NCBI GenBank assembly: GCA_013203595.1
Contig: JABMNT010000237.1
Location: forward strand, 1 to 52,331
Length of the DNA stretch: 52,331 nucleotides
Origin: Rhodospirillales bacterium
GTDB lineage: Bacteria; Pseudomonadota; Alphaproteobacteria; Rhodospirillales; Casp-alpha2
Direction: 5' to 3'
How positions within the stretch are numbered: the stretch's first letter is position 1; every line of letters begins with the position of its first letter. The notes beneath the pieces were generated by a model. That model saw nothing but the letters and a program-made list of their open reading frames with translations. It did no database searches and was not told where the DNA came from. Below are positions 1-52,331 of the stretch, one piece after another. Both the position numbers and the translations under genes were made by a program.

Positions 1-1061
1 AATTTCTGGAAGTTCCTTACGTCGATATCATGATTGCGGCAATGCTTCCGGCTGTTCTCTACTATGGCAGCACCTTCATTCAGGTCGATCTGATTGCGGC
101 ACGGGACAAGATCAAGCCCGTTGACGATGATTTGCCGACAACCAGAGAGGTCTTCAAAAAGGGATGGCAGTTTATCCTGCCCCTGGTGGTTCTGCTGTAT
201 GCCCTGTTTGCGGGCAACGCCGAGCCGGAACGCGCGGCGCTCTATGCGGCGCTGTCGGTTGTCGGGGTCGGTCTGGTCCGTCCCTATGGCGACAAGAAGA
301 TGGGCTGGTTCGGCATTGTCAGCTGTTTTTGGGAAACCGGGCGGACGACAATGGAACTGATCCTGATCGTCGCCGCCGCCGGCTTCGTGATCGGTGTCCT
401 CAATATCACCGGTCTCGGCTTCGCTTTGACCCTGCTGCTGGTTACGGTGGCTGGAAATTCGCTGATCGTTATCTTGCTGCTGGCCGCTGTCATCTGCACC
501 ATTCTTGGCATGGGGATGCCGACCTCCGGGGTTTATGTACTGCTGGCCGCCCTCGTCGGCCCGGCGATCATCGAAGCCGGCGCCGACCCCATTGCCGCGC
601 ATATGTTCATTCTGTACTTCGGTATGATGTCGATGATCACGCCGCCCATCGCCCTTGCGGCTTTCGCCGCTGCCGCGATCACCAAGGCCGGGGCCATGCA
701 GACCGGCTTTGCCGCCATGCGCATTGGCTGGGTCGCCTATGTGATCCCGTTTCTGTTTGTGTTTTCGCCGTCGCTTCTGATGAACGGCGAGCCGCTGGTG
801 ATCCTGTGGGATTTCATTCTGGCCGCGGCCAGTGTGTTTTTTGTATCGATTGCCATTGTTGGCTACTTTGCGCGCCTGCTGCCGGCCCTGTACCGGATCG
901 GCTTCGCGCTGATCGGGGCCGCATTGATCCTCAGCCTGGGGCCTGTGCCCTCCCCGGATTTGATCGGCGGTCTGGCCCTCGGCTGCGGCACTGTGGCTGT
1001 GCTGATACTGGTTTTTGCGGCGCGCAGAAACCGTGCGGAAGACCGGGTTCTGTCGATTTAG
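1..1061 (+). CDS. TRAP transporter fused permease, TAXI-associated (5' partial)
   Basis: C-terminal part of the fused 4TM/12TM (DctQM-like) membrane subunit of a TRAP transporter, which imports organic acids using the sodium or proton gradient. The reading frame is already open at the window's first bases, so the start lies upstream; the first Met seen at position 30 is internal. The visible part is almost wholly hydrophobic, with about eight to nine membrane segments and the glycine-rich DctM signature GMGMPTSGVYVL at about 510-545, followed by a MMSMITPPIALAAF segment. The binding protein for the same system follows 47 nt downstream. Family assignment is firm; the substrate cannot be told. 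Confidence 0.9.
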   Translation, partial: FLEVPYVDIMIAAMLPAVLYYGSTFIQVDLIAARDKIKPVDDDLPTTREVFKKGWQFILPLVVLLYALFAGNAEPERAALYAALSVVGVGLVRPYGDKKMGWFGIVSCFWETGRTTMELILIVAAAGFVIGVLNITGLGFALTLLLVTVAGNSLIVILLLAAVICTILGMGMPTSGVYVLLAALVGPAIIEAGADPIAAHMFILYFGMMSMITPPIALAAFAAAAITKAGAMQTGFAAMRIGWVAYVIPFLFVFSPSLLMNGEPLVILWDFILAAASVFFVSIAIVGYFARLLPALYRIGFALIGAALILSLGPVPSPDLIGGLALGCGTVAVLILVFAARRNRAEDRVLSI

Positions 1062-1108
1062 AACCTGTGCGTAAAAGAATATACAACTGAGAAAAAAGGG
1101 AGAAGAAG

Positions 1109-2101
1109 ATGAGAAACGTTAAAAATCTGATAGCCGTATCCACTGTCGTTCTGGCAGGCCTTTATGGCGTACAGGCATCTGCGCAGGTGGTTGGTATTGC
1201 CACCGGCCAGCAGGGCAGCCTGGGTTACAAGACCGGGCAGGCCGTGGCCAAGGTGGCCAATCTGAAGGCCGGGATTACGGCGCGTGCGCAACCGATGGCA
1301 GGCACCGCCGCCTATATCCCGCTGATCAACAAGGGCGAGGTCGAGTTTGGCTTCTGCAACGCCGTCGAAGCGGAATATGCGTTCACCGGCACCGGCAACT
1401 TCGAGGGCAAGGTGAACCCGGATCTCAGAATTGTCGGCACCATGTTTCCCTTGAAGACGGGGCTGATGGTTGTCGCTGATTCCGGTATCAAGAGCATTTC
1501 TGACCTGAAGGGTAAGGAAGGTTCAATCCGCATCGCCTCTGAATACAAGGCGTCGAATATCATTCCCTATTACATTGCCGGCGCCCTCGCCAATGGCGGC
1601 ATGCGTTACGATGATTTCCCCAAGCAGGTTCCGGTATCGAGTTTTGTCAAAGGCATGGAGGCTCTGGGCGATGACAAGGTTGATCTGTCGCTGGTCAGTC
1701 TTGGCGCCGGTGCCGGCCGCAAGGTCGATGCGAAGCTGCGTTCGCGCGGCGGTCTGAGGTATGTGTCGCTGGACAAGTCTCCGGAAGGGATCGCCAAATT
1801 CAAAGCGTTCCTGCCGGCTGGTGATATTGTCACGATAAAGGCCAACCCGTCGTTTCCGGGTCTGCAGGAAGATGCAAATATTGTGCAGATTCCCTGGGTT
1901 CTGATTGCCAACAAAAACACCCCGGACGACGTTGTCTACAATCTGATCAAGGCGATCGCCACCAACAAGGAGGATCTGGGTAAATCCTTTGGTGCCTTCA
2001 AGGGGGCAAATGCCAAAACCATGGCACCGGCCAACAAGGTTCCCTACCATCCGGGCGCGCTCAAGTATTATGCCGAAGCTGGCATCAAGGTGGGTGGATA
2101 A
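1109..2101 (+). CDS. TAXI family TRAP transporter solute-binding protein
   Basis: Periplasmic binding protein (330 aa, normal length for the family) that delivers a substrate to the fused TRAP permease encoded just upstream. A signal peptide is seen at residues 1-25, with a likely cut after ASA. The mature protein opens with VVGIATGQQGSLGYKTGQAV, the glycine-rich first strand-loop typical of TAXI proteins (often GTGGTGGTYYP in relatives), and contains the NKGEVEFGFCNAVEAEYA stretch that corresponds to the substrate cleft. The start is supported by a GGGAGAAGAAG ribosome site just before the ATG. The gene is followed by a strong terminator, so it closes the transporter operon. Substrate unknown; related proteins bind glutamate or other carboxylates. 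Confidence 0.9.
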   Translation: MRNVKNLIAVSTVVLAGLYGVQASAQVVGIATGQQGSLGYKTGQAVAKVANLKAGITARAQPMAGTAAYIPLINKGEVEFGFCNAVEAEYAFTGTGNFEGKVNPDLRIVGTMFPLKTGLMVVADSGIKSISDLKGKEGSIRIASEYKASNIIPYYIAGALANGGMRYDDFPKQVPVSSFVKGMEALGDDKVDLSLVSLGAGAGRKVDAKLRSRGGLRYVSLDKSPEGIAKFKAFLPAGDIVTIKANPSFPGLQEDANIVQIPWVLIANKNTPDDVVYNLIKAIATNKEDLGKSFGAFKGANAKTMAPANKVPYHPGALKYYAEAGIKVGG

Positions 2102-2132
2102 AAGCGACAAAACCTAAAAATATGAGCTAAAG

Positions 2133-2167
2133 AAAAACGCGGCATTCTGAAAATGCCGCGTTTTTTC
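2133..2167 (+). terminator. Rho-independent terminator of the TRAP operon
   Basis: A perfect stem with arms CGCGGCATT (2138-2146) and AATGCCGCG (2152-2160), extended by A/T pairs on the outside, has a five-base loop and is followed by a run of six T (2161-2166). It lies about 35 nt after the TAXI gene stop and is read in the plus direction. Confidence 0.92.
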
Positions 2168-2448
2168 TTATGGCTGTGGTCCCGGGCCTGCATATGCGCA
2201 AATGCCGAGCCGGCGACCGGCCCGCTGTTTTCGCTGTTTCATAATTGGCGGCCCATTGGGGGTGGACTGGAGACGGATTTTCATTGGGTCAATTGGGTTC
2301 TGAATGACCCGAAGCAGATAACACAATCTTGACGCCGTCCAATTGACCTGAGCATGATTGTGGCCAATTTGAATAGAGTTCGGTCAATTAAGGAATTTGA
2401 TTATTGCCATCCAATAGGACCTAAATTGGTAATTTCGAGAGGGAAAGT
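2168..2448. other. Intergenic stretch with octamer cluster
   Basis: No gene is seen between the TRAP terminator and the small secreted protein at 2449. The stretch is more AT-rich than its surroundings towards its right end and carries the GGTCAATT-type repeats listed separately. It presumably holds the promoter of the gene at 2449, but no clear -35/-10 pair could be picked. Confidence 0.5.
2287..2389. repeat. Cluster of GGTCAATT octamers (candidate regulator sites)
   Basis: The octamer GGTCAATT occurs at 2287-2294 and 2382-2389, its reverse complement AATTGACC at 2341-2348, and the one-mismatch form GGCCAATT at 2362-2369. Four copies in about 100 nt, in both orientations, directly upstream of the gene at 2449, look like half-sites for a DNA-binding protein. 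No regulator can be named. Confidence 0.4.
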
Positions 2449-2877
2449 ATGAAAGTTCATATAGGCACCTTTGTCGTCGCCTTAATCATCGGCACTTCGA
2501 TTTCGTCAGGAAACGCCGCCTCCCTGACCAGGGAGCAAGCAAAGGCCAACTACCACAATGCGGCTATTAACGCGGCCAAGACAGCAGGTATTGTTGCCAG
2601 TATGGCGGAGTTGTGTGACGGCCCTGAAGGGGCAAAGCGGGCTGCGGGTATTGAAAAAGCGGGGCGAAATGCTATCTCGCTTTTTCCCGATGGTGACCCC
2701 GACGTGCTGATGCAGGAATCCTTCTACGATTTTTCATATAAGTGGAAAGCACGTTTTGCGGGGCAGTCCTGTGATGGAGAGGGAATACTTGAGCAAAAGA
2801 AAAAAGCGGATACGCTGTTCCAGGTTTATACAATCAAATTGATGCAAGCCACTTCAGAACTCATGTCGGCGAAATAA
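2449..2877 (+). CDS. Small secreted protein, unknown function
   Basis: A 142-residue protein with a clear signal peptide (hydrophobic residues 7-17, cut near GNA-A at about 23-24). The mature part is mostly helical and charged, with just two cysteines (about C56 and C108) that could form a disulfide in the periplasm. A GAGAGGGAAAG ribosome site sits just before the ATG. The gene is alone: a terminator lies 280 nt upstream and a convergent operon follows. It is AT-richer than the neighbouring catabolic genes. No family was recognised. It could be a small periplasmic stress or binding protein, but that is a guess. Confidence 0.7.
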   Translation: MKVHIGTFVVALIIGTSISSGNAASLTREQAKANYHNAAINAAKTAGIVASMAELCDGPEGAKRAAGIEKAGRNAISLFPDGDPDVLMQESFYDFSYKWKARFAGQSCDGEGILEQKKKADTLFQVYTIKLMQATSELMSAK

Positions 2878-3072
2878 AAAATTGCTGACTATGCTTTGAC
2901 TAAAGACCGAAGAAAACAAACATGAAATGTATAGTTTGCATCTGATCGACACTTACTCAGCGCGTCTCCTCCCGGCTCCCGGCCCATCTCCGCCCTAATA
3001 TTCTACACGCATCACGACCGTACCCGCTTTACAGACCGGCCGTTTACCATGCCGGTGCCCAGCTGCCCGTTT

Positions 3073-3942
3073 CTACGGCCAGTACAGCCGCATGGGGTTA
3101 TCAACCAGCAGGGCCTGTTGCAGGGCGGCTGTGGGGGCTATTTTCGGGATCACGTCGACCAGGGCGCCGTCGTCGGGAACATGGGATTTCATGTTCGGGT
3201 GCGGCCAGTCGGTTCCCCACAGGACGCGGTCGGTAAACTGCGCAACGATCCGGCTGGAGAAGGGAAAAACGTCTTCGTAACCCGGGCCCTTGACCGTCAG
3301 GCGTTCCGGGCAGCTGACCTTGCACCAGATATTGGGGTTGTCCGCCATCAGCCGGATGAAGCGCTCGAAATCCGGATGATCGATGCCCTTGCTGACATCG
3401 GGGCGGCCCATATGGTCAATGACGATGGTGGTTGGCAACTGGCGTAAAAACGCTGTCAGCTCTTGCAGATCCGGGGCCTCGAAATAAACCACGATATGCC
3501 ATCCGAGCCGGGAAATGCGTTCGGCTATTTTTATATAGACGTCTTTCGGTGTGTCATCGACCAGCCGCTTGACGAAATTGAAGCGTACGCCGCGCACACC
3601 GACCGCGTTCAGGGCGTCCAGTTCAGCATCGCTGATATCGGGGCGCACACTGGCAATGCCGCGGGCCATGTCGTTGGCGGCTCCGAGCGCATCGACCAGA
3701 GCCCTGTTGTCCGCGCCATGACAGGTGCCCTGAACGATGACGTTGCGCGCAATGCCCAGATAATCGCGCAGCTCAAACAGCTTTTCCTTGGGCGCATCAC
3801 AGGGCGTGTATTTGCGTTGCGGCGCATAGGGGAATTTGGCCGCAGGGCCGAACACGTGGCAATGGGCATCCACTGTTCCCGCCGGTAAAACAAAGTCCGG
3901 CTTTTTCGGGTTGGGGTGGAACGGCAGGTAGTCGGGGTCCAT
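3073..3942 (-). CDS. ligI: 2-pyrone-4,6-dicarboxylate lactonase (LigI type)
   Basis: Amidohydrolase-superfamily enzyme (289 aa) that opens 2-pyrone-4,6-dicarboxylate to 4-oxalomesaconate in the protocatechuate 4,5-cleavage (and gallate/syringate) pathway, in the cytoplasm. The N-terminal DAHCHVFGP motif (about residues 25-32), the PYAPQRKYTP block, VIDHMGRPD in the middle and LWGTDWPHPN near the C terminus are characteristic of LigI; the Asp of GTDWPH is the expected general acid/base. It is the last gene of a four-gene minus-strand operon, 9 nt after the galD stop. All neighbours belong to the same pathway, which strengthens the call over a generic amidohydrolase. Confidence 0.9.
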   Translation of the reverse strand: MDPDYLPFHPNPKKPDFVLPAGTVDAHCHVFGPAAKFPYAPQRKYTPCDAPKEKLFELRDYLGIARNVIVQGTCHGADNRALVDALGAANDMARGIASVRPDISDAELDALNAVGVRGVRFNFVKRLVDDTPKDVYIKIAERISRLGWHIVVYFEAPDLQELTAFLRQLPTTIVIDHMGRPDVSKGIDHPDFERFIRLMADNPNIWCKVSCPERLTVKGPGYEDVFPFSSRIVAQFTDRVLWGTDWPHPNMKSHVPDDGALVDVIPKIAPTAALQQALLVDNPMRLYWP

Positions 3943-3951
3943 GGTTATTTC

Positions 3952-5007
3952 CTAAGCGAAGATGAAGCCGTCAAACAGCTTGCGGGTGGTTCGCAGGATG
4001 GCGGTGCTTGTCACGTTTCCCGCCTCGTCCAGCTCGGCGATTATCGTCGTCTGACCGATCGGGTGTTCAATTTTCATTTGCTTGCGCGGGCCGTCCGGAA
4101 GGACCGCCAGTGATGCCGCCGGCGCGCCTTCGAGCAGGCAGGCCGTGGCCACGCTGACCGCGCCCAGCACGCCGATCGAGGCATGGCAGCGGCGCGGAAT
4201 AAAGGTGCGGGTGGATATGGTTCCACCGGCAAGCGGGCGGCTGACCATGGTCATTTTCGGCACCGACTTGTCGCGCACGTCGCCCAGGTTCATCAGCGGC
4301 CCGGCCAGCAGGCGAATGGCCTCCAGGCGGGCTTTCAGGGCCTTGTTGGCATCAAGGTCTTCGCGCGTCTCGGTGCCTGAAATGCCCAGGTCCTCGGCCC
4401 GCATGACCACGCAGGGCATGCCGTTATCGATGCAGGTTACTTCAATGGCGTTGATGATATCGACCGCATTGCCAGTCGGCAGCAGTGCTCCGCAGGTCGA
4501 GCCGGCGGTGTCCTGAAAGGTCAGCGGCACCGGGCTGGACGATCCGGGAACACCGTCTATGGCGGCATCACCCAGGTAGGTTACTCGCCCATGGGGCGTG
4601 CGGATCCGGGCGACGGCGGTCTGGCCGGTGTTGAGCATATGGATGGCAACCGGGGTTTCGCCGTCATCGGCTTTCACCAGGCCGCGTTCGATGGCAAAGG
4701 CGCCGACGCCGGCCAGAATATTGCCGCAGTTCTGGGCATCGGTGACAACCGCCTGGTCAACAAAGACCTGCAGAAACAGATAGTCCACATCGATGCCGGG
4801 GCGCGCTGACTTGCTGACCACGGCGATTTTTGAGGTCAGCGGGTCAGCGCCGCCCATGCCATCGATCTGCCGTTCATCGGGCGAGCCCATGACCCGCAAC
4901 AGAAAAGCGTCCCGTTCTGCGGTGCTTTCAGGCAGGTCAGCGGCCAGAAAATAACCGCCCTTCGAGGTGCCGCCGCGCATCCACATGCAGGGCACGCCAT
5001 CAGACAT
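3952..5007 (-). CDS. galD: 4-oxalomesaconate tautomerase (GalD, PrpF fold)
   Basis: PrpF-family isomerase (351 aa) that interconverts keto and enol forms of 4-oxalomesaconate, feeding GalB. The start [18 protein letters not shown] at 5007 is typical of GalD/PrpF; the Cys of [17 protein letters not shown] and a second Cys in [11 protein letters not shown] mark the two halves of the diaminopimelate-epimerase-like fold. The open frame runs further upstream to 5340, but that extension lies inside ligK in another frame and is not protein-like, so the start at 5007 is preferred. It overlaps the end of ligK by 8 nt, suggesting translational coupling. Confidence 0.9.
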
Positions 5008-5671
5008 ATTTAAGGCCTTTGTCTTGCAGCCGTGCACGCATGCCGTAGATATCGAGGCCCAGTTCGCCGGCTGCCAGCCGCTTGCGGGTATCGGCTTCCG
5101 AGGCTTCGCGGGCCCGTGCCTTTTCCAGAACCACTGCCGCTTCTTCGCGCCGGACCACACAGACCCCGTCATCATCGGCGATGATGATATCGCCGGGATT
5201 GACCAGCTCGTTGGCACAGACGACGGGGGTGTTAACCGAGCCGATGGATTCCTTGACCGTGCCCTGGGCGAAGATCGCTTTCGACCAGACCGGGCATTGC
5301 ATTTCCGTGAGGTCACGGACATCGCGGACACCGGCATCAATGATCAGTCCCATGCCGCCGCGGGCCTTGAGCGAGGTCGCGATCAGATCGCCGAAGTAGC
5401 CGTCTTCGCTGGGCGAGGTCGGCGCCAGCACCAGAATGTCGCCGGCCCTGACCTGTTCAATGGCCACATGCAGCATCCAGTTATCGCCCGGTGGCGCCGA
5501 TATGGTGACCGCTGATGCGCCCAGCCGGGCGCCGGAATAGATCGGCCGCATATAAGACGCCAGCAGTCCCTTGCGGCCCTGGGCCTCGTGCACGGTGGCA
5601 ACCCCACAGACCCCTAAGGCATCAATGAGGGTCTGGTCGGCTCTTTCAATGTTCTGGACAACAACAGGCAT
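5000..5671 (-). CDS. ligK: 4-carboxy-4-hydroxy-2-oxoadipate aldolase / oxaloacetate decarboxylase
   Basis: RraA-fold class II aldolase (223 aa) that cleaves 4-carboxy-4-hydroxy-2-oxoadipate to pyruvate and oxaloacetate, the final step of the pathway; the family also decarboxylates oxaloacetate. The metal/substrate motif [14 protein letters not shown] (about 109-122, with the R116-D117 pair) and [16 protein letters not shown] (about 91-106) are diagnostic. The start overlaps the galB stop by one base (TAATG), and the end overlaps the galD start by 8 nt, so the genes are tightly coupled. The C-terminal helix ([21 protein letters not shown]) is as in LigK/ProA rather than in the RNase E inhibitor RraA. 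Confidence 0.92.
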
Positions 5672-6411
5672 TATAATTCATCCACGGTTCGGGGGTAAAC
5701 AGACTGAAATCCTTCGGCATAGCGGGCATTGCGGCCGCCCGACTGGCCGCCGGAGTTTCGGCGAAAATGATTGCCGCGGTTTTCCGCGACATTGGTATAG
5801 AAATCCCACAAATGCTGCTGACCTTCCATGCACTCGATGGCGGCGCGTTTTTTGTCCCAGACATCGGTAATATCGAGAAACACATCGGGCTTCCATTGCA
5901 TCTGCTCGGTCTGGTGCGGCTCGAACAGATAGAGCTGCGGCGCACCGAGCACTTTCTCGCCCGGATTGTGGCCCCAGGCCTGGGCGATCATCCGGCACTC
6001 CATGGTGATTTCGGTGGCATACATGTGATCCGTGTTATAGGGGTCCCATTGCGAATGGCACATCATGAAGGCGGGCTGGACCTTGCGGATCAAATCGACA
6101 ATCCGGTATTTGCCTTCGCGGTCGATTTCCAGCGGATAGTCGCCGAAATCAAAAAACTGGATATCATGGGCATCCAGGGCTTTCGCCGCCGCTTCCGCTT
6201 CCTTGTGGCGCGCCGCTTTCACTTTTTCGAGCGTCGCGCCTTGTTCTTTCCACAGGCGGGCCGATTCGCCGCGTTCCCCATAGGACAGACAGGCGATGGT
6301 CACGTCGTAGCCTTTTTCCTGATGCAGGGCGATGGCACCCGCCGCGCGCCAGACAAAATCAGCGGCATGCGCGCTGATGACCAGGACCGTTTTGTTATCA
6401 GGCATTGTCAT
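5671..6411 (-). CDS. galB: 4-oxalomesaconate hydratase (GalB, PIG-L/LmbE fold)
   Basis: Zinc-dependent member of the PIG-L/LmbE family (246 aa) that hydrates 4-oxalomesaconate to 4-carboxy-4-hydroxy-2-oxoadipate. The metal-site motif at the N terminus reads [13 protein letters not shown] (H15, D18), followed by SYGERGES (E46) and [12 protein letters not shown] with H129. The AHxADFVWRAGG form separates GalB from sugar-deacetylase relatives, which have HPDD. First gene of the galB-ligK-galD-ligI operon; it starts at ATG 6411, with an alternative Met two codons later. A candidate operator lies about 95-110 nt upstream. The other known 4-oxalomesaconate hydratase (LigJ) is an unrelated amidohydrolase. 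Confidence 0.9.
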
Positions 6412-6504
6412 ATCCTATCGAAGTAAGGGTTGTTTTCGCAGCCATCTTCCAATGGAATCAGCAAAAGTCCAACTTCAATTCGGCCTGATCGTCATAAGAT
6501 TTAC

Positions 6505-6519
6505 CTATAGTCGGTATAG
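6505..6519. promoter_or_regulatory. Inverted repeat upstream of galB
   Basis: CTATA and TATAG arms (6505-6509 and 6515-6519) are separated by five bases (GTCGG). It lies about 95 nt before the galB start in a 168-nt gap between galB and the end of the flavoprotein gene. The shape fits a LysR-type T-N11-A box. This is a site-level inference; no regulator gene adjoins it. Confidence 0.4.
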
Positions 6520-6579
6520 CAGCCTTGCGTGGCAGGTGGCATCGGCAACAGGCCACCGCAGGCCTTGGTGCGGCGCGGT

Positions 6580-8268
6580 TTATTTACCGGCAATATGCAT
6601 GGCGGTCAGATAGCCGAATACCAGGGCAGGCCCCAGCGTAATGCCGGGCCCCGGGTAGCTGCCTGTCATGATCCCCGCCATATCATTTCCGCAGGCATAA
6701 AGCCCCTCGATCGGTTTGCCGTGCCGGCCAATCACCTGGCCGTCTTTGGTGGTGTTCAGGCCGGCGGCGGTTCCCAGATCACCGGGGTAAATCTGTACCG
6801 CGTAATAGGGGGCCGTTTCGAGGGGCCGCATACAGGGGTTGGGCTGGTGGTTGGGGTCGCCGGTATAGGCATGATAGGCATTGCTGCCCCGCCCGAACTG
6901 GGTATCGACGCCAGCCAGAGAGTCCCGGTTATAGACGGCGACGGTGTCGGTTAACCCTTGCGGATCGACGCCGATTTTTGATGCCAGTTCGTCAAGGCTG
7001 TCGGCGGCGGTGACATAGCCGGTCTTCAGATGGTGCCTGAGGCCGATGTTGCGGGGTTTGACCGCGCCCAGTCCATATTCCCAAAGCGAGCGGCTGTCAC
7101 AGATCAGATAGCTGGTGATCGACGGGCGGTTGCGATAGGCCAGGAACATGCCCTGGACGAAGTCATGATAGGAATTGGATTCGTTGGTGAAGCGTTCGCC
7201 CTTGTCATTGATCGCCATGAACCCCGGCTTGCCCCGGTCGGTGACCGTATGGGGATATACCGCCGGGGTGCCATCTTCGCGGACAAACCGCGATACCGGG
7301 GCCCAATAGGCATTGTTGCCGTCTTCGGGCACGGCTCCGCCTGCGGACTGCCCCAGTTTCAGACCGTCACCGGTTGATCCGGGTGCGGTGGCGGAATAGG
7401 GGCTGGCCTGCGCCGGCAGATAGTCCCGGCGCATATCCGGGTTGTGGGGAAAGCCGCCGGTTGCCAGGATCACGCCGCGCCGCGCGTGAATGGTTTTCAT
7501 GCCGTCCTTTGTTTTCAGCTTTACCCCGGTCACCCTTGCATTATCGAACAGCAGTTCATGCACGGTGGTTTCCAGCTGGATGGCAACGTCGCGCTTTTGC
7601 AAAGAGCGGAGCAGGCGGGCGGCCAGGGCATTGCCCAGCACCAGACGGGTTCCCCGGTGATGGCTCAGGCGCTGGATGAAATAACGCAGGGTCAGCCAGG
7701 CAACGCGCAGGGTCGCCGGTACGGACTTGAAGACCTTGCGGAAATGAACCAGGTCGGCGCGGGCGATCATCATACCGCCGAACAGGGTGAACTCCGGTAA
7801 CGGCGGGCGCAGCCGCTTGAAATCAGCTCCCAGTTCCCTGGCATCAAAGGCCAGCGGTTCCATCACCCGGCCCGAGGTCGATGCGCCGGGTGCCTGCGGA
7901 TAATAATCAGGATAGAAGGCCAGCGGTGTCAGCTTCACCTCGCTGTTCGCGTCCAGATACCTGATCGCTTCGGGACCGCGTTCGAGAAAGTAGGCGCGCC
8001 TGTCGGCACCGGTTTCACTGCCGGCGACGGCCTGCAGATAGCTACCGGCTTTTGCCAGCGTGTCATCCGAGCTGACCTCCTGGCTTTTATGGCTGTTGGG
8101 CACCCAGCACATGCCGCCGGAATAAGACGTGGTGCCGCCGATATAGGCGGTCTTTTCAACCAGCAGGGTCTTCAGGCCCTGCGCTGCAGCCACGCAGGCC
8201 GCGGTCATGCCTGCGGCGCCGGCGCCGAGGACAATCACGTCATAGTCGGTATCCAGCTGGCTGTTCAT
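6580..8268 (-). CDS. FAD-dependent oxidoreductase, KstD/fumarate-reductase flavoprotein family
   Basis: Flavoprotein (562 aa) of the group containing 3-ketosteroid delta-1-dehydrogenases and soluble fumarate reductases. The dinucleotide-binding motif VIVLGAGAAGMTAACVAA is at residues 11-28, the EKTAYIGGTTSYSGGMCWVPNS block follows, and the C-terminal FAD motif is YACGNDMAGIMTGSYPGPGITLG. The Tyr/Gly pair expected at the KstD active site is seen in PYYAVQIYPGDLGTAAGL, so a dehydrogenase acting on a ring ketone or acid is plausible. It overlaps the upstream GntR gene by 4 nt (ATGA), so regulator and enzyme are co-translated. It is a paralogue of the 581-residue flavoprotein at 29082. Substrate unknown; a steroid role is not supported by context. 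Confidence 0.85.
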   Translation of the reverse strand: MNSQLDTDYDVIVLGAGAAGMTAACVAAAQGLKTLLVEKTAYIGGTTSYSGGMCWVPNSHKSQEVSSDDTLAKAGSYLQAVAGSETGADRRAYFLERGPEAIRYLDANSEVKLTPLAFYPDYYPQAPGASTSGRVMEPLAFDARELGADFKRLRPPLPEFTLFGGMMIARADLVHFRKVFKSVPATLRVAWLTLRYFIQRLSHHRGTRLVLGNALAARLLRSLQKRDVAIQLETTVHELLFDNARVTGVKLKTKDGMKTIHARRGVILATGGFPHNPDMRRDYLPAQASPYSATAPGSTGDGLKLGQSAGGAVPEDGNNAYWAPVSRFVREDGTPAVYPHTVTDRGKPGFMAINDKGERFTNESNSYHDFVQGMFLAYRNRPSITSYLICDSRSLWEYGLGAVKPRNIGLRHHLKTGYVTAADSLDELASKIGVDPQGLTDTVAVYNRDSLAGVDTQFGRGSNAYHAYTGDPNHQPNPCMRPLETAPYYAVQIYPGDLGTAAGLNTTKDGQVIGRHGKPIEGLYACGNDMAGIMTGSYPGPGITLGPALVFGYLTAMHIAGK

Positions 8269-8957
8269 TGCTTTGGATCCAGGGCTTCCGATGCGGAAGC
8301 GGTGGCGCGTATGTCACGATTAAACATCAAGGTCAGGCGCGCCTTATGGGAGCCCCGGATATGGGTGCGGGCAATTTTTTCCGCAGCCTGACTGTCGCGC
8401 CGTTCGATGGCCCCGACAATCTCCTCGTGCTCGGAGATGGCTTGTTTGGCCCTTTCATTGACCGCCAGTGAGGTGGGGCCAAGCAGTGCCATTGATTCTT
8501 CCAGTGCGCTCAGGGCCTGGAGAATATAGCGGTTATGGGCAGCCCGGTGGATGGATTGGTGAAACAGTTTGTTGGTTTGGGCCAGACGGTTGACGTCGGA
8601 CAGGGACTTTGCGTCCTCGGCGACAATGTCCTTCATGACAGAAATTTCCGCATCCGTTGCGTGTTTGGCGGCGAGAGCGGCGGCAGTGCCTTCCAGCACC
8701 TCGCGCATGACGTAAAGCTCGGTGACTTCCTGATGCCCAAGCGTCGGTACGACCATGCCCCGATAGGGCTGGTGCTGGAGCAGGCCCTGGGTTTCAAGCC
8801 GGCTCAGGGCTTCGCGGACCGGGGTCCGGCTGATCCCGAACTTTTCCGCCAGTTTGGCCTCGGTAACCCGGTCGCCCGGCTGCAGATCACCACTGATCAG
8901 CATTTCGTAGATGGACTGATAAATATCCATTCCCGTGGTTTTGCGATGATGTGTCAT
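8265..8957 (-). CDS. GntR family transcriptional regulator, FCD subgroup
   Basis: DNA-binding repressor/activator of 230 aa, with an N-terminal winged helix (ISGDLQPGDRVTEAKLAEKF, then GISRTPVREALSRLETQGLL, about residues 20-60) and a C-terminal all-helical FCD ligand-binding domain. The start MTHHRKTTG at 8957 is preferred; the open frame extends to 9053, but those residues are hydrophobic and unlike the family, and the frame would run into the operator. The gene lies between the flavoprotein (coupled downstream) and a divergent catabolic operon, with a palindrome at 9031-9056. It most likely controls both directions and itself. Effectors of FCD regulators are usually carboxylic acids from the controlled pathway. 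Confidence 0.9.
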   Translation of the reverse strand: MTHHRKTTGMDIYQSIYEMLISGDLQPGDRVTEAKLAEKFGISRTPVREALSRLETQGLLQHQPYRGMVVPTLGHQEVTELYVMREVLEGTAAALAAKHATDAEISVMKDIVAEDAKSLSDVNRLAQTNKLFHQSIHRAAHNRYILQALSALEESMALLGPTSLAVNERAKQAISEHEEIVGAIERRDSQAAEKIARTHIRGSHKARLTLMFNRDIRATASASEALDPKQ

Positions 8958-9030
8958 AAATGCACTATCCTGTGGCGCCTGGTTTGGTGGTAAAATCAAC
9001 GGTAAAAATAAATCAATAGCACGCTTGAAA

Positions 9031-9056
9031 ATATTGTATACATATGAATACAATAT
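9031..9056. promoter_or_regulatory. 26-bp near-perfect palindrome, probable GntR operator
   Basis: The arms ATATTGTAT (9031-9039) and ATACAATAT (9048-9056) are exact complements and the centre CATATG is itself palindromic; only the single base on each side of the centre mismatches. TTGTATACAA-like sequences are the usual target of FCD-type GntR regulators. It lies 74 nt before the GntR start (minus) and about 120 nt before the ThDP gene start (plus), in an AT-rich promoter region. Confidence 0.75.
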
Positions 9057-9112
9057 GGGAAGAGCAATAAATCACGAAGACGTCAGCCAAGGCTCGGCGA
9101 CGCCGATGTTTT

Positions 9113-9126
9113 TAAAACCGGTTTTA
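9113..9126. promoter_or_regulatory. 14-bp perfect palindrome before the ThDP operon
   Basis: TAAAACCGGTTTTA is a perfect palindrome with no spacer, about 50 nt upstream of the first gene of the plus-strand operon. It could be a second operator or a chance AT-rich element near the transcription start. Confidence 0.3.
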
Positions 9127-9174
9127 TTTTATAGCGCGATTAACCATCGCAATTGATCATGGGTGGATGGACGA

Positions 9175-10962
9175 ATGAAGAAGCGCACAGGCGGCGACTT
9201 GATAGCCGAGTTTTTGGTGGAAGAGGAAATTCCCTATGTTTTCGGGATTTGTGGGCATGGCAACGTCGGCCTGCTGGATTCGCTTTATGATGTGAAAGAC
9301 AAGGTCAGGCTGGTCTCGCCGCGTCATGAGCAGACGGCGGCGCATATGGCGGACGGGTTTTTTCGTGTCAGTCACAAACCGGCCGCGACCCTGACCTCGA
9401 CCGGTCCCGGTTCGGCCAACCTGATTATGGGCCTGGCCGTCGCCCAGACCGATTCGTCGGCGATTTATTCGATCACCGCCAATGTGCCTACCTCGCAGTT
9501 TAACCGGGGACCGTTCCAGGAACTGAACCGCCATCACCAGGCTGATTTCAACAATGTGATCAAGCCGGTAGTCAAAAGAAGTTTTCAGCCAACCCGGGTC
9601 GAGATGCTGCCGCTGGCCATGCGCCAGGCCGCAGCGACCATGACCAGCGGTCGGCCCGGCCCGGTAAATCTCGACGTTCCCTATAATCTGTTCATGGAAG
9701 AGGCCGACGAAAGCCTGAAGCTGGAACCGGCCTGGAAGGGATTCCTGTCGCGTCGCAGCGGAGCCAGCGAGGACGACGTTGCCAAGGCAACGGACTCGCT
9801 GCTGGCGGCCGAACGTCCGGTCCTGTTCATCGGCCACGGGGTCACCCTGTCCGAGGCATCGGCCGAACTGACGGCGCTTGTCAAACGGCTTTCCATCCCT
9901 GTCATCAGCTCGCCCAATGGCATGGGTTGCCTGCCCATGGGCGATGACCTGTCGCTCGGTTTTATCGGTCGCAACGGCGCCTATCCGGCCAACCAGGCCG
10001 GTCGCCATGCGGACCTGGTGATGGCTATCGGGGCGCGCTTCGATGACCGGTCCTCGTCGTCGTGGATGCCCGGTTATTCGTGGAATTTCCCCCATACCAA
10101 GCTTATTCATGTGGATGTTGATAACGACGAGATTGGCCGCAACTATGCCCCGGACCAGGGAATCCTGGCTGATGCCAAAGCCTTTCTTATCCAGATCCTG
10201 TCCGAACTGGACCGCCGCAATATCGATGCGACGCCGCGTTTGCCATCCTGGCAGAGTGACATCGCCGGATGGCGGGCGGAATGGCAGGCCTTCATCAAGC
10301 CGGGGTTCGAGACGCACAGTTCGCCGATTCGTCCCGAGCGCATTGTTGCAGACTGCCGGGCGGTGTTGCCGGACAATGCAATCATCTCGCTCGATTCAGG
10401 CATCCATCACAACTGGTTCATGCAGTTCTGGGAAGCCCGCCAGCCGCAAACCATGCTCAATACCTGGGGCTATTCCGGTATGGGCTTTGGCCCCAGTTCC
10501 ATATTGGGGGCCAAGCTGGCGGCCCCGGACCGGCCCTGTGTTTCGATTTGCGGAGACGGTGGTTTTACCATGGTGCCGCACGTTCTCTGTACGGCCGTGG
10601 AATATGACATCGCCGTGGTCTGGGTGGTCTGGAACAATTTCGCCTGGGCGGCGATCCGCGATCTGCAATATGCCTATTTTGACGGGCGCGAGATCGGCAC
10701 CGCGTTTTACAGAGGCGAGCAAAAAGAGCCTTACAACCCGGATTTTGCCCTGTGGGCGAAAGCCGCCGGTGTCGCCTCCTATACGGTTACCCGGTCGCAG
10801 GATTTTGCCGATGTCCTGAAACAGGCCGTGCAATTGAACAAGCCGGCACTTATCGATGTTCATGTTGATGCCGATATCCGCCCACCGGGCACAGGTGCCT
10901 GGTCATTGCCGCCGATCCCGCCCAAAGAACCGATTTTTGGCGGGCCGTGGCGTCCGGAATAA
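9175..10962 (+). CDS. Thiamine-diphosphate-dependent enzyme, acetolactate synthase-like
   Basis: ThDP enzyme of 595 aa with the three-domain layout of acetolactate synthase, glyoxylate carboligase and related decarboxylases. The activating Glu is in RHEQTAAHMADGFFR (about residue 50). The ThDP/Mg motif begins SICGDGGFTMVPHVLCTAVE and closes at the NNFAWAAIRD block. It joins or decarboxylates a 2-oxo acid. A GTG at 9163 would add four residues, but the ATG at 9175 is preferred (GGTGG about 8 nt upstream). First gene of the nine-gene operon to 17360; the GntR operator lies upstream. No ALS small subunit is nearby, arguing against branched-chain amino acid synthesis. Exact substrate unknown. Confidence 0.85.
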   Translation: MKKRTGGDLIAEFLVEEEIPYVFGICGHGNVGLLDSLYDVKDKVRLVSPRHEQTAAHMADGFFRVSHKPAATLTSTGPGSANLIMGLAVAQTDSSAIYSITANVPTSQFNRGPFQELNRHHQADFNNVIKPVVKRSFQPTRVEMLPLAMRQAAATMTSGRPGPVNLDVPYNLFMEEADESLKLEPAWKGFLSRRSGASEDDVAKATDSLLAAERPVLFIGHGVTLSEASAELTALVKRLSIPVISSPNGMGCLPMGDDLSLGFIGRNGAYPANQAGRHADLVMAIGARFDDRSSSSWMPGYSWNFPHTKLIHVDVDNDEIGRNYAPDQGILADAKAFLIQILSELDRRNIDATPRLPSWQSDIAGWRAEWQAFIKPGFETHSSPIRPERIVADCRAVLPDNAIISLDSGIHHNWFMQFWEARQPQTMLNTWGYSGMGFGPSSILGAKLAAPDRPCVSICGDGGFTMVPHVLCTAVEYDIAVVWVVWNNFAWAAIRDLQYAYFDGREIGTAFYRGEQKEPYNPDFALWAKAAGVASYTVTRSQDFADVLKQAVQLNKPALIDVHVDADIRPPGTGAWSLPPIPPKEPIFGGPWRPE

Positions 10963-10987
10963 ATCTATAAATCAGGGAGAGAAAATC

Positions 10988-11356
10988 ATGTCCGAGACTT
11001 ACAAAGCAAGCATACGCAATATTGCCGAAGAGCCCTGGCAGCAGTTTCCCGGGCATTTTGGCGGTGCCCTGTCGAAAGCCCTGGTCGGGCCGCAGACAAC
11101 CGGATCCCGGCAACTGGACTACCGCATATCCACTTACCAGCCGATGGCCTATGTGGAACTGCATTCGCACAAGGTGCAGGAGCAGGTTTATCATGTGCTG
11201 GACGGCGAAGGGCTGATGGAAATTGACGGCGAGAAAACCGTAGTTCGCAAGCATGACGTGATCTTCCTGCCGCCAGGGGTGCCGCATTCCATTGCCAATT
11301 CGGGCCTGACAGACCTGACCTTCATCGTGGTTACAACACCGATTGAAGACAAATAG
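10988..11356 (+). CDS. Cupin-domain protein
   Basis: Single-domain cupin of 122 aa. The first cupin motif has ELHSHKVQEQVYHVLDGEG with likely metal ligands H59, H61 and E65; the second is FLPPGVPHSIANSG with H100. Such small cupins act as metal-dependent isomerases, epimerases or dioxygenases on small acids, or as sugar-acid-binding helpers. The start is supported by AGGGAGAG upstream; the open frame extends further left only inside the preceding gene. It sits 25 nt after the ThDP gene and 37 nt before an SDR, clearly in the same operon. Confidence 0.85.
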   Translation: MSETYKASIRNIAEEPWQQFPGHFGGALSKALVGPQTTGSRQLDYRISTYQPMAYVELHSHKVQEQVYHVLDGEGLMEIDGEKTVVRKHDVIFLPPGVPHSIANSGLTDLTFIVVTTPIEDK

Positions 11357-11393
11357 ACAGCAACGTGACCAGTAAAAAGAAAAGGGGAGCAGT

Positions 11394-12104
11394 GTGAGCA
11401 AGAAAGTGGCTTTGGTATTTGGAGGATCGCGGGGGATTGGCGCGGCTTGTGTAAAGGCCCTGACCGACGCCGGGTTCGATCTGGCCTATACCTATGTGAG
11501 TAATCCACCTGCAACGGCGACGCCAGGGGTGAAAGCCTATGCGGCGGATATCCGTGACCTGGATGCGGTCGCCCGGGTGTTTGCCGATGTGGAAAAAGAT
11601 TTCGGTGCGGCCCCCACCTGTGTGGTTGCCAATGCCGGGATCAACGTGGCGCCGGGTCCGATTACCGGTTTTGATCCGGACGACTTCCGCAAGCTGGTTG
11701 ACGTCAATATTGTCGGTGCCTTCAATATTCTGACGGAAGCCGGCAAACGGGTCCCTGACGGCGGCACGATCATTGCCATCACCACATCCATGGTCCGCTT
11801 CGCACCACCCAATGGCGGCGCCTACACGGCGACCAAAGCCGCCGTTGAGTCCATGGTCCGCGCCATGTCGAAGGAACTGGCCAGCCGCCAGGTCCGGGTC
11901 AATGCGGTTGCCCCGGGGCCGGTTGATACGGACCTGTTCAGAATTGGCAAAAGCGATGAGGTGATTGCCAAAATGGCATCCTTCAGCCCGCTCAACAGAA
12001 TTGCCGATCCTTCGGAAATCGCCGAAGTGGTTAGTTTTCTGGCATCCGAAAAATCATCCTGGGTGCTGGGCCAGGTTGTGCAGCCGAACGGGGGCATGGT
12101 CTGA
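11394..12104 (+). CDS. Short-chain dehydrogenase/reductase (copy 1 of 2)
   Basis: Classical SDR of 236 aa that moves hydride between NAD(P)H and an alcohol/ketone. The cofactor motif GGSRGIG is at residues 10-16, NAG at 80-82, and the catalytic set is N105, S132, Y144 and K148. It starts at GTG (11394) behind an AAAGGGGAG ribosome site. A gap-free paralogue of the same length lies at 22745 (about 70% identical by hand count). Its stop overlaps the upstream ATG option of the next gene. The substrate is probably an oxo or hydroxy acid of the operon's pathway; FabG-like annotation would be generic only. Confidence 0.88.
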   Translation: MSKKVALVFGGSRGIGAACVKALTDAGFDLAYTYVSNPPATATPGVKAYAADIRDLDAVARVFADVEKDFGAAPTCVVANAGINVAPGPITGFDPDDFRKLVDVNIVGAFNILTEAGKRVPDGGTIIAITTSMVRFAPPNGGAYTATKAAVESMVRAMSKELASRQVRVNAVAPGPVDTDLFRIGKSDEVIAKMASFSPLNRIADPSEIAEVVSFLASEKSSWVLGQVVQPNGGMV

Positions 12105-12130
12105 TGGGTGGAACTGCCGAGGAGACGGAA

Positions 12131-12643
12131 ATGACCGAAACAAACTGGTCAAAGCAGCTATTGGAAACCTTCGTGGACGCCGGGGTGACGCTGTTTCCCT
12201 ATGTGCCGGACGCCGGCAACAAGCGGCTGATCGAGCATGTAAATGAAAAAAATGGAATCACATCCGTTCTGCTGACAACGGAAGAGGAAGGTATTGCCGT
12301 CGCCGCAGGTGCCGATCTGGTCGGCGGCAAGGCAGTGGTCTGCATGCAGTCTTCGGGGGTCGGCAACATTCCCAACTTCCTGTCTTTTGTTAAAGGCGGG
12401 CGCTTTCCGGTGCTGATGATGGTTACCATGCGCGGTGACTATGGCGAGGAAAACCCCTGGCAGTATCCCATGGGCCAGGCCGTGGAACCGATCCTGACGG
12501 CCATGGGGGTGCAGGTGATGAAGGTGGACAGTCTTGAAGAGCTAATGCCGGCAGCGCGGGCGGCCCTGTCGGCGGTTTTTGTCGCCGGCACATCCGTTGC
12601 CCTTGTCCTTACCCAGCGCTTTCTGGGCGCCAAGAAATTTTGA
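12131..12643 (+). CDS. Sulfopyruvate/phosphonopyruvate decarboxylase-like alpha subunit
   Basis: Pyrimidine-binding half (170 aa) of a split ThDP decarboxylase of the ComD/phosphonopyruvate-decarboxylase type. The activating Glu lies in LLTTEEEGIAVAAGADLVGG, followed by VVCMQSSGVGNIPNFLSF, both typical of this group. The ATG at 12131 has a good GGAG site six bases upstream; an ATG at 12104 (TGATG overlap with the SDR stop) would add nine residues. The beta half follows 14 nt downstream. In characterised members the enzyme decarboxylates sulfopyruvate or phosphonopyruvate to an aldehyde; here no sulfonate or phosphonate genes are nearby, so the substrate is probably another 2-oxo acid. Confidence 0.85.
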   Translation: MTETNWSKQLLETFVDAGVTLFPYVPDAGNKRLIEHVNEKNGITSVLLTTEEEGIAVAAGADLVGGKAVVCMQSSGVGNIPNFLSFVKGGRFPVLMMVTMRGDYGEENPWQYPMGQAVEPILTAMGVQVMKVDSLEELMPAARAALSAVFVAGTSVALVLTQRFLGAKKF

Positions 12644-12657
12644 CGGGAGTTAATGAA

Positions 12658-13248
12658 ATGGCGCAAATTACCCTGGACCGGCGTGAGGTTCTTGCAAAAA
12701 TATTCCCAGACCCTGACAGTTATCTGTTCATATCGGGTTTGGCCGGATCATCACGCGATGCGGCGGGCCTGACCAAGGACGGAGCGCATCTTTATTCCAT
12801 GGCAGGTGCCATGGGAGCAGCCGCGTCAACCGGACTTGGTGTCGCCATGGCGGCGGCGGATCGCAAGGTTGCGGTGATCACCGGCGACGGGGAACTGCTG
12901 ATGAATGTCGGCTCCCTGGCGACCATCGCCACCATCGGCCCCGGCAATCTTTCGATTGTCTGTATTGATAACGGCTGCCACGGTGAAACCGGTGGACAGA
13001 CCGGCCATACGTCGAACAGGACCGACCTGGCGATGATGGCGAAGGGTGCCGGAATTTCATCAATCATGACCGTTGCAACAGCCAGTGATCTGGAAGCGGT
13101 TGCAGGATTTCTGGCCGAGACGCCGGGTCCGCATTTTGTGCTGGTCAAGGTCAAGGACGGGCCGCCGACCGTATACAGGCGCAACCTGGATTTGGCCGAG
13201 TGCCGTATTCGGTTCCGCAATGGCTTTCAGCAATCGAGCCCGGCTTGA
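12658..13248 (+). CDS. Sulfopyruvate/phosphonopyruvate decarboxylase-like beta subunit
   Basis: ThDP-diphosphate-binding half (196 aa), partner of the gene just upstream. The motif starts GDGELLMNVGSLATIA and ends with SIVCIDNGCHGETGGQ, giving the GDG...N Mg-ThDP signature. Start MAQITLDRREV at 12658 has GGGAG eight bases upstream; an in-frame TTG at 12640 is less likely. Together the two halves form one active site across the subunit interface, in the cytoplasm. The product would be an aldehyde, which the aldehyde dehydrogenase at 23565 could oxidise. Confidence 0.85.
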   Translation: MAQITLDRREVLAKIFPDPDSYLFISGLAGSSRDAAGLTKDGAHLYSMAGAMGAAASTGLGVAMAAADRKVAVITGDGELLMNVGSLATIATIGPGNLSIVCIDNGCHGETGGQTGHTSNRTDLAMMAKGAGISSIMTVATASDLEAVAGFLAETPGPHFVLVKVKDGPPTVYRRNLDLAECRIRFRNGFQQSSPA

Positions 13249-13272
13249 GTTTGGAATTAAGGTGACATCAAG

Positions 13273-13956
13273 GTGACAGATAAATCCGGACCCCACGGTA
13301 TCCTGGCGATTTGGCACGACATGGTTGCCGACCATGAGCAGGCTGTGAACAACTGGTACAACCATGAACATCACTCAGAAAGGCTGGGTATCCCCGGCTT
13401 TCATTCGGCCCGTCGCCATCGGGCGCTGGCCGGCGAACCCGGCTATTTTGTGTTCTATGAAACCGATGATCCTTCCGTTCTGGAATCCCGGGCCTATCTG
13501 GACCGGGTCGACAATCCGTCGCCGTTAACCCGGTTGATGATGCCCCATTACCGCCATACCAGCCGTCTGGTCTGCGAGCGCGCACAGCGGTTTGGCGATG
13601 GCCATGGCGGGTTCGTGCAGACCATGCGCTGTGTCGGCGAAGATTTTGCCGGGCCTGCGGCGGCGCAAGGCCTTGCCGCCCGGGCCGAGGCGGCGCTTGC
13701 AGAGCCCGGGATTGTCAGTGTCGAGATCTGGAATCTTGATCCGTTGCGCACTGGTGTTCCGACAAAGGAGAAGAAAATTCGCGGTGAGCCGGATCAGATG
13801 GCGGACGGGGTCATCATGGTTAGCGGCAACGATGCGGCACAGGTCACGGCTGCGGGACAAAAGCATTTTGATCCCGCGGCTTTACAGACCGACCGCCTGG
13901 TTCAGGGACCGCCCGACAGCGGTCTGTATCAACTGATCTTCACCATGGGGGGCTAG
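13273..13956 (+). CDS. EthD/ferredoxin-fold-like protein of unknown function
   Basis: A 227-residue cytoplasmic protein that starts with GTG (13273; AAGG just upstream). It opens with GILAIWHDMVADHEQAVNNW and NHEHHSERLGIPGFHSARRH, a pattern like the dimeric alpha-beta-barrel (EthD/DUF4286-like) proteins, where W/Y-NxEH-xERL marks a small-molecule pocket. A second such half seems to begin near residue 110 (GGFVQTMRC) and ends at the C terminus (LYQLIFTMGG). Members are often linked to catabolic operons with no proven role. It lies 24 nt after the decarboxylase beta gene and 4 nt before the epimerase. Confidence 0.65.
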   Translation: MTDKSGPHGILAIWHDMVADHEQAVNNWYNHEHHSERLGIPGFHSARRHRALAGEPGYFVFYETDDPSVLESRAYLDRVDNPSPLTRLMMPHYRHTSRLVCERAQRFGDGHGGFVQTMRCVGEDFAGPAAAQGLAARAEAALAEPGIVSVEIWNLDPLRTGVPTKEKKIRGEPDQMADGVIMVSGNDAAQVTAAGQKHFDPAALQTDRLVQGPPDSGLYQLIFTMGG

Positions 13957-13960
13957 GCGC

Positions 13961-14923
13961 ATGAGCCGACACATACTGGTTACCGGCGCCTCCGGTTTTA
14001 TCGGGCTGGCCCTGTGCAAGGCACTGGCTGGCCGTGGCGACCGGGTTACCGCGCTTGATATGCACATCGGTTCAGGTTTAAGCCAGTTGGCAGAGGCCAA
14101 CAAAGCGGTTGTCCCCCGGATCTGTGAAATTACCGAGTGGTCGTCTCTGGTCGAGATCATCAAGCAATCACCACCCGACGGGATCATCCATTGTGCGGCC
14201 ATTGTTGGCGTTCTTGCCTCCGTGCAGGCACCGTTGCGCACCATGCAGGTCAATGTGGAAGGATCGATTAATCTGTTTGAAGCGGCCCGCCTGTTCGACG
14301 TCAAACGGATCATCCACATGAGTTCCGAAGAAACCTATGGTCATTTTCAAGAGCCGGCCATTGATGAAAGCCATGCCCAGAACCCGCTCATGCCCTATGG
14401 CATTTCCAAGCTGACGGTCGAACATCTGGCGCGCAGTTATCAGGCCATGTACGGCACCGAAATTACCCATATGCGGACCTGCTGGGTGTATGGGCCGGGA
14501 CTGCCGCGGCAACGTGTTCCCAAGATTTTTGTCGATGCCGCCGTCCATGGAACCGCCTGCCATCTGCCCTGGGGGGCCGACATGGTTGTTGACCATACCT
14601 ATATTGATGATGTTGTTGACGGGGTTCTGCTGGCCCTGGATCAGACCTCCTGCCCGCACGACGCCTATAATCTGGGAAGCGGTGCGGCGACCCGGTTGGC
14701 GGACATGGTCGATATTGTTAAGGAACTGGTGCCCGGCGCCGACATTTCGGCCGGTCCGGGTGAGTATGCACACGGATTTGCCAACGGCTCGGCGCTTGCC
14801 GTCAGAAAAGGCGCGCTGATAGTCGAGAGGGCGCGCAGGGATCTGGGTTATGTGCCAAAGTTCACCATGAAGAGCGGGCTCGCCGCCTATATTGAAGCCA
14901 CACGAAAATCCGGGGATCTTTGA
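13961..14923 (+). CDS. NAD-dependent epimerase/dehydratase family protein
   Basis: Extended SDR of 320 aa. The Rossmann motif VTGASGFIGLALCKAL is at residues 5-20; the active site is marked by MSSEETYG (about 119-126) and YGISK (Tyr/Lys about 143-147), and substrate-side blocks include CWVYGPGLPRQRVPK and DHTYIDDVVDGVLLAL. The family handles nucleotide sugars or, in catabolic operons, hydroxy-acid or lactone intermediates. It starts 4 nt after the preceding stop and its own stop touches the tcuA-like ATG, so it is inside the operon. No glycosyltransferases are near, so a catabolic substrate is more likely than cell-wall sugar. Confidence 0.82.
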   Translation: MSRHILVTGASGFIGLALCKALAGRGDRVTALDMHIGSGLSQLAEANKAVVPRICEITEWSSLVEIIKQSPPDGIIHCAAIVGVLASVQAPLRTMQVNVEGSINLFEAARLFDVKRIIHMSSEETYGHFQEPAIDESHAQNPLMPYGISKLTVEHLARSYQAMYGTEITHMRTCWVYGPGLPRQRVPKIFVDAAVHGTACHLPWGADMVVDHTYIDDVVDGVLLALDQTSCPHDAYNLGSGAATRLADMVDIVKELVPGADISAGPGEYAHGFANGSALAVRKGALIVERARRDLGYVPKFTMKSGLAAYIEATRKSGDL

Positions 14924-16315
14924 ATGGCCATTAACTCACATAGCTATGACGTGGTCATCATCGGTGGCGGTAACGCCGGGCTTTGCGCCGCCATGACGGC
15001 TGCTGAAACCGGTGCCAAGGTCGCGGTTCTGGAAGGAGCACCCATCCATTTCCGGGGCGGCAACTCCCGTCACACCCGCAATTTCCGTTGTATGCATCAG
15101 GGGCCCGTATCGGTGCTGACCGAAGCTTACGGGGAGGCCGAGTATTTCGACGATCTGATGAAAGTCACCGGGGGTAAAACCGATGAGCGACTAGCGCGTA
15201 TGGTCATCCGCAACTCAGAAGAATGCCTGCCGTGGATGCAGGCGCACGGGGTGCGGTTTCAGCCGTCGCTGACCGGTACCCTGTCGCTGTCGCGGACCAA
15301 CGCTTTTTTTCTGGGCGGCGGCAAGGCGCTGATGAATGCCTATTACCTGACTGCCCAGCAGTTGGGTGTGGATGTTTATTACGAGGCTTCGGTCACCCAT
15401 CTGCGCCTCGACGGCGATCATGTGGCGGCGGTTGAGGTCAGTTACGAAGGCAAGACCGAAGTGGTTGCCGCCAAATCCTTTGTTGTCGCCGCTGGTGGTT
15501 TCCAGAGTGATCTTGACTGGCTGGCTGATGCCTGGGGACCGGCAGCCCGTAATTTCCTGATCCGCGGCACGCCTTATAACAAAGGGGTGGTCCTGCGCGA
15601 TCTGCTTGACCAGGGCGCGAAATCGGTTGGCGATCCGACCCAGTGCCATGCGGTTGCCATCGATGGCCGTTCACCCAAATTCGACGGCGGTATTGTCACC
15701 CGTCTGGACTGTGTTCCGTTTTCCGTTGTTGTCAATAAAAGCGCTGAGCGGTTTTATGATGAAGGCGAGGATGTCTGGCCCAAGCGCTACGCGATCTGGG
15801 GCCGACTGGTCGCGGCACAACCGGACCAGATCGCCTATTCGATTATTGATTCGAAATCGCTTGAGCTGTTTATGCCGTCGGTGTTTCCGCCCCTTGTCGC
15901 CGACACGATCGGCGAACTGGCGCTCATGCTGGGTTTGCCGGCTCAGCAGTTGCAAGCAACCATCGACGCCTTCAATGGCGCCTGCCGGGACGGCAACTTT
16001 CACCCGACCACCCTTGATGGGCTGGCCACCGAAGGCCTTGATCCGCCAAAAACCAACTGGGCACGGCCGATTGATCAGCCGCCGTTCTACGGCTATAGCC
16101 TGCGGCCGGGAGTGACCTTTACCTATCTGGGCCTTGATGTGGATGAAAATGCCCAGATTCAGGGCGCCAACGGTCCGATCCGCAATTTATGGGCGGCTGG
16201 CGAGACCATGGCGGGCTCCATACTGGGGCAGGGATATCTGGCCGGGTTCGGGATGACCATTGGCACGGTGTTCGGCCGTATTGCCGGGCGGGAGGCTGCA
16301 GCACATGTCCATTGA
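14924..16315 (+). CDS. tcuA: FAD-dependent tricarballylate dehydrogenase-like protein (TcuA type)
   Basis: Flavoprotein of 463 aa, the usual TcuA length. FAD motif VVIIGGGNAGLCAAMTAAE at about 10-28; RGGNSRHTRNFRCMH is the TcuA-specific block after the second strand; C-terminal GETMAGSILGQGYLAGFGMTIG binds FAD. TcuA oxidises tricarballylate to cis-aconitate and passes electrons to TcuB. It directly abuts the epimerase stop and overlaps tcuB by 11 nt. TcuC (transporter) and TcuR are absent here, and the surrounding genes differ from the Salmonella tcu operon, so the substrate may be a different polycarboxylate. Confidence 0.85.
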   Translation: MAINSHSYDVVIIGGGNAGLCAAMTAAETGAKVAVLEGAPIHFRGGNSRHTRNFRCMHQGPVSVLTEAYGEAEYFDDLMKVTGGKTDERLARMVIRNSEECLPWMQAHGVRFQPSLTGTLSLSRTNAFFLGGGKALMNAYYLTAQQLGVDVYYEASVTHLRLDGDHVAAVEVSYEGKTEVVAAKSFVVAAGGFQSDLDWLADAWGPAARNFLIRGTPYNKGVVLRDLLDQGAKSVGDPTQCHAVAIDGRSPKFDGGIVTRLDCVPFSVVVNKSAERFYDEGEDVWPKRYAIWGRLVAAQPDQIAYSIIDSKSLELFMPSVFPPLVADTIGELALMLGLPAQQLQATIDAFNGACRDGNFHPTTLDGLATEGLDPPKTNWARPIDQPPFYGYSLRPGVTFTYLGLDVDENAQIQGANGPIRNLWAAGETMAGSILGQGYLAGFGMTIGTVFGRIAGREAAAHVH

Positions 16316-17360
16316 GACTCTTGAAGAAGCCCGCCGCCAGGTAAATATCTGCAATGCCTGCCGCTACTGCGAAGGCTATTGTTCGGTGTTCCCGGCGATT
16401 AACGCCAAGCGCCAGTTCAGCGATGGTGACATCACCCAGCTGGCCAACCTCTGCCATGGCTGCCGCGGCTGTTTTTACGCCTGCCAGTATACGGAACCCC
16501 ATGAGTTTGCCATTAATCTGCCGCGCATCCTGGACGAAGTGCGTCAGGACAGCTGGCAGGAGATGGTTTACCCGAAGACCTTCGCCCGGTCTTTCCATCG
16601 ACACGGCGTTGCCATTGCACTGGCCCTGATCGCCGGCATCGGCTTTCTGATCTGGGCCATGAAGACTTATGGCGGATCTGGCGGCGACGGCTTTTATGCC
16701 CTGATGTCACATAATGTCATGGTCGCGTTGTTCCTGCCGGCCTTTCTGTTGCCGTTCGCCCTGATCGCAGCCAGCTTGCGCAGTTACTGGCGCAGGGTCG
16801 ACGGGCAACCGGTTAAATGGGCCCAGGTCCGTGCCGCCTTTGCCTCTGCCGCGGCCATGAAAAACCTGTCCGGCGGCCACGGCGACGGCTGTAATTTCGA
16901 GGAAAAGGAGCGCTTCACGCGCTTGCGCAAACATCTTCATCACGCCACCATGTACGGGTTTCTGCTGTGTTTTGCGGCAACCAGTGTGGCGACCCTGATG
17001 CATTATGTGTTTGATATGCCAGCCCCCTACGGGCCCTTCGATCTGCCTAAATTGCTGGGTGTTCCCGGCGGCATACTGCTCAGCCTCGGCACCCTGGGCC
17101 TGGCTGCACTGAAGCTGAAAGCGGATAAGGATTTATCCGACCGCCGGGTCTGGGGTGGCGAAATGGCCTTTGTTCTGCTGCTGTTTTTCGTCAGCACCAG
17201 CGGCCTGGCGCTTTATTATTTCGGTCAGTCGGTCTGGCTGGCGGAACTTCTGGCGGTCCATCTGGGCAGCGTTTTCGCGTTTTTCCTGCTGACCCCCTAT
17301 ACCAAGATGGTTCACGGCTTTTTCCGGCTGGCGGCGCTGGTCCGCGACGCCCAGCGGTAG
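16305..17360 (+). CDS. tcuB: Tricarballylate utilisation 4Fe-4S membrane protein (TcuB type)
   Basis: Iron-sulfur membrane protein (351 aa) that takes electrons from the TcuA flavin and gives them to the quinone pool. Two cysteine sets at the N terminus, C16-C19-C22-C26 and C50-C53-C56-C60, fit two [4Fe-4S] clusters; about six membrane helices follow with conserved His residues (for example HLHHATMYG and HLGSVF), which could hold haem b. Start MSIETLEEARRQ at 16305 with GGAGG nine bases upstream. Last gene of the operon; a gap of more than 500 nt follows with no obvious terminator. Confidence 0.88.
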   Translation: MSIETLEEARRQVNICNACRYCEGYCSVFPAINAKRQFSDGDITQLANLCHGCRGCFYACQYTEPHEFAINLPRILDEVRQDSWQEMVYPKTFARSFHRHGVAIALALIAGIGFLIWAMKTYGGSGGDGFYALMSHNVMVALFLPAFLLPFALIAASLRSYWRRVDGQPVKWAQVRAAFASAAAMKNLSGGHGDGCNFEEKERFTRLRKHLHHATMYGFLLCFAATSVATLMHYVFDMPAPYGPFDLPKLLGVPGGILLSLGTLGLAALKLKADKDLSDRRVWGGEMAFVLLLFFVSTSGLALYYFGQSVWLAELLAVHLGSVFAFFLLTPYTKMVHGFFRLAALVRDAQR

Positions 17361-17899
17361 CCTGAAACCGCAGCCAACAGGTCCCATTCCTGCCCCCGCT
17401 ATTGCGCCTGTATCATCGGCCATGGCGGGTTGTAGCGATTCTAAATCCACCGGATTCTCTTTCCCTGCGGATCAATGGCGACAGGCCGGTACCCGTAAAT
17501 AAATCCGCACATAGCCTATTTACGAGACAATGGGTTGTCTGTTAATCGAGAAACCTGATGCGTCGTTGGTCGGTGCCGGGTGAACATCCAGAAAAGGTCA
17601 TTTGATGATTTTGTCCGGTCACCGGAACCGAGCCATCAGTGAAGCCCAAAAGCCGCAGGTTTCTGGGTATTTCCGGCCATGCCAGATATCGGCCCGGCAC
17701 CGGTCCGTTGGGAATTATCAGGCATGGCTATAAGCTTAGCCAATACCTTTCATCTCCAATTCATATTTCAATCCTGTTGACCAACTGCCCTATACTCAGG
17801 GCAATGCAGGGCATTCAGATCGATCGCGTTCGATGGGTGCCTGATCAACAAGAAACGCAGTTAAACAGGTTCAACGCATAGCATCAGGGAGAAGCTATA
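17361..17899. other. Non-coding gap before the first ABC importer
   Basis: A 539-nt stretch with no convincing gene; an 80-codon open frame at 17639-17881 lacks a ribosome site and protein-like composition. It holds two small inverted repeats: AGACAA/TTGTCT (17525-17540, four-base loop) and TGGCTA/TAGCCA (17725-17742, listed separately). It should contain the promoter of the importer operon. No terminator for the tcuB operon with a T run was found. Confidence 0.5.
17725..17742. promoter_or_regulatory. Inverted repeat upstream of the ABC importer
   Basis: Perfect arms TGGCTA (17725-17730) and TAGCCA (17737-17742) around TAAGCT, about 160 nt before the binding-protein start. Position and symmetry suit an operator; no regulator is assigned. 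Confidence 0.35.
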
Positions 17900-19180
17900 A
17901 TGAAAAAGTTCACTTCGAATTCTATTCTCAATGCAAAACCGATAAGCCGCAGGAATGTCCTGAAAGCCGGGGCAGGGGCCGCCGCTGTCGGTGCCGGCGC
18001 CACCTTTGGATTCCCCGGTATCCTGAAGGCGCAAACAGGGGCAATCAAGATTGGCCACCTGACCCCGATGACCGGGTTTCTTGGTGGACTGGGTGAATGG
18101 GCGGTGCTCGGCATTCAGATGGCCGCCGAGGAAATAAATGCCAACGGCGGTGTGCTTGGTCGCAAGCTGGAAGTCAATTCAGAGGATTCAATCAATCCAA
18201 ATACAGCGGCAACCAAGGCCCAGCGTATTCTGGAGCGCGATGGTGCGGATCTGCTGATGGGAGAGATCAGTTCGGCTTCAGCGCTGGCCATTTCCCAGGT
18301 TGCGGAACGCAATAAAAAACTGTTCATGGCCCTTGGCCCGCGCTCCGACACCCTGCGCGGCAAAAACTGTAACAAGTATATGTTCTGCACCGACATTCCG
18401 AACACGGTGATGGTCAATGCGGTCGGCGGTGCGCTGTTGCGCGATGGGCTGGTGAAGGGCAAGAAATTCCACACCCTGACCGCTGATTATATTTTTGGCC
18501 ATGACCTGCTGCGCGCGGCGAAGGCCTTTTTCTCGGCGAATGATGCATCTCTGGTTGGTGATGAACTGATCGCAACCGATGTAACCGATTTCAGTCCCTA
18601 TTTGCTGAAGATACGCCAGGCCCAGCCGGACATCGTCTGTCTCAACCTTGCCGGTAACCAGGTGACCAATTTCGTCAAGCAGTATGCCGAATTCGGGCTG
18701 CCCTATCCGACGGTCGGTTTTAATCTGAATACCTCCGATGCCTGGGCCGCCGGTCCGGGTAACCTGAGTGGCACCTGGCCGACGGTCTGGTACCACACAC
18801 TGAACACCCCGGGCACCCAGGAGTTCGTCGCCAATTTCACCAAGAAATACGGAAAACCGCCTGAAAACCATGCCTGGATCGAGTATGTGTCACTGAAATT
18901 AATGGCCCGGGCAATGGCTGAAACTCAGTCAACCGACACCCATGACCTGATCAAGTATTTCGAGAGCGGTGCCAAGTTTGATATTCTCAAGGGCCGCGAA
19001 GCCTATTTCCGGGCGTCCGATCACCAATTGATCCAGGAAGCCTATCCATTCTCGGTTAAGGAAGCATCGAAAGCCAAGGACCAATGGGACCTGATGGATC
19101 TGGGGCCAGCCATTCCCGGTGATAACGAGCCTCTGGAAAGTATTTATCCAACGCCGGAACAAAGTGGCTGCTCCCTATAG
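17900..19180 (+). CDS. Branched-chain-amino-acid-type ABC transporter substrate-binding protein (Tat signal)
   Basis: Periplasmic binding protein (426 aa) of the LivJ-like type I fold. It has a twin-arginine signal: SRRNVLKAG with R17-R18, a hydrophobic alanine/glycine run, and a likely cut after LKA at about residue 43. Mature part begins AIKIGHLTPMTGFLGGLGEW, the standard first strand of the family. GGGAGAAG before the ATG supports the start. First gene of an importer operon with the permease and fused permease/ATPase genes; a hairpin follows it. LivJ-like proteins in such catabolic regions often bind aromatic or carboxylic acids rather than amino acids, so the ligand is open. Confidence 0.9.
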   Translation: MKKFTSNSILNAKPISRRNVLKAGAGAAAVGAGATFGFPGILKAQTGAIKIGHLTPMTGFLGGLGEWAVLGIQMAAEEINANGGVLGRKLEVNSEDSINPNTAATKAQRILERDGADLLMGEISSASALAISQVAERNKKLFMALGPRSDTLRGKNCNKYMFCTDIPNTVMVNAVGGALLRDGLVKGKKFHTLTADYIFGHDLLRAAKAFFSANDASLVGDELIATDVTDFSPYLLKIRQAQPDIVCLNLAGNQVTNFVKQYAEFGLPYPTVGFNLNTSDAWAAGPGNLSGTWPTVWYHTLNTPGTQEFVANFTKKYGKPPENHAWIEYVSLKLMARAMAETQSTDTHDLIKYFESGAKFDILKGREAYFRASDHQLIQEAYPFSVKEASKAKDQWDLMDLGPAIPGDNEPLESIYPTPEQSGCSL

Positions 19181-19233
19181 CCGATAAGTGAACACAACAT
19201 AAGATCTCACTGCCGTTTCGCGTTGTATAAATT

Positions 19234-19269
19234 GTTGGTGCCTCATGACTGAGGCACCAACACCTTTTT
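19234..19269 (+). terminator. Hairpin between binding-protein and permease genes
   Basis: A perfect 12-bp stem, GTTGGTGCCTCA (19234-19245) and TGAGGCACCAAC (19250-19261), with a four-base loop and a following CCTTTTTG. It lies between the binding protein and its permease, 14 nt before the permease start. It probably acts as a partial terminator or mRNA 3'-end stabiliser, so that the binding protein is made in excess. Confidence 0.8.
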
Positions 19270-19282
19270 GATTTTAGATTAA

Positions 19283-20158
19283 ATGCAAATCGTCTTTCTT
19301 ATTGAACAAATTGTAAACGGTCTGGTGCTTGGCGGGTACTACCTGCTGATTGCGCTGGGTCTGTCGCTGATTTTCAGTGTCGGCGGGATCGTTAACCTGT
19401 CGCATGGGGCGTTTTATGCGGTTGGCGCTTATATCTCTGTCGAGGTTACCAAATATCTCGGCTTCGTTCCGGCGGTTGTTGTCACACCCGTCGCCGTCGG
19501 GATTCTGGGTATATTTTTCGAACGCCATATCCTGCGCCGGTTTTATGCCGCTGATCCGATACTGAGTCTGCTTGTGACCTTCGGGTTTGCGATGATTGGC
19601 GAGCAGCTATTGCGCATCATCTGGGGCGCTGCACCGATACCGGCGTCCATGCCGAGTATGCTCAAGGGCCCGGTTATTATCGGCGATTTCCTGTTTTCCC
19701 AGTATCGATTGCTGTTGCTTGCCGTGGTTGCCGTGGTTCTGGCCGGCATCTGGTATCTTCTCAACAAGACTTCCTTTGGCCGCGTCGTGCGCGCCGGAAT
19801 TCAGCAACCGGATATGGTCGCCGCCCTGGGCATCCGCCTGAAACCCTATATGACGTCTGTGGTTATACTTGGTGTCGGCATGGCAGGCCTGGGCGGGGCC
19901 CTGTTTGCGCCCATATCCGTCGTTCATCCGGCGATGGGGGTTGAAATCATGGCCGTTGCCTTTGTGGTTGTCATTATCGGCGGGCTGGGCAGTTTTTGGG
20001 GGGTTGTTCTGGCCGCCCTGCTGGTCGGTGTTGTGCGGGGTGTGACCATCCATTTTGTGCCGGCGGCAGGCGAAGCCTCCATGTATGTGCTGATGTTTGC
20101 TGTGCTGCTGGCCCGACCGCGCGGCCTGCTGGGTGAGCGTATTGAGAAGTTTGAATAA
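19283..20158 (+). CDS. LivH-type ABC transporter permease
   Basis: Inner-membrane permease (291 aa) with about eight hydrophobic helices. It opens with the typical LivH sequence QIVNGLVLGGYYLLIALGLS and has NLSHGAFYAVGAYISVEV, then GVVLAALLVGVVRGV, as in the family. It forms the channel together with the permease domain of the 844-residue protein encoded next. Its TAA overlaps the next ATG by one base (TAATG), so the two are coupled. No clear ribosome site precedes the ATG, though the hairpin just upstream could affect translation. Confidence 0.9.
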   Translation: MQIVFLIEQIVNGLVLGGYYLLIALGLSLIFSVGGIVNLSHGAFYAVGAYISVEVTKYLGFVPAVVVTPVAVGILGIFFERHILRRFYAADPILSLLVTFGFAMIGEQLLRIIWGAAPIPASMPSMLKGPVIIGDFLFSQYRLLLLAVVAVVLAGIWYLLNKTSFGRVVRAGIQQPDMVAALGIRLKPYMTSVVILGVGMAGLGGALFAPISVVHPAMGVEIMAVAFVVVIIGGLGSFWGVVLAALLVGVVRGVTIHFVPAAGEASMYVLMFAVLLARPRGLLGERIEKFE

Positions 20159-22692
20159 TGAATAAGCTGCTGCAATCGAAATACCGCCCGATCCTGATCG
20201 GGATCATCGCCATCGTGGCGCTGCCCTTCGTCATGCTTCAACTGGGCCAGACGGTAAACACGGCAACGGTGGTTGTGATCCTGGCGATTGCCGCAATGGG
20301 TCTGAATATACTGGTTGGATTCACTGGTCTGGTTTCCTTTGGTCACAGTGCCTGGTTTGGTATCGGTGCCTATGCCGCGGCCCTGGCCCAGCTGCACTGG
20401 TTTGAGGGCCAGATCTGGGTGCCGCTTGTGTTTTCATTGGCATTTGTCGGTTTGCTGGCGCTGGTTGTCGGCCTTCTTATTCTGCGCCGCAAGGGTGTGT
20501 ATTTTGCCTTGATGACACTGGCGCTTGCCGCACTCAGTTTCAATATTGCCTTTCGCTGGTCGGAACTGACCGGCGGTGAAGATGGTCTGGGCGGTTTGCA
20601 ACGGGGCACGCTGGGGCCGATAGATCTCGATGACTCGACCGCCTTTTATGTGTTCATCGCGGTGGTTGCGGTTGCGGTTCTATATGGCTTGCTGCGTCTG
20701 ATCCGCTCGCCATTCGGTCATGTCCTCGAAGCGATCAGGGAAAATGAGGAACGGGCGGGTTTTCAGGGTTATAACGTCCAGCGCTATAAGCTCGCCGCCT
20801 TTGTTCTTTCCGCCATGGTGACCGGCCTGGCCGGGGCTTTGACAGGCTTTCAGCACTATATTGTGTCGGCGGAAGCGACGTCCGTGGTGTTTTCCGGTGA
20901 ACTGCTGGCCATGGTCGTTATCGGCGGGATGCGCAATCTTTTAGGCCCGGCAATCGGTGTCCTGTTCTACATTCTGTTCCGTGAGCTGTTTTCCATCTGG
21001 ACGGCGAACTGGCTGCTGTTTTTTGGCATCATCTTCGTCAGCTTCGTGATTTATTCGCCAAATGGCCTGGTCGGGGTCTGGGGCAAGATCCGCCAGCGCT
21101 GGCATCCGGACCCCAAAGAAAACGCGGCCATGAGCAACCGCAAGATTTACGAAGGTTTGAACCTTCCCGGTTTTCTGCAGACGGATCAGACAAAGGCCAC
21201 GGTGCTGGAAGTGCGCGATGTGTCCAAATACTTCGGTGGCATTTCGGCCATCGTCAACGCCAGCCTGACCTTGCCGCCGGGCAAGGTGCATGCACTGATC
21301 GGCCCCAATGGGGCGGGCAAAACCACATTGTTCAATTTGATCTCCGGGCAATTCGCTCCTGACGAAGGATCGGTGCGCCTGCATGGCCGCGAAATCACCG
21401 GCCGGGCCTCCCATGAGATCTGCCAGCAGGGCATTGCCCGGTCGTTTCAGATAACCAATCTGTTCAAGGATTTGTCGATCTACGAAAACCTGCGGTTATC
21501 GGTTCAGGCCAATTATCCGTCGCGTTTCAATGCCTGGCGGGATGCCGACAGTTACGATGAGGTCAACCAGCACACCCGGGAGCTGATCCGGTTTCTCGGC
21601 CTTGAAGGTATCGAGCAGGTCAAGGGAAGTGATTTGTCCTACGGCGGGCAACGTCTGGTCGATATGGGAATTGCCCTGGCTTCAAAGCCACAGTTATTGT
21701 TGCTCGATGAGCCGCTTGCCGGGCTGGCGGCGGCGGAACGCGAGCGGGTGTCGAATTTGGTGAAGGCAATTGGCAATCATATTCCGGTGCTGATCGTTGA
21801 GCACGATATTGATCGGGTCCTTGATTTGTCCCACGACGTGACCGTGATGAACCAGGGCGAGGTGCTGATGACAGGGAACCCCGATGCGGTCCGAAATGAC
21901 CGGAGGGTACAGGAAGTCTATACCGGCTCAGGCACACCTGTCGCCACCGGGCGGGCGGTGAATGCGGAAGGCGAGGCGCGGGTCCTGCTCGAGGTAACCG
22001 GTGTAAATACCTTCTACGGGAAAAGCCACATCTTGAACGATGCGTCCCTGAATATCAGAAAAGGCGAGATCGTTGCCCTGTTGGGGCGCAACGGGGCGGG
22101 CAAATCAACCTTGCTGAAAACCCTGGCCGGGCTGGTACCTGCCGCATCGGGCAGCATCCGCTTTGATGAGAGGGAACTGACAGGGCTCGAAGCCCATACC
22201 ATTGCCCGTGCGGGGATCGGTTATGTGCCACAGGGCCGCGGGCTTTTCGCGGGCATGAGCGTTGCCGACAACCTGAGCCTTGGCCGGCTGGCCCGGGCGA
22301 CAGAAAGCGAGGGCGGGATTGTCTGGTCGGAAGAACAGATCTTTGACTATTTTCCGGTGTTGAAAACCCGCCTGCATACGGCGGCCGACTATCTTTCCGG
22401 TGGCGAACAGCAAATGCTTTCGATCGCCCGGGCGCTTTCCGGTGAAGTGAAGCTATTGTTGCTGGACGAGCCTTTTGAAGGCCTGGCACCGGCAATTATC
22501 GAGGAGCTTTTTGTGGTTCTCGATCGCCTGCGTCTGCATCTGCCGATCCTTATTGTCGAGCATAACCTGGATATTGTACTGGCCCTGGCGGATCGCGTGT
22601 TTGCCCTGGAAAACGGCGCGGTATTTCATGAGGGGCCAGCGGAAGAGCTGCTGACCAATCTGGCATACCGCAAAGAGATCCTCTGGCTGTAA
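20158..22692 (+). CDS. Fused LivM permease - LivG ATPase - LivF ATPase
   Basis: One 844-residue protein that combines the second permease and both ATPases of a branched-chain-type importer. Residues 1 to about 315 form a LivM permease (multiple helices; GFTGLVSFGHSAWFGIGAYA). A LivG-type ATPase follows with Walker A GPNGAGKT (382-389), signature LSYGGQ (493-498) and Walker B LLLLDE (513-518). A LivF-type ATPase has Walker A GRNGAGKS (643-650), signature LSGGEQ (746-751) and LLLLDE (766-771). No stop or shift separates them. Two-part permease-ATPase fusions are known; the three-part form is much rarer. It would give a fixed 1:1:1 ratio with LivH as the only other membrane subunit. Confidence 0.92.
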   Translation: MNKLLQSKYRPILIGIIAIVALPFVMLQLGQTVNTATVVVILAIAAMGLNILVGFTGLVSFGHSAWFGIGAYAAALAQLHWFEGQIWVPLVFSLAFVGLLALVVGLLILRRKGVYFALMTLALAALSFNIAFRWSELTGGEDGLGGLQRGTLGPIDLDDSTAFYVFIAVVAVAVLYGLLRLIRSPFGHVLEAIRENEERAGFQGYNVQRYKLAAFVLSAMVTGLAGALTGFQHYIVSAEATSVVFSGELLAMVVIGGMRNLLGPAIGVLFYILFRELFSIWTANWLLFFGIIFVSFVIYSPNGLVGVWGKIRQRWHPDPKENAAMSNRKIYEGLNLPGFLQTDQTKATVLEVRDVSKYFGGISAIVNASLTLPPGKVHALIGPNGAGKTTLFNLISGQFAPDEGSVRLHGREITGRASHEICQQGIARSFQITNLFKDLSIYENLRLSVQANYPSRFNAWRDADSYDEVNQHTRELIRFLGLEGIEQVKGSDLSYGGQRLVDMGIALASKPQLLLLDEPLAGLAAAERERVSNLVKAIGNHIPVLIVEHDIDRVLDLSHDVTVMNQGEVLMTGNPDAVRNDRRVQEVYTGSGTPVATGRAVNAEGEARVLLEVTGVNTFYGKSHILNDASLNIRKGEIVALLGRNGAGKSTLLKTLAGLVPAASGSIRFDERELTGLEAHTIARAGIGYVPQGRGLFAGMSVADNLSLGRLARATESEGGIVWSEEQIFDYFPVLKTRLHTAADYLSGGEQQMLSIARALSGEVKLLLLDEPFEGLAPAIIEELFVVLDRLRLHLPILIVEHNLDIVLALADRVFALENGAVFHEGPAEELLTNLAYRKEILWL

Positions 22693-22744
22693 GCCTTGTG
22701 ACTGATTATAGACCCTTACAACCCTGTAAATCTGGAGAATTAAA

Positions 22745-23455
22745 ATGACAAAAAAACTGGCATTGGTTTTTGGCGGGTCGCGCGGTATCGGCGCTGCCTG
22801 TGTTGATGCATTGGTCGACGACGGCTTTAGTGTTGCCTATACCTATGTGAGCAATGCGCCGGAAAAAACCGCAGCAAATGTAAAAGCCTATCGGGTCGAT
22901 ATCTGCAATGCGCAGGAGGTGGAGAAAGTGTTTGCCGAGGTGACGGCTGACTTTGGCCAGGCGCCGAGCTGCATTGTCGCCAATGCCGGGATCAATGTGC
23001 CACCGGCTCCGGTCGGGCAGTTTGATCCGGCAAATTTTCGCAAGCTCGTCGAAGTGAATATTGTCGGAGCCTTCAATATCCTCAGTGAGGCGGCAAAACG
23101 GGTGGTTGATGGCGGCACCATTATCGCCATTACCACGTCGATGGTGCGCTTTGCTGTGCCAGGCGGCGGCCCCTATACGGCGTCAAAGGCGGCCGTCGAA
23201 GGCCTGATCCGGTCCATGGCGAAGGAACTGGCGGGTCGCGGAGTGCGGGTTAATGCGGTTGCCCCGGGCCCGGTTGACACTGATTTGTTCCGGGCCGGAA
23301 AAACCGACGAAATGATTGCAAAATCGGCGGCAATCAGCCCCTTCAACAGGGTCGGCGAGCCCCGGGAAGTGGCCGAGGCCGTCTGCTTTCTGGCTTCCGA
23401 TAAGGCCTCCTGGGTGCATGGCCAGGTGCTGCAGCCCAATGGCGGTATGGTTTAA
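22745..23455 (+). CDS. Short-chain dehydrogenase/reductase (copy 2 of 2)
   Basis: SDR of 236 aa with GGSRGIG at 10-16 and the catalytic set N105, S132, Y144, K148. It aligns without gaps to the SDR at 11394 (about 167 of 236 residues equal by hand count), so the two arose by duplication. It follows the fused importer gene by 52 nt and is probably co-transcribed with it. GGAG seven bases before the ATG. The two copies may act on different stereoisomers or successive hydroxy intermediates, or one may be redundant. Confidence 0.88.
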   Translation: MTKKLALVFGGSRGIGAACVDALVDDGFSVAYTYVSNAPEKTAANVKAYRVDICNAQEVEKVFAEVTADFGQAPSCIVANAGINVPPAPVGQFDPANFRKLVEVNIVGAFNILSEAAKRVVDGGTIIAITTSMVRFAVPGGGPYTASKAAVEGLIRSMAKELAGRGVRVNAVAPGPVDTDLFRAGKTDEMIAKSAAISPFNRVGEPREVAEAVCFLASDKASWVHGQVLQPNGGMV

Positions 23456-23478
23456 ACGCGAACGAATAAGTGCGGATT

Positions 23479-23514
23479 CCTGTTGCCTCCCCTGCTGGCA
23501 GGGGAGGCAACAGG
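23479..23514. terminator. Symmetric hairpin between convergent genes
   Basis: A perfect 16-bp inverted repeat (arms 23479-23494 and 23499-23514, core TTGCCTCCCCTG) with a CTGG loop lies between the plus-strand SDR and the minus-strand aldehyde dehydrogenase. It lacks a T run, so it is either a bidirectional, Rho-assisted terminator or a small intergenic repeat unit. Confidence 0.6.
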
Positions 23515-23564
23515 CGCACATGGAACCCGCATGACCGGTCGTGCCGGCGCCGTTGCGGTTGGGC

Positions 23565-25022
23565 CTACAGGGAGATCGTCACCACCCGCTCTTCCGTCAT
23601 TTCATGAACCGCATAATAGGGTCCTTCACGGCCAAAACCGCTTTCCTTGGAACCACCATAGGGCATCATGTCGACGCGGGAACTGGACGTTTCATTGATA
23701 TGGACGCCGCCGACTTCCAGCCTGCGGGCGGCGGTCAGGCCATCATCGATCCGGTTGGTGAATATTCCCGTTGCCAGACCATAGGGCGTGGTATTCACCT
23801 GGGTGATCGCCTCATCGAGGGTCGTGAACGGAACAATCGACATGACCGGTCCAAAAACCTCGGCGCATCCAATTTTCATGGATGGGTTAATATCGGTCAA
23901 AAGCGCCGGGGCGATGAGCGGTCCCTGGCGCGCGCCGCCGGCCAGCAAGCGCGCCCCGCCCGCCACCGCATCGCCGATCCAGACTTCCACGCGCCTGGCG
24001 GCGTCTTCGCTGATCATCGGCCCGACAAATGTCGTGTCCTTGTGCGGGTCGCCATAGGCGATGCCTTTGACCATTTCAGTTAACCGCTGCGTGACCGTCT
24101 CAAGGATGTCCTGGTGAACCAGCAGGAGCTGGATTGAGGTGCAGACCTGACCGGCCTTGCGGTATCCCGCATTGAGAATTTTGGGCAGCGCCTTATCCAG
24201 GTTTGCATCGTTGCATAGGATGGAAAAGGCGATCGATCCCAGTTCCATCTGGGTGCGGCGCAATCCGGCTTGTTGCTGGATGTGTTTTCCAACTTCTGTG
24301 CTGCCGGTGAAGGCAAAAAAGCGGACCCGGGGATCAGCCAGCAAATGCCCGATATTTTCCGTCTGGCAATGCAGCACCGACAGAAAGCCCGGAGGCATGC
24401 CAGCGTCAATCAGCACTTCGGCCAGCTTGCAGGCTGTTATCGGGGTATGGGTTGACGGTTTCAGGATGATCGCGTTGCCGGCAGCAAAGGCCGGTGCAAC
24501 CTTGTGGGTAACGGTATTCAGTGGCGAGTTGAACGGGGTGATCGCGGCAACCACGCCCAGCGGAACCCGCAGGGTGAACGCCAACCGACCGGCCTGCCCC
24601 GGGGCCCCGTCAAAGGGGATGACATCGCCGCCGAGGCGGCGGGCTTCTTCTGCGGACAGGCGCAGGGTTTCGAGGCAGCGTCTGACTTCGCCAGCTGCAT
24701 CCGATGCGGTAAACCCGGCCTCCGCCTGCATGGTTTTCACGAAATCATCAATCCGTTCCTCCATCAGGTGGGCGGCCCGCTGCAGAATTTCGCCACGTTC
24801 AAAGGCCACCGGCGCACCCCGCCGGTAGGCGGCCTGTGCCGCATCGACCATGTGCCCGATCTGCGCTGTGGTTGCTGCGCCAACATGGGCAAACGGTTTC
24901 AGCCGAAACTTGTCGAGCACCGGAATTATCCCGTCGTTTCCGCTCTGCCATTTTCCGTCTATCAGGAGGCCGAAGGTGATGGCGTGTTCTGTTTCATGGG
25001 TTTGGGGGCCGCTACTGGTCAT
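23565..25022 (-). CDS. NAD(P)-dependent aldehyde dehydrogenase
   Basis: Aldehyde dehydrogenase superfamily enzyme (485 aa, normal length) that oxidises an aldehyde to an acid. Substrate/cofactor blocks TPFNSPLNTVTHKVAPAFAA and ILKPSTHTP are seen, then FTGSTEVGKHI, the catalytic Glu in MELGSIAFSIL, and catalytic Cys in AGQVCTS. The usual ELGG is ELGS here. The start MTSSGPQ at 25022 is chosen; the longer frame to 25109 adds a Cys/Arg-rich tail unlike the family. It is divergent from a LysR regulator. It would fit oxidation of the aldehyde made by the split ThDP decarboxylase, but that is inferred from location only. Confidence 0.9.
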   Translation of the reverse strand: MTSSGPQTHETEHAITFGLLIDGKWQSGNDGIIPVLDKFRLKPFAHVGAATTAQIGHMVDAAQAAYRRGAPVAFERGEILQRAAHLMEERIDDFVKTMQAEAGFTASDAAGEVRRCLETLRLSAEEARRLGGDVIPFDGAPGQAGRLAFTLRVPLGVVAAITPFNSPLNTVTHKVAPAFAAGNAIILKPSTHTPITACKLAEVLIDAGMPPGFLSVLHCQTENIGHLLADPRVRFFAFTGSTEVGKHIQQQAGLRRTQMELGSIAFSILCNDANLDKALPKILNAGYRKAGQVCTSIQLLLVHQDILETVTQRLTEMVKGIAYGDPHKDTTFVGPMISEDAARRVEVWIGDAVAGGARLLAGGARQGPLIAPALLTDINPSMKIGCAEVFGPVMSIVPFTTLDEAITQVNTTPYGLATGIFTNRIDDGLTAARRLEVGGVHINETSSSRVDMMPYGGSKESGFGREGPYYAVHEMTEERVVTISL

Positions 25023-25191
25023 TTCTGATCGTCTCTTTTCTTTTTTACATGGGGCCCTGGCATTACATGGCCGGGCCGTAGGGGCGTCATCTGTGCAGTT
25101 CGCCGCCACTCGCGGCTGGTTTATTTGCTGACGTGGCTGCAGTTTATTGAAAGTCGCGGGGATGCGGAAATAGGAATGTGTTTGACGTGAT

Positions 25192-25206
25192 ATAAGCTGG
25201 ACTTAT
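25192..25206. promoter_or_regulatory. LysR-type inverted repeat in the ALDH/LysR gap
   Basis: ATAAG (25192-25196) and CTTAT (25202-25206) flank five bases; the T-N11-A shape is that of a LysR-family box. It sits about 20 nt before the LysR start and 170 nt before the aldehyde dehydrogenase start, the usual place for autoregulation and divergent activation. Confidence 0.5.
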
Positions 25207-25224
25207 GGTGTCTTGTCTTGTTGA

Positions 25225-26214
25225 ATGGCCGGTATTATGGATATTCCACAACTCAGATATTTCGTCCAGATTGTTGAAAGCGGCAGCCTGTCGAAGGCCT
25301 CCAAACAGCTCTACGTGGCGCAACCGGCGTTAAGTCAGCAATTGGCGAAACTGGAAGCCAAGGTCGGCAAGTCGCTGTTGACCCGTTCGTCGAAAGGCGT
25401 CAAGCCAACCGACAACGGACTGGCCCTGTATTACCACGCAAAATATATGCTGCGTCAGCTCGAGCAGACGATGTCGATCGCGCGCAATGATGCCGGCGCC
25501 CTGCAGGGAATGGTTTCTGTTGGCCTGCCAGCAACGACTGTCGCTGCCGTTGGCCTGGCGCTGGTGAAAAGTATCAGGGCCAAATACCCCGGCATCCTGC
25601 TCAATGTGGTTGAGGGGATGAGCGGTCATATCGGACAGATGATCCGCTTCGGGCAACTGGATATTGCTGTCCAGTTCAGCAGTGACATCGCGCCGGAACT
25701 GATCGTTGAGCCACTCATGGACGAAGAGCTGTTTGTGATTATTCCCAAGAACAGCAAACTGGTGGCCAAGGAAAAAGAATCCATAACCATCGCCGAGGCT
25801 GCGGTCCTTCCGATGATTCTGCCGACCAGCGGACACGGTTTGCGGCAACGTATTTCAACGGCGTTCCTGAACCGGGGACTGACACCCAATGTGGTTGCCG
25901 AGATTGATTCCCTGTCGCTGTTGATGAATTGTGTTTCCGATGGAATCGGTGCCACCATCAAGCCTATGGGAGCGGTGATGCAGGATACGGTGCATGGCCG
26001 CAAGTGGCGTTGTCTGGCTGTTTCCGATGTACGCCTGCGACGGGCAAACTTCATATGTATGTTGCCTCAGGAGCGCCTGAGCGCTGCCTCATCGATTGTT
26101 GCCACCGAGTTGAGATATGCCGTCCAGAACCTGATCAGCGAGAATAAATGGCGGGGGTTCGCCAATCCAACCCTGTCAGTTCCGCTGGAGACAAAAGAAA
26201 AAGTGAGTTCCTGA
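25225..26214 (+). CDS. LysR family transcriptional regulator
   Basis: LysR-type regulator of 329 aa with an N-terminal winged helix (LRYFVQIVESGSLSKASKQL then YVAQPALSQQLAKLEAKVG, about 9-50) and a periplasmic-binding-like effector domain. It resembles the Nac/Cbl-like group, in which MDIxQLRYFVxIVExGS is the usual opening. The ATG at 25237 (MDIPQLRYF) is therefore an equally good or better start; 25225 adds MAGI. It is divergent from the aldehyde dehydrogenase, which is its most likely target, and may also govern the importer/SDR genes. Effector unknown. Confidence 0.9.
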   Translation: MAGIMDIPQLRYFVQIVESGSLSKASKQLYVAQPALSQQLAKLEAKVGKSLLTRSSKGVKPTDNGLALYYHAKYMLRQLEQTMSIARNDAGALQGMVSVGLPATTVAAVGLALVKSIRAKYPGILLNVVEGMSGHIGQMIRFGQLDIAVQFSSDIAPELIVEPLMDEELFVIIPKNSKLVAKEKESITIAEAAVLPMILPTSGHGLRQRISTAFLNRGLTPNVVAEIDSLSLLMNCVSDGIGATIKPMGAVMQDTVHGRKWRCLAVSDVRLRRANFICMLPQERLSAASSIVATELRYAVQNLISENKWRGFANPTLSVPLETKEKVSS

Positions 26215-26335
26215 CGGGGCCGGGATCTGTATGTGAGCCGGGCACGCCCGGGGAATAACTTTCCCTTATATCTGCCATAGTTAATCGGTATTTCCTTCCT
26301 TGCCATGTCTTTGTTTAGTCTGTCGGATAGGGCGG

Positions 26336-26374
26336 GTGCGCGGCTGTGGCGCATGGACCGCCACAGCCGCGCAC
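26336..26374. promoter_or_regulatory. 15-bp inverted repeat in the leader of the binding-protein-like gene
   Basis: Perfect 15-base arms (26336-26350 and 26360-26374, core GCGGCTGTGGC / GCCACAGCCGC) with a nine-base spacer end 25 nt before the ATG at 26400. There is no T run, so it is not a standard terminator. It may be an operator or a stable mRNA structure controlling translation. Confidence 0.55.
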
Positions 26375-26399
26375 AAACGACGACAAGAAATATCCGGAT

Positions 26400-27293
26400 A
26401 TGACGACGCGTTACCGCCTGTACTGCATTACAAAGAACCAGACCAACCCGGCCTACGACGGCGCCCGGATCGGGGCCGCGCGCACGGCCCGCAGCCTTGG
26501 CTGCGACCTTTTGAATTATGCACCCGAAAAGCCCGACGATCCGGCCGAACAGGGGCGTTTGCTGGAAAGGGTGCTGAAGGACAAGCCGGACGCGGTTCTG
26601 ATTGCCCCCACTCATTCGTCGCATCTCAATCCACTGTTTAAGGAAATCATCAAATCCGGGATCATTCTGGGTTTTTTCGTCAGTGATGTCAGCGATGTCA
26701 GCCCCGATATCTTCGTGACGTCGGACAACTATTCCCTGGCCGGAGCTGTGGGCACCTATCTGATCGAGCGCATCGGCCGCAAAGGCGGGCTGGTTGTTCT
26801 TGACGGAAACCCCAATTCGATAACCAGTGCGCCCCGAACACAGGGGTTTCTCGAAGCCGCGGCGAGTTATCCGGGCATCCGGATTCTGGCCCGGGAATCC
26901 GGTGATTATCAGCGCGACACGGCGCGCCGGGCGATGACCGATATTCTCAGGCGCCAGCCCAAGGTCGAGGGGGTTCTGGCGGCCAATGACTTCATGGCTA
27001 TGGGAGTTATTGACGCCTTCAATGCGTCTTACCGGAGCGCGCCGATCGTCGGTGTGAATGCCATGCCGGAAGCGATCAGGGCCATCAAGGATGGTGAAAT
27101 GTGCGCCACTGTGGCCTATGACGCCATGCATATGGCCAGTGTTCTGACGGCGGCGACGGTCAAGCTTCTGCGCGGGCGTACACCGCCGTCGCGGATTGAA
27201 CTGCCGGCGGAAATTGTCGATATCAAGAATTGCGACGCCTGGAACTTACCCTACGCAGAGCGCCAGCTGCCCGATTGGGAACGGATGATTTGA
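26400..27293 (+). CDS. Sugar-binding-protein-fold protein without signal peptide
   Basis: A 297-residue protein with the type I periplasmic-binding/LacI effector fold of the RbsB group. Typical blocks are YDGARIGAARTARSLGCDLL, DAVLIAPTHSSHLNPLF, TSDNYSLAGAVGTYLIERIG, DGNPNSITSAPRTQGFLEA and VEGVLAANDFMAMGVIDAF. It has no signal peptide and no DNA-binding domain: the start MTTRYRLYCITK goes straight into the first strand, and the frame upstream is closed at 26328-26330. No sugar ABC permease or ATPase is nearby. It may be a cytoplasmic ligand sensor or a binding protein that lost its signal. GTG at 26346 is an unlikely alternative start inside the inverted repeat. Confidence 0.75.
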   Translation: MTTRYRLYCITKNQTNPAYDGARIGAARTARSLGCDLLNYAPEKPDDPAEQGRLLERVLKDKPDAVLIAPTHSSHLNPLFKEIIKSGIILGFFVSDVSDVSPDIFVTSDNYSLAGAVGTYLIERIGRKGGLVVLDGNPNSITSAPRTQGFLEAAASYPGIRILARESGDYQRDTARRAMTDILRRQPKVEGVLAANDFMAMGVIDAFNASYRSAPIVGVNAMPEAIRAIKDGEMCATVAYDAMHMASVLTAATVKLLRGRTPPSRIELPAEIVDIKNCDAWNLPYAERQLPDWERMI

Positions 27294-27333
27294 GACCCCG
27301 ATCAGGCTTGCCTGTGGCAATGAGTAATTCCGT

Positions 27334-28224
27334 CTACCCCGCAAACCGGTTCTCCGCCAGTCCCTGGCCGATGTTTTCAATGGCCAGCAGCGAGCCGGCC
27401 AGCGGTTCGGCCTGCAACTGGGCGTCGGTGAGGAACTTCGATGCTGTGGTAATATACAGGGTTTTCAGATCGTTTCCGCCAAAGCAGATACAGGTGGGAT
27501 TGGTAACCGGCAGGGCAATTGTCCGGTCGATGGTTCCGTCCGGGCGGTAGCGGACCAGCCGGGAGCCGCCGAAAAACGCCGTCCACAGGCAGCCGTCGGC
27601 ATCCATGCAGGCGCCGTCGGGGCGGTCGCCGGTCGCGCTGTAATCGGCGAACAGGCGCCGGTTGCTGATCCGCCCCGCATCCAGATCGAAATCGAAGGCC
27701 CAGGTCTGAAACCGCCGGGTGTCGGTGAAATAGAAGGTCCTGTTGTCGGGGGTAAAGGCCATGCCGTTACTGACCTTGATGTCGCCGAACATCTTATGGA
27801 CCGAGCCATCCGCATCAATCCGGTACAGGCTGCCATTTGCCCGGTTGTACTGGTTGTCCATGGTGCCGATCCAGAGCCGGCCTTTGGCATCAACGCGTCC
27901 GTCGTTGAGGCGATTGTCAAAACCGCTCTCGACTTCGACAAAGGGTGTCAGCATTTGTGTGGTCGGGTCAAGCCGGTGCAAACCCAGATCAACGGCAACC
28001 AGATGGGCGTCCGAGCCGGTTAAGGCCAGGGACCCCAGAAAGGTGCCCTGGGTGGCGATCGATGTATGCTGTCCGGATTGCGGATCATAGGATTGCAGGC
28101 GCGGAATTTCGATATCGACCCACCACAATTTACCGGTCCGGCTGCACCACAGCGGGGTTTCACCCAGCTGGTCGTCGCCCTTAACAACACAGTCAATTAT
28201 CACCTTCGCATTCAAACCAGCCAT
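27334..28224 (-). CDS. SMP-30/gluconolactonase/LRE family hydrolase
   Basis: Six-bladed propeller lactonase (296 aa) that hydrolyses sugar-acid or similar lactones using one divalent metal. The metal Glu is in LGETPLWCSRTGKLWWVDI (about residue 18), followed by NDGRVDAKGRLWIGTMD, VSNGMAFTPDNRTFYFTDT (Asn) and RPDGACMDADGCLW (Asp), all in the expected order. Last gene of the minus-strand aroQ operon, 27 nt after the dehydroshikimate dehydratase stop. In a quinate/shikimate setting it may open a lactone side product (for example quinide-type), but sugar lactones are equally possible. Confidence 0.85.
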   Translation of the reverse strand: MAGLNAKVIIDCVVKGDDQLGETPLWCSRTGKLWWVDIEIPRLQSYDPQSGQHTSIATQGTFLGSLALTGSDAHLVAVDLGLHRLDPTTQMLTPFVEVESGFDNRLNDGRVDAKGRLWIGTMDNQYNRANGSLYRIDADGSVHKMFGDIKVSNGMAFTPDNRTFYFTDTRRFQTWAFDFDLDAGRISNRRLFADYSATGDRPDGACMDADGCLWTAFFGGSRLVRYRPDGTIDRTIALPVTNPTCICFGGNDLKTLYITTASKFLTDAQLQAEPLAGSLLAIENIGQGLAENRFAG

Positions 28225-28251
28225 TTCACCGTTTTCCCTGTTTCCAATCTG

Positions 28252-29085
28252 TTAACCATATGAGCCGCCCCCGGCTGCCGGTGGCCTGCCCCAAAGTTGA
28301 TTGAGGACATGAAAGCCGGTTTTTGCCAGCGGACCCGGAGGTGCCGCCTGCATGGCCGGGTTAAAGCATTCAAGCGATACCGTGCCGGAAAAGCCGGTTT
28401 GTTGCACGTCCCCGACAAACCGCTGCAGATCAAATTCACCCTGGCCCGGCAGAACCCGGTGCTGGCGGCTCCAGTTCAGATAATCCAGATCAAGCATCGG
28501 TGCGTCGGATATCTGGACCAGAAATATATGGGCGCCGGGGATATCGCGGATCGCCGTGGGCGCAAGCTGGCGCGCCAGAATATGAAAGCTGTCAAGGACA
28601 AGGCCGAGGCCGGGATGGCCTGCTGCACAAATCAGTTCAGCAGCCAGACGGTAGTCGTTCACATGCCGGCCCCAGGCCAGCGCTTCATAGGCGAGTTTCA
28701 GGTGGCGATCTGTCGCCAACTGGCCCAGTTCATGCAGATCAGCAGCTATGCGCGCCTGGTCGTTCAGGCACTCGGGCGCCGTGTTCGAACACAGCATAAC
28801 CATGTCGGCGCCAAGTTCTGCGGCGGTATCGAGATAGCGTGCGGCCCGCTGCAAGGCGTCGGCGCGTTGCGATGCGGGCATGCCTTCGAAATTGCGCAGC
28901 GGGAAATAGCTTGCCAGATTGAGGCCCAGATTGTCGATCAGGCGCCCCAGTTCCGCCACCGTTCCGTCAAAGCCGTCCAGATCCGTATCAAACAGCTCAA
29001 CCGCCTGAAATCCGGCCCCGGCTATCGCCTGCAGCCTTTCGCGCAGGGGGCCGCCCAGAGAAACGGTGGCCATCGACGGGCTCAT
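28252..29085 (-). CDS. 3-dehydroshikimate dehydratase (QuiC/AsbF type), stand-alone domain
   Basis: TIM-barrel enzyme (277 aa) of the xylose-isomerase-like fold that converts 3-dehydroshikimate to protocatechuate. The four metal ligands expected from characterised bacterial enzymes are all present: E134 in AYEALAWGRHVNDY, D165 in GLVLDSFH, Q191 in FLVQISDAP and E239 in VSLECFN. The NWSRQHRVLPGQGEFDL stretch is also typical. Pseudomonas QuiC1 carries an extra C-terminal dioxygenase-like domain; here the protein ends after the barrel, as in AsbF-like forms. It overlaps the flavoprotein stop by 4 nt and shares an operon with dehydroquinate dehydratase. A generic sugar isomerase call is much less likely. 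Confidence 0.88.
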   Translation of the reverse strand: MSPSMATVSLGGPLRERLQAIAGAGFQAVELFDTDLDGFDGTVAELGRLIDNLGLNLASYFPLRNFEGMPASQRADALQRAARYLDTAAELGADMVMLCSNTAPECLNDQARIAADLHELGQLATDRHLKLAYEALAWGRHVNDYRLAAELICAAGHPGLGLVLDSFHILARQLAPTAIRDIPGAHIFLVQISDAPMLDLDYLNWSRQHRVLPGQGEFDLQRFVGDVQQTGFSGTVSLECFNPAMQAAPPGPLAKTGFHVLNQLWGRPPAAGGGSYG

Positions 29086-30827
29086 GACTTTTCTCCTTTG
29101 CCCAAAGTTCCTGGCGTGGCGGCGGCGGCATGGGCATGGCGGGCGGCGACAAAACCAAATGTCATGGCCGGACCCAGGGTGATTCCGGGGCCCGGGTAAA
29201 AACCCGCCATTATCGATTCCATGTCGTTGCCACAGGCATAGAGCCCGGCGATGGGGTTGCCGTTTTCATCTAACACCTGGGCGGCGGCATTGGTCACCAG
29301 TCCGGTGCTGGCGCCGATATCGCCCGGAAAAATCTCGAGGGCATAAAACGGCGGGCTGGCACAGGCTCCCAGGCAGGGGTTGGGGCTGTGGGCAGGATCA
29401 CCCAGGTTCTGCTGATAGGCGTCCTCTCCCTTGGCAAAATCCTGATCCACGCCATCGCTGGCAAAGCCGTTGTGGCGGGCAACGGCGGCAGCCGTGGCAT
29501 CACCGGGAAGGCCTGCCTTTTCAGCCAGCTCAGCAAGGGTTCCGGCGCGGATGACATAGCCATCACGAACCGCCGCATCGAGCCCCAGGCGTTTTGGCCG
29601 CACCATGCCGAGGCCATATCTGGCCATAAACGGATCATCGCAGATCAAAAAGCAGCCGCGCCCGGGAAAGCGGGCCAGCGTGGCAAGCAGGGCCTTGCCG
29701 AACAGGTGATAAGTGGTCGCTTCATTGACGAAGCGGTTTCCACCCGGATCAACGGCCAGGATCCCGGGTTTTCCCCGGTCCAGAACAAAATGCGGAAACA
29801 CCGCGATGGAGCCGTCACCCCGGCGCCGGCGCGACAGGGGTGCCAAAAAGCTGTTGCTGTCGTGGTCCCGGCTCAGATGCCCACCGGCTGGTCCAGCCAG
29901 GGTCAGGCCGTCGCCGGTGGCACTGTCGACCACCGGCGAGGTGTTGAAAAGGGCGGCAGGCATCAGGCTTTTTCTAAGCGCGGGATTGTTGGAAATGCCG
30001 CCGGTGGCCAGAACAACCCCGGCCCTGACCTGAATCTCCGAACGCTGATCCTTACTGTTAATGACAACGCCGGTAACCCGCCCGTTTTCGTGGGCCAGTG
30101 ATGTCACCGTGGTCGAAAGCAGGACCGGGACCCGGCGCTGCAACAGGGCATGATAGAGGCGACCGACCAGGGCATTGCCCATGACCAGCCGGGCTCCGCG
30201 GCGATAGCGAAGGCGGTCGCGGCCGTAGCCGGTTAACAGCTTAATGCTGTGCCAAAACGACGCCATTTTACGGGTTGCGCCGAGCAGGTGGCCGATATCC
30301 GTGCGGTCAACCATCATCCCGCCAAACAGCATGAATTCAGCAAGCGGCGGCCGCAGGTTGGCAAACGCCGGGCCCAGTACGGCAGCATTAAAGGGCAGGG
30401 GTTCGACGACCCGACCGGACAGGCTTGCCCCGTCCAGATCGGCCAGATAGTCCGGGTGATAGGGATAGGCACGCAGTTTGACGGGACTGTTATCTTCAAG
30501 AAAATCGACCATTTCCGGCGCCGCCTGCAAAAAGCCGGTAATCCGTTCCTGGTCCAGGCGGTTTCCCACGGCCTGGCGCAGGTAGGTGAGGGCGGCTTCG
30601 AAACTGTCGGTGCCCGGACGGCTGTGGCGGCTGTTGGGAACCCAGACCGAGCCCGCCGAGCGCGCCGATGTGCCGCCAATCTGTCCGGTCTTTTCAATCA
30701 CCACCACATCCAGTCCGAGGATGGCGCCGGTCAAGGCGGCGGTCATGCCGCCGGCGCCGGCGCCGAGGACAAGCAGATCGACGGCAGTCGGCAGGGGCGG
30801 CTGCACAGGCTGTGGCCTGGTCCTCAC
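29082..30827 (-). CDS. FAD-dependent oxidoreductase, KstD/fumarate-reductase family (paralogue 2)
   Basis: Flavoprotein of 581 aa, homologous over its whole length to the one at 6580. FAD motif LLVLGAGAGGMTAALTGAIL at about 18-37; EKTGQIGGTSARSAGSVWVP next; C-terminal YACGNDMESIMAGFYPGPGITLG. The KstD-like Tyr/Gly site is in PFYALEIFPGDIGASTGL. It lies between dehydroquinate dehydratase and dehydroshikimate dehydratase, overlapping the latter by 4 nt. From that position an alicyclic acid of the quinate/shikimate type is a sensible substrate, with C-C desaturation of the ring as the likely chemistry; this is inference. The initiator lies 2 nt after the aroQ stop. Confidence 0.85.
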   Translation of the reverse strand: MRTRPQPVQPPLPTAVDLLVLGAGAGGMTAALTGAILGLDVVVIEKTGQIGGTSARSAGSVWVPNSRHSRPGTDSFEAALTYLRQAVGNRLDQERITGFLQAAPEMVDFLEDNSPVKLRAYPYHPDYLADLDGASLSGRVVEPLPFNAAVLGPAFANLRPPLAEFMLFGGMMVDRTDIGHLLGATRKMASFWHSIKLLTGYGRDRLRYRRGARLVMGNALVGRLYHALLQRRVPVLLSTTVTSLAHENGRVTGVVINSKDQRSEIQVRAGVVLATGGISNNPALRKSLMPAALFNTSPVVDSATGDGLTLAGPAGGHLSRDHDSNSFLAPLSRRRRGDGSIAVFPHFVLDRGKPGILAVDPGGNRFVNEATTYHLFGKALLATLARFPGRGCFLICDDPFMARYGLGMVRPKRLGLDAAVRDGYVIRAGTLAELAEKAGLPGDATAAAVARHNGFASDGVDQDFAKGEDAYQQNLGDPAHSPNPCLGACASPPFYALEIFPGDIGASTGLVTNAAAQVLDENGNPIAGLYACGNDMESIMAGFYPGPGITLGPAMTFGFVAARHAHAAAATPGTLGKGEKS

Positions 30828-30829
30828 GG

Positions 30830-31312
30830 TCAGGCAGGGCCGATTCGGATGGGATCAGGCAGGGTATCGGGAATCGCGCCCAGCATCTGGACGGCGGCCT
30901 GCATGGCGGTGATGTAGCCGTAGGTGCCGAGGCCGCAGATGACAGCGGTGGCGACGCCGGACATGATGGAGTGGCGATGCAGTTCGTCGCGGGCGTGAAT
31001 ATTGGATATATGCAGCTCGATGATCGGGCCTTCAAACATTTTCAGGGCGTCAAGGACCGGAATCGAATGAAAGGAAAATCCGGCCGGGTTGATAACGATG
31101 GCATCCGCCTGATGGCGGGCATCCTGAATGCGGTCAACCATGGCCCCTTCGTGGTTAGACTGGAAGAACTCGATTTCAACGTCCAGCAGTTCGGCATAGG
31201 CCTGACAGCTCTCCTCGACCGCCGCCAGGGTTATCGCGCCATAGATTTCCGGCTCGCGTTCGCCAAGCAGATTGAGATTTGGACCGTTTAAAACGAAGAG
31301 CCGTGATGTCAT
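30830..31312 (-). CDS. aroQ: Type II 3-dehydroquinate dehydratase-like protein
   Basis: Flavodoxin-fold dehydratase (160 aa) that converts 3-dehydroquinate to 3-dehydroshikimate; catabolic here, to judge from the operon. Motifs: FVLNGPNLNLLGEREPEIYG with R19 and Y24, QSNHEG (51-56), NPAGFSFHSIPVLDAL with N75, and ELHISNIHARDELHRHS with H101 and R108. The catalytic His normally aligned at position 81 is Phe, with His moved to 82. The start MTSRLF at 31312 has GGGGG upstream; earlier in-frame Mets are not family-like. First gene of the operon aroQ-flavoprotein-dehydroshikimate dehydratase-SMP-30. Confidence 0.85.
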   Translation of the reverse strand: MTSRLFVLNGPNLNLLGEREPEIYGAITLAAVEESCQAYAELLDVEIEFFQSNHEGAMVDRIQDARHQADAIVINPAGFSFHSIPVLDALKMFEGPIIELHISNIHARDELHRHSIMSGVATAVICGLGTYGYITAMQAAVQMLGAIPDTLPDPIRIGPA

Positions 31313-31344
31313 GGTGATTTCCCCCGCAAAAATAGTGTTGAACA

Positions 31345-31360
31345 TGCAGCTTAGTCTGCA
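31345..31360. promoter_or_regulatory. Small inverted repeat upstream of aroQ
   Basis: TGCAG (31345-31349) and CTGCA (31356-31360) around six bases, 33 nt before the aroQ start in the divergent gap with the dioxygenase gene. A possible operator, weakly supported. Confidence 0.25.
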
Positions 31361-31539
31361 ATTCGAAATAGCCAATTAAATTGTGCAGGTTAGGGCTCGC
31401 CCATGTCAGGTTTTTTTACCCGGCAGGTGGTTGCCGTTGTCCCCGGAAGGCAATTCACCGATCGCCGGGATTTCCTATCGCCAGTTGCCCCGCACCGTGC
31501 AGCGGCCTAACATGGCGGAGCAACGGCGGGAGAGCAGGG

Positions 31540-32214
31540 ATGTATGTGCGGATAAGCAAATTGCTGAGCGATCAGCAGGTCAAATCCATCAACAAGGTCA
31601 TGGATACGGCGACCTTCATTGATGGCCGGTCGACCGGCGGAGTTGCCGTGCAGGCGATCAAGAACAATCTGCAACTGGACCGTGACGCCAGTGATTTTCC
31701 AACCGAGCTGGATACCCAGGTCCTCAGTGCTCTGTGGAATCATCCGACTTTGCGCTCAGCCGTCATTCCGACACAGATCATGGCTCCTTATTACAGCAAG
31801 TACCTCGTGGGTATGGAATATGGCACCCATGTCGACAATCCGGTCATGGGCACACCACCTGCGATTCGCACCGACGTGTCGATCACCATCTTTCTGAATG
31901 ATCCCAAGGCCTATGACGGAGGGGAACTGATCGTCAAAAGCGAGGTTGGCGATGCCAGTTTCAAGCTGCCGGCCGGTGATGCGATCATTTATCCGACCGG
32001 CGCCCTGCATGCGGTCAACAAGATCGCCAAGGGCGAGCGTCGGGTGGTTGTCAGCTGGATGCAAAGCATGATTGCCGATCCCTACCGACGGCGGATGGTC
32101 TATGAGCTGGATATGGTGTGTCAGTCCCTGTTCCATAAAATGCCGGACACCGAGGAACAGCGGGTGCTGATGCGGACCTACGGCAATCTTGTCCGGATAT
32201 GGGGCCAACCCTGA
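31540..32214 (+). CDS. Fe(II)/2-oxoglutarate-dependent dioxygenase, PiuC/YbiX (PKHD) type
   Basis: A 224-residue member of the PKHD hydroxylase family. Iron ligands appear as H and D in YGTHVDNPVMG and a second H in YPTGALHAVNKI; the 2-oxoglutarate Arg is in GERRVVVSWMQS. The start MYVRISKLLSDQQV, with CGGGAGAGCAGGG just upstream, is typical of the family; the longer frame to the left is not. Relatives are usually next to TonB-dependent siderophore receptors and respond to iron; here no receptor is near, so the gene is an orphan, divergent from aroQ. Confidence 0.9.
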   Translation: MYVRISKLLSDQQVKSINKVMDTATFIDGRSTGGVAVQAIKNNLQLDRDASDFPTELDTQVLSALWNHPTLRSAVIPTQIMAPYYSKYLVGMEYGTHVDNPVMGTPPAIRTDVSITIFLNDPKAYDGGELIVKSEVGDASFKLPAGDAIIYPTGALHAVNKIAKGERRVVVSWMQSMIADPYRRRMVYELDMVCQSLFHKMPDTEEQRVLMRTYGNLVRIWGQP

Positions 32215-32421
32215 CCAGCTTCACAGGCGTTTCCCGCCGCCGCAGCAGCCGGTAACCCTTGGCGTGGCCTGCCTGTAATCGGTGCCGGGCTATCCGGTCC
32301 ACTTGCAATTGGCAGGGAACGGTTATATATTTGTTAACGATTTGATGTATCTGCCGCAGAATTGCAGCAGATTTCCTATGAGTGCAGAACGCGCGCCACG
32401 CATCCGTATGGATAACGCACT

Positions 32422-32859
32422 ATGGCGCTGGTACCTAAATTGTCTTCGGCAAGCTCGGCGGTTGCAACGTCGGCTCTCCGCCCCGCTGCTGGCGCGCGGG
32501 TCGCGTCCATGCGCGCTGGCCCGGTCGAACAGGCATCAATCAGCACAGGTACGTTCTTTGATACATCGCCCTATGAATATACCGGCGGACGCGGTCAGGC
32601 CCGCAACGATGACAGTCGAAACGACCGTCAGGCGGCGCCCCGGCGCATCCATTTCGGCACCCTGAATGCCACGTCGGAAGTCTTTGCGTCGCTTTTGGAC
32701 AGCATCGACCGCGGCGATGTGACCGATGATTTTGGCAATATTCATCAGAAAAACAGCCCGAGCGTCAGATCGCAGGCGATAAACCGCTATGAGCTGAACA
32801 GCCGGGTGATCACCGGAACTCACTCGGTTCTGGGCACCGAACTCAGTCTCACCCTTTAA
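32422..32859 (+). CDS. Hypothetical protein, possibly flagellum-linked
   Basis: A 145-residue protein of low complexity at the N terminus (Ala/Ser/Arg-rich, residues 1-40) followed by a polar, charged middle and a C-terminal part (RIHFGTLNATSEVFASLLDS) with helical character. No family recognised. No strong ribosome site before the ATG, so the start is uncertain. It is 140 nt upstream of a flagellar-rod-like small gene on the same strand, which hints at a shared role; nothing in its own sequence proves it. Confidence 0.5.
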   Translation: MALVPKLSSASSAVATSALRPAAGARVASMRAGPVEQASISTGTFFDTSPYEYTGGRGQARNDDSRNDRQAAPRRIHFGTLNATSEVFASLLDSIDRGDVTDDFGNIHQKNSPSVRSQAINRYELNSRVITGTHSVLGTELSLTL

Positions 32860-33000
32860 ACCGACGGCAGCAAACCGGTTGCCTGCGGGGGCGACCTCTT
32901 CGGTGATATGTCTGGCTTTATGCCGAGTCTGGCCTGCTGTGACGGTTATCACCGCAATGCGGCGCAAATTCGGGTAGGAATAGGCTAAGGAGAACAACTC

Positions 33001-33306
33001 ATGGCTATTCAATCCGTTTTATCCTCGGCCATTTCCGGCCTCCACAAAAGCGCCGGCCGTGCCCACGAATCCGCCAGCAAAATCGTCAACCTGACCACCC
33101 CGTCCCGGCCCCAGGGTCCGACCTCAAACCCGATTGCCCTGACCGGCAACACGGCCATCGATGCGCAATTGATAGGCGCCGGTGAAACCGATCTGGCCCG
33201 CGAACTGGTCAACCTGATTCAGGCGAAAGCCGCCTATTCGGCCAATGCGCAGGTTATTCGCGCCAGCGAATCCCTGTCCCGGGTCACCAGCGAGCTGCTG
33301 GCCTGA
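33001..33306 (+). CDS. Small flagellar basal-body-rod C-terminal-domain protein
   Basis: A 101-residue protein that joins an N-terminal helix of the rod/hook type (IQSVLSSAISGLHKSAGRAH) to the FlgC/FlgG C-terminal consensus (ETDLARELVNLIQAKAAYSA, then NAQVIRASESL). The central part of normal rod proteins is missing, so it is a minimal rod-like protein. An AAGGAGAAC ribosome site precedes the ATG. No flagellar genes surround it. It may be a stand-alone accessory rod or hook component, or a cell-surface helical-bundle protein derived from one. Confidence 0.75.
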   Translation: MAIQSVLSSAISGLHKSAGRAHESASKIVNLTTPSRPQGPTSNPIALTGNTAIDAQLIGAGETDLARELVNLIQAKAAYSANAQVIRASESLSRVTSELLA

Positions 33307-33453
33307 CCTGTTATACCGGATCCGCCTTGCCCAGTGACTTTCCATATCAATCGGAAAGGCACTAGGGTTGCACGAGATCGCAAAATGAGGGAATATTTAT
33401 CTTGTTTTGAGAAGCCCGTCTGAGTTATCCGGTGTTCGAAAGAGGGAAAGGTA

Positions 33454-33978
33454 ATGCCAGCGGATATTAATAACGCGTTTGATGTGTCGATATTTTTTGA
33501 CGACATGGCGACCGAGCAGGGAACTTATCTGCAGCCGCAGAAATTGCAGCGCCTGCTCTATTTGGCGCAGGCTTACTATGCCGTTGCCTTTAATCGCAAA
33601 TTGATGCCGGCTGTGTTTGTTGCCGATGAACTGGGGCCGGTGGAGCCCAATGTGTTTCTGGCGTTTTCAAGAGGACGCCCTGATATCGATGCTGATTTGT
33701 TCCTGCCCTACGAGGCGCAGACATTCCTGGAAAACATCTGGCAACGATTCGGTGACTACTCGATCGATCGGCTTGACGAAATCACCAACGAGTCGTCCGC
33801 CTATAAAATCGCCTTCGCCCGCGGTAACCGGGCGGAGATCAAGTTGGCGGATATGAAAAAATCCTTTAAACGGGCGGATAAATCCCCCGGTGTCGATCAG
33901 GTTGTAAAGCCGAAGATCATGCGCACCCAGACGGGCAGGGCGGTTCATGTGCAGTCCTGGACGCCCAGAAAGGTATAA
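33454..33978 (+). CDS. SocA/Panacea-domain protein
   Basis: A 174-residue protein carrying the Panacea (SocA, DUF4065) domain: YLQPQKLQRLLYLAQAYYAV (about 25-44) and VFVADELGPVEPNVFLAF. Panacea proteins are antitoxins or toxin-neutralising adaptors in many toxin-antitoxin pairs; SocA in Caulobacter bridges the toxin SocB to ClpXP. No toxin-like partner lies next to it: the left neighbour is the rod-like gene and the right one an importer. The C-terminal 50 residues are basic and probably unstructured. Start ATG 33454 with GAGGGAAAGG upstream. Confidence 0.8.
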   Translation: MPADINNAFDVSIFFDDMATEQGTYLQPQKLQRLLYLAQAYYAVAFNRKLMPAVFVADELGPVEPNVFLAFSRGRPDIDADLFLPYEAQTFLENIWQRFGDYSIDRLDEITNESSAYKIAFARGNRAEIKLADMKKSFKRADKSPGVDQVVKPKIMRTQTGRAVHVQSWTPRKV

Positions 33979-34137
33979 AGATATAAAGGATTAAAACAGA
34001 GAAGGCGGTTGCGCTTTTAGTTCGTGACGATACAATGCCTCATAAGGTTTCGATTAATTCTGAATAAACAACATACATAATTTTCAGGCTTTTTCGAGTT
34101 AGCTGATCTTGGTTTCTAATTCTGGGAGGAATTATTC

Positions 34138-35382
34138 ATGTCACTACGTACTACACTATTATCAACCCTGGCCATTGGTGTTGCAGCCTTTGGCCTGAGT
34201 GCCGCAACTCCGGCATCGGCCATGGTTGATGGGGATACCATTGTCCTGGGTTCTGCCATTTCCTTTACCGGCAAATACTCGACCAACGGTATCCACGCGA
34301 AAAATGGTTATAATATCGCCGTCAAACGCGTCAACGAAATGGGCGGCGTTAAAGTCGGTGGGAAATCCTATAAACTTAAAATCATCTACTATGATGATGA
34401 ATCGACACCGGCACGGACGGCCCAGTTGCTTGAGCGTTTAATCAAGCAGGATGGCGTCAAATATATGCTCGGGCCGTATAGTTCTGCGACCACCCTTGCC
34501 GCGGCACCGATTACCGAAAAATACAAAATCCCGATGATTGAAGCCGAAGGCGCATCGCGCGCTCTGTTTACCAAGGGCTATCGGTATTTGTTTGCGGTGC
34601 TTTCCACGGCTGAACAATATCTGTCGGCGACCGTTTCGCTGGCTGCCGATATCGGGGCGAAAACCGGCAAGAAACCGGGCGACATAACCATCGCCATGGC
34701 ATTCGAGAATGATGCGTTCTCGCTGGATGTGCGTGAAGGTGTCCTCGACGAGGTCAAGAAACTCGGACTGAAGGTGGTGATTGACGACAAGTTGCCGCGC
34801 GATCTGTCGGATATGTCAGCGACCCTGACCAAGGTTCGCGCTCTTAAGCCTGACGTATTGCTGATTTCCGGCCATTCCAAAGGCGCGGTTACCGCCGGAC
34901 GGCAGATTCAGGAAATGAAGATCGATACTCCGATCATTGCCATGACCCATTGTGAAGCGGCTAAAGTTGTCGACAAATATGGGCCCTCTGCGGACGGTTT
35001 CCTGTGCCCGACACAGTGGTCTGAAACCCTGTCCAGCACGGGCAAGTATTTCGGTTCCGCCGGCGACTTCGATCGTGATTTCAAAGCCGCATACGAAGGT
35101 TATGACAAAAGCGTTCCTTACCAGTCGGCCCAGGCTGCTGCTGCGGTTCTGGTCTGGAAAGAGGCCTTCGAGCGGGCTCAGGACTTCGATACGGAAAAAG
35201 TGCGTGACGCCATTGCGGCAACGGACATGCAGACGTTCTATGGCGCTATCCGCTTTTCCGAAGCTGGAAACAACATCGCAAAGCCGTTCTTCCTGCGTCA
35301 AATCCAGAAGGGCGAATATCACGTGGTTGCGCCTTTGAGCTACGCTGTTAAGCCGATCGATTACCCGCGTAAGCCAAACTAA
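34138..35382 (+). CDS. Branched-chain-amino-acid-type ABC transporter substrate-binding protein (Sec signal)
   Basis: Periplasmic binding protein (414 aa) with a Sec signal peptide cut after PASA (about residue 28). The mature chain opens with TIVLGSAISFTGKYSTNGIH and shows DDESTPARTAQLLERLI, MLGPYSSATTLAAAPI and MAFENDAFSLDVREG, as in LivJ-like proteins. A very strong GGGAGGAA ribosome site is at 34125-34132. First gene of a complete livJHMGF operon that runs to 40182. It is only distantly related to the binding protein at 17900, so the two importers have different ligands. Confidence 0.92.
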   Translation: MSLRTTLLSTLAIGVAAFGLSAATPASAMVDGDTIVLGSAISFTGKYSTNGIHAKNGYNIAVKRVNEMGGVKVGGKSYKLKIIYYDDESTPARTAQLLERLIKQDGVKYMLGPYSSATTLAAAPITEKYKIPMIEAEGASRALFTKGYRYLFAVLSTAEQYLSATVSLAADIGAKTGKKPGDITIAMAFENDAFSLDVREGVLDEVKKLGLKVVIDDKLPRDLSDMSATLTKVRALKPDVLLISGHSKGAVTAGRQIQEMKIDTPIIAMTHCEAAKVVDKYGPSADGFLCPTQWSETLSSTGKYFGSAGDFDRDFKAAYEGYDKSVPYQSAQAAAAVLVWKEAFERAQDFDTEKVRDAIAATDMQTFYGAIRFSEAGNNIAKPFFLRQIQKGEYHVVAPLSYAVKPIDYPRKPN

Positions 35383-35414
35383 GTTTCCCGACATGTAGTT
35401 TGGGAATTATTTTA

Positions 35415-35447
35415 AATCCCGCCGCCACACTATGTGGGGGCGGGATT
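35415..35447 (+). terminator. Hairpin between binding-protein and permease genes (second importer)
   Basis: Arms AATCCCGCC (35415-35423) and GGCGGGATT (35439-35447), with an inner CACA/TGTG pairing, lie 33 nt after the binding-protein stop and 32 nt before the permease ATG. Only a short T run follows. It is probably a partial terminator or 3'-end protector, matching the placement at 19234. Confidence 0.7.
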
Positions 35448-35478
35448 ACTTTGTTATAACTGAAATGTGGCACCGTTT

Positions 35479-36381
35479 ATGTTAGATAATATAAATATAC
35501 TTTGGTTGGCACCTCTGCTGAATATCCAGTTGATTGTTGATGGAATTCTGATTGGGGCTATTTTTGCACTGGCCGCCTATGGTCTGGCATTGGTCTGGGG
35601 CGTCATGAACGTCAAGAACCTGGCGCAGGGCGAGTTTGTAATCATGGGCGGTTATATCGCCTGGTTTGGAAGCACCCAAGGTCTGCATCCAATTCTGTCA
35701 ATGCCGATTGCCATTGTCATCATGTTTGCTTACGGCTGGGTTATCTACCGGGTAATCATTAGCCGGGTGGTTGCCAAGGACATGTTCATTTCGCTGCTGG
35801 CGACCTTTGGACTGGCCATTGTCATGCAGCAGGCCCTGAACCTGATGTTCGGACCTGAAGTGCAGGTCGCTGATTCCGGCCTGTCGGTGCGTTCCTACTT
35901 CGGTGGCAGTGTCACCATCGCCGATATTCGGGTTGTCTCTTTTCTGTTGTGTTGTGCGCTGGCGACAGCCGTTGTCCTGTTCATGAAAAAAAGCCGCATG
36001 GGTCAGGCGATCCGGGCGACCGCACAGGATGCACGGGCGGCCAAGGTCATGGGTATTGATACGGAACAAGTCTATGCCTTCACTTATGCCCTCAACTCGG
36101 CCATCTGCGGGGCCGCCGGGGTGTTGGTCTCGATGATCTGGGTGATTCAGCCGTTTTACGGGCTGGCCCACTCGATCCGGTCATTCGTTATTGTTGTTGC
36201 GGCCGGGATCGGCAATCTGCCGGGCGTCATTGTGTCGGCGCTGGGCCTCGGTGCCCTCGAGCAATATGGCGGTTTTGTGCTGGGCGCCGAGTTTCAGCAG
36301 GCGACGGTCGTCGGCCTGCTGCTCGTGGTGCTGGTGTATCGCCAGATTCAAATGCGTAAAAAACGCCAGGCGGTGGTTTGA
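35479..36381 (+). CDS. LivH-type ABC transporter permease (second importer)
   Basis: Integral membrane permease of 300 aa with about eight helices. LIVDGILIGAIFALAAYGLA begins the first helix, then NVKNLAQGEFVIMGGYIAW, RATAQDARAAKVMGID (the cytoplasmic coupling loop) and VVAAGIGNLPGVIVSALGLG. ATG at 35479 is preferred; a GTG at 35467 would add four residues. It pairs with the LivM gene 2 nt downstream. Confidence 0.9.
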   Translation: MLDNINILWLAPLLNIQLIVDGILIGAIFALAAYGLALVWGVMNVKNLAQGEFVIMGGYIAWFGSTQGLHPILSMPIAIVIMFAYGWVIYRVIISRVVAKDMFISLLATFGLAIVMQQALNLMFGPEVQVADSGLSVRSYFGGSVTIADIRVVSFLLCCALATAVVLFMKKSRMGQAIRATAQDARAAKVMGIDTEQVYAFTYALNSAICGAAGVLVSMIWVIQPFYGLAHSIRSFVIVVAAGIGNLPGVIVSALGLGALEQYGGFVLGAEFQQATVVGLLLVVLVYRQIQMRKKRQAVV

Positions 36382-36383
36382 TC

Positions 36384-37436
36384 ATGAAAAGTTTAGATAA
36401 TAAATTGATGCTGGGCCTGCTGGCTTTCGGCATTTTCGGCCCGGTCCTGTTCCCTGACTACACCTTCCAGATTGCGCTGATGTGGATCATGGTTCTGTTC
36501 GCCCAGACCTGGGATTCCATGGGTGGCCAGATGGGCTATAACTCGCTCGGCAACATCTTCTTTTTCGGCTGCGGCATGTATATCTGCACGGTTACCCAGG
36601 TTGGCCTGTTCTACGATGTGGGTGACTATACCTCAGCCACGGGCAGTAATGTGACCTTTTCGGACTCCCAGTATTTTATCGGCCTGGGCGTCGGTATTCT
36701 GGCGGCGGGGGTCGGGGCTTCTGTTCTGGCCGCCTGTCTGGGCTGGACCGTATTTGGCCTGCGTGGGCCGTATTTTGCCATCGGCACCCTGGGCATTGCC
36801 CTGTCGGCCGGTGAACTGTTCGGCACCTGGGACTGGGTCGGCGGCGGCAGCGGTGTCGCTATCCCTGTTTATCCCGGCGAAGCCGATCATAAATCGATGT
36901 TTTTCTATACCCTTTGTTTCCTGGCCGCAGCCAGCACCTTCCTGTTTTACCGCTGGCTGTTTTCAACCCGTTTCGGTTTGGCGGTCAACGCCATCCGCGA
37001 TGATGAAGGCAAAGCCGATGCCATGGGGTTGCATACCCTGCGCCACAAGACCGTGGCCTGGTGTTTTTCAGCCTTTTTCTTAGGCATTTCCGGCGCCCTG
37101 TTCGGTAACCTGACGGGATTTGTTGAACCGCTGGAAGTTGCCTTTCCGACCGCGACCTTTGGCATCTTCATGGTTGCCATGTCGCTGCTCGGTGGCTCCG
37201 GCACCTTCTGGGGGCCGGTCGTCGGTGCGATCATGTTCCATGTGATCAAGGAAGCCACCTGGACCTATTTCCTGGGCTGGCAGTGGGTCGCGCTCGGCGT
37301 CATCATCATTATCAATGTGGTTTATTTCCAGCAGGGTGTTGTCGGCTGGATGCAGGAAAAATGGCCGGAAAAGTTCGGCATTGAAGTGGATTCGAGCATG
37401 AGCATGGAAGACGAAGCAAAGGAGGCTGCGCAATGA
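36384..37436 (+). CDS. LivM-type ABC transporter permease (second importer)
   Basis: Membrane permease of 350 aa. It shows the LivM pattern of helices, with FGLRGPYFAIGTLGIALSAG, then the coupling loop AINAIRDDEGKADAMGLHTL, and LLGGSGTFWGPVVGAIMFHV. There is an acidic C-terminal tail (MSMEDEAKEAAQ). A TTG two codons upstream is possible but unlikely. It overlaps the ATPase gene by 4 nt (ATGA). Unlike the first importer, permease and ATPases are separate here. Confidence 0.9.
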   Translation: MKSLDNKLMLGLLAFGIFGPVLFPDYTFQIALMWIMVLFAQTWDSMGGQMGYNSLGNIFFFGCGMYICTVTQVGLFYDVGDYTSATGSNVTFSDSQYFIGLGVGILAAGVGASVLAACLGWTVFGLRGPYFAIGTLGIALSAGELFGTWDWVGGGSGVAIPVYPGEADHKSMFFYTLCFLAAASTFLFYRWLFSTRFGLAVNAIRDDEGKADAMGLHTLRHKTVAWCFSAFFLGISGALFGNLTGFVEPLEVAFPTATFGIFMVAMSLLGGSGTFWGPVVGAIMFHVIKEATWTYFLGWQWVALGVIIIINVVYFQQGVVGWMQEKWPEKFGIEVDSSMSMEDEAKEAAQ

Positions 37437-38176
37437 GTAATGTCATCGAAGTCACCGGTGTTTCCAAATCCTTCGGCGGCGTGGTGGCCAACCACCAGGT
37501 GTCGATGGAAGTGCCGGAAGGCCGGATTACCGGCCTGATCGGACCCAACGGGTCGGGCAAAACCACACTGTTCAATTCGATTGTCGGTTACCATCCCATC
37601 GATGAGGGGTCGATCAAGTTCGAGGGCAAGGAAATCTCGAAAATGAACGTGCAGGAAATTGCCCGCCTCGGCATGCTGCGGACGTTCCAGCAGACCCGCA
37701 TTTACGGCAAAATGAACTGTATCCAGAACCTGCTGATTTCGATACCGCATCGCAATGCCAAGTTCATGGATATGTTCGCCCCCTACGACAAGGAACTGAC
37801 CGACAAGGCCGAGCATCTGCTTGAATATGTGGGCTTGTACCAGAAGCGTAAACTGCTGTCGGGGGATTTGTCGTTCGGCCAGCAGAAGCTGCTGGAGTTT
37901 GCCATGGCCCTGATGAACGAGCCGAAAGTGCTTTTGCTGGATGAACCGACCGCCGGAATTAACCCGACGCTGATCAATGGTCTGATTGATCGCCTGCAGC
38001 GGGCCAACACGGACTTCGGCATTACCCTGTTCGTGATCGAGCATAATATGCGCGTGGTCATGAACCTGGCCGACAACGTTTATTGTCTGGCCCATGGCGA
38101 AATGCTGGCCCATGGCGTGCCGGAAGACATTCAAAGCGACCAGCGTGTCATTGACGCGTATCTTGGTGCGCATTAG
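37433..38176 (+). CDS. LivG-type ABC transporter ATP-binding protein
   Basis: ATPase subunit of 247 aa. Walker A GPNGSGKT (37-44), Q-loop region GMLRTFQQTRIYGKM, signature LSFGQQKLLEFAMAL, Walker B VLLLDEPTAGINP and switch His in FVIEHNMRVVM. These are complete, so it should be active. It works as a heterodimer with the LivF-type protein encoded 13 nt downstream. Confidence 0.93.
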   Translation: MSNVIEVTGVSKSFGGVVANHQVSMEVPEGRITGLIGPNGSGKTTLFNSIVGYHPIDEGSIKFEGKEISKMNVQEIARLGMLRTFQQTRIYGKMNCIQNLLISIPHRNAKFMDMFAPYDKELTDKAEHLLEYVGLYQKRKLLSGDLSFGQQKLLEFAMALMNEPKVLLLDEPTAGINPTLINGLIDRLQRANTDFGITLFVIEHNMRVVMNLADNVYCLAHGEMLAHGVPEDIQSDQRVIDAYLGAH

Positions 38177-38189
38177 GGAGTTGATGTAA

Positions 38190-39083
38190 ATGTCAGAAGA
38201 ACAGACAGAAAACCCCGGAGACAAGAAAGTCCGCGCTTCGGGTTACCATACGGGCGATGTCGACACGGTGATATCCGTTGAAGACGTCAACAAACAGGCC
38301 AAGGCCATGTCCGAGAGCATTCCGCTTTCGCGGATTCAGGAACTGGCCAATAATGATCCGTTCATTCAGATCGATAACCTCAATGCCGGTTATGGCAAAA
38401 TGGAAATCCTGCACGATTTGAACCTGCAGGTGGCAAAAGGCCAGTCGCTCTGTCTGATTGGCCCCAACGGGGCTGGCAAGTCGACCATTCTGCATTCGAT
38501 TTTCGGCTTCACCAATATTTTTTCCGGCAGTATCATGGTCGGCGACGGCGAAAAAAAGCAGGATGTCACCCATCTGAGCTCGTCCGACAAGCTGAAACGT
38601 GCGGGCATTGCCTATATCCTGCAGGACAAGTCGGTTTTCCCCGGCATGACCGTTGAGGAAAATTTATGGATGGGTGGCTATCTGAAAGAGAACCCGGATG
38701 ACGCCAAGGAGGCGGCCGAGAAGATTTTCCAGAAGTATGACCGTCTGGCGGCGCGGCGGACTCATGCCGCCGGTGTGCTATCGGGCGGCGAGCGCCGGTT
38801 GCTGGAAATTTCCAGAGCCCTGGTGATGGAGCCCGATGTGTTGCTGGTGGATGAGCCTTCCATCGGCCTCGAGCCGCGCTTCATTGATATGGTTTTCGAG
38901 ATTCTGGATGATCTGCAGAACAACGAAGGCAAGACCATTCTGATGGTCGAGCAAAACGCAAAAAAAGGACTGGAATTTGCCGATATCGGTTATGTTCTGG
39001 TTTCCGGTGAACTGGCAATTGTCGGACCGGGGGATGAACTGCTGGAAAACCCCGACGTGGGCCGCCTGTTCCTCGGTGGATGA
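38190..39083 (+). CDS. LivF-type ABC transporter ATP-binding protein with N-terminal extension
   Basis: ATPase of 297 aa, about 60 longer than most LivF. Residues 1-57 form a polar, charged extension (DVDTVISVEDVNKQAKAMSE) with no known domain; the ATPase proper starts at IQIDNLNAGYG. Walker A GPNGAGKS (91-98), signature LSGGERRLLEISRAL, Walker B VLLVDEPSIGLEP and MVEQNAKKGLEFADIGYVL. A GGGAGTTG ribosome site precedes the ATG, which makes the long form the likely product. The extension might touch the permease or a regulator. Confidence 0.9.
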   Translation: MSEEQTENPGDKKVRASGYHTGDVDTVISVEDVNKQAKAMSESIPLSRIQELANNDPFIQIDNLNAGYGKMEILHDLNLQVAKGQSLCLIGPNGAGKSTILHSIFGFTNIFSGSIMVGDGEKKQDVTHLSSSDKLKRAGIAYILQDKSVFPGMTVEENLWMGGYLKENPDDAKEAAEKIFQKYDRLAARRTHAAGVLSGGERRLLEISRALVMEPDVLLVDEPSIGLEPRFIDMVFEILDDLQNNEGKTILMVEQNAKKGLEFADIGYVLVSGELAIVGPGDELLENPDVGRLFLGG

Positions 39084-39120
39084 TTTCGTAACTAATTGAC
39101 AAGATAAGGACAGACGATAG

Positions 39121-40182
39121 ATGGCATATAATATTCTGATCATGGGGGCGTCTTATGGCTCCCTACTCGGTACCAAACTGGCTTTTGCCGGTCACAACGT
39201 GAACCTGGTGTGTTTACCGGCAGAAGTTGAACTGTTTAACAGCAAAGGTGCCCATGTGCGCATGCCGGTCCGTGGCCGTGAAGGTCTGGTGCATCTGGAT
39301 TCTCGCAAAGCACCCGGCAAATTGACCGCCGCCGGGCCTGGCGATGTGAACCCGTCTGACTATGACCTGATTGCCTTGGCCATGCAGGAGCCGCAGTACC
39401 GCTCGCCCGGTGTGCGCGAGCTTCTCGATGCGGTCGGCAAATCCGGGGTTCCGATCATGTCGATCATGAACATGCCGCCGCTGCCCTATCTCAAGCGCAT
39501 CCCCGGCCTGGATTATGAAGATCTGAAAAAATGTTTCACCGATCATACGGTGTGGGACAGCATTGATCCGGCCCTGTTCACGCTGTGCAGCCCCGATGCC
39601 CAGGCCTTCCGCCCGCCGGAAGAAGACCTCAATGTTTTGCAGGTCTCGCTGCCGACGAATTTCAAGGCGGCCGCCTTTGAAAAACCCGAGCATACCAAAA
39701 TCCTGCGCGATCTGCAGGCCGACATCGAAGCGATCCGCTTTGATGCCGGTGATGGCGAAATCGAGCTGCCGGTGAAGCTCAAGGTATACGATTCCATCTT
39801 TGTGCCGCTGGCCAAATGGACCATGCTGCTGGCCGGCAATTACCGCTGCGTGCAGGCCGACGACATGCGCTCGATCAAGGATGCCGTGCATAGTGATCTT
39901 GAGCAGTCGAAAGCCGTCTACAACTGGGTCGGCGAAGTCTGCCGGGCCATTGGGGCGGACCCGGCTGATCAGGTGCCGTTCGAGAAATATGCCAATGCAG
40001 CGCTCGGCCTGACCAAACCGTCTTCCGCCGCGCGCGCCCTGCTCAATGGTGTGCCCAATATCGAGCGCGCCGATTGTGTGGTCAAAACCATTGCCGCGCA
40101 AAAGGGCATGCAAAACGACACGGTTGATGAAACGGTGGCCGCCGTCGAAGTCTGGCTGGCGAAAAATCGCGCCAAGGCCTGA
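39121..40182 (+). CDS. Ketopantoate-reductase-like NAD(P)-dependent oxidoreductase
   Basis: A 353-residue protein with a Rossmann N terminus ILIMGASYGSLLGTKLAFAGHNV and the helical C-terminal domain of the ApbA/PanE group (LPVKLKVYDSIFVPLAKWTML, then LAGNYRC). The classical GxGxxG is GASYGS here. It follows the LivF gene by 37 nt with an AAGGAC ribosome site and ends at the operon's terminator. It may process the imported ligand (a 2-oxo or hydroxy acid) rather than make pantothenate, because no panB/panC are near. Confidence 0.75.
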   Translation: MAYNILIMGASYGSLLGTKLAFAGHNVNLVCLPAEVELFNSKGAHVRMPVRGREGLVHLDSRKAPGKLTAAGPGDVNPSDYDLIALAMQEPQYRSPGVRELLDAVGKSGVPIMSIMNMPPLPYLKRIPGLDYEDLKKCFTDHTVWDSIDPALFTLCSPDAQAFRPPEEDLNVLQVSLPTNFKAAAFEKPEHTKILRDLQADIEAIRFDAGDGEIELPVKLKVYDSIFVPLAKWTMLLAGNYRCVQADDMRSIKDAVHSDLEQSKAVYNWVGEVCRAIGADPADQVPFEKYANAALGLTKPSSAARALLNGVPNIERADCVVKTIAAQKGMQNDTVDETVAAVEVWLAKNRAKA

Positions 40183-40202
40183 ATAGCGCCAAATACGAAA
40201 TG

Positions 40203-40242
40203 AAAATCGGAGTCTACCGGCGTGTGGGCTCCGATTTTTTTT
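40203..40242 (+). terminator. Rho-independent terminator of the second importer operon
   Basis: A 10-bp stem AAAATCGGAG (40203-40212) / CTCCGATTTT (40229-40238), a 16-base loop, and a run of eight T ending at 40242, about 20 nt after the ketopantoate-reductase-like stop. Confidence 0.92.
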
Positions 40243-40516
40243 GTCCTGTCGTCAGGCGGGCCTGTGTGTGGGCCACCCTTAAAGTTAGATCAGAGAAGCA
40301 AACGTCCGGGTTGTGTATTGGTAACGGCTATTGTGGGCGGGGTGATGTTGGGTCGGCGAAGGGCCAGAAGGTGCCATTGGTTTTCAGATTATGATGGTTT
40401 TAGCTCATACTACTTCTTTCGAGTCTCGACGGGCTTACATCGAATGAATTTGCAACCCGGTCCAAATAGGACGAGAACAGATTCTGCTTATGAATCAGGA
40501 CAAATTGGGGAGTACG
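40243..40516. other. Non-coding gap, composition change
   Basis: No supported gene: a 108-codon open frame crosses the terminator and lacks a ribosome site. Base composition becomes visibly AT-richer from about 40400, at the 3' end of the TPR gene. Confidence 0.5.
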
Positions 40517-41674
40517 TCAATCTCCAAACATCCTCCAAATTACTTTAAATACCCTAAGCGTGGCAGAGTCCTCGTTGTCTTTGAAGATCTGAAGATTATC
40601 CATGGATTCTTTATAATTTTTATTGTTGGGTTCCATTTCTGAAGCTTGTTTGTAGTCAGAATAGGCTGATACAAATTGATTCTCAGAACCCTTCGCCATC
40701 CCTCGCAAATAATAGGGTTCGGCATCGCCAGGGAATAGTTCTATTGCTTGTGTATAATATTGAATGGCTAAATCATTCTCATCACGATTAAAATGCAAGC
40801 GCCCAAGAGCAATAAGTGCATTGGCAAACCGAGGATCAAGTTGCACTAATTGTGTTAGGTCGCTTGTCGCCTCATCTATCTGATCATTGGCTTCATATGC
40901 GTTCGCCCGCCTGTATAAAGCGTTGGTGTTTGAAGGGTCCGCAACCAGAATTTGCGTAAAATCTTTGAGTGCGAGCTCAAACCTGTCCGATTGCCTAAAA
41001 AGATCTCCTCGCTGTAGAAGTGCTGAAATCAATTGAGGACTTAGTCCAAAATTTGGAATCAGTGCAATAGCAGTACTGAAAGATTTTAATGCCATTTCCG
41101 GATTACTGATACCCCGATAGGCAATACCCAAATATACATGTGAATCGGGGTCCCTAGGATCCAACTTCACGGCGTTTGCAAGATCTTTGATCGCCAATCC
41201 AAATTCACCCAACTCGGTATAGGCAAATCCTCTATTTTTGAATGCCACTTGAAATTTTTCATCTATTCGAATTACGTCTGAGAAATCTTCAATGGCATCC
41301 GTAAATTTCTCTTGCCTAAGTAAAACTACGCCTCGCGCCATATAAGGCCATATCTGATCGGGAGAATTATCTATTGCTGCGGAATATACGCGAACAGCTT
41401 GATTTAGTTGATTCTGACGAAAATAAAGATTTCCTATTGTATAATAAACAGCCCCTAATTTTCCCCCGGAAACACTCCCAGACTTGAGTAACAGATCACA
41501 ATTCAAAATTCTGACGGCAGGTTTCTGGCTAGCGAGAAAGCATATTTTATCAAATTCTGCGCTGTTACCAGTTGAAGTATCTGTGTGACCGGTATTTGGA
41601 ATTATTAGGGTTATAATGGAAACTAATAAAATAATAATTGGTTTAATACTGAAATTGATATTGTCTATTACCAT
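40517..41674 (-). CDS. Exported tetratricopeptide-repeat protein
   Basis: A 385-residue protein with an N-terminal hydrophobic segment (IKPIIILLVSIITLIIPNTG, residues 9-28) as signal or anchor, then about eight to nine TPR units. Clear copies are AVYYTIGNLYFRQNQLNQAV, AFKNRGFAYTELGEFGLAIK, SHVYLGIAYRGISNPEMALK, ALYRRANAYEANDQIDEATS and ALIALGRLHFNRDENDLAIQ. TPR arrays hold partner proteins; no enzyme domain is present. The gene is much AT-richer than its neighbours and borders decayed transposase pieces, which suggests recent transfer. Start at 41674 is chosen because the upstream frame is an IS remnant. Confidence 0.85.
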   Translation of the reverse strand: MVIDNINFSIKPIIILLVSIITLIIPNTGHTDTSTGNSAEFDKICFLASQKPAVRILNCDLLLKSGSVSGGKLGAVYYTIGNLYFRQNQLNQAVRVYSAAIDNSPDQIWPYMARGVVLLRQEKFTDAIEDFSDVIRIDEKFQVAFKNRGFAYTELGEFGLAIKDLANAVKLDPRDPDSHVYLGIAYRGISNPEMALKSFSTAIALIPNFGLSPQLISALLQRGDLFRQSDRFELALKDFTQILVADPSNTNALYRRANAYEANDQIDEATSDLTQLVQLDPRFANALIALGRLHFNRDENDLAIQYYTQAIELFPGDAEPYYLRGMAKGSENQFVSAYSDYKQASEMEPNNKNYKESMDNLQIFKDNEDSATLRVFKVIWRMFGD

Positions 41675-41744
41675 ACCTAAACTTCCTAAACTTAATACAA
41701 TAGATGTACAGAGACGGTAATCGCCTGACAATATCACATTACGC

Positions 41745-41860
41745 TCAGGCCTTAGCGTAATGCCAGGGTAGCAGATGATCAATACGATTAATTTTATGGT
41801 AGTAATTCTGGTAAGGGCGTCGGTCATCCACCCAAAAGGCGCGGACAACGCCTCGCGATC
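41745..41860 (-). mobile_element. Decayed IS66-type transposase C terminus (copy A)
   Basis: On the minus strand one frame reads FGWMTDALTRITT and, after a one-base shift, the next reads HKINRIDHLLPWHYAKA followed by a stop at 41745-41747. Joined, this is the usual end of IS66-family TnpC (a WLTDVLxRI block, then INRIDELLPW). Only the last 40 or so residues remain. The frameshift shows it is dead. It directly adjoins the start of the TPR gene. Confidence 0.6.
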
Positions 41861-41994
41861 AACCGCCGTGGATATGGCTCCGTTGGGTCACCTTTCGCCG
41901 ATCCGTAAGCCTCAGAATCCCGTCCGCTATCTGTATGTCTCTGGTCAATAATTGTGAAACTTCGGGAATAGGGAAAAGGTATTTACCAATCCGG

Positions 41995-42056
41995 GGGCTA
42001 TTCAGGTCAATCCTATTGATGAACGGCTGCCCTGGCATTACGCTCCGGTTTTAATG
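41995..42056 (+). mobile_element. Decayed IS66-type transposase C terminus (copy B, inverted)
   Basis: On the plus strand the sequence reads VNPIDERLPWHYAPVL, again an IS66 TnpC ending. The stretch CTGCCCTGGCATTACGCT (42027-42044) matches the reverse complement of 41754-41771 in 17 of 18 bases. So two related tails lie in opposite orientation about 260 nt apart. No terminal inverted repeats or intact transposase were found between them. Confidence 0.5.
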
Positions 42057-42144
42057 AAACGGGATATCGGTGGATCGTTAAATCGTCAGGTCGTCAGATC
42101 GACGACAGGTGGTTCGTCGGGTGGTCACTGTTAAGGAGAATGCA

Positions 42145-43218
42145 ATGTGGGAAAACAATGGGCTGGCTAAACGTCTGGGTACCCAGTACCCGCTGATCCA
42201 GGCGCCCATGGCCGGATCGACAACACCGGAACTGGCGGCGGCGTCGACCAACGCCGGCGGGCTGGGATCGTTAGGGGCTGCGACGATGACACCCGAACAA
42301 CTCCGCCTGGACTGTCAGGCGGTTCGCGCCCGCACCAATGGCTCCTACAACATCAATTTTTTTGTCCATGAGGAACCACCACTTGATCCGGCCAAAGATC
42401 AGGCCATGCGCCAATTGCTGGCGCCGATGTATGAAGCCGTTGGTCTCGAAAGCGTGCCGGAAGCGCGCGTGCCGTTTCCGAGCTTCGGTGATGCTCACTT
42501 ACAGGTTTTGTTAAGCGAACGGCCGTCCGTCGTCAGTTTTCATTTCGGACTGCCCGACGATGAAGCCTTACAGGCGCTCAGGAGTTACGGGGCTGTCCTG
42601 CTGTGTTCGGCGACCAATGTGGCCGAGGCAAAAGTGCTGGAAGCCAGAGGTATTGATGCGGTGATCGCCCAGGGTTTCGAAGCCGGTGGCCATCGCGGTA
42701 CGTTCGCCGAACCCTATGAGCGCGGCCAGGTCGGCACCATGGCTTTGGTGCCACAAATCGTTGACGCCATCAATGTGCCGGTCATTGCGGCGGGCGGGAT
42801 TGCCGATGGACGCGGCATTGCCGCGGCGCTGGCGCTGGGCGCTCAGGGTGTGCAGATCGGTACGGCGTTTCTGCGGTGCCCGGAATCGGCAACCCACGCC
42901 GTTTACCGCGATGCCCTAGCCAATGCCAGCGACGACGGCACCCGGGTCACAAGCGGCTTCTCCGGTCGCCCGGCCCGTGGCATTGAAAACCGCTTTATTC
43001 GCGAGATGCAGGGGCGGGAAGATCAGTTCCCGGCATTCCCGATTCCTAATTCCCTGACCGGCCCGCTGCGCGCCGCCAGCGCAAAACACGGCACGCCTGA
43101 TTATATATCGTTGTGGTCCGGACAGGCGGGTGCCATGAGCCGCGAGATGCCAGCGGCAGACTTGATTGCAACGCTGATACGCGAAACCGATGCGGTGCTG
43201 AAGCGGCTGGCCGGGTAG
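42145..43218 (+). CDS. Nitronate monooxygenase / FMN-dependent NPD-type oxidoreductase
   Basis: TIM-barrel flavoprotein (357 aa) of the 2-nitropropane dioxygenase group, which oxidises alkyl nitronates such as propionate-3-nitronate; some members instead reduce enoyl groups (FabK). It opens with LGTQYPLIQAPMAGSTTPEL, has VIAQGFEAGGHRGTF (about 180-194, with the catalytic-type His) and FMN phosphate binding at PVIAAGGIADGRGIAAALAL and GAQGVQIGTAFLRCPES. ATG at 42145 has AAGGAG six bases upstream; the GTG at 42109 is less likely. It is the only plus-strand gene of this stretch, convergent with the SDR operon. Confidence 0.88.
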   Translation: MWENNGLAKRLGTQYPLIQAPMAGSTTPELAAASTNAGGLGSLGAATMTPEQLRLDCQAVRARTNGSYNINFFVHEEPPLDPAKDQAMRQLLAPMYEAVGLESVPEARVPFPSFGDAHLQVLLSERPSVVSFHFGLPDDEALQALRSYGAVLLCSATNVAEAKVLEARGIDAVIAQGFEAGGHRGTFAEPYERGQVGTMALVPQIVDAINVPVIAAGGIADGRGIAAALALGAQGVQIGTAFLRCPESATHAVYRDALANASDDGTRVTSGFSGRPARGIENRFIREMQGREDQFPAFPIPNSLTGPLRAASAKHGTPDYISLWSGQAGAMSREMPAADLIATLIRETDAVLKRLAG

Positions 43219-43263
43219 CCGGGATTGCGTGAGCGTCTGTAAACTGAGAGTACCGTTCAATCC

Positions 43264-44055
43264 TTACTCTATGGGTAAAACCCCATTGCGCAGGCTGGGC
43301 AGGCCGATGCCGGTGGCGGCGAAGCCGCCATCGACGTTGAGAATCTGGCCGTTGATATAGCTGGCCTTGTCGCTGCATAGAAAAAACACCGCTTCCGCCA
43401 GTTCTTCTTCCGAGCCATAGCGGTTGAGCGGGATAGCGTCGTGGTAATCGGCGCGGATATCCGGAGTATGGACCTGTTTGGCCATGGCCGTATCGACCGG
43501 GCCGGGCGACACTGCATTGACCCGGATGCCCCGGTTGCCCAGTTCCGCCGCCTGTTGTTTGGTCAGATGCATGAGGGCGGCCTTGCTGGTGCCGTAGGCG
43601 ACGCGCAGGGTTGAGGCCCGGGTCCCGGAGATCGAGGTGATGTTGACGACACTGCCGCCACCACCGGCCAGCATAAACGGCGCGCAGGCGTTGGTGCACA
43701 GAAAGGCACCGGTCAGGTTGACTGCCAGCACCCGTGACCATTCCGCGAAACTGGTTTCCAGGATCGGCTTGAACACGGCAATGCCGGCGTTGTTGACCAG
43801 CGCATCTATGCGGCCAAAGGCTTCCATGGTGCTGGTTATGGCGGCGTCAACCTGATCCGGCTCAGCGACATCGCAGGTAACGGCAATGGTGGTTGCGGGC
43901 CTGGCCAGGCTGTCACGGGCGACCGCCTGGCTTTCGCCGTCGATATCGAGCAGACAGACCCGCCAGCCTTCGGTCAGGAACTTTCTGGCCGTGGCAAAGC
44001 CGATACCGCGGGCCGCGCCGGTAACGATGGCGACTTTGCTGTCCGGTTGCGTCAC
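43264..44055 (-). CDS. Short-chain dehydrogenase/reductase (sugar or alcohol dehydrogenase type)
   Basis: Classical SDR of 263 aa. Cofactor motif VTGAARGIGFATARKF (11-26), NNAGIAVF, catalytic Ser in ITSISGTRAS and YGTSK (Tyr/Lys), and the VNAVSPGPVDTAMA block. An Asp at the end of strand two (LLDIDGE) favours NAD over NADP. It is the last gene in the minus-strand operon with the hydrolase (stop and start touch) and the IlvD-type dehydratase. It differs from the paralogous SDR pair elsewhere in the window. The likely role is oxidation of a sugar or sugar acid. Confidence 0.88.
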   Translation of the reverse strand: MTQPDSKVAIVTGAARGIGFATARKFLTEGWRVCLLDIDGESQAVARDSLARPATTIAVTCDVAEPDQVDAAITSTMEAFGRIDALVNNAGIAVFKPILETSFAEWSRVLAVNLTGAFLCTNACAPFMLAGGGGSVVNITSISGTRASTLRVAYGTSKAALMHLTKQQAAELGNRGIRVNAVSPGPVDTAMAKQVHTPDIRADYHDAIPLNRYGSEEELAEAVFFLCSDKASYINGQILNVDGGFAATGIGLPSLRNGVLPIE

Positions 44056-44859
44056 TTAGACAAAATCCAGGATCGCTTTGGCCAGCCCATCCGGGTCTTC
44101 GACGGGGATCATATGCCCGACATGATCCATGTCGAGCCGGGTCGGGTTGGGGATGCGGGCGTAAAGCTCATTGAACACCGCCGCGTCATAGAACACCCGG
44201 TCGTGCAGACCGCTGATCACCAGACAGGGCACCTGAATATCTTCATAGGCCACATCCCAGTCGGCTTTGCCCATGTGGGTGACCAGGTTCATGGGCCCGC
44301 TATCTGGGTCCATGGGGGCGTAGGCGGGGGCGGCGCCGAACACCGCGTCCCGCATTTTTTCGGCAAAGGCCGGGCCGGTGATCAGATGGGTATAGGCATC
44401 CCGCATCAGGGTCGGGCCACCGGCGGCCATCAGTTGCGGCACAATATCGTTCATCCACTGGATGCGGGTGCCGATGCGGCGCAGCATGTTCAGCATGACC
44501 AGGCCGTCCGCCTTAACCCCTTTGAACAGGGCCTTGACCGCGTACAGGCTGCCGATGGACAGGCCGACCAGAACCACGTTTCTGGGTTTCAGTTCATCGA
44601 GCAAACGCACCAGATCATCGACGATCACGGCTTCTGTCAGATCGAGGCCGGGTGAAAAGGGGCTGTTGGCCTGACCGCGAAAATTATAGGCCAGGGTGCC
44701 GTGCCCGGAAGCGCGCAGCATCGGTGCGATGGTGGTTTCCCACATCGATGCATCACCGGTGATGGCGTTGACAAATACAAAGGTTTTGCCGTCATCGCGG
44801 GTCGGTTCGTTAAGTTCGTAATAAAGGCCGTCGTTGGCGCCAAGGGACAGGAGACTCAT
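44056..44859 (-). CDS. Alpha/beta-hydrolase
   Basis: Alpha/beta-hydrolase of 267 aa. Nucleophile elbow GLSIGS (Ser about 102), oxyanion stretch FVNAITGDASMWETTI, and the catalytic His in VGHMIPVEDP near the C terminus. It resembles 3-oxoadipate enol-lactonase and sugar lactonases in size. It starts 3 nt after the IlvD gene stop and directly abuts the SDR start, so it is translationally linked to both. In such an operon a lactone ring opening is the most reasonable activity. Confidence 0.85.
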   Translation of the reverse strand: MSLLSLGANDGLYYELNEPTRDDGKTFVFVNAITGDASMWETTIAPMLRASGHGTLAYNFRGQANSPFSPGLDLTEAVIVDDLVRLLDELKPRNVVLVGLSIGSLYAVKALFKGVKADGLVMLNMLRRIGTRIQWMNDIVPQLMAAGGPTLMRDAYTHLITGPAFAEKMRDAVFGAAPAYAPMDPDSGPMNLVTHMGKADWDVAYEDIQVPCLVISGLHDRVFYDAAVFNELYARIPNPTRLDMDHVGHMIPVEDPDGLAKAILDFV

Positions 44860-44862
44860 TTT

Positions 44863-46572
44863 CTATTTCCTCGCTCTCAAGAAATCAAAATCACAGCCCA
44901 GAGGGGCCTGGGTAACCGTATCCTGATAGAGCTTTGAATAGCCCCGTTCGGATCCGGGATGCGGTGGCGGTGGCGTCCAGCGGGCGCGCCGGGCGGCCAG
45001 TTCCTCGTCGCTGACCAGCAGATCAAGGCGCCGGTTCTCAACGTCCAGTTTGATCAGATCGCCATCCTCGACCAGCGCCAGCGGGCCGCCAATGGCCGAT
45101 TCGGGGGCGACGTGCAGGATGATGGTGCCAAAGGCGGTGCCGCTCATGCGGGCATCGGAAATGCGGACCATGTCCTTGACCCCGGCGGCGGCGAGTTTTT
45201 TGGGGATCGGCAGATACCCGCTTTCCGGCATACCGGGAGCGCCTTTCGGGCCGGCATTCTGCATCACCAGCACACAGTCCTTGTCCACATCCAGATCCGG
45301 ATCATCAATGCGGTTGACCAGATCTTCCATGTTTTTGAAGACCACGGCCCGGCCGGTGTGATTGAGCAGTTCCGGCGATGCCGCCACATGCTTGATGACG
45401 CAGCGGTCCGGCGCCAGGTTTCCCTTCAGCACGGCCATGCCGCCGCTCTTGGCGATCGGGTTGTTCCGCGTGCGGATGATCGACTGGTCGAAGGCGGCAG
45501 GCAGGGCGTCGATGTTTTCACCCAGCGTCTTGCCGTTCACGGTCATCGCCGAGCGGATCAGCGAGTCGCCCAGTTCGCGCAGCAAAGGCCCGGTGCCGCC
45601 GGCCTTGTGCATGTCATCCATATAGTTTTCGCCGGATGGTTTGAGATCGACCAGAACCTGGGTCTGGCGGCCGATTTGGTCAAATTCATCGAGATCGATA
45701 TCCAGCCCCAGCCGTCCGGCCATGGCCGCCAGATGGACAATGGCGTTGGTCGAGCCGCCGATCGCCTGCAGCACCGTCAGGGCGTTGCGAAAGCTGTCGG
45801 CGGTCATGATCTGATCGGGTGTCGGCGAGCCGTCCTTAGCCATCTGTACGGCCTGTGCGCCGGTTTGTTCAGCATGGCGAAAGCGGTCGGCGAGGACGGC
45901 TGGAATACAGGCACCGCCCGGCAGCATCATGCCCAGCGCTTCGCCGAGGATCGCCATGGTGCTGGCTGTGCCCATCACTCCGCAGGTTCCGGCTGACGGC
46001 ACCAGTTGGTCGGTAATCTGGGCGATTTCCTCCTCATCGATTTCCCCGGCCCGGTATTTGCCCCAGAACCGCCGGCAATCTGTGCAGGCGCCCAGGCGTT
46101 CGCCCTTGTGTGAGCCCGGCAGCATGGGGCCGGTGACTTCCAGAATGGCCGGAATTCCGGCCGACGCCGCACCCATCAGCAGGGCTGGCACGGTCTTGTC
46201 GCAACCGCCAATCAGAACCACGCTGTCCATGGGCTGGGCCCGGACCATTTCTTCGGTATCGATGGCCATCAGATTGCGCATGTACATGCTGGTCGGGAAG
46301 GCGAAGGATTCGTGGATGGTGATGGTCGGGAACTCGACCGGCAGGCCGCCAGCCAGCATGACGCCGCGCTTGATCGCCTCAATCAGCTGCGGCACGGTGC
46401 CATGGCAGGCATTATAGGCGGAATATGTATTGGTGATGCCGACAATCGGCCGGTCCAGGGCATCGTCCGTATAGCCCATTCCCTTGATAAAGGCCTTGCG
46501 CAGGTAAAGCGAAAACCCTTCGTCGCCATAGCGGGTCAGGCCTTTGCGCATTCCTGTTTTCTTGTCGGTCAT
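44863..46572 (-). CDS. IlvD/Edd family dehydratase, probably for sugar acids
   Basis: Dehydratase of 569 aa with the three iron-sulfur cysteines: C56 in SAYNACHG, C124 in IGGCDKT and C197 in AGTCGVMGT. It holds other family blocks such as GGSTNAIVHLAAMAGR and RISDARMSGTAFGTI. Its length and the MSGTAFGT form are nearer to the arabinonate/xylonate/galactonate dehydratases than to the biosynthetic IlvD. First gene of the minus-strand operon with a hydrolase and SDR, which points to a non-phosphorylative sugar-acid route giving a 2-oxo-3-deoxy acid. Start ATG 46572; the lipoprotein gene is divergent. Confidence 0.9.
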   Translation of the reverse strand: MTDKKTGMRKGLTRYGDEGFSLYLRKAFIKGMGYTDDALDRPIVGITNTYSAYNACHGTVPQLIEAIKRGVMLAGGLPVEFPTITIHESFAFPTSMYMRNLMAIDTEEMVRAQPMDSVVLIGGCDKTVPALLMGAASAGIPAILEVTGPMLPGSHKGERLGACTDCRRFWGKYRAGEIDEEEIAQITDQLVPSAGTCGVMGTASTMAILGEALGMMLPGGACIPAVLADRFRHAEQTGAQAVQMAKDGSPTPDQIMTADSFRNALTVLQAIGGSTNAIVHLAAMAGRLGLDIDLDEFDQIGRQTQVLVDLKPSGENYMDDMHKAGGTGPLLRELGDSLIRSAMTVNGKTLGENIDALPAAFDQSIIRTRNNPIAKSGGMAVLKGNLAPDRCVIKHVAASPELLNHTGRAVVFKNMEDLVNRIDDPDLDVDKDCVLVMQNAGPKGAPGMPESGYLPIPKKLAAAGVKDMVRISDARMSGTAFGTIILHVAPESAIGGPLALVEDGDLIKLDVENRRLDLLVSDEELAARRARWTPPPPHPGSERGYSKLYQDTVTQAPLGCDFDFLRARK

Positions 46573-46642
46573 AGATGGTTACTTTCATGAGTGGTGGTCA
46601 ATACAGTGGATCAGGATTTTGGCAAAGTTCCCTGAAAAGACA

Positions 46643-47050
46643 ATGGTTACCCGCTATCAAATCGGTGCTTTTTTGCCGGTTGTGTTTTTACTTGGCTGCC
46701 AATCTGCACCAACCCCGGCGCTGCTGCAAATAGATATGCAAACCGAAGATTCTCATCCCCATGAGATATTGCCCGAAAAGTCGGCGCGGTTTCCCTTTTG
46801 GCAGGCTGACCATGGCGGATATATTGACGTGAAATGCACGCTGTCGGGACATGCTGTCACCTTTGCTCTCAAATTGTCAAAGATCAAAGCCATAGGCTGG
46901 GCGGCCCGCCAGGCCAGGGTGATTGATCTGGATGGTGAACTGCAGGTCGATATTGAAGGCACCGTCACCAATGCGTCGACGGCGGTTTATTTTGAGTTTA
47001 TCAATCACAGCCCGACGCAAATGTTGTGGCACCAATGTTACAATAATTAG
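46643..47050 (+). CDS. Small putative lipoprotein
   Basis: A 135-residue protein with a lipoprotein signal (hydrophobic GAFLPVVFLLGC; lipobox LLGC with Cys19), so it should be lipid-anchored in the envelope. The mature part is short, polar, and contains two further Cys (in VKCTLSG and WHQCYNN), perhaps a disulfide. No family recognised. The ATG at 46643 is chosen because it starts just before the signal. It precedes the ATP-grasp cassette by 75 nt on the same strand and could share its transcript. Confidence 0.7.
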   Translation: MVTRYQIGAFLPVVFLLGCQSAPTPALLQIDMQTEDSHPHEILPEKSARFPFWQADHGGYIDVKCTLSGHAVTFALKLSKIKAIGWAARQARVIDLDGELQVDIEGTVTNASTAVYFEFINHSPTQMLWHQCYNN

Positions 47051-47124
47051 TCGCATTTTGTTTGTCGTGAGGATTAAGGCTCTGCATACTGTTGGCAAGT
47101 GGAACGATTGAGCCTGGGGTAAAA

Positions 47125-48567
47125 ATGGCGGCAACAAAGCCGAAGCGCGGCGGCAAAGCGACACCCTTTGACGAAATGCATCTGGCCGGTGGCGGGGTCC
47201 GCAAGGCTTATGCCAAATATGCCGACTGGCTGCATTCGGCACCGCCCCATCTTTTGCAACGCAAACACGAGCAGGCCGATATCCTGTTCCGCCGCTTAGG
47301 CATTACCTTCACCGTCTATGGACAGGAGGAGGGCACCGAACGGATGATCCCGTTCGATATCATCCCGCGAATCCTTGCTGCCGATGAATGGAGCCATCTG
47401 GAGAAAGGCTGTATCCAGCGGGTCGATGCAATCAATGCCTTTCTGCACGACATCTATCATGGCCAGGACATTATCCATGCGGGCATTATTCCCGCCGAAC
47501 TGGCATTAACAAACGTCGCATTTCAGCCGCAGATGCTGGGTGTCGATCTGCCTAATAAGATTTATGCCCATATTGCCGGGGTTGATCTGGTCCGGGTCGG
47601 GGAAAAGGATTTTTACGTTCTCGAAGACAATGCCCGGACCCCGTCGGGGGTTTCCTATATGCTGGAAAACCGCCAATCGATGATGCGGCTGTTTCCGGAA
47701 CTGTTCGCCAACCATGCCATCGCCCCGGTTGATCGTTATACCGATCATCTGCTGGCCAACCTGCAGGCCGTCGCCCCGGTCGGGGTTGATGATCCGACGG
47801 TGGTCCTGATGACGCCGGGGGTGCATAATTCCGCCTATTTTGAACATGCCTTTCTGGCCATGGAAATGGGCATCGAACTGGTCGAGGGCCAGGACCTGTT
47901 CGTCGGTGAAAATGGCGTTTTCATGCGGACAACGGAAGGCCCGCAGCGGGTCCATGTGATCTACCGGCGCATCGATGATGATTTCATTGATCCGCTGGCC
48001 TTCAACCCGGCCTCGACTTTGGGCGTGCCCGGCATGCTGGCGGCGGTGCGCAATGGCTGGGTGACCCTGACCAATGCCATCGGTACCGGGGTTGCCGACG
48101 ACAAGGCGACCTATGTCTATGTGCCGGAAATGATTCGTTTCTATCTGGGTGAAGAACCGATCCTCAACAATGTGCCGACCTATATGCTGCGCAATGCCGA
48201 TGATCTGAAGTACACCCTGGATAATCTGGCGGAACTGGTGGTCAAGGAAGTCCATGGCTCCGGTGGCTATGGCATGCTGGTGGGGCCGTCGAGTACAAAA
48301 CAGCAGATTGAGGATTTTCGAAAGCGGATCATCGCCGCACCGGGAAATTACATCGCCCAGCCGACTCTGGCGCTGTCGACCTGCCCGACCTATGTGGACA
48401 GCGGGGTTGCGCCGCGTCATGTGGATTTGCGGCCCTACGTGCTGTCGGGCAAACAAACCCGGGTGATGCCCGGTGGATTGAGCCGGGTGGCGCTGACCGA
48501 GGGTTCCCTGGTGGTCAATTCCTCGCAGGGTGGCGGCACCAAAGACACCTGGGTATTGAGGGCGTAG
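47125..48567 (+). CDS. Circularly permuted ATP-grasp protein (DUF404/DUF407 type)
   Basis: A 480-residue circularly permuted ATP-grasp enzyme, predicted to form peptide or amide bonds using ATP. It shows FDEMHLAGGGVRKAYAKYA at the N terminus (the family usually has YDE), GVDLVRVGEKDFYVLEDNA, RTPSGVSYMLENR, VYRRIDDDFIDPLAF (here IYRRIDD) and the late VVKEVHGSGGYGMLVGP nucleotide-binding block. The gene is followed within 4 nt by an alpha-E gene and then a transglutaminase, the standard set for this family. The real substrates are unknown. Confidence 0.93.
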   Translation: MAATKPKRGGKATPFDEMHLAGGGVRKAYAKYADWLHSAPPHLLQRKHEQADILFRRLGITFTVYGQEEGTERMIPFDIIPRILAADEWSHLEKGCIQRVDAINAFLHDIYHGQDIIHAGIIPAELALTNVAFQPQMLGVDLPNKIYAHIAGVDLVRVGEKDFYVLEDNARTPSGVSYMLENRQSMMRLFPELFANHAIAPVDRYTDHLLANLQAVAPVGVDDPTVVLMTPGVHNSAYFEHAFLAMEMGIELVEGQDLFVGENGVFMRTTEGPQRVHVIYRRIDDDFIDPLAFNPASTLGVPGMLAAVRNGWVTLTNAIGTGVADDKATYVYVPEMIRFYLGEEPILNNVPTYMLRNADDLKYTLDNLAELVVKEVHGSGGYGMLVGPSSTKQQIEDFRKRIIAAPGNYIAQPTLALSTCPTYVDSGVAPRHVDLRPYVLSGKQTRVMPGGLSRVALTEGSLVVNSSQGGGTKDTWVLRA

Positions 48568-48570
48568 ACG

Positions 48571-49506
48571 ATGCTGGGCAGGACCGCAGGAAACCTCTAT
48601 TGGATGGCCCGCTATCTGGAACGGGCCGAAAACACGGCGCGCCTGCTGGGCGGCACTTACCGCATGTCACTGTTGCCACGTGATGACGTAGGCACAAGTC
48701 ACAGCTGGGAAAGCCTGTTCATCACCGACGCTGAAAAACAAAAATTTCTGGATACCCATAAGACCTTCGCGCCGGCGGCGGTTATCACCTATCTGGCGCT
48801 TGATCTGGAAAACCCGATCAGTATTGCCGCGTCCATTCGCGCCGCCCGTGAAAACGTCCGTGCCACCCGCCATGTGCTGACGGCCGAGCTTTGGGAAAGC
48901 ATCAACCAGACCTGGCTTGAAATCAGAGCCATGACTTACGCCGATATCAAGGACATGGGCCAGTACGAGTTTTTTGAGTGGATCAAGGAACGCAGCCATC
49001 TGTTCCGGGGCATCGTCCATGGTACCATGCGGCGCGGCGAAGCTTATGATTTCTGGCGTCTGGGCAGCTTTATCGAGCGTGCTGAAAACACCGCGCAGCT
49101 GATGCTGGCGAAAGTCGACAGTTTCCAGGGTCCCGCATCGCGCCAGGAAAATGCTGTCGATTTCTATCAGTGGGGCACATTGCTGCGCTCGGTGAACGCC
49201 TATAAGACCTACCGGGAAATCTACCGGGGTGCGCCGGAACCCCGGAAAGTTGCCGAGTTGATGATCCTGAAGCCGGATATGCCGCGGTCCCTGCGCAGTT
49301 GCATCGACGAGATTTTTGAAATTCTCAACCGGGTACGGCGCAATACGGAAAGCGCCCAGTTGGCCGATGTCCAACGCGCCATGCTGATCACCGGGCAGGT
49401 TGATAAAATCTTCCGCTCCGGTCTGGACAGGTATTTGACGAATTTTAGAACCAGCGCCAATCACCTGAGCTCGCAAATTCAAATTGATTTTATGATGGTC
49501 CGATGA
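48571..49506 (+). CDS. Alpha-E domain protein (DUF403)
   Basis: All-helical 311-residue protein. Two alpha-E signatures are visible: the N-terminal TAGNLYWMARYLERAENTAR and the internal FWRLGSFIERAENTAQLML. In the literature alpha-E proteins occur next to circularly permuted ATP-grasp genes and are thought to help bind their peptide substrate or form a complex. It overlaps the transglutaminase gene by 4 nt. No transmembrane part. Confidence 0.93.
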   Translation: MLGRTAGNLYWMARYLERAENTARLLGGTYRMSLLPRDDVGTSHSWESLFITDAEKQKFLDTHKTFAPAAVITYLALDLENPISIAASIRAARENVRATRHVLTAELWESINQTWLEIRAMTYADIKDMGQYEFFEWIKERSHLFRGIVHGTMRRGEAYDFWRLGSFIERAENTAQLMLAKVDSFQGPASRQENAVDFYQWGTLLRSVNAYKTYREIYRGAPEPRKVAELMILKPDMPRSLRSCIDEIFEILNRVRRNTESAQLADVQRAMLITGQVDKIFRSGLDRYLTNFRTSANHLSSQIQIDFMMVR

Positions 49507-50303
49507 AACTCACTATTGAACACGAAACACGATATGGTTTTGCCGGAGAGGCCAATTACTCGATCCAGTATTTGCGGGTAACGCCGCGCGAGGACCCGTG
49601 CCAGCGAATCCTGTCGTGGAATGTCTCGTCGGCAAGCCAGCTGACCCGCTGGTCCGATGGCTTTGATAATGTGGCCCATGTCTGCGTGCAGGAGAGCCGG
49701 CACAAGGAAGTCACGGTTCTGGTCAAAGGCGAGGTCGAAACCTTCGATACTCTGGGGATTCTGCCGGCCAACGACGGACTGCCGCCGCTGATATTTTTGA
49801 GCGATACCCTTTTCACCAAGATGACCGACGCGATCAGGCAGTTTGCGGCACCTTATCAGGAAGTTCAGAACGATGCCGGAACCCTGGCCGCCATGCATGC
49901 CCTGATGGCCGGCATTGGCGAAGCTGTCACCTATCAGGCGGGGTTTACCAATGTGGAGACCGATGCCAATCATGCCCTGGCGGCAGGCAAGGGGGTCTGT
50001 CAGGACCATGCCCATCTGTTCATTGCCGGTGCCCGGACGTTGCGGGTTCCGGCCCGCTACGTCAGCGGCTACCTGCTGGCTGGCACCGGCGACCTGGCCA
50101 GCCATGCCTGGGCGGAATGTTTTATTGACGGCCTCGGCTGGGTCAGTTTCGATCCGTCAAATCAGCAGTCGGCAACGGATGCCTATGTGCGCCTGGCCAT
50201 CGCCCATGATTTTGGCGATGCCAGCCCGGTCCGCGGCGTGCGCGAAGGCGGCGGGATTGAGAGCATGAATGTCCGGGTCCAGGTCCAGCGGTCTTACGCC
50301 TAA
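49503..50303 (+). CDS. Transglutaminase-like cysteine protease family protein
   Basis: A 266-residue protein with an N-terminal beta domain (KLTIEHETRYGFAGEANYSI, and VTPREDPCQRI) and a transglutaminase core whose triad is C166 in GKGVCQDHAHLF, H201 in SHAWAECFI and D217 in WVSFDPSN. It may hydrolyse or transfer on the peptide made by the ATP-grasp enzyme. It has no signal peptide. Last gene of the cassette; 67 nt separate it from the aldo/keto reductase. Confidence 0.93.
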   Translation: MKLTIEHETRYGFAGEANYSIQYLRVTPREDPCQRILSWNVSSASQLTRWSDGFDNVAHVCVQESRHKEVTVLVKGEVETFDTLGILPANDGLPPLIFLSDTLFTKMTDAIRQFAAPYQEVQNDAGTLAAMHALMAGIGEAVTYQAGFTNVETDANHALAAGKGVCQDHAHLFIAGARTLRVPARYVSGYLLAGTGDLASHAWAECFIDGLGWVSFDPSNQQSATDAYVRLAIAHDFGDASPVRGVREGGGIESMNVRVQVQRSYA

Positions 50304-50370
50304 TCAATGGCTGACTTGCATAGACGGCAGGCTTCGCTGACGGGGCCGGCAGGTACGAAAAGGAACACAA

Positions 50371-51225
50371 ATGGCGGGCCAGCAGAAACCGATCGGAGAC
50401 CAGGCGGTTCCTGAGTTTCTGTACGGTACCGCCTGGAAAGAAGAGAAAACCCAAAGTCTGGTTGAACAGGCCCTGGGTCAGGGCTTCCGGGGCATCGATA
50501 CCGCTAACCAGCGCAAACATTACGTTGAACAGGCGGTCGGCCGTGGCATCGCCGCCGCCGTTGCGGCAAAGGTGGTGCGCCGCGAGCAGCTGTTTATCCA
50601 AACCAAATATACGTTCCAGCGGGGCCAGGATCACCGCCTGCCTTATGATCCCAAACTGCCGATTTCCGATCAGGTATGGCAGTCCTTTCGCAGCTCCCTC
50701 GAGCACCTGCAGACGGATTATCTGGATTCCCTGATCCTGCACGGGCCCTCGTCCAGAAACGGGCTGCTCGATAATGACTGGGCCGCCTGGCGCGGCATGG
50801 AAGCGGTTCATGGCAGCGGCCGGGTCCGGTTTTTAGGGATCAGCAATGTCGCTTTGCCGCAGCTGAAACTGCTGTGCGACAAGGCAAGCGTGAAACCCCG
50901 GTTCGTGCAGAACCGCTGCTACGCCAGTACCGGCTGGGACAGGGAGATACGGCAATACTGCCTCGCCCACGACATTGTCTATCAGGGCTTTTCCCTGCTC
51001 ACCGCCAACCAGAAATACCTGCGTCATCCGAAAATACTGGACATCGGTAAAAGCCATGGCATGTCCATCAGCCAGACCATTTTCCGGTTCGCCATGGATG
51101 CGCGGATGATTCCGCTGACCGGCACCTCAAGCCGGGAACATATGGCCCATGATCTGCTGGCCCATGATTTCAGGCTGTCGGAAGCGGAAGTTGCCGCCAT
51201 TGAGACGGTGGCGCTCAATGCCTAG
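50371..51225 (+). CDS. Aldo/keto reductase
   Basis: AKR of 284 aa. Catalytic set: Asp in RGIDTANQRKHY with the Tyr of KHY, Lys in FIQTKYTF and His in LILHGPSS. The DTANQRKHY form identifies a subgroup distinct from the common DTAxxY type. Late blocks FLGISNVALPQLKLL and NRCYASTGWDREIRQYC are as in the family. It probably reduces small carbonyl compounds with NADPH. AGGA ribosome site upstream. No operon link to the neighbouring genes is evident. Confidence 0.9.
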   Translation: MAGQQKPIGDQAVPEFLYGTAWKEEKTQSLVEQALGQGFRGIDTANQRKHYVEQAVGRGIAAAVAAKVVRREQLFIQTKYTFQRGQDHRLPYDPKLPISDQVWQSFRSSLEHLQTDYLDSLILHGPSSRNGLLDNDWAAWRGMEAVHGSGRVRFLGISNVALPQLKLLCDKASVKPRFVQNRCYASTGWDREIRQYCLAHDIVYQGFSLLTANQKYLRHPKILDIGKSHGMSISQTIFRFAMDARMIPLTGTSSREHMAHDLLAHDFRLSEAEVAAIETVALNA

Positions 51226-51293
51226 GATAGAGCAGGCATGGCAGCCACCGAAAGCACAGCCCGGGCGGTCGCGCATCGGGCAGGGAGACTGAT

Positions 51294-52295
51294 ATGACAT
51301 CGCCGCTTGTTGTCAGCAATGTCGAGGCCCGCAACTATTTTATCGCCTGCCAGGGCCTTGGTGCTGCACCTGTGGGGAAACTGTCTCCTGACGGATTGCT
51401 GGCCTTGATCCGGACACTTGGTTTCGTCCAGATCGACAGTATCAACACGGTGGCCCGCGCCCATGACATGATCCTGTTTGCCCGCAACCAAAGCTATCGG
51501 CCACACCAGCTCAAGCACCTGCTGGAGAGCGAGCGTTCCCTGTTCGAGCATTGGACCCATGATGCGGCGGTGATCCCGACGGAGTTCTACCCGTACTGGC
51601 GCCATCGGTTTGCCCGCCAGCAGAGGCATTTATTGGAACGCTGGCGCAAATGGCGTGGGGCCGGGTTTGAACAGGCGCTGGAAGGCATTCTCGACAAAGT
51701 CAGCGAACAGGGACCGACCCGGACCCGCGATATCAAGTCGAGCCGGGTAAAAAAGGGCGACGGCTGGTGGGACTGGCACCCGGAAAAAACCGCCCTCGAG
51801 TTCCACTGGCACACCGGCACCCTGGCGATCGCCGGCCGGGACGGGTTTCAGAAAATCTATGATCTCAGCGAAAACGTCATTCCCGCCCATCATCGCACAG
51901 CGGAGGTCAGCGAGAGCCGGTTCATCGACTGGGCCTGCCGCTCGGCATTGCGCCGGCTGGGTATGGCCACGTCAGGCGAAATCGCCGCCTTCTGGGCCCT
52001 GATCACGCCCAAGGAAGCGGCCGCCTGGGTCCGCGACAGGCGGGCGGCGGCTGATCTGGTGGATATCTGGGTGGAGCCGGCCACAGGTGGTCAGGCCACC
52101 AAGGCCGTGGCCTTTACGGGCATCTCCGATGAACTTGCCCGATTGGTTGATCCACCGAAGCGGCTGCGCGTATTGTCGCCCTTTGATCCGCTGATCCGTG
52201 ACCGCAAGCGCTGCCTGCGTCTGTTCGGCTTTGATTACCGCATCGAGGTGTTCGTGCCGAAGGAAAAGCGTAAATATGGCGAGCCACTTGCATAA
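51294..52295 (+). CDS. YcaQ/AlkZ-like DNA glycosylase, C-terminally shortened
   Basis: Winged-helix DNA glycosylase family protein that removes alkylated bases and unhooks interstrand crosslinks. The catalytic QxD motif is at Q46-I47-D48 (FVQIDSINTVARAHDMILFA), and HWTHDAAVIP and FDPLIRDRKR are typical. Family members run on after KRKYGYYVLP for another 60 or so residues, but this one reads KRKYG and then ends in EPLA and a stop at 52293-52295. No continuation is seen in the remaining 36 nt. So it is truncated by a frameshift or a recombination junction; activity is doubtful. GGGAGA precedes the ATG. Confidence 0.85.
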   Translation: MTSPLVVSNVEARNYFIACQGLGAAPVGKLSPDGLLALIRTLGFVQIDSINTVARAHDMILFARNQSYRPHQLKHLLESERSLFEHWTHDAAVIPTEFYPYWRHRFARQQRHLLERWRKWRGAGFEQALEGILDKVSEQGPTRTRDIKSSRVKKGDGWWDWHPEKTALEFHWHTGTLAIAGRDGFQKIYDLSENVIPAHHRTAEVSESRFIDWACRSALRRLGMATSGEIAAFWALITPKEAAAWVRDRRAAADLVDIWVEPATGGQATKAVAFTGISDELARLVDPPKRLRVLSPFDPLIRDRKRCLRLFGFDYRIEVFVPKEKRKYGEPLA

Positions 52296-52317
52296 CTCAG
52301 CGAATAGCCAAATTAAT

Positions 52318-52329
52318 CCGTTTTAACGG
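52318..52329. repeat. Small palindrome at the window's end
   Basis: CCGTT/AACGG around TT. It follows the shortened YcaQ-like gene by 22 nt. It might be part of a terminator or of whatever sequence replaced the gene's 3' end; the window stops too soon to tell. Confidence 0.25.
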
Positions 52330-52331
52330 CT

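Follow-up and report, generated by a model that had tools for sequence, protein, structure and literature searches.

The ThDP enzyme encoded by the first gene of a nine-gene operon (9175-17360) of a Rhodospirillales bacterium combines an ALS fold with the active-site loop of the inositol-pathway enzyme IolD, and on sequence comparison it is proposed to be a hydrolase of cyclic vicinal diones (here ThDPA). We put at just short of an even chance the explanation, taken as a whole, that the operon forms one branch of a larger catabolic locus of about 3073-30827, that this locus would serve growth on a hydroaromatic acid of the quinate/shikimate type, with a hydroxylated ring of six carbons that carries a carboxylate, and that ThDPA would open the ring hydrolytically. 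A gene set comprising ThDPA, TcuAB, a cupin, an SDR, an 'epimerase' and an aldehyde dehydrogenase (ALDH) recurs, with rearranged orders, across several alpha- and betaproteobacterial genera. No published description of the set was found in the open-access literature, in agreement with the initial annotation, which had regarded it as an undescribed catabolic set.

The whole stretch analysed, referred to as the window, is 52,331 nt long. All nine frames are intact and in tandem on the + strand, with gaps of -11 to 37 nt and GC3 of 0.63-0.72, bearing out the close spacing that had been claimed for them. ThDPA (9175-10962; 595 aa, TPP_enzyme N, M and C domains; start chosen at 9175, the alternative being a GTG at 9163) is followed by a small, metal-type cupin (10988-11356; Cupin_2), a first SDR dehydrogenase (11394-12104; adh_short_C2), the ComD-like alpha half (12131-12643; TPP_N alone) and the ComE-like beta half (12658-13248; TPP_C alone) of one split 2-oxoacid decarboxylase, an 'EthD-like' protein (13273-13956), an NAD-dependent extended SDR of the Epimerase family, called the 'epimerase' (13961-14923), the FAD tricarballylate-type dehydrogenase TcuA (14924-16315; FAD_binding_2) and its membrane Fe-S/quinone partner TcuB (16305-17360). 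Further downstream lie a Liv/Urt-type ABC transporter consisting of a binding protein, a permease and a fused permease-ATPase-ATPase (17900-22692, +), a second SDR (22745-23455, +) 71% identical to the first, the ALDH (23565-25109, -) and a LysR regulator (25225-26214, +). Facing the operon on the minus strand are a GntR regulator divergent from ThDPA (8265-9053), a first KSTD-like FAD dehydrogenase (6580-8268) and the genes of GalB, LigK, GalD and LigI (3073-6411). The initial annotation was silent on these facing genes (3073-9053), as well as on the transporter and second SDR (17900-23455).

Among family models, the top score of ThDPA was with the ALS model TIGR00118 (382 bits, below the cut-off of 538.35), and its score with the IolD model TIGR04377 was far below the cut-off (251 bits vs. 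715). At the ThDP-site loop position, ALS and BbmA have PGG, whereas CGHG stands there in the window protein, the loop of which reads GHGN. All 83 ThDPA orthologues whose N-terminus is complete have a GHG(N/T) loop (77 GHGN, 6 GHGT); these were counted among 86 proteins from 80 loci and six plasmid stretches after omission of the truncated L067, L074 and L009. The loop was likewise present in 21/21 IolD proteins above the cut-off, and a loop of this type occurred in only one of 50 other TPP_N ThDP enzymes (30 loci returned by the search, mostly ALS, plus 20 hand-picked for variety). The IolD-type loop points to the opening of a carbocycle, from which polycarboxylates would arise further down the pathway. 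Fold comparison of the ThDPA model (pLDDT 76) ranked AHAS first and recovered the ALS superfamily, and so was non-discriminating; CDH (cyclohexane-1,2-dione hydrolase) did not appear in the 50 rows of this comparison, an absence that rules nothing out, and was not among the top matches for an N-terminal query. The ALS fold and the top ALS score would suit a different explanation, namely that ThDPA is an ALS-like lyase or decarboxylase acting on an open-chain branched polycarboxylate that is oxidised by TcuAB, rearranged, and decarboxylated by ThDP enzymes to an aldehyde for the ALDH; but ThDPA shares its GHGN loop with IolD and not with ALS, and we regard this explanation as unlikely.

Two known ThDP systems were compared with the proposed ring opening. 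PMC9430895, on the roles of the Iol enzymes, describes IolD as the ThDP ring-opening hydrolase of myo-inositol catabolism, and CDH, according to PMC12247030, is a ThDP enzyme that cuts a C-C bond of cyclohexane-1,2-dione and that, as the H28A/N484A variant, couples pyruvate with ketones. With CDH, ThDPA would have in common the cleavage of a ring C-C bond by a ThDP enzyme, although it scored only 144 bits against CDH, well under its ALS and BbmA scores. The proposed order of dehydrogenase, AP2-type dehydratase, ThDP ring hydrolase, isomerase and ALDH would parallel IolG, IolE, IolD, IolB and IolA, and the GHGN loop is the same in IolD and ThDPA. The likeness draws on the fold families of IolE and IolB, that of IolE being AP2-type. 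Differences from the inositol system are that ThDPA and IolD share only 28% identity, that the kinase IolC and the aldolase IolJ were not recognised here, and that TcuAB, Liv/Tct-type transporters and enzymes of 4-oxalomesaconate (OMA) and 4-carboxy-4-hydroxy-2-oxoadipate (CHA) are found instead. The host genome also encodes a separate IolD.

Recurrence of the neighbouring genes was assayed in the 80 loci that ranked best among 284 relatives (ThDPA identity 64-87%); they contain near-duplicates such as L064/L065 and L066/L069. ThDPA was taken as the anchor because the 'EthD-like' protein, when tried for this purpose, led within the host's family to loci lacking the remaining genes. Neighbour matches were dropped if they had <60 bits, <40% coverage or fell under per-family identity limits that we set, and most neighbours were compared only with our own reference set. 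An even sample of 288 evenly drawn alphaproteobacteria, 7 with and 281 without ThDPA, was used in addition; four of its seven ThDPA loci (L165, L167, L170 and L171) come from genomes that the 80 loci already cover. No part of the set was more constant than ThDPA with the cupin: the cupin was near ThDPA in 7/7 even-sample loci, occurred anywhere in the examined stretch in at least 61 of the 80, and had its start ≤300 nt after ThDPA, in the same orientation, in 41/80. The other counts, which are lower bounds since only 40/80 loci have ≥8 kb on both sides of ThDPA, were 32/80 for the KSTD-like dehydrogenase, 18/80 each for the 'epimerase' and an AP2-type isomerase, 17/80 each for the ALDH, TcuB and every one of the three ABC transporter genes, 16/80 for TcuA, 14/80 for either SDR, 13/80 for the LysR and 5/80 for the GntR regulator, 9/80 for the 'EthD-like' protein, and 5/80 for a TctA-type carboxylate transporter. 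A DHQase-like protein adjoined ThDPA in 4/80 loci and on two Roseobacteraceae plasmids.

These results substantiate the tie to the set that had been suggested for the ALDH at 23565. The recurrence of TcuAB, ThDPA, cupin, SDR, 'epimerase' and ALDH in several genera agreed with what had been expected, but the nine-gene set as the conserved unit was not supported. Its exact order was missing from every related locus inspected, congeners included over the extent of their contigs. In the congener G017 (same contig as L025; ThDPA 87% identical), a GMC oxidoreductase and a sugar-type binding protein lie upstream, with no cupin match, which counts against the ring-opening explanation. The absence of the order from congeners, together with the separation of ComDE from ThDPA elsewhere, would fit a chance assembly of the modules ThDPA-cupin, SDR-epimerase, ComDE and TcuAB, each with a substrate of its own. 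However, ThDPA, cupin, 'epimerase', SDR, ALDH, TcuAB and the ABC transporter are repeatedly found side by side, if in altered order, and a distance of about 10 kb or less separates TcuA from ThDPA in two of the seven genomes of the even sample, so that chance assembly appears very unlikely.

Both halves of the split decarboxylase scored below the cut-offs of their closest-named families, the ComD-like half with 101 bits to TIGR03845 (cut-off 147.95) and the ComE-like half with 126 bits to TIGR03846 (cut-off 221.5); with the phosphonopyruvate decarboxylase model TIGR03297 (cut-off 312.5), they reached 60 and 105 bits, respectively. ComD/ComE were near ThDPA in none of the 80 related loci, also when all matches with E up to 1e-10 were admitted and the thresholds dropped, and in none of the seven even-sample loci, of which four repeat loci of the 80; ThDPA was absent near the five nearest ComD homologues. 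On the genome level, a ComD homologue (39-50% identity) was present somewhere in 7/7 of the other even-sample genomes that have ThDPA vs. 50/281 genomes without it (p = 9e-6). The coupling of ComDE with ThDPA assumed in the initial annotation is thus favoured for genomes but not supported for adjoining genes, and on this recount ComDE can less readily be regarded as wholly alien to the pathway. IolD, scored as an unrelated catabolic marker, was also enriched, in 3/5 ThDPA genomes vs. 15/136 (p = 0.015; a draw of 142 genomes, assumed to be the initial one for each family), indicating that genome-level counts are confounded and partly reflect broad catabolism, and that linkage is the better evidence.

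TcuA was above the cut-offs of both its models (NF006130, 684 bits vs. 369; TIGR02485, 605 vs. 372.6), and TcuB above one of two (TIGR02484, 330 bits vs. 246.6; NF011607, 372 vs. 524), as in the tricarballylate utilisation system TcuRABC of Salmonella. In contrast to that system, TcuAB of the window had no recognisable TcuC next to them, and they form part of a long series of catabolic genes that includes transporters of other kinds. A title cited in PMC10468695 gives the conversion of tricarballylate to cis-aconitate as the TcuA reaction. Both TcuA and TcuB were near ThDPA in 14/80 loci, and TcuA, for which only a few top-ranking preliminary candidates were scored in each genome, was found in 4/7 ThDPA genomes vs. 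15/281 without (p = 4e-4), two of these four carrying it at the distance of about 10 kb or less given above. This linkage and enrichment, as well as the ComD homologues and the TctA-type transporters, speak for the open-chain polycarboxylate, but ComDE do not adjoin ThDPA elsewhere, the IolD marker is likewise enriched, and the KSTD-like, AP2-type and DHQase-like neighbours would better suit a ring. Of the single polycarboxylate pathway originally envisaged, the link to TcuAB was retained, but the ThDPA loop points to ring opening, not to open-chain cleavage.

The facing operon encodes all four lower-pathway enzymes of OMA and CHA. The CHA aldolase LigK/GalC (5000-5671, -) had 372 bits to TIGR02798 (cut-off 304.5) and is the sole copy above the cut-off in the genome, and the OMA tautomerase GalD (3952-4980, -) had 527 bits to NF033377 (cut-off 440). 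GalB, the 4-oxalomesaconate hydratase (5671-6411, -; 312 bits to PDB 5cgz), and LigI, the 2-pyrone-4,6-dicarboxylate (PDC) hydrolase (3073-3942, -; 358 bits to PDB 4d8l), were identified by solved relatives. In other loci, LigI, GalD and LigK adjoin ThDPA in L102 and LigI does in L030, LigK being found in only 1/80. LigK was above the cut-off in 20 of 49 hand-picked ThDPA genomes (50 loci minus L051) vs. 16/281 without ThDPA (Fisher p about 8e-10), a count biased by kinship and genome size because the 49 were picked among the 80 nearest relatives. In the even sample, no enrichment was observed (1/7 vs. 16/281, p = 0.35), and the candidacy of LigK as a general pathway member was weakened.

Of the KSTD-like enzymes, the first had 722 bits to its NF009477 model (cut-off 758), the ketosteroid and 4-oxocyclohexene-carboxylate dehydrogenase models also being below cut-off, so that none of its best-scoring families was reached; the second (29082-30827, -) is 45% identical to it. 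Next to the latter, a protein resembling 3-dehydroshikimate dehydratase (28252-29085, -) corresponds to the N-terminal half of QuiC, with a partial match of 264 bits to NF042435 (cut-off 1200; model of 635 positions) and 236 bits to PDB 5hmq, an entry whose deposited name is 4-hydroxyphenylpyruvate dioxygenase. Type II 3-dehydroquinate dehydratases carry the His of NPxxxTH and the Arg of FRxHS. Both residues are replaced in the DHQase-like protein of L058, as aligned with two solved enzymes, and five other such sequences were compared by eye only; because of the altered L058 protein, the canonical quinate pathway was not accepted.

LigI, GalD, GalB and LigK are also those of the protocatechuate 4,5-cleavage/gallate lower pathway, although here they face the ThDP operon, and a LigAB-like dioxygenase pair is located outside the window on host contig C67. 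Given this pair, the four enzymes may serve ordinary protocatechuate 4,5-cleavage. QuiC-like and KSTD-like enzymes would then aromatise hydroaromatic acids to protocatechuate or gallate for LigAB and the lower pathway, and ThDPA would have an unrelated side role; the QuiC-like dehydratase, the LigAB-like pair and the complete OMA/CHA enzymes are consistent with this. However, the constancy of ThDPA with the cupin would be odd for a side role, and no ring-cleaving dioxygenase was recognised near ThDPA among neighbours compared mostly with our reference set. Ordinary aromatic catabolism is thus an improbable account of the locus.

The sequences themselves establish which genes are present, that the set recurs, that TcuAB are linked to ThDPA, the IolD-type loop and the families of the OMA/CHA enzymes; for hydrolytic ring opening by ThDPA, we infer the substrate, the reactions and their order as follows. 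The ring would be dehydrogenated to a vicinal dione or enediol by the SDRs, the 'epimerase' acting as a ring-alcohol dehydrogenase, and the KSTD-like enzymes. ThDPA would add ThDP to one carbonyl and hydrolyse the C-C bond to give a ring-opened aldehyde acid, as in IolD and CDH, with the cupin possibly acting as a tautomerase or isomerase for a substrate or product. The ALDH would oxidise the aldehyde to a C7 tricarboxylate with the butane-1,2,4-tricarboxylate skeleton that occurs in OMA and CHA; TcuAB may introduce a C=C bond into it, and GalD, GalB and LigK would convert it to pyruvate and oxaloacetate. Alternatively, in this genome, ComDE might decarboxylate a 2-oxo acid, further oxidation giving tricarballylate and TcuAB converting this to cis-aconitate.

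A more general and rather doubtful extension is that the set represents an undescribed, widespread route of Alpha- and Betaproteobacteria, in which carboxylated carbocycles (hydroaromatic acids, possibly gadusol- or mycosporine-type rings) would be converted to vicinal diones and opened by ThDP-dependent hydrolysis, bypassing oxygen-dependent dioxygenases and joining the OMA/CHA pathway, or the TCA cycle via TcuAB. If so, a large group of enzymes with ALS-like scores would be ring-opening hydrolases, plant- and algae-derived ring acids would have an oxygenase-free catabolic exit, and TcuAB would gain a role within ring degradation.

The 'EthD-like' label given to the protein at 13273-13956 was not upheld, as no Pfam or NCBIfam family matched it at E 0.001. 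Its predicted structure (pLDDT 91.6) has a tandem ferredoxin-like fold of the dimeric alpha+beta barrel type, with the anthrone-oxidase-like 5f9p as the closest structure.

The nine reading frames of the operon (9175–17360, +) were borne out, all lying in the same direction with short or negative gaps. The family names given in the initial annotation held for eight genes and failed for the 'EthD-like' protein, which matched no curated family and for which a tandem ferredoxin-like fold is predicted. TcuA scored above both NCBIfam cut-offs and TcuB above one of two. In family-model scoring, the ComD- and ComE-like halves of a putative 2-oxo acid decarboxylase fell under the sulfopyruvate and phosphonopyruvate decarboxylase cut-offs.

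The large ThDP enzyme of the operon (ThDPA, 9175–10962) was ALS-like by overall score (382 bits), yet under the ALS cut-off, and reached 251 bits, far under cut-off, against the model of the inositol-pathway ring hydrolase IolD. Its loop reads CGHGN where ALS has PGG, and GHGN also occurs in IolD. In counts made on separate sets, the GHG loop was present in 83/83 ThDPA proteins with an intact N-terminus (77 GHGN, 6 GHGT), in 21/21 IolD proteins above cut-off, and in 1/50 other ThDP enzymes, that one being a 36% ThDPA relative. The IolD substrate is a cyclic 1,2-dione (PMC9430895); a cyclic 1,2-dione is also cleaved by a second ThDP enzyme, cyclohexane-1,2-dione hydrolase (CDH), its H28A/N484A variant being a carboligase (PMC12247030). 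ThDPA, too, carries a His at residue 28, inside the GHG loop, which may correspond to His28 of CDH. The host encodes a separate IolD, so ThDPA cannot simply be equated with the enzyme of inositol breakdown. That ThDPA opens a ring is judged somewhat more likely than not, and a carboxylated ring as its substrate a little less probable than that.

Divergent from the operon lie genes for GntR (8265–9053), a KSTD-like FAD dehydrogenase reaching no family cut-off among the matches listed (25 models; 6580–8268) and, beyond it in that order, GalB, LigK, GalD and LigI (3073–6411), identified by solved relatives (LigI, 358 bits vs. 4d8l; GalB, 312 bits vs. 5cgz) or cut-offs (GalD, 527 bits, cut-off 440; LigK, 372 bits, cut-off 304.5). 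Downstream are a Liv/Urt-type ABC transporter (17900–22692), a second SDR with 71% identity to the first, ALDH (23565–25109), LysR, and a QuiC-like 3-dehydroshikimate dehydratase (236 bits to 5hmq) with a second KSTD-like enzyme (28252–30827). The GalD, GalB and LigK families have an established chemistry on 4-oxalomesaconate (OMA) and 4-carboxy-4-hydroxy-2-oxoadipate (CHA), as have TcuA-type enzymes in dehydrogenating succinate-like units. A carboxylated cyclohexane dione could be opened between adjacent carbonyls at C3–C4 or C4–C5, and aldehyde oxidation would then give a butane-1,2,4-tricarboxylate, which would present both the skeleton of OMA and CHA, substrates of GalD, GalB and LigK facing the operon, and a succinate-like unit of the type dehydrogenated by a TcuA-type enzyme. 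We infer on this basis a link of the ring-opened tricarboxylate to the OMA/CHA enzymes and TcuA. Alternatively, as a LigAB-like pair is encoded elsewhere in the host genome, the OMA/CHA enzymes of the window could serve aromatic catabolism. Under the ring-opening proposal, ComDE of this genome could decarboxylate a C7 2-oxo acid, further oxidation would yield tricarballylate, and TcuAB would convert it to cis-aconitate. The scheme as a whole, ring opening included, is considered unlikely, though a serious possibility. No description of the gene set was found in searches of an open-access paper library.

Further, the neighbourhoods of ThDPA were compared. Orthologues (62–73%) were found on plasmids of Rhizobium, Antarctobacter, Neorhizobium, Methylobacterium, Aminobacter and Ponticoccus, each adjoined by differing parts of the same gene set. 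A genome-contig scan gave 284 relatives, and in the stretch around ThDPA at the best 80 of 284 (64–87%) were cupin (61/80), KSTD-like (32/80), IclR (31/80), AP2-type isomerase and 'epimerase' (18/80 each), ALDH and ABC binding protein (17/80 each), TcuB (17/80), TcuA (16/80; both, 14/80), SDR (14/80), LysR (13/80), EthD-like (9/80), GntR and TctA (5/80 each), DHQase-like (4/80), LigI (2/80), GalD (1/80) and LigK (1/80) genes. ComD or ComE was near ThDPA at 0/80 of these loci, and still at none without thresholds. A single stretch of Methylobacterium nodulans carries ALDH, ThDPA, transporter, isomerase, cupin, 'epimerase', SDR, KSTD-like, GntR, TcuA and TcuB genes. The KSTD-like enzymes, AP2-type isomerases, several NAD dehydrogenases and DHQase-like proteins found as neighbours elsewhere fit a hydroxylated ring.

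Within the family to which the host belongs, ThDPA hits reaching the set limit came only from the host genus (2/3 congeners). In one of the two, G017 (same contig as locus L025, judging by length and coordinates), genes for a GMC oxidoreductase and for a binding protein of the sugar type lie upstream, and no cupin matched at that locus. The congener, 80-locus and even-sample neighbourhoods therefore indicate that the order of the nine-gene operon, which initially looked like an undescribed polycarboxylate or oxo-acid pathway, appears local, whereas the wider set recurs.

The even sample comprised 289 alphaproteobacterial genomes drawn evenly, host included, with ThDPA in 8 (incl. host), TcuA in 20, LigK in 18 and a ComD homologue in 58. 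Without the host, TcuA occurred in 4/7 ThDPA genomes vs. 15/281 others (p = 4e-4), LigK in 1/7 vs. 16/281 (p = 0.35), and a ComD homologue (39–50% identity) in 7/7 vs. 50/281 (p = 9e-6). The inositol-pathway control IolD was enriched too (smaller draw; 3/5 vs. 15/136, p = 0.015). ThDPA genomes thus tend to carry many catabolic genes of any kind, which calls for caution, and physical linkage is weightier than genome-level co-occurrence. Cupin was present at 7/7 of the even-sample loci, four of which repeat loci among the 80, and TcuA lay within ~10 kb of ThDPA in two genomes (G183, G227). ComDE was beside ThDPA at 0/7 of these loci, and the five nearest ComD homologues had no ThDPA nearby, one having a 35% TcuA relative nearby. 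That ComD homologues accompany ThDPA at the level of whole genomes would agree with an unlinked decarboxylation step of this kind in other genomes. In G203, a ComD homologue lies on ThDPA's contig, ~54 kb apart; on host contig C89 (34979–35491), a further ComD-like stretch shows 44% identity, its search alignment being interrupted by one in-frame stop.

The cupins of the relatives compared kept the metal-cupin positions HxH, E and H; a tautomerase role is a guess. Type II dehydroquinase-like proteins stand beside ThDPA at six loci (L058, 14469–14930; L036, 6975–7406; L038, 8206–8649; L061, 12606–13055; L009, 3195–3662; L024, 22800–23267). That of L058 keeps the REPxxYG loop, but the catalytic His and Arg that solved enzymes carry at the aligned positions are replaced. 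Its substrate is therefore probably a related compound and not dehydroquinate itself; the other five resemble it by eye, and these proteins are perhaps a lyase of another specificity.

On the Aminobacter sp. MSH1 plasmid pUSP3 (L010, 7162–9654), a second ThDP paralogue (50% to ThDPA, GHGN loop) is directly followed by an EthD-like gene, the true ThDPA orthologue lying a few genes beyond; with a pair of GHG-loop enzymes in the same cluster, there may be two ring substrates or two successive uses of such an enzyme. At L049 (327–1562) and L052 (880–2256), where no cupin matched, ThDPA follows genes for a flavin monooxygenase-like protein and an EamA transporter, which hints at another substrate there. 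L045 and L049 are titled MAGs of Bordetella parapertussis and Klebsiella pneumoniae, names that look like mislabelled bins. On host contig C67 (L112, 6495–7722), two class III extradiol dioxygenase genes, one LigA-like (under cut-off) and one LigB-like, adjoin nadB, away from the window's LigI/GalD/LigK/GalB. A 354-aa protein of the window (26067–27131, −), lacking an NCBIfam (E 0.001) or Pfam (E 1e-5) match, has a 29% relative near ThDPA in L036 (17538–18155). Also in the window (43264–46572, −), a gene resembling those of IlvD/sugar-acid dehydratases (849 bits to NF004784, cut-off 539) is grouped with genes for a PcaD-like hydrolase and an SDR, perhaps another, separate sugar-acid operon.
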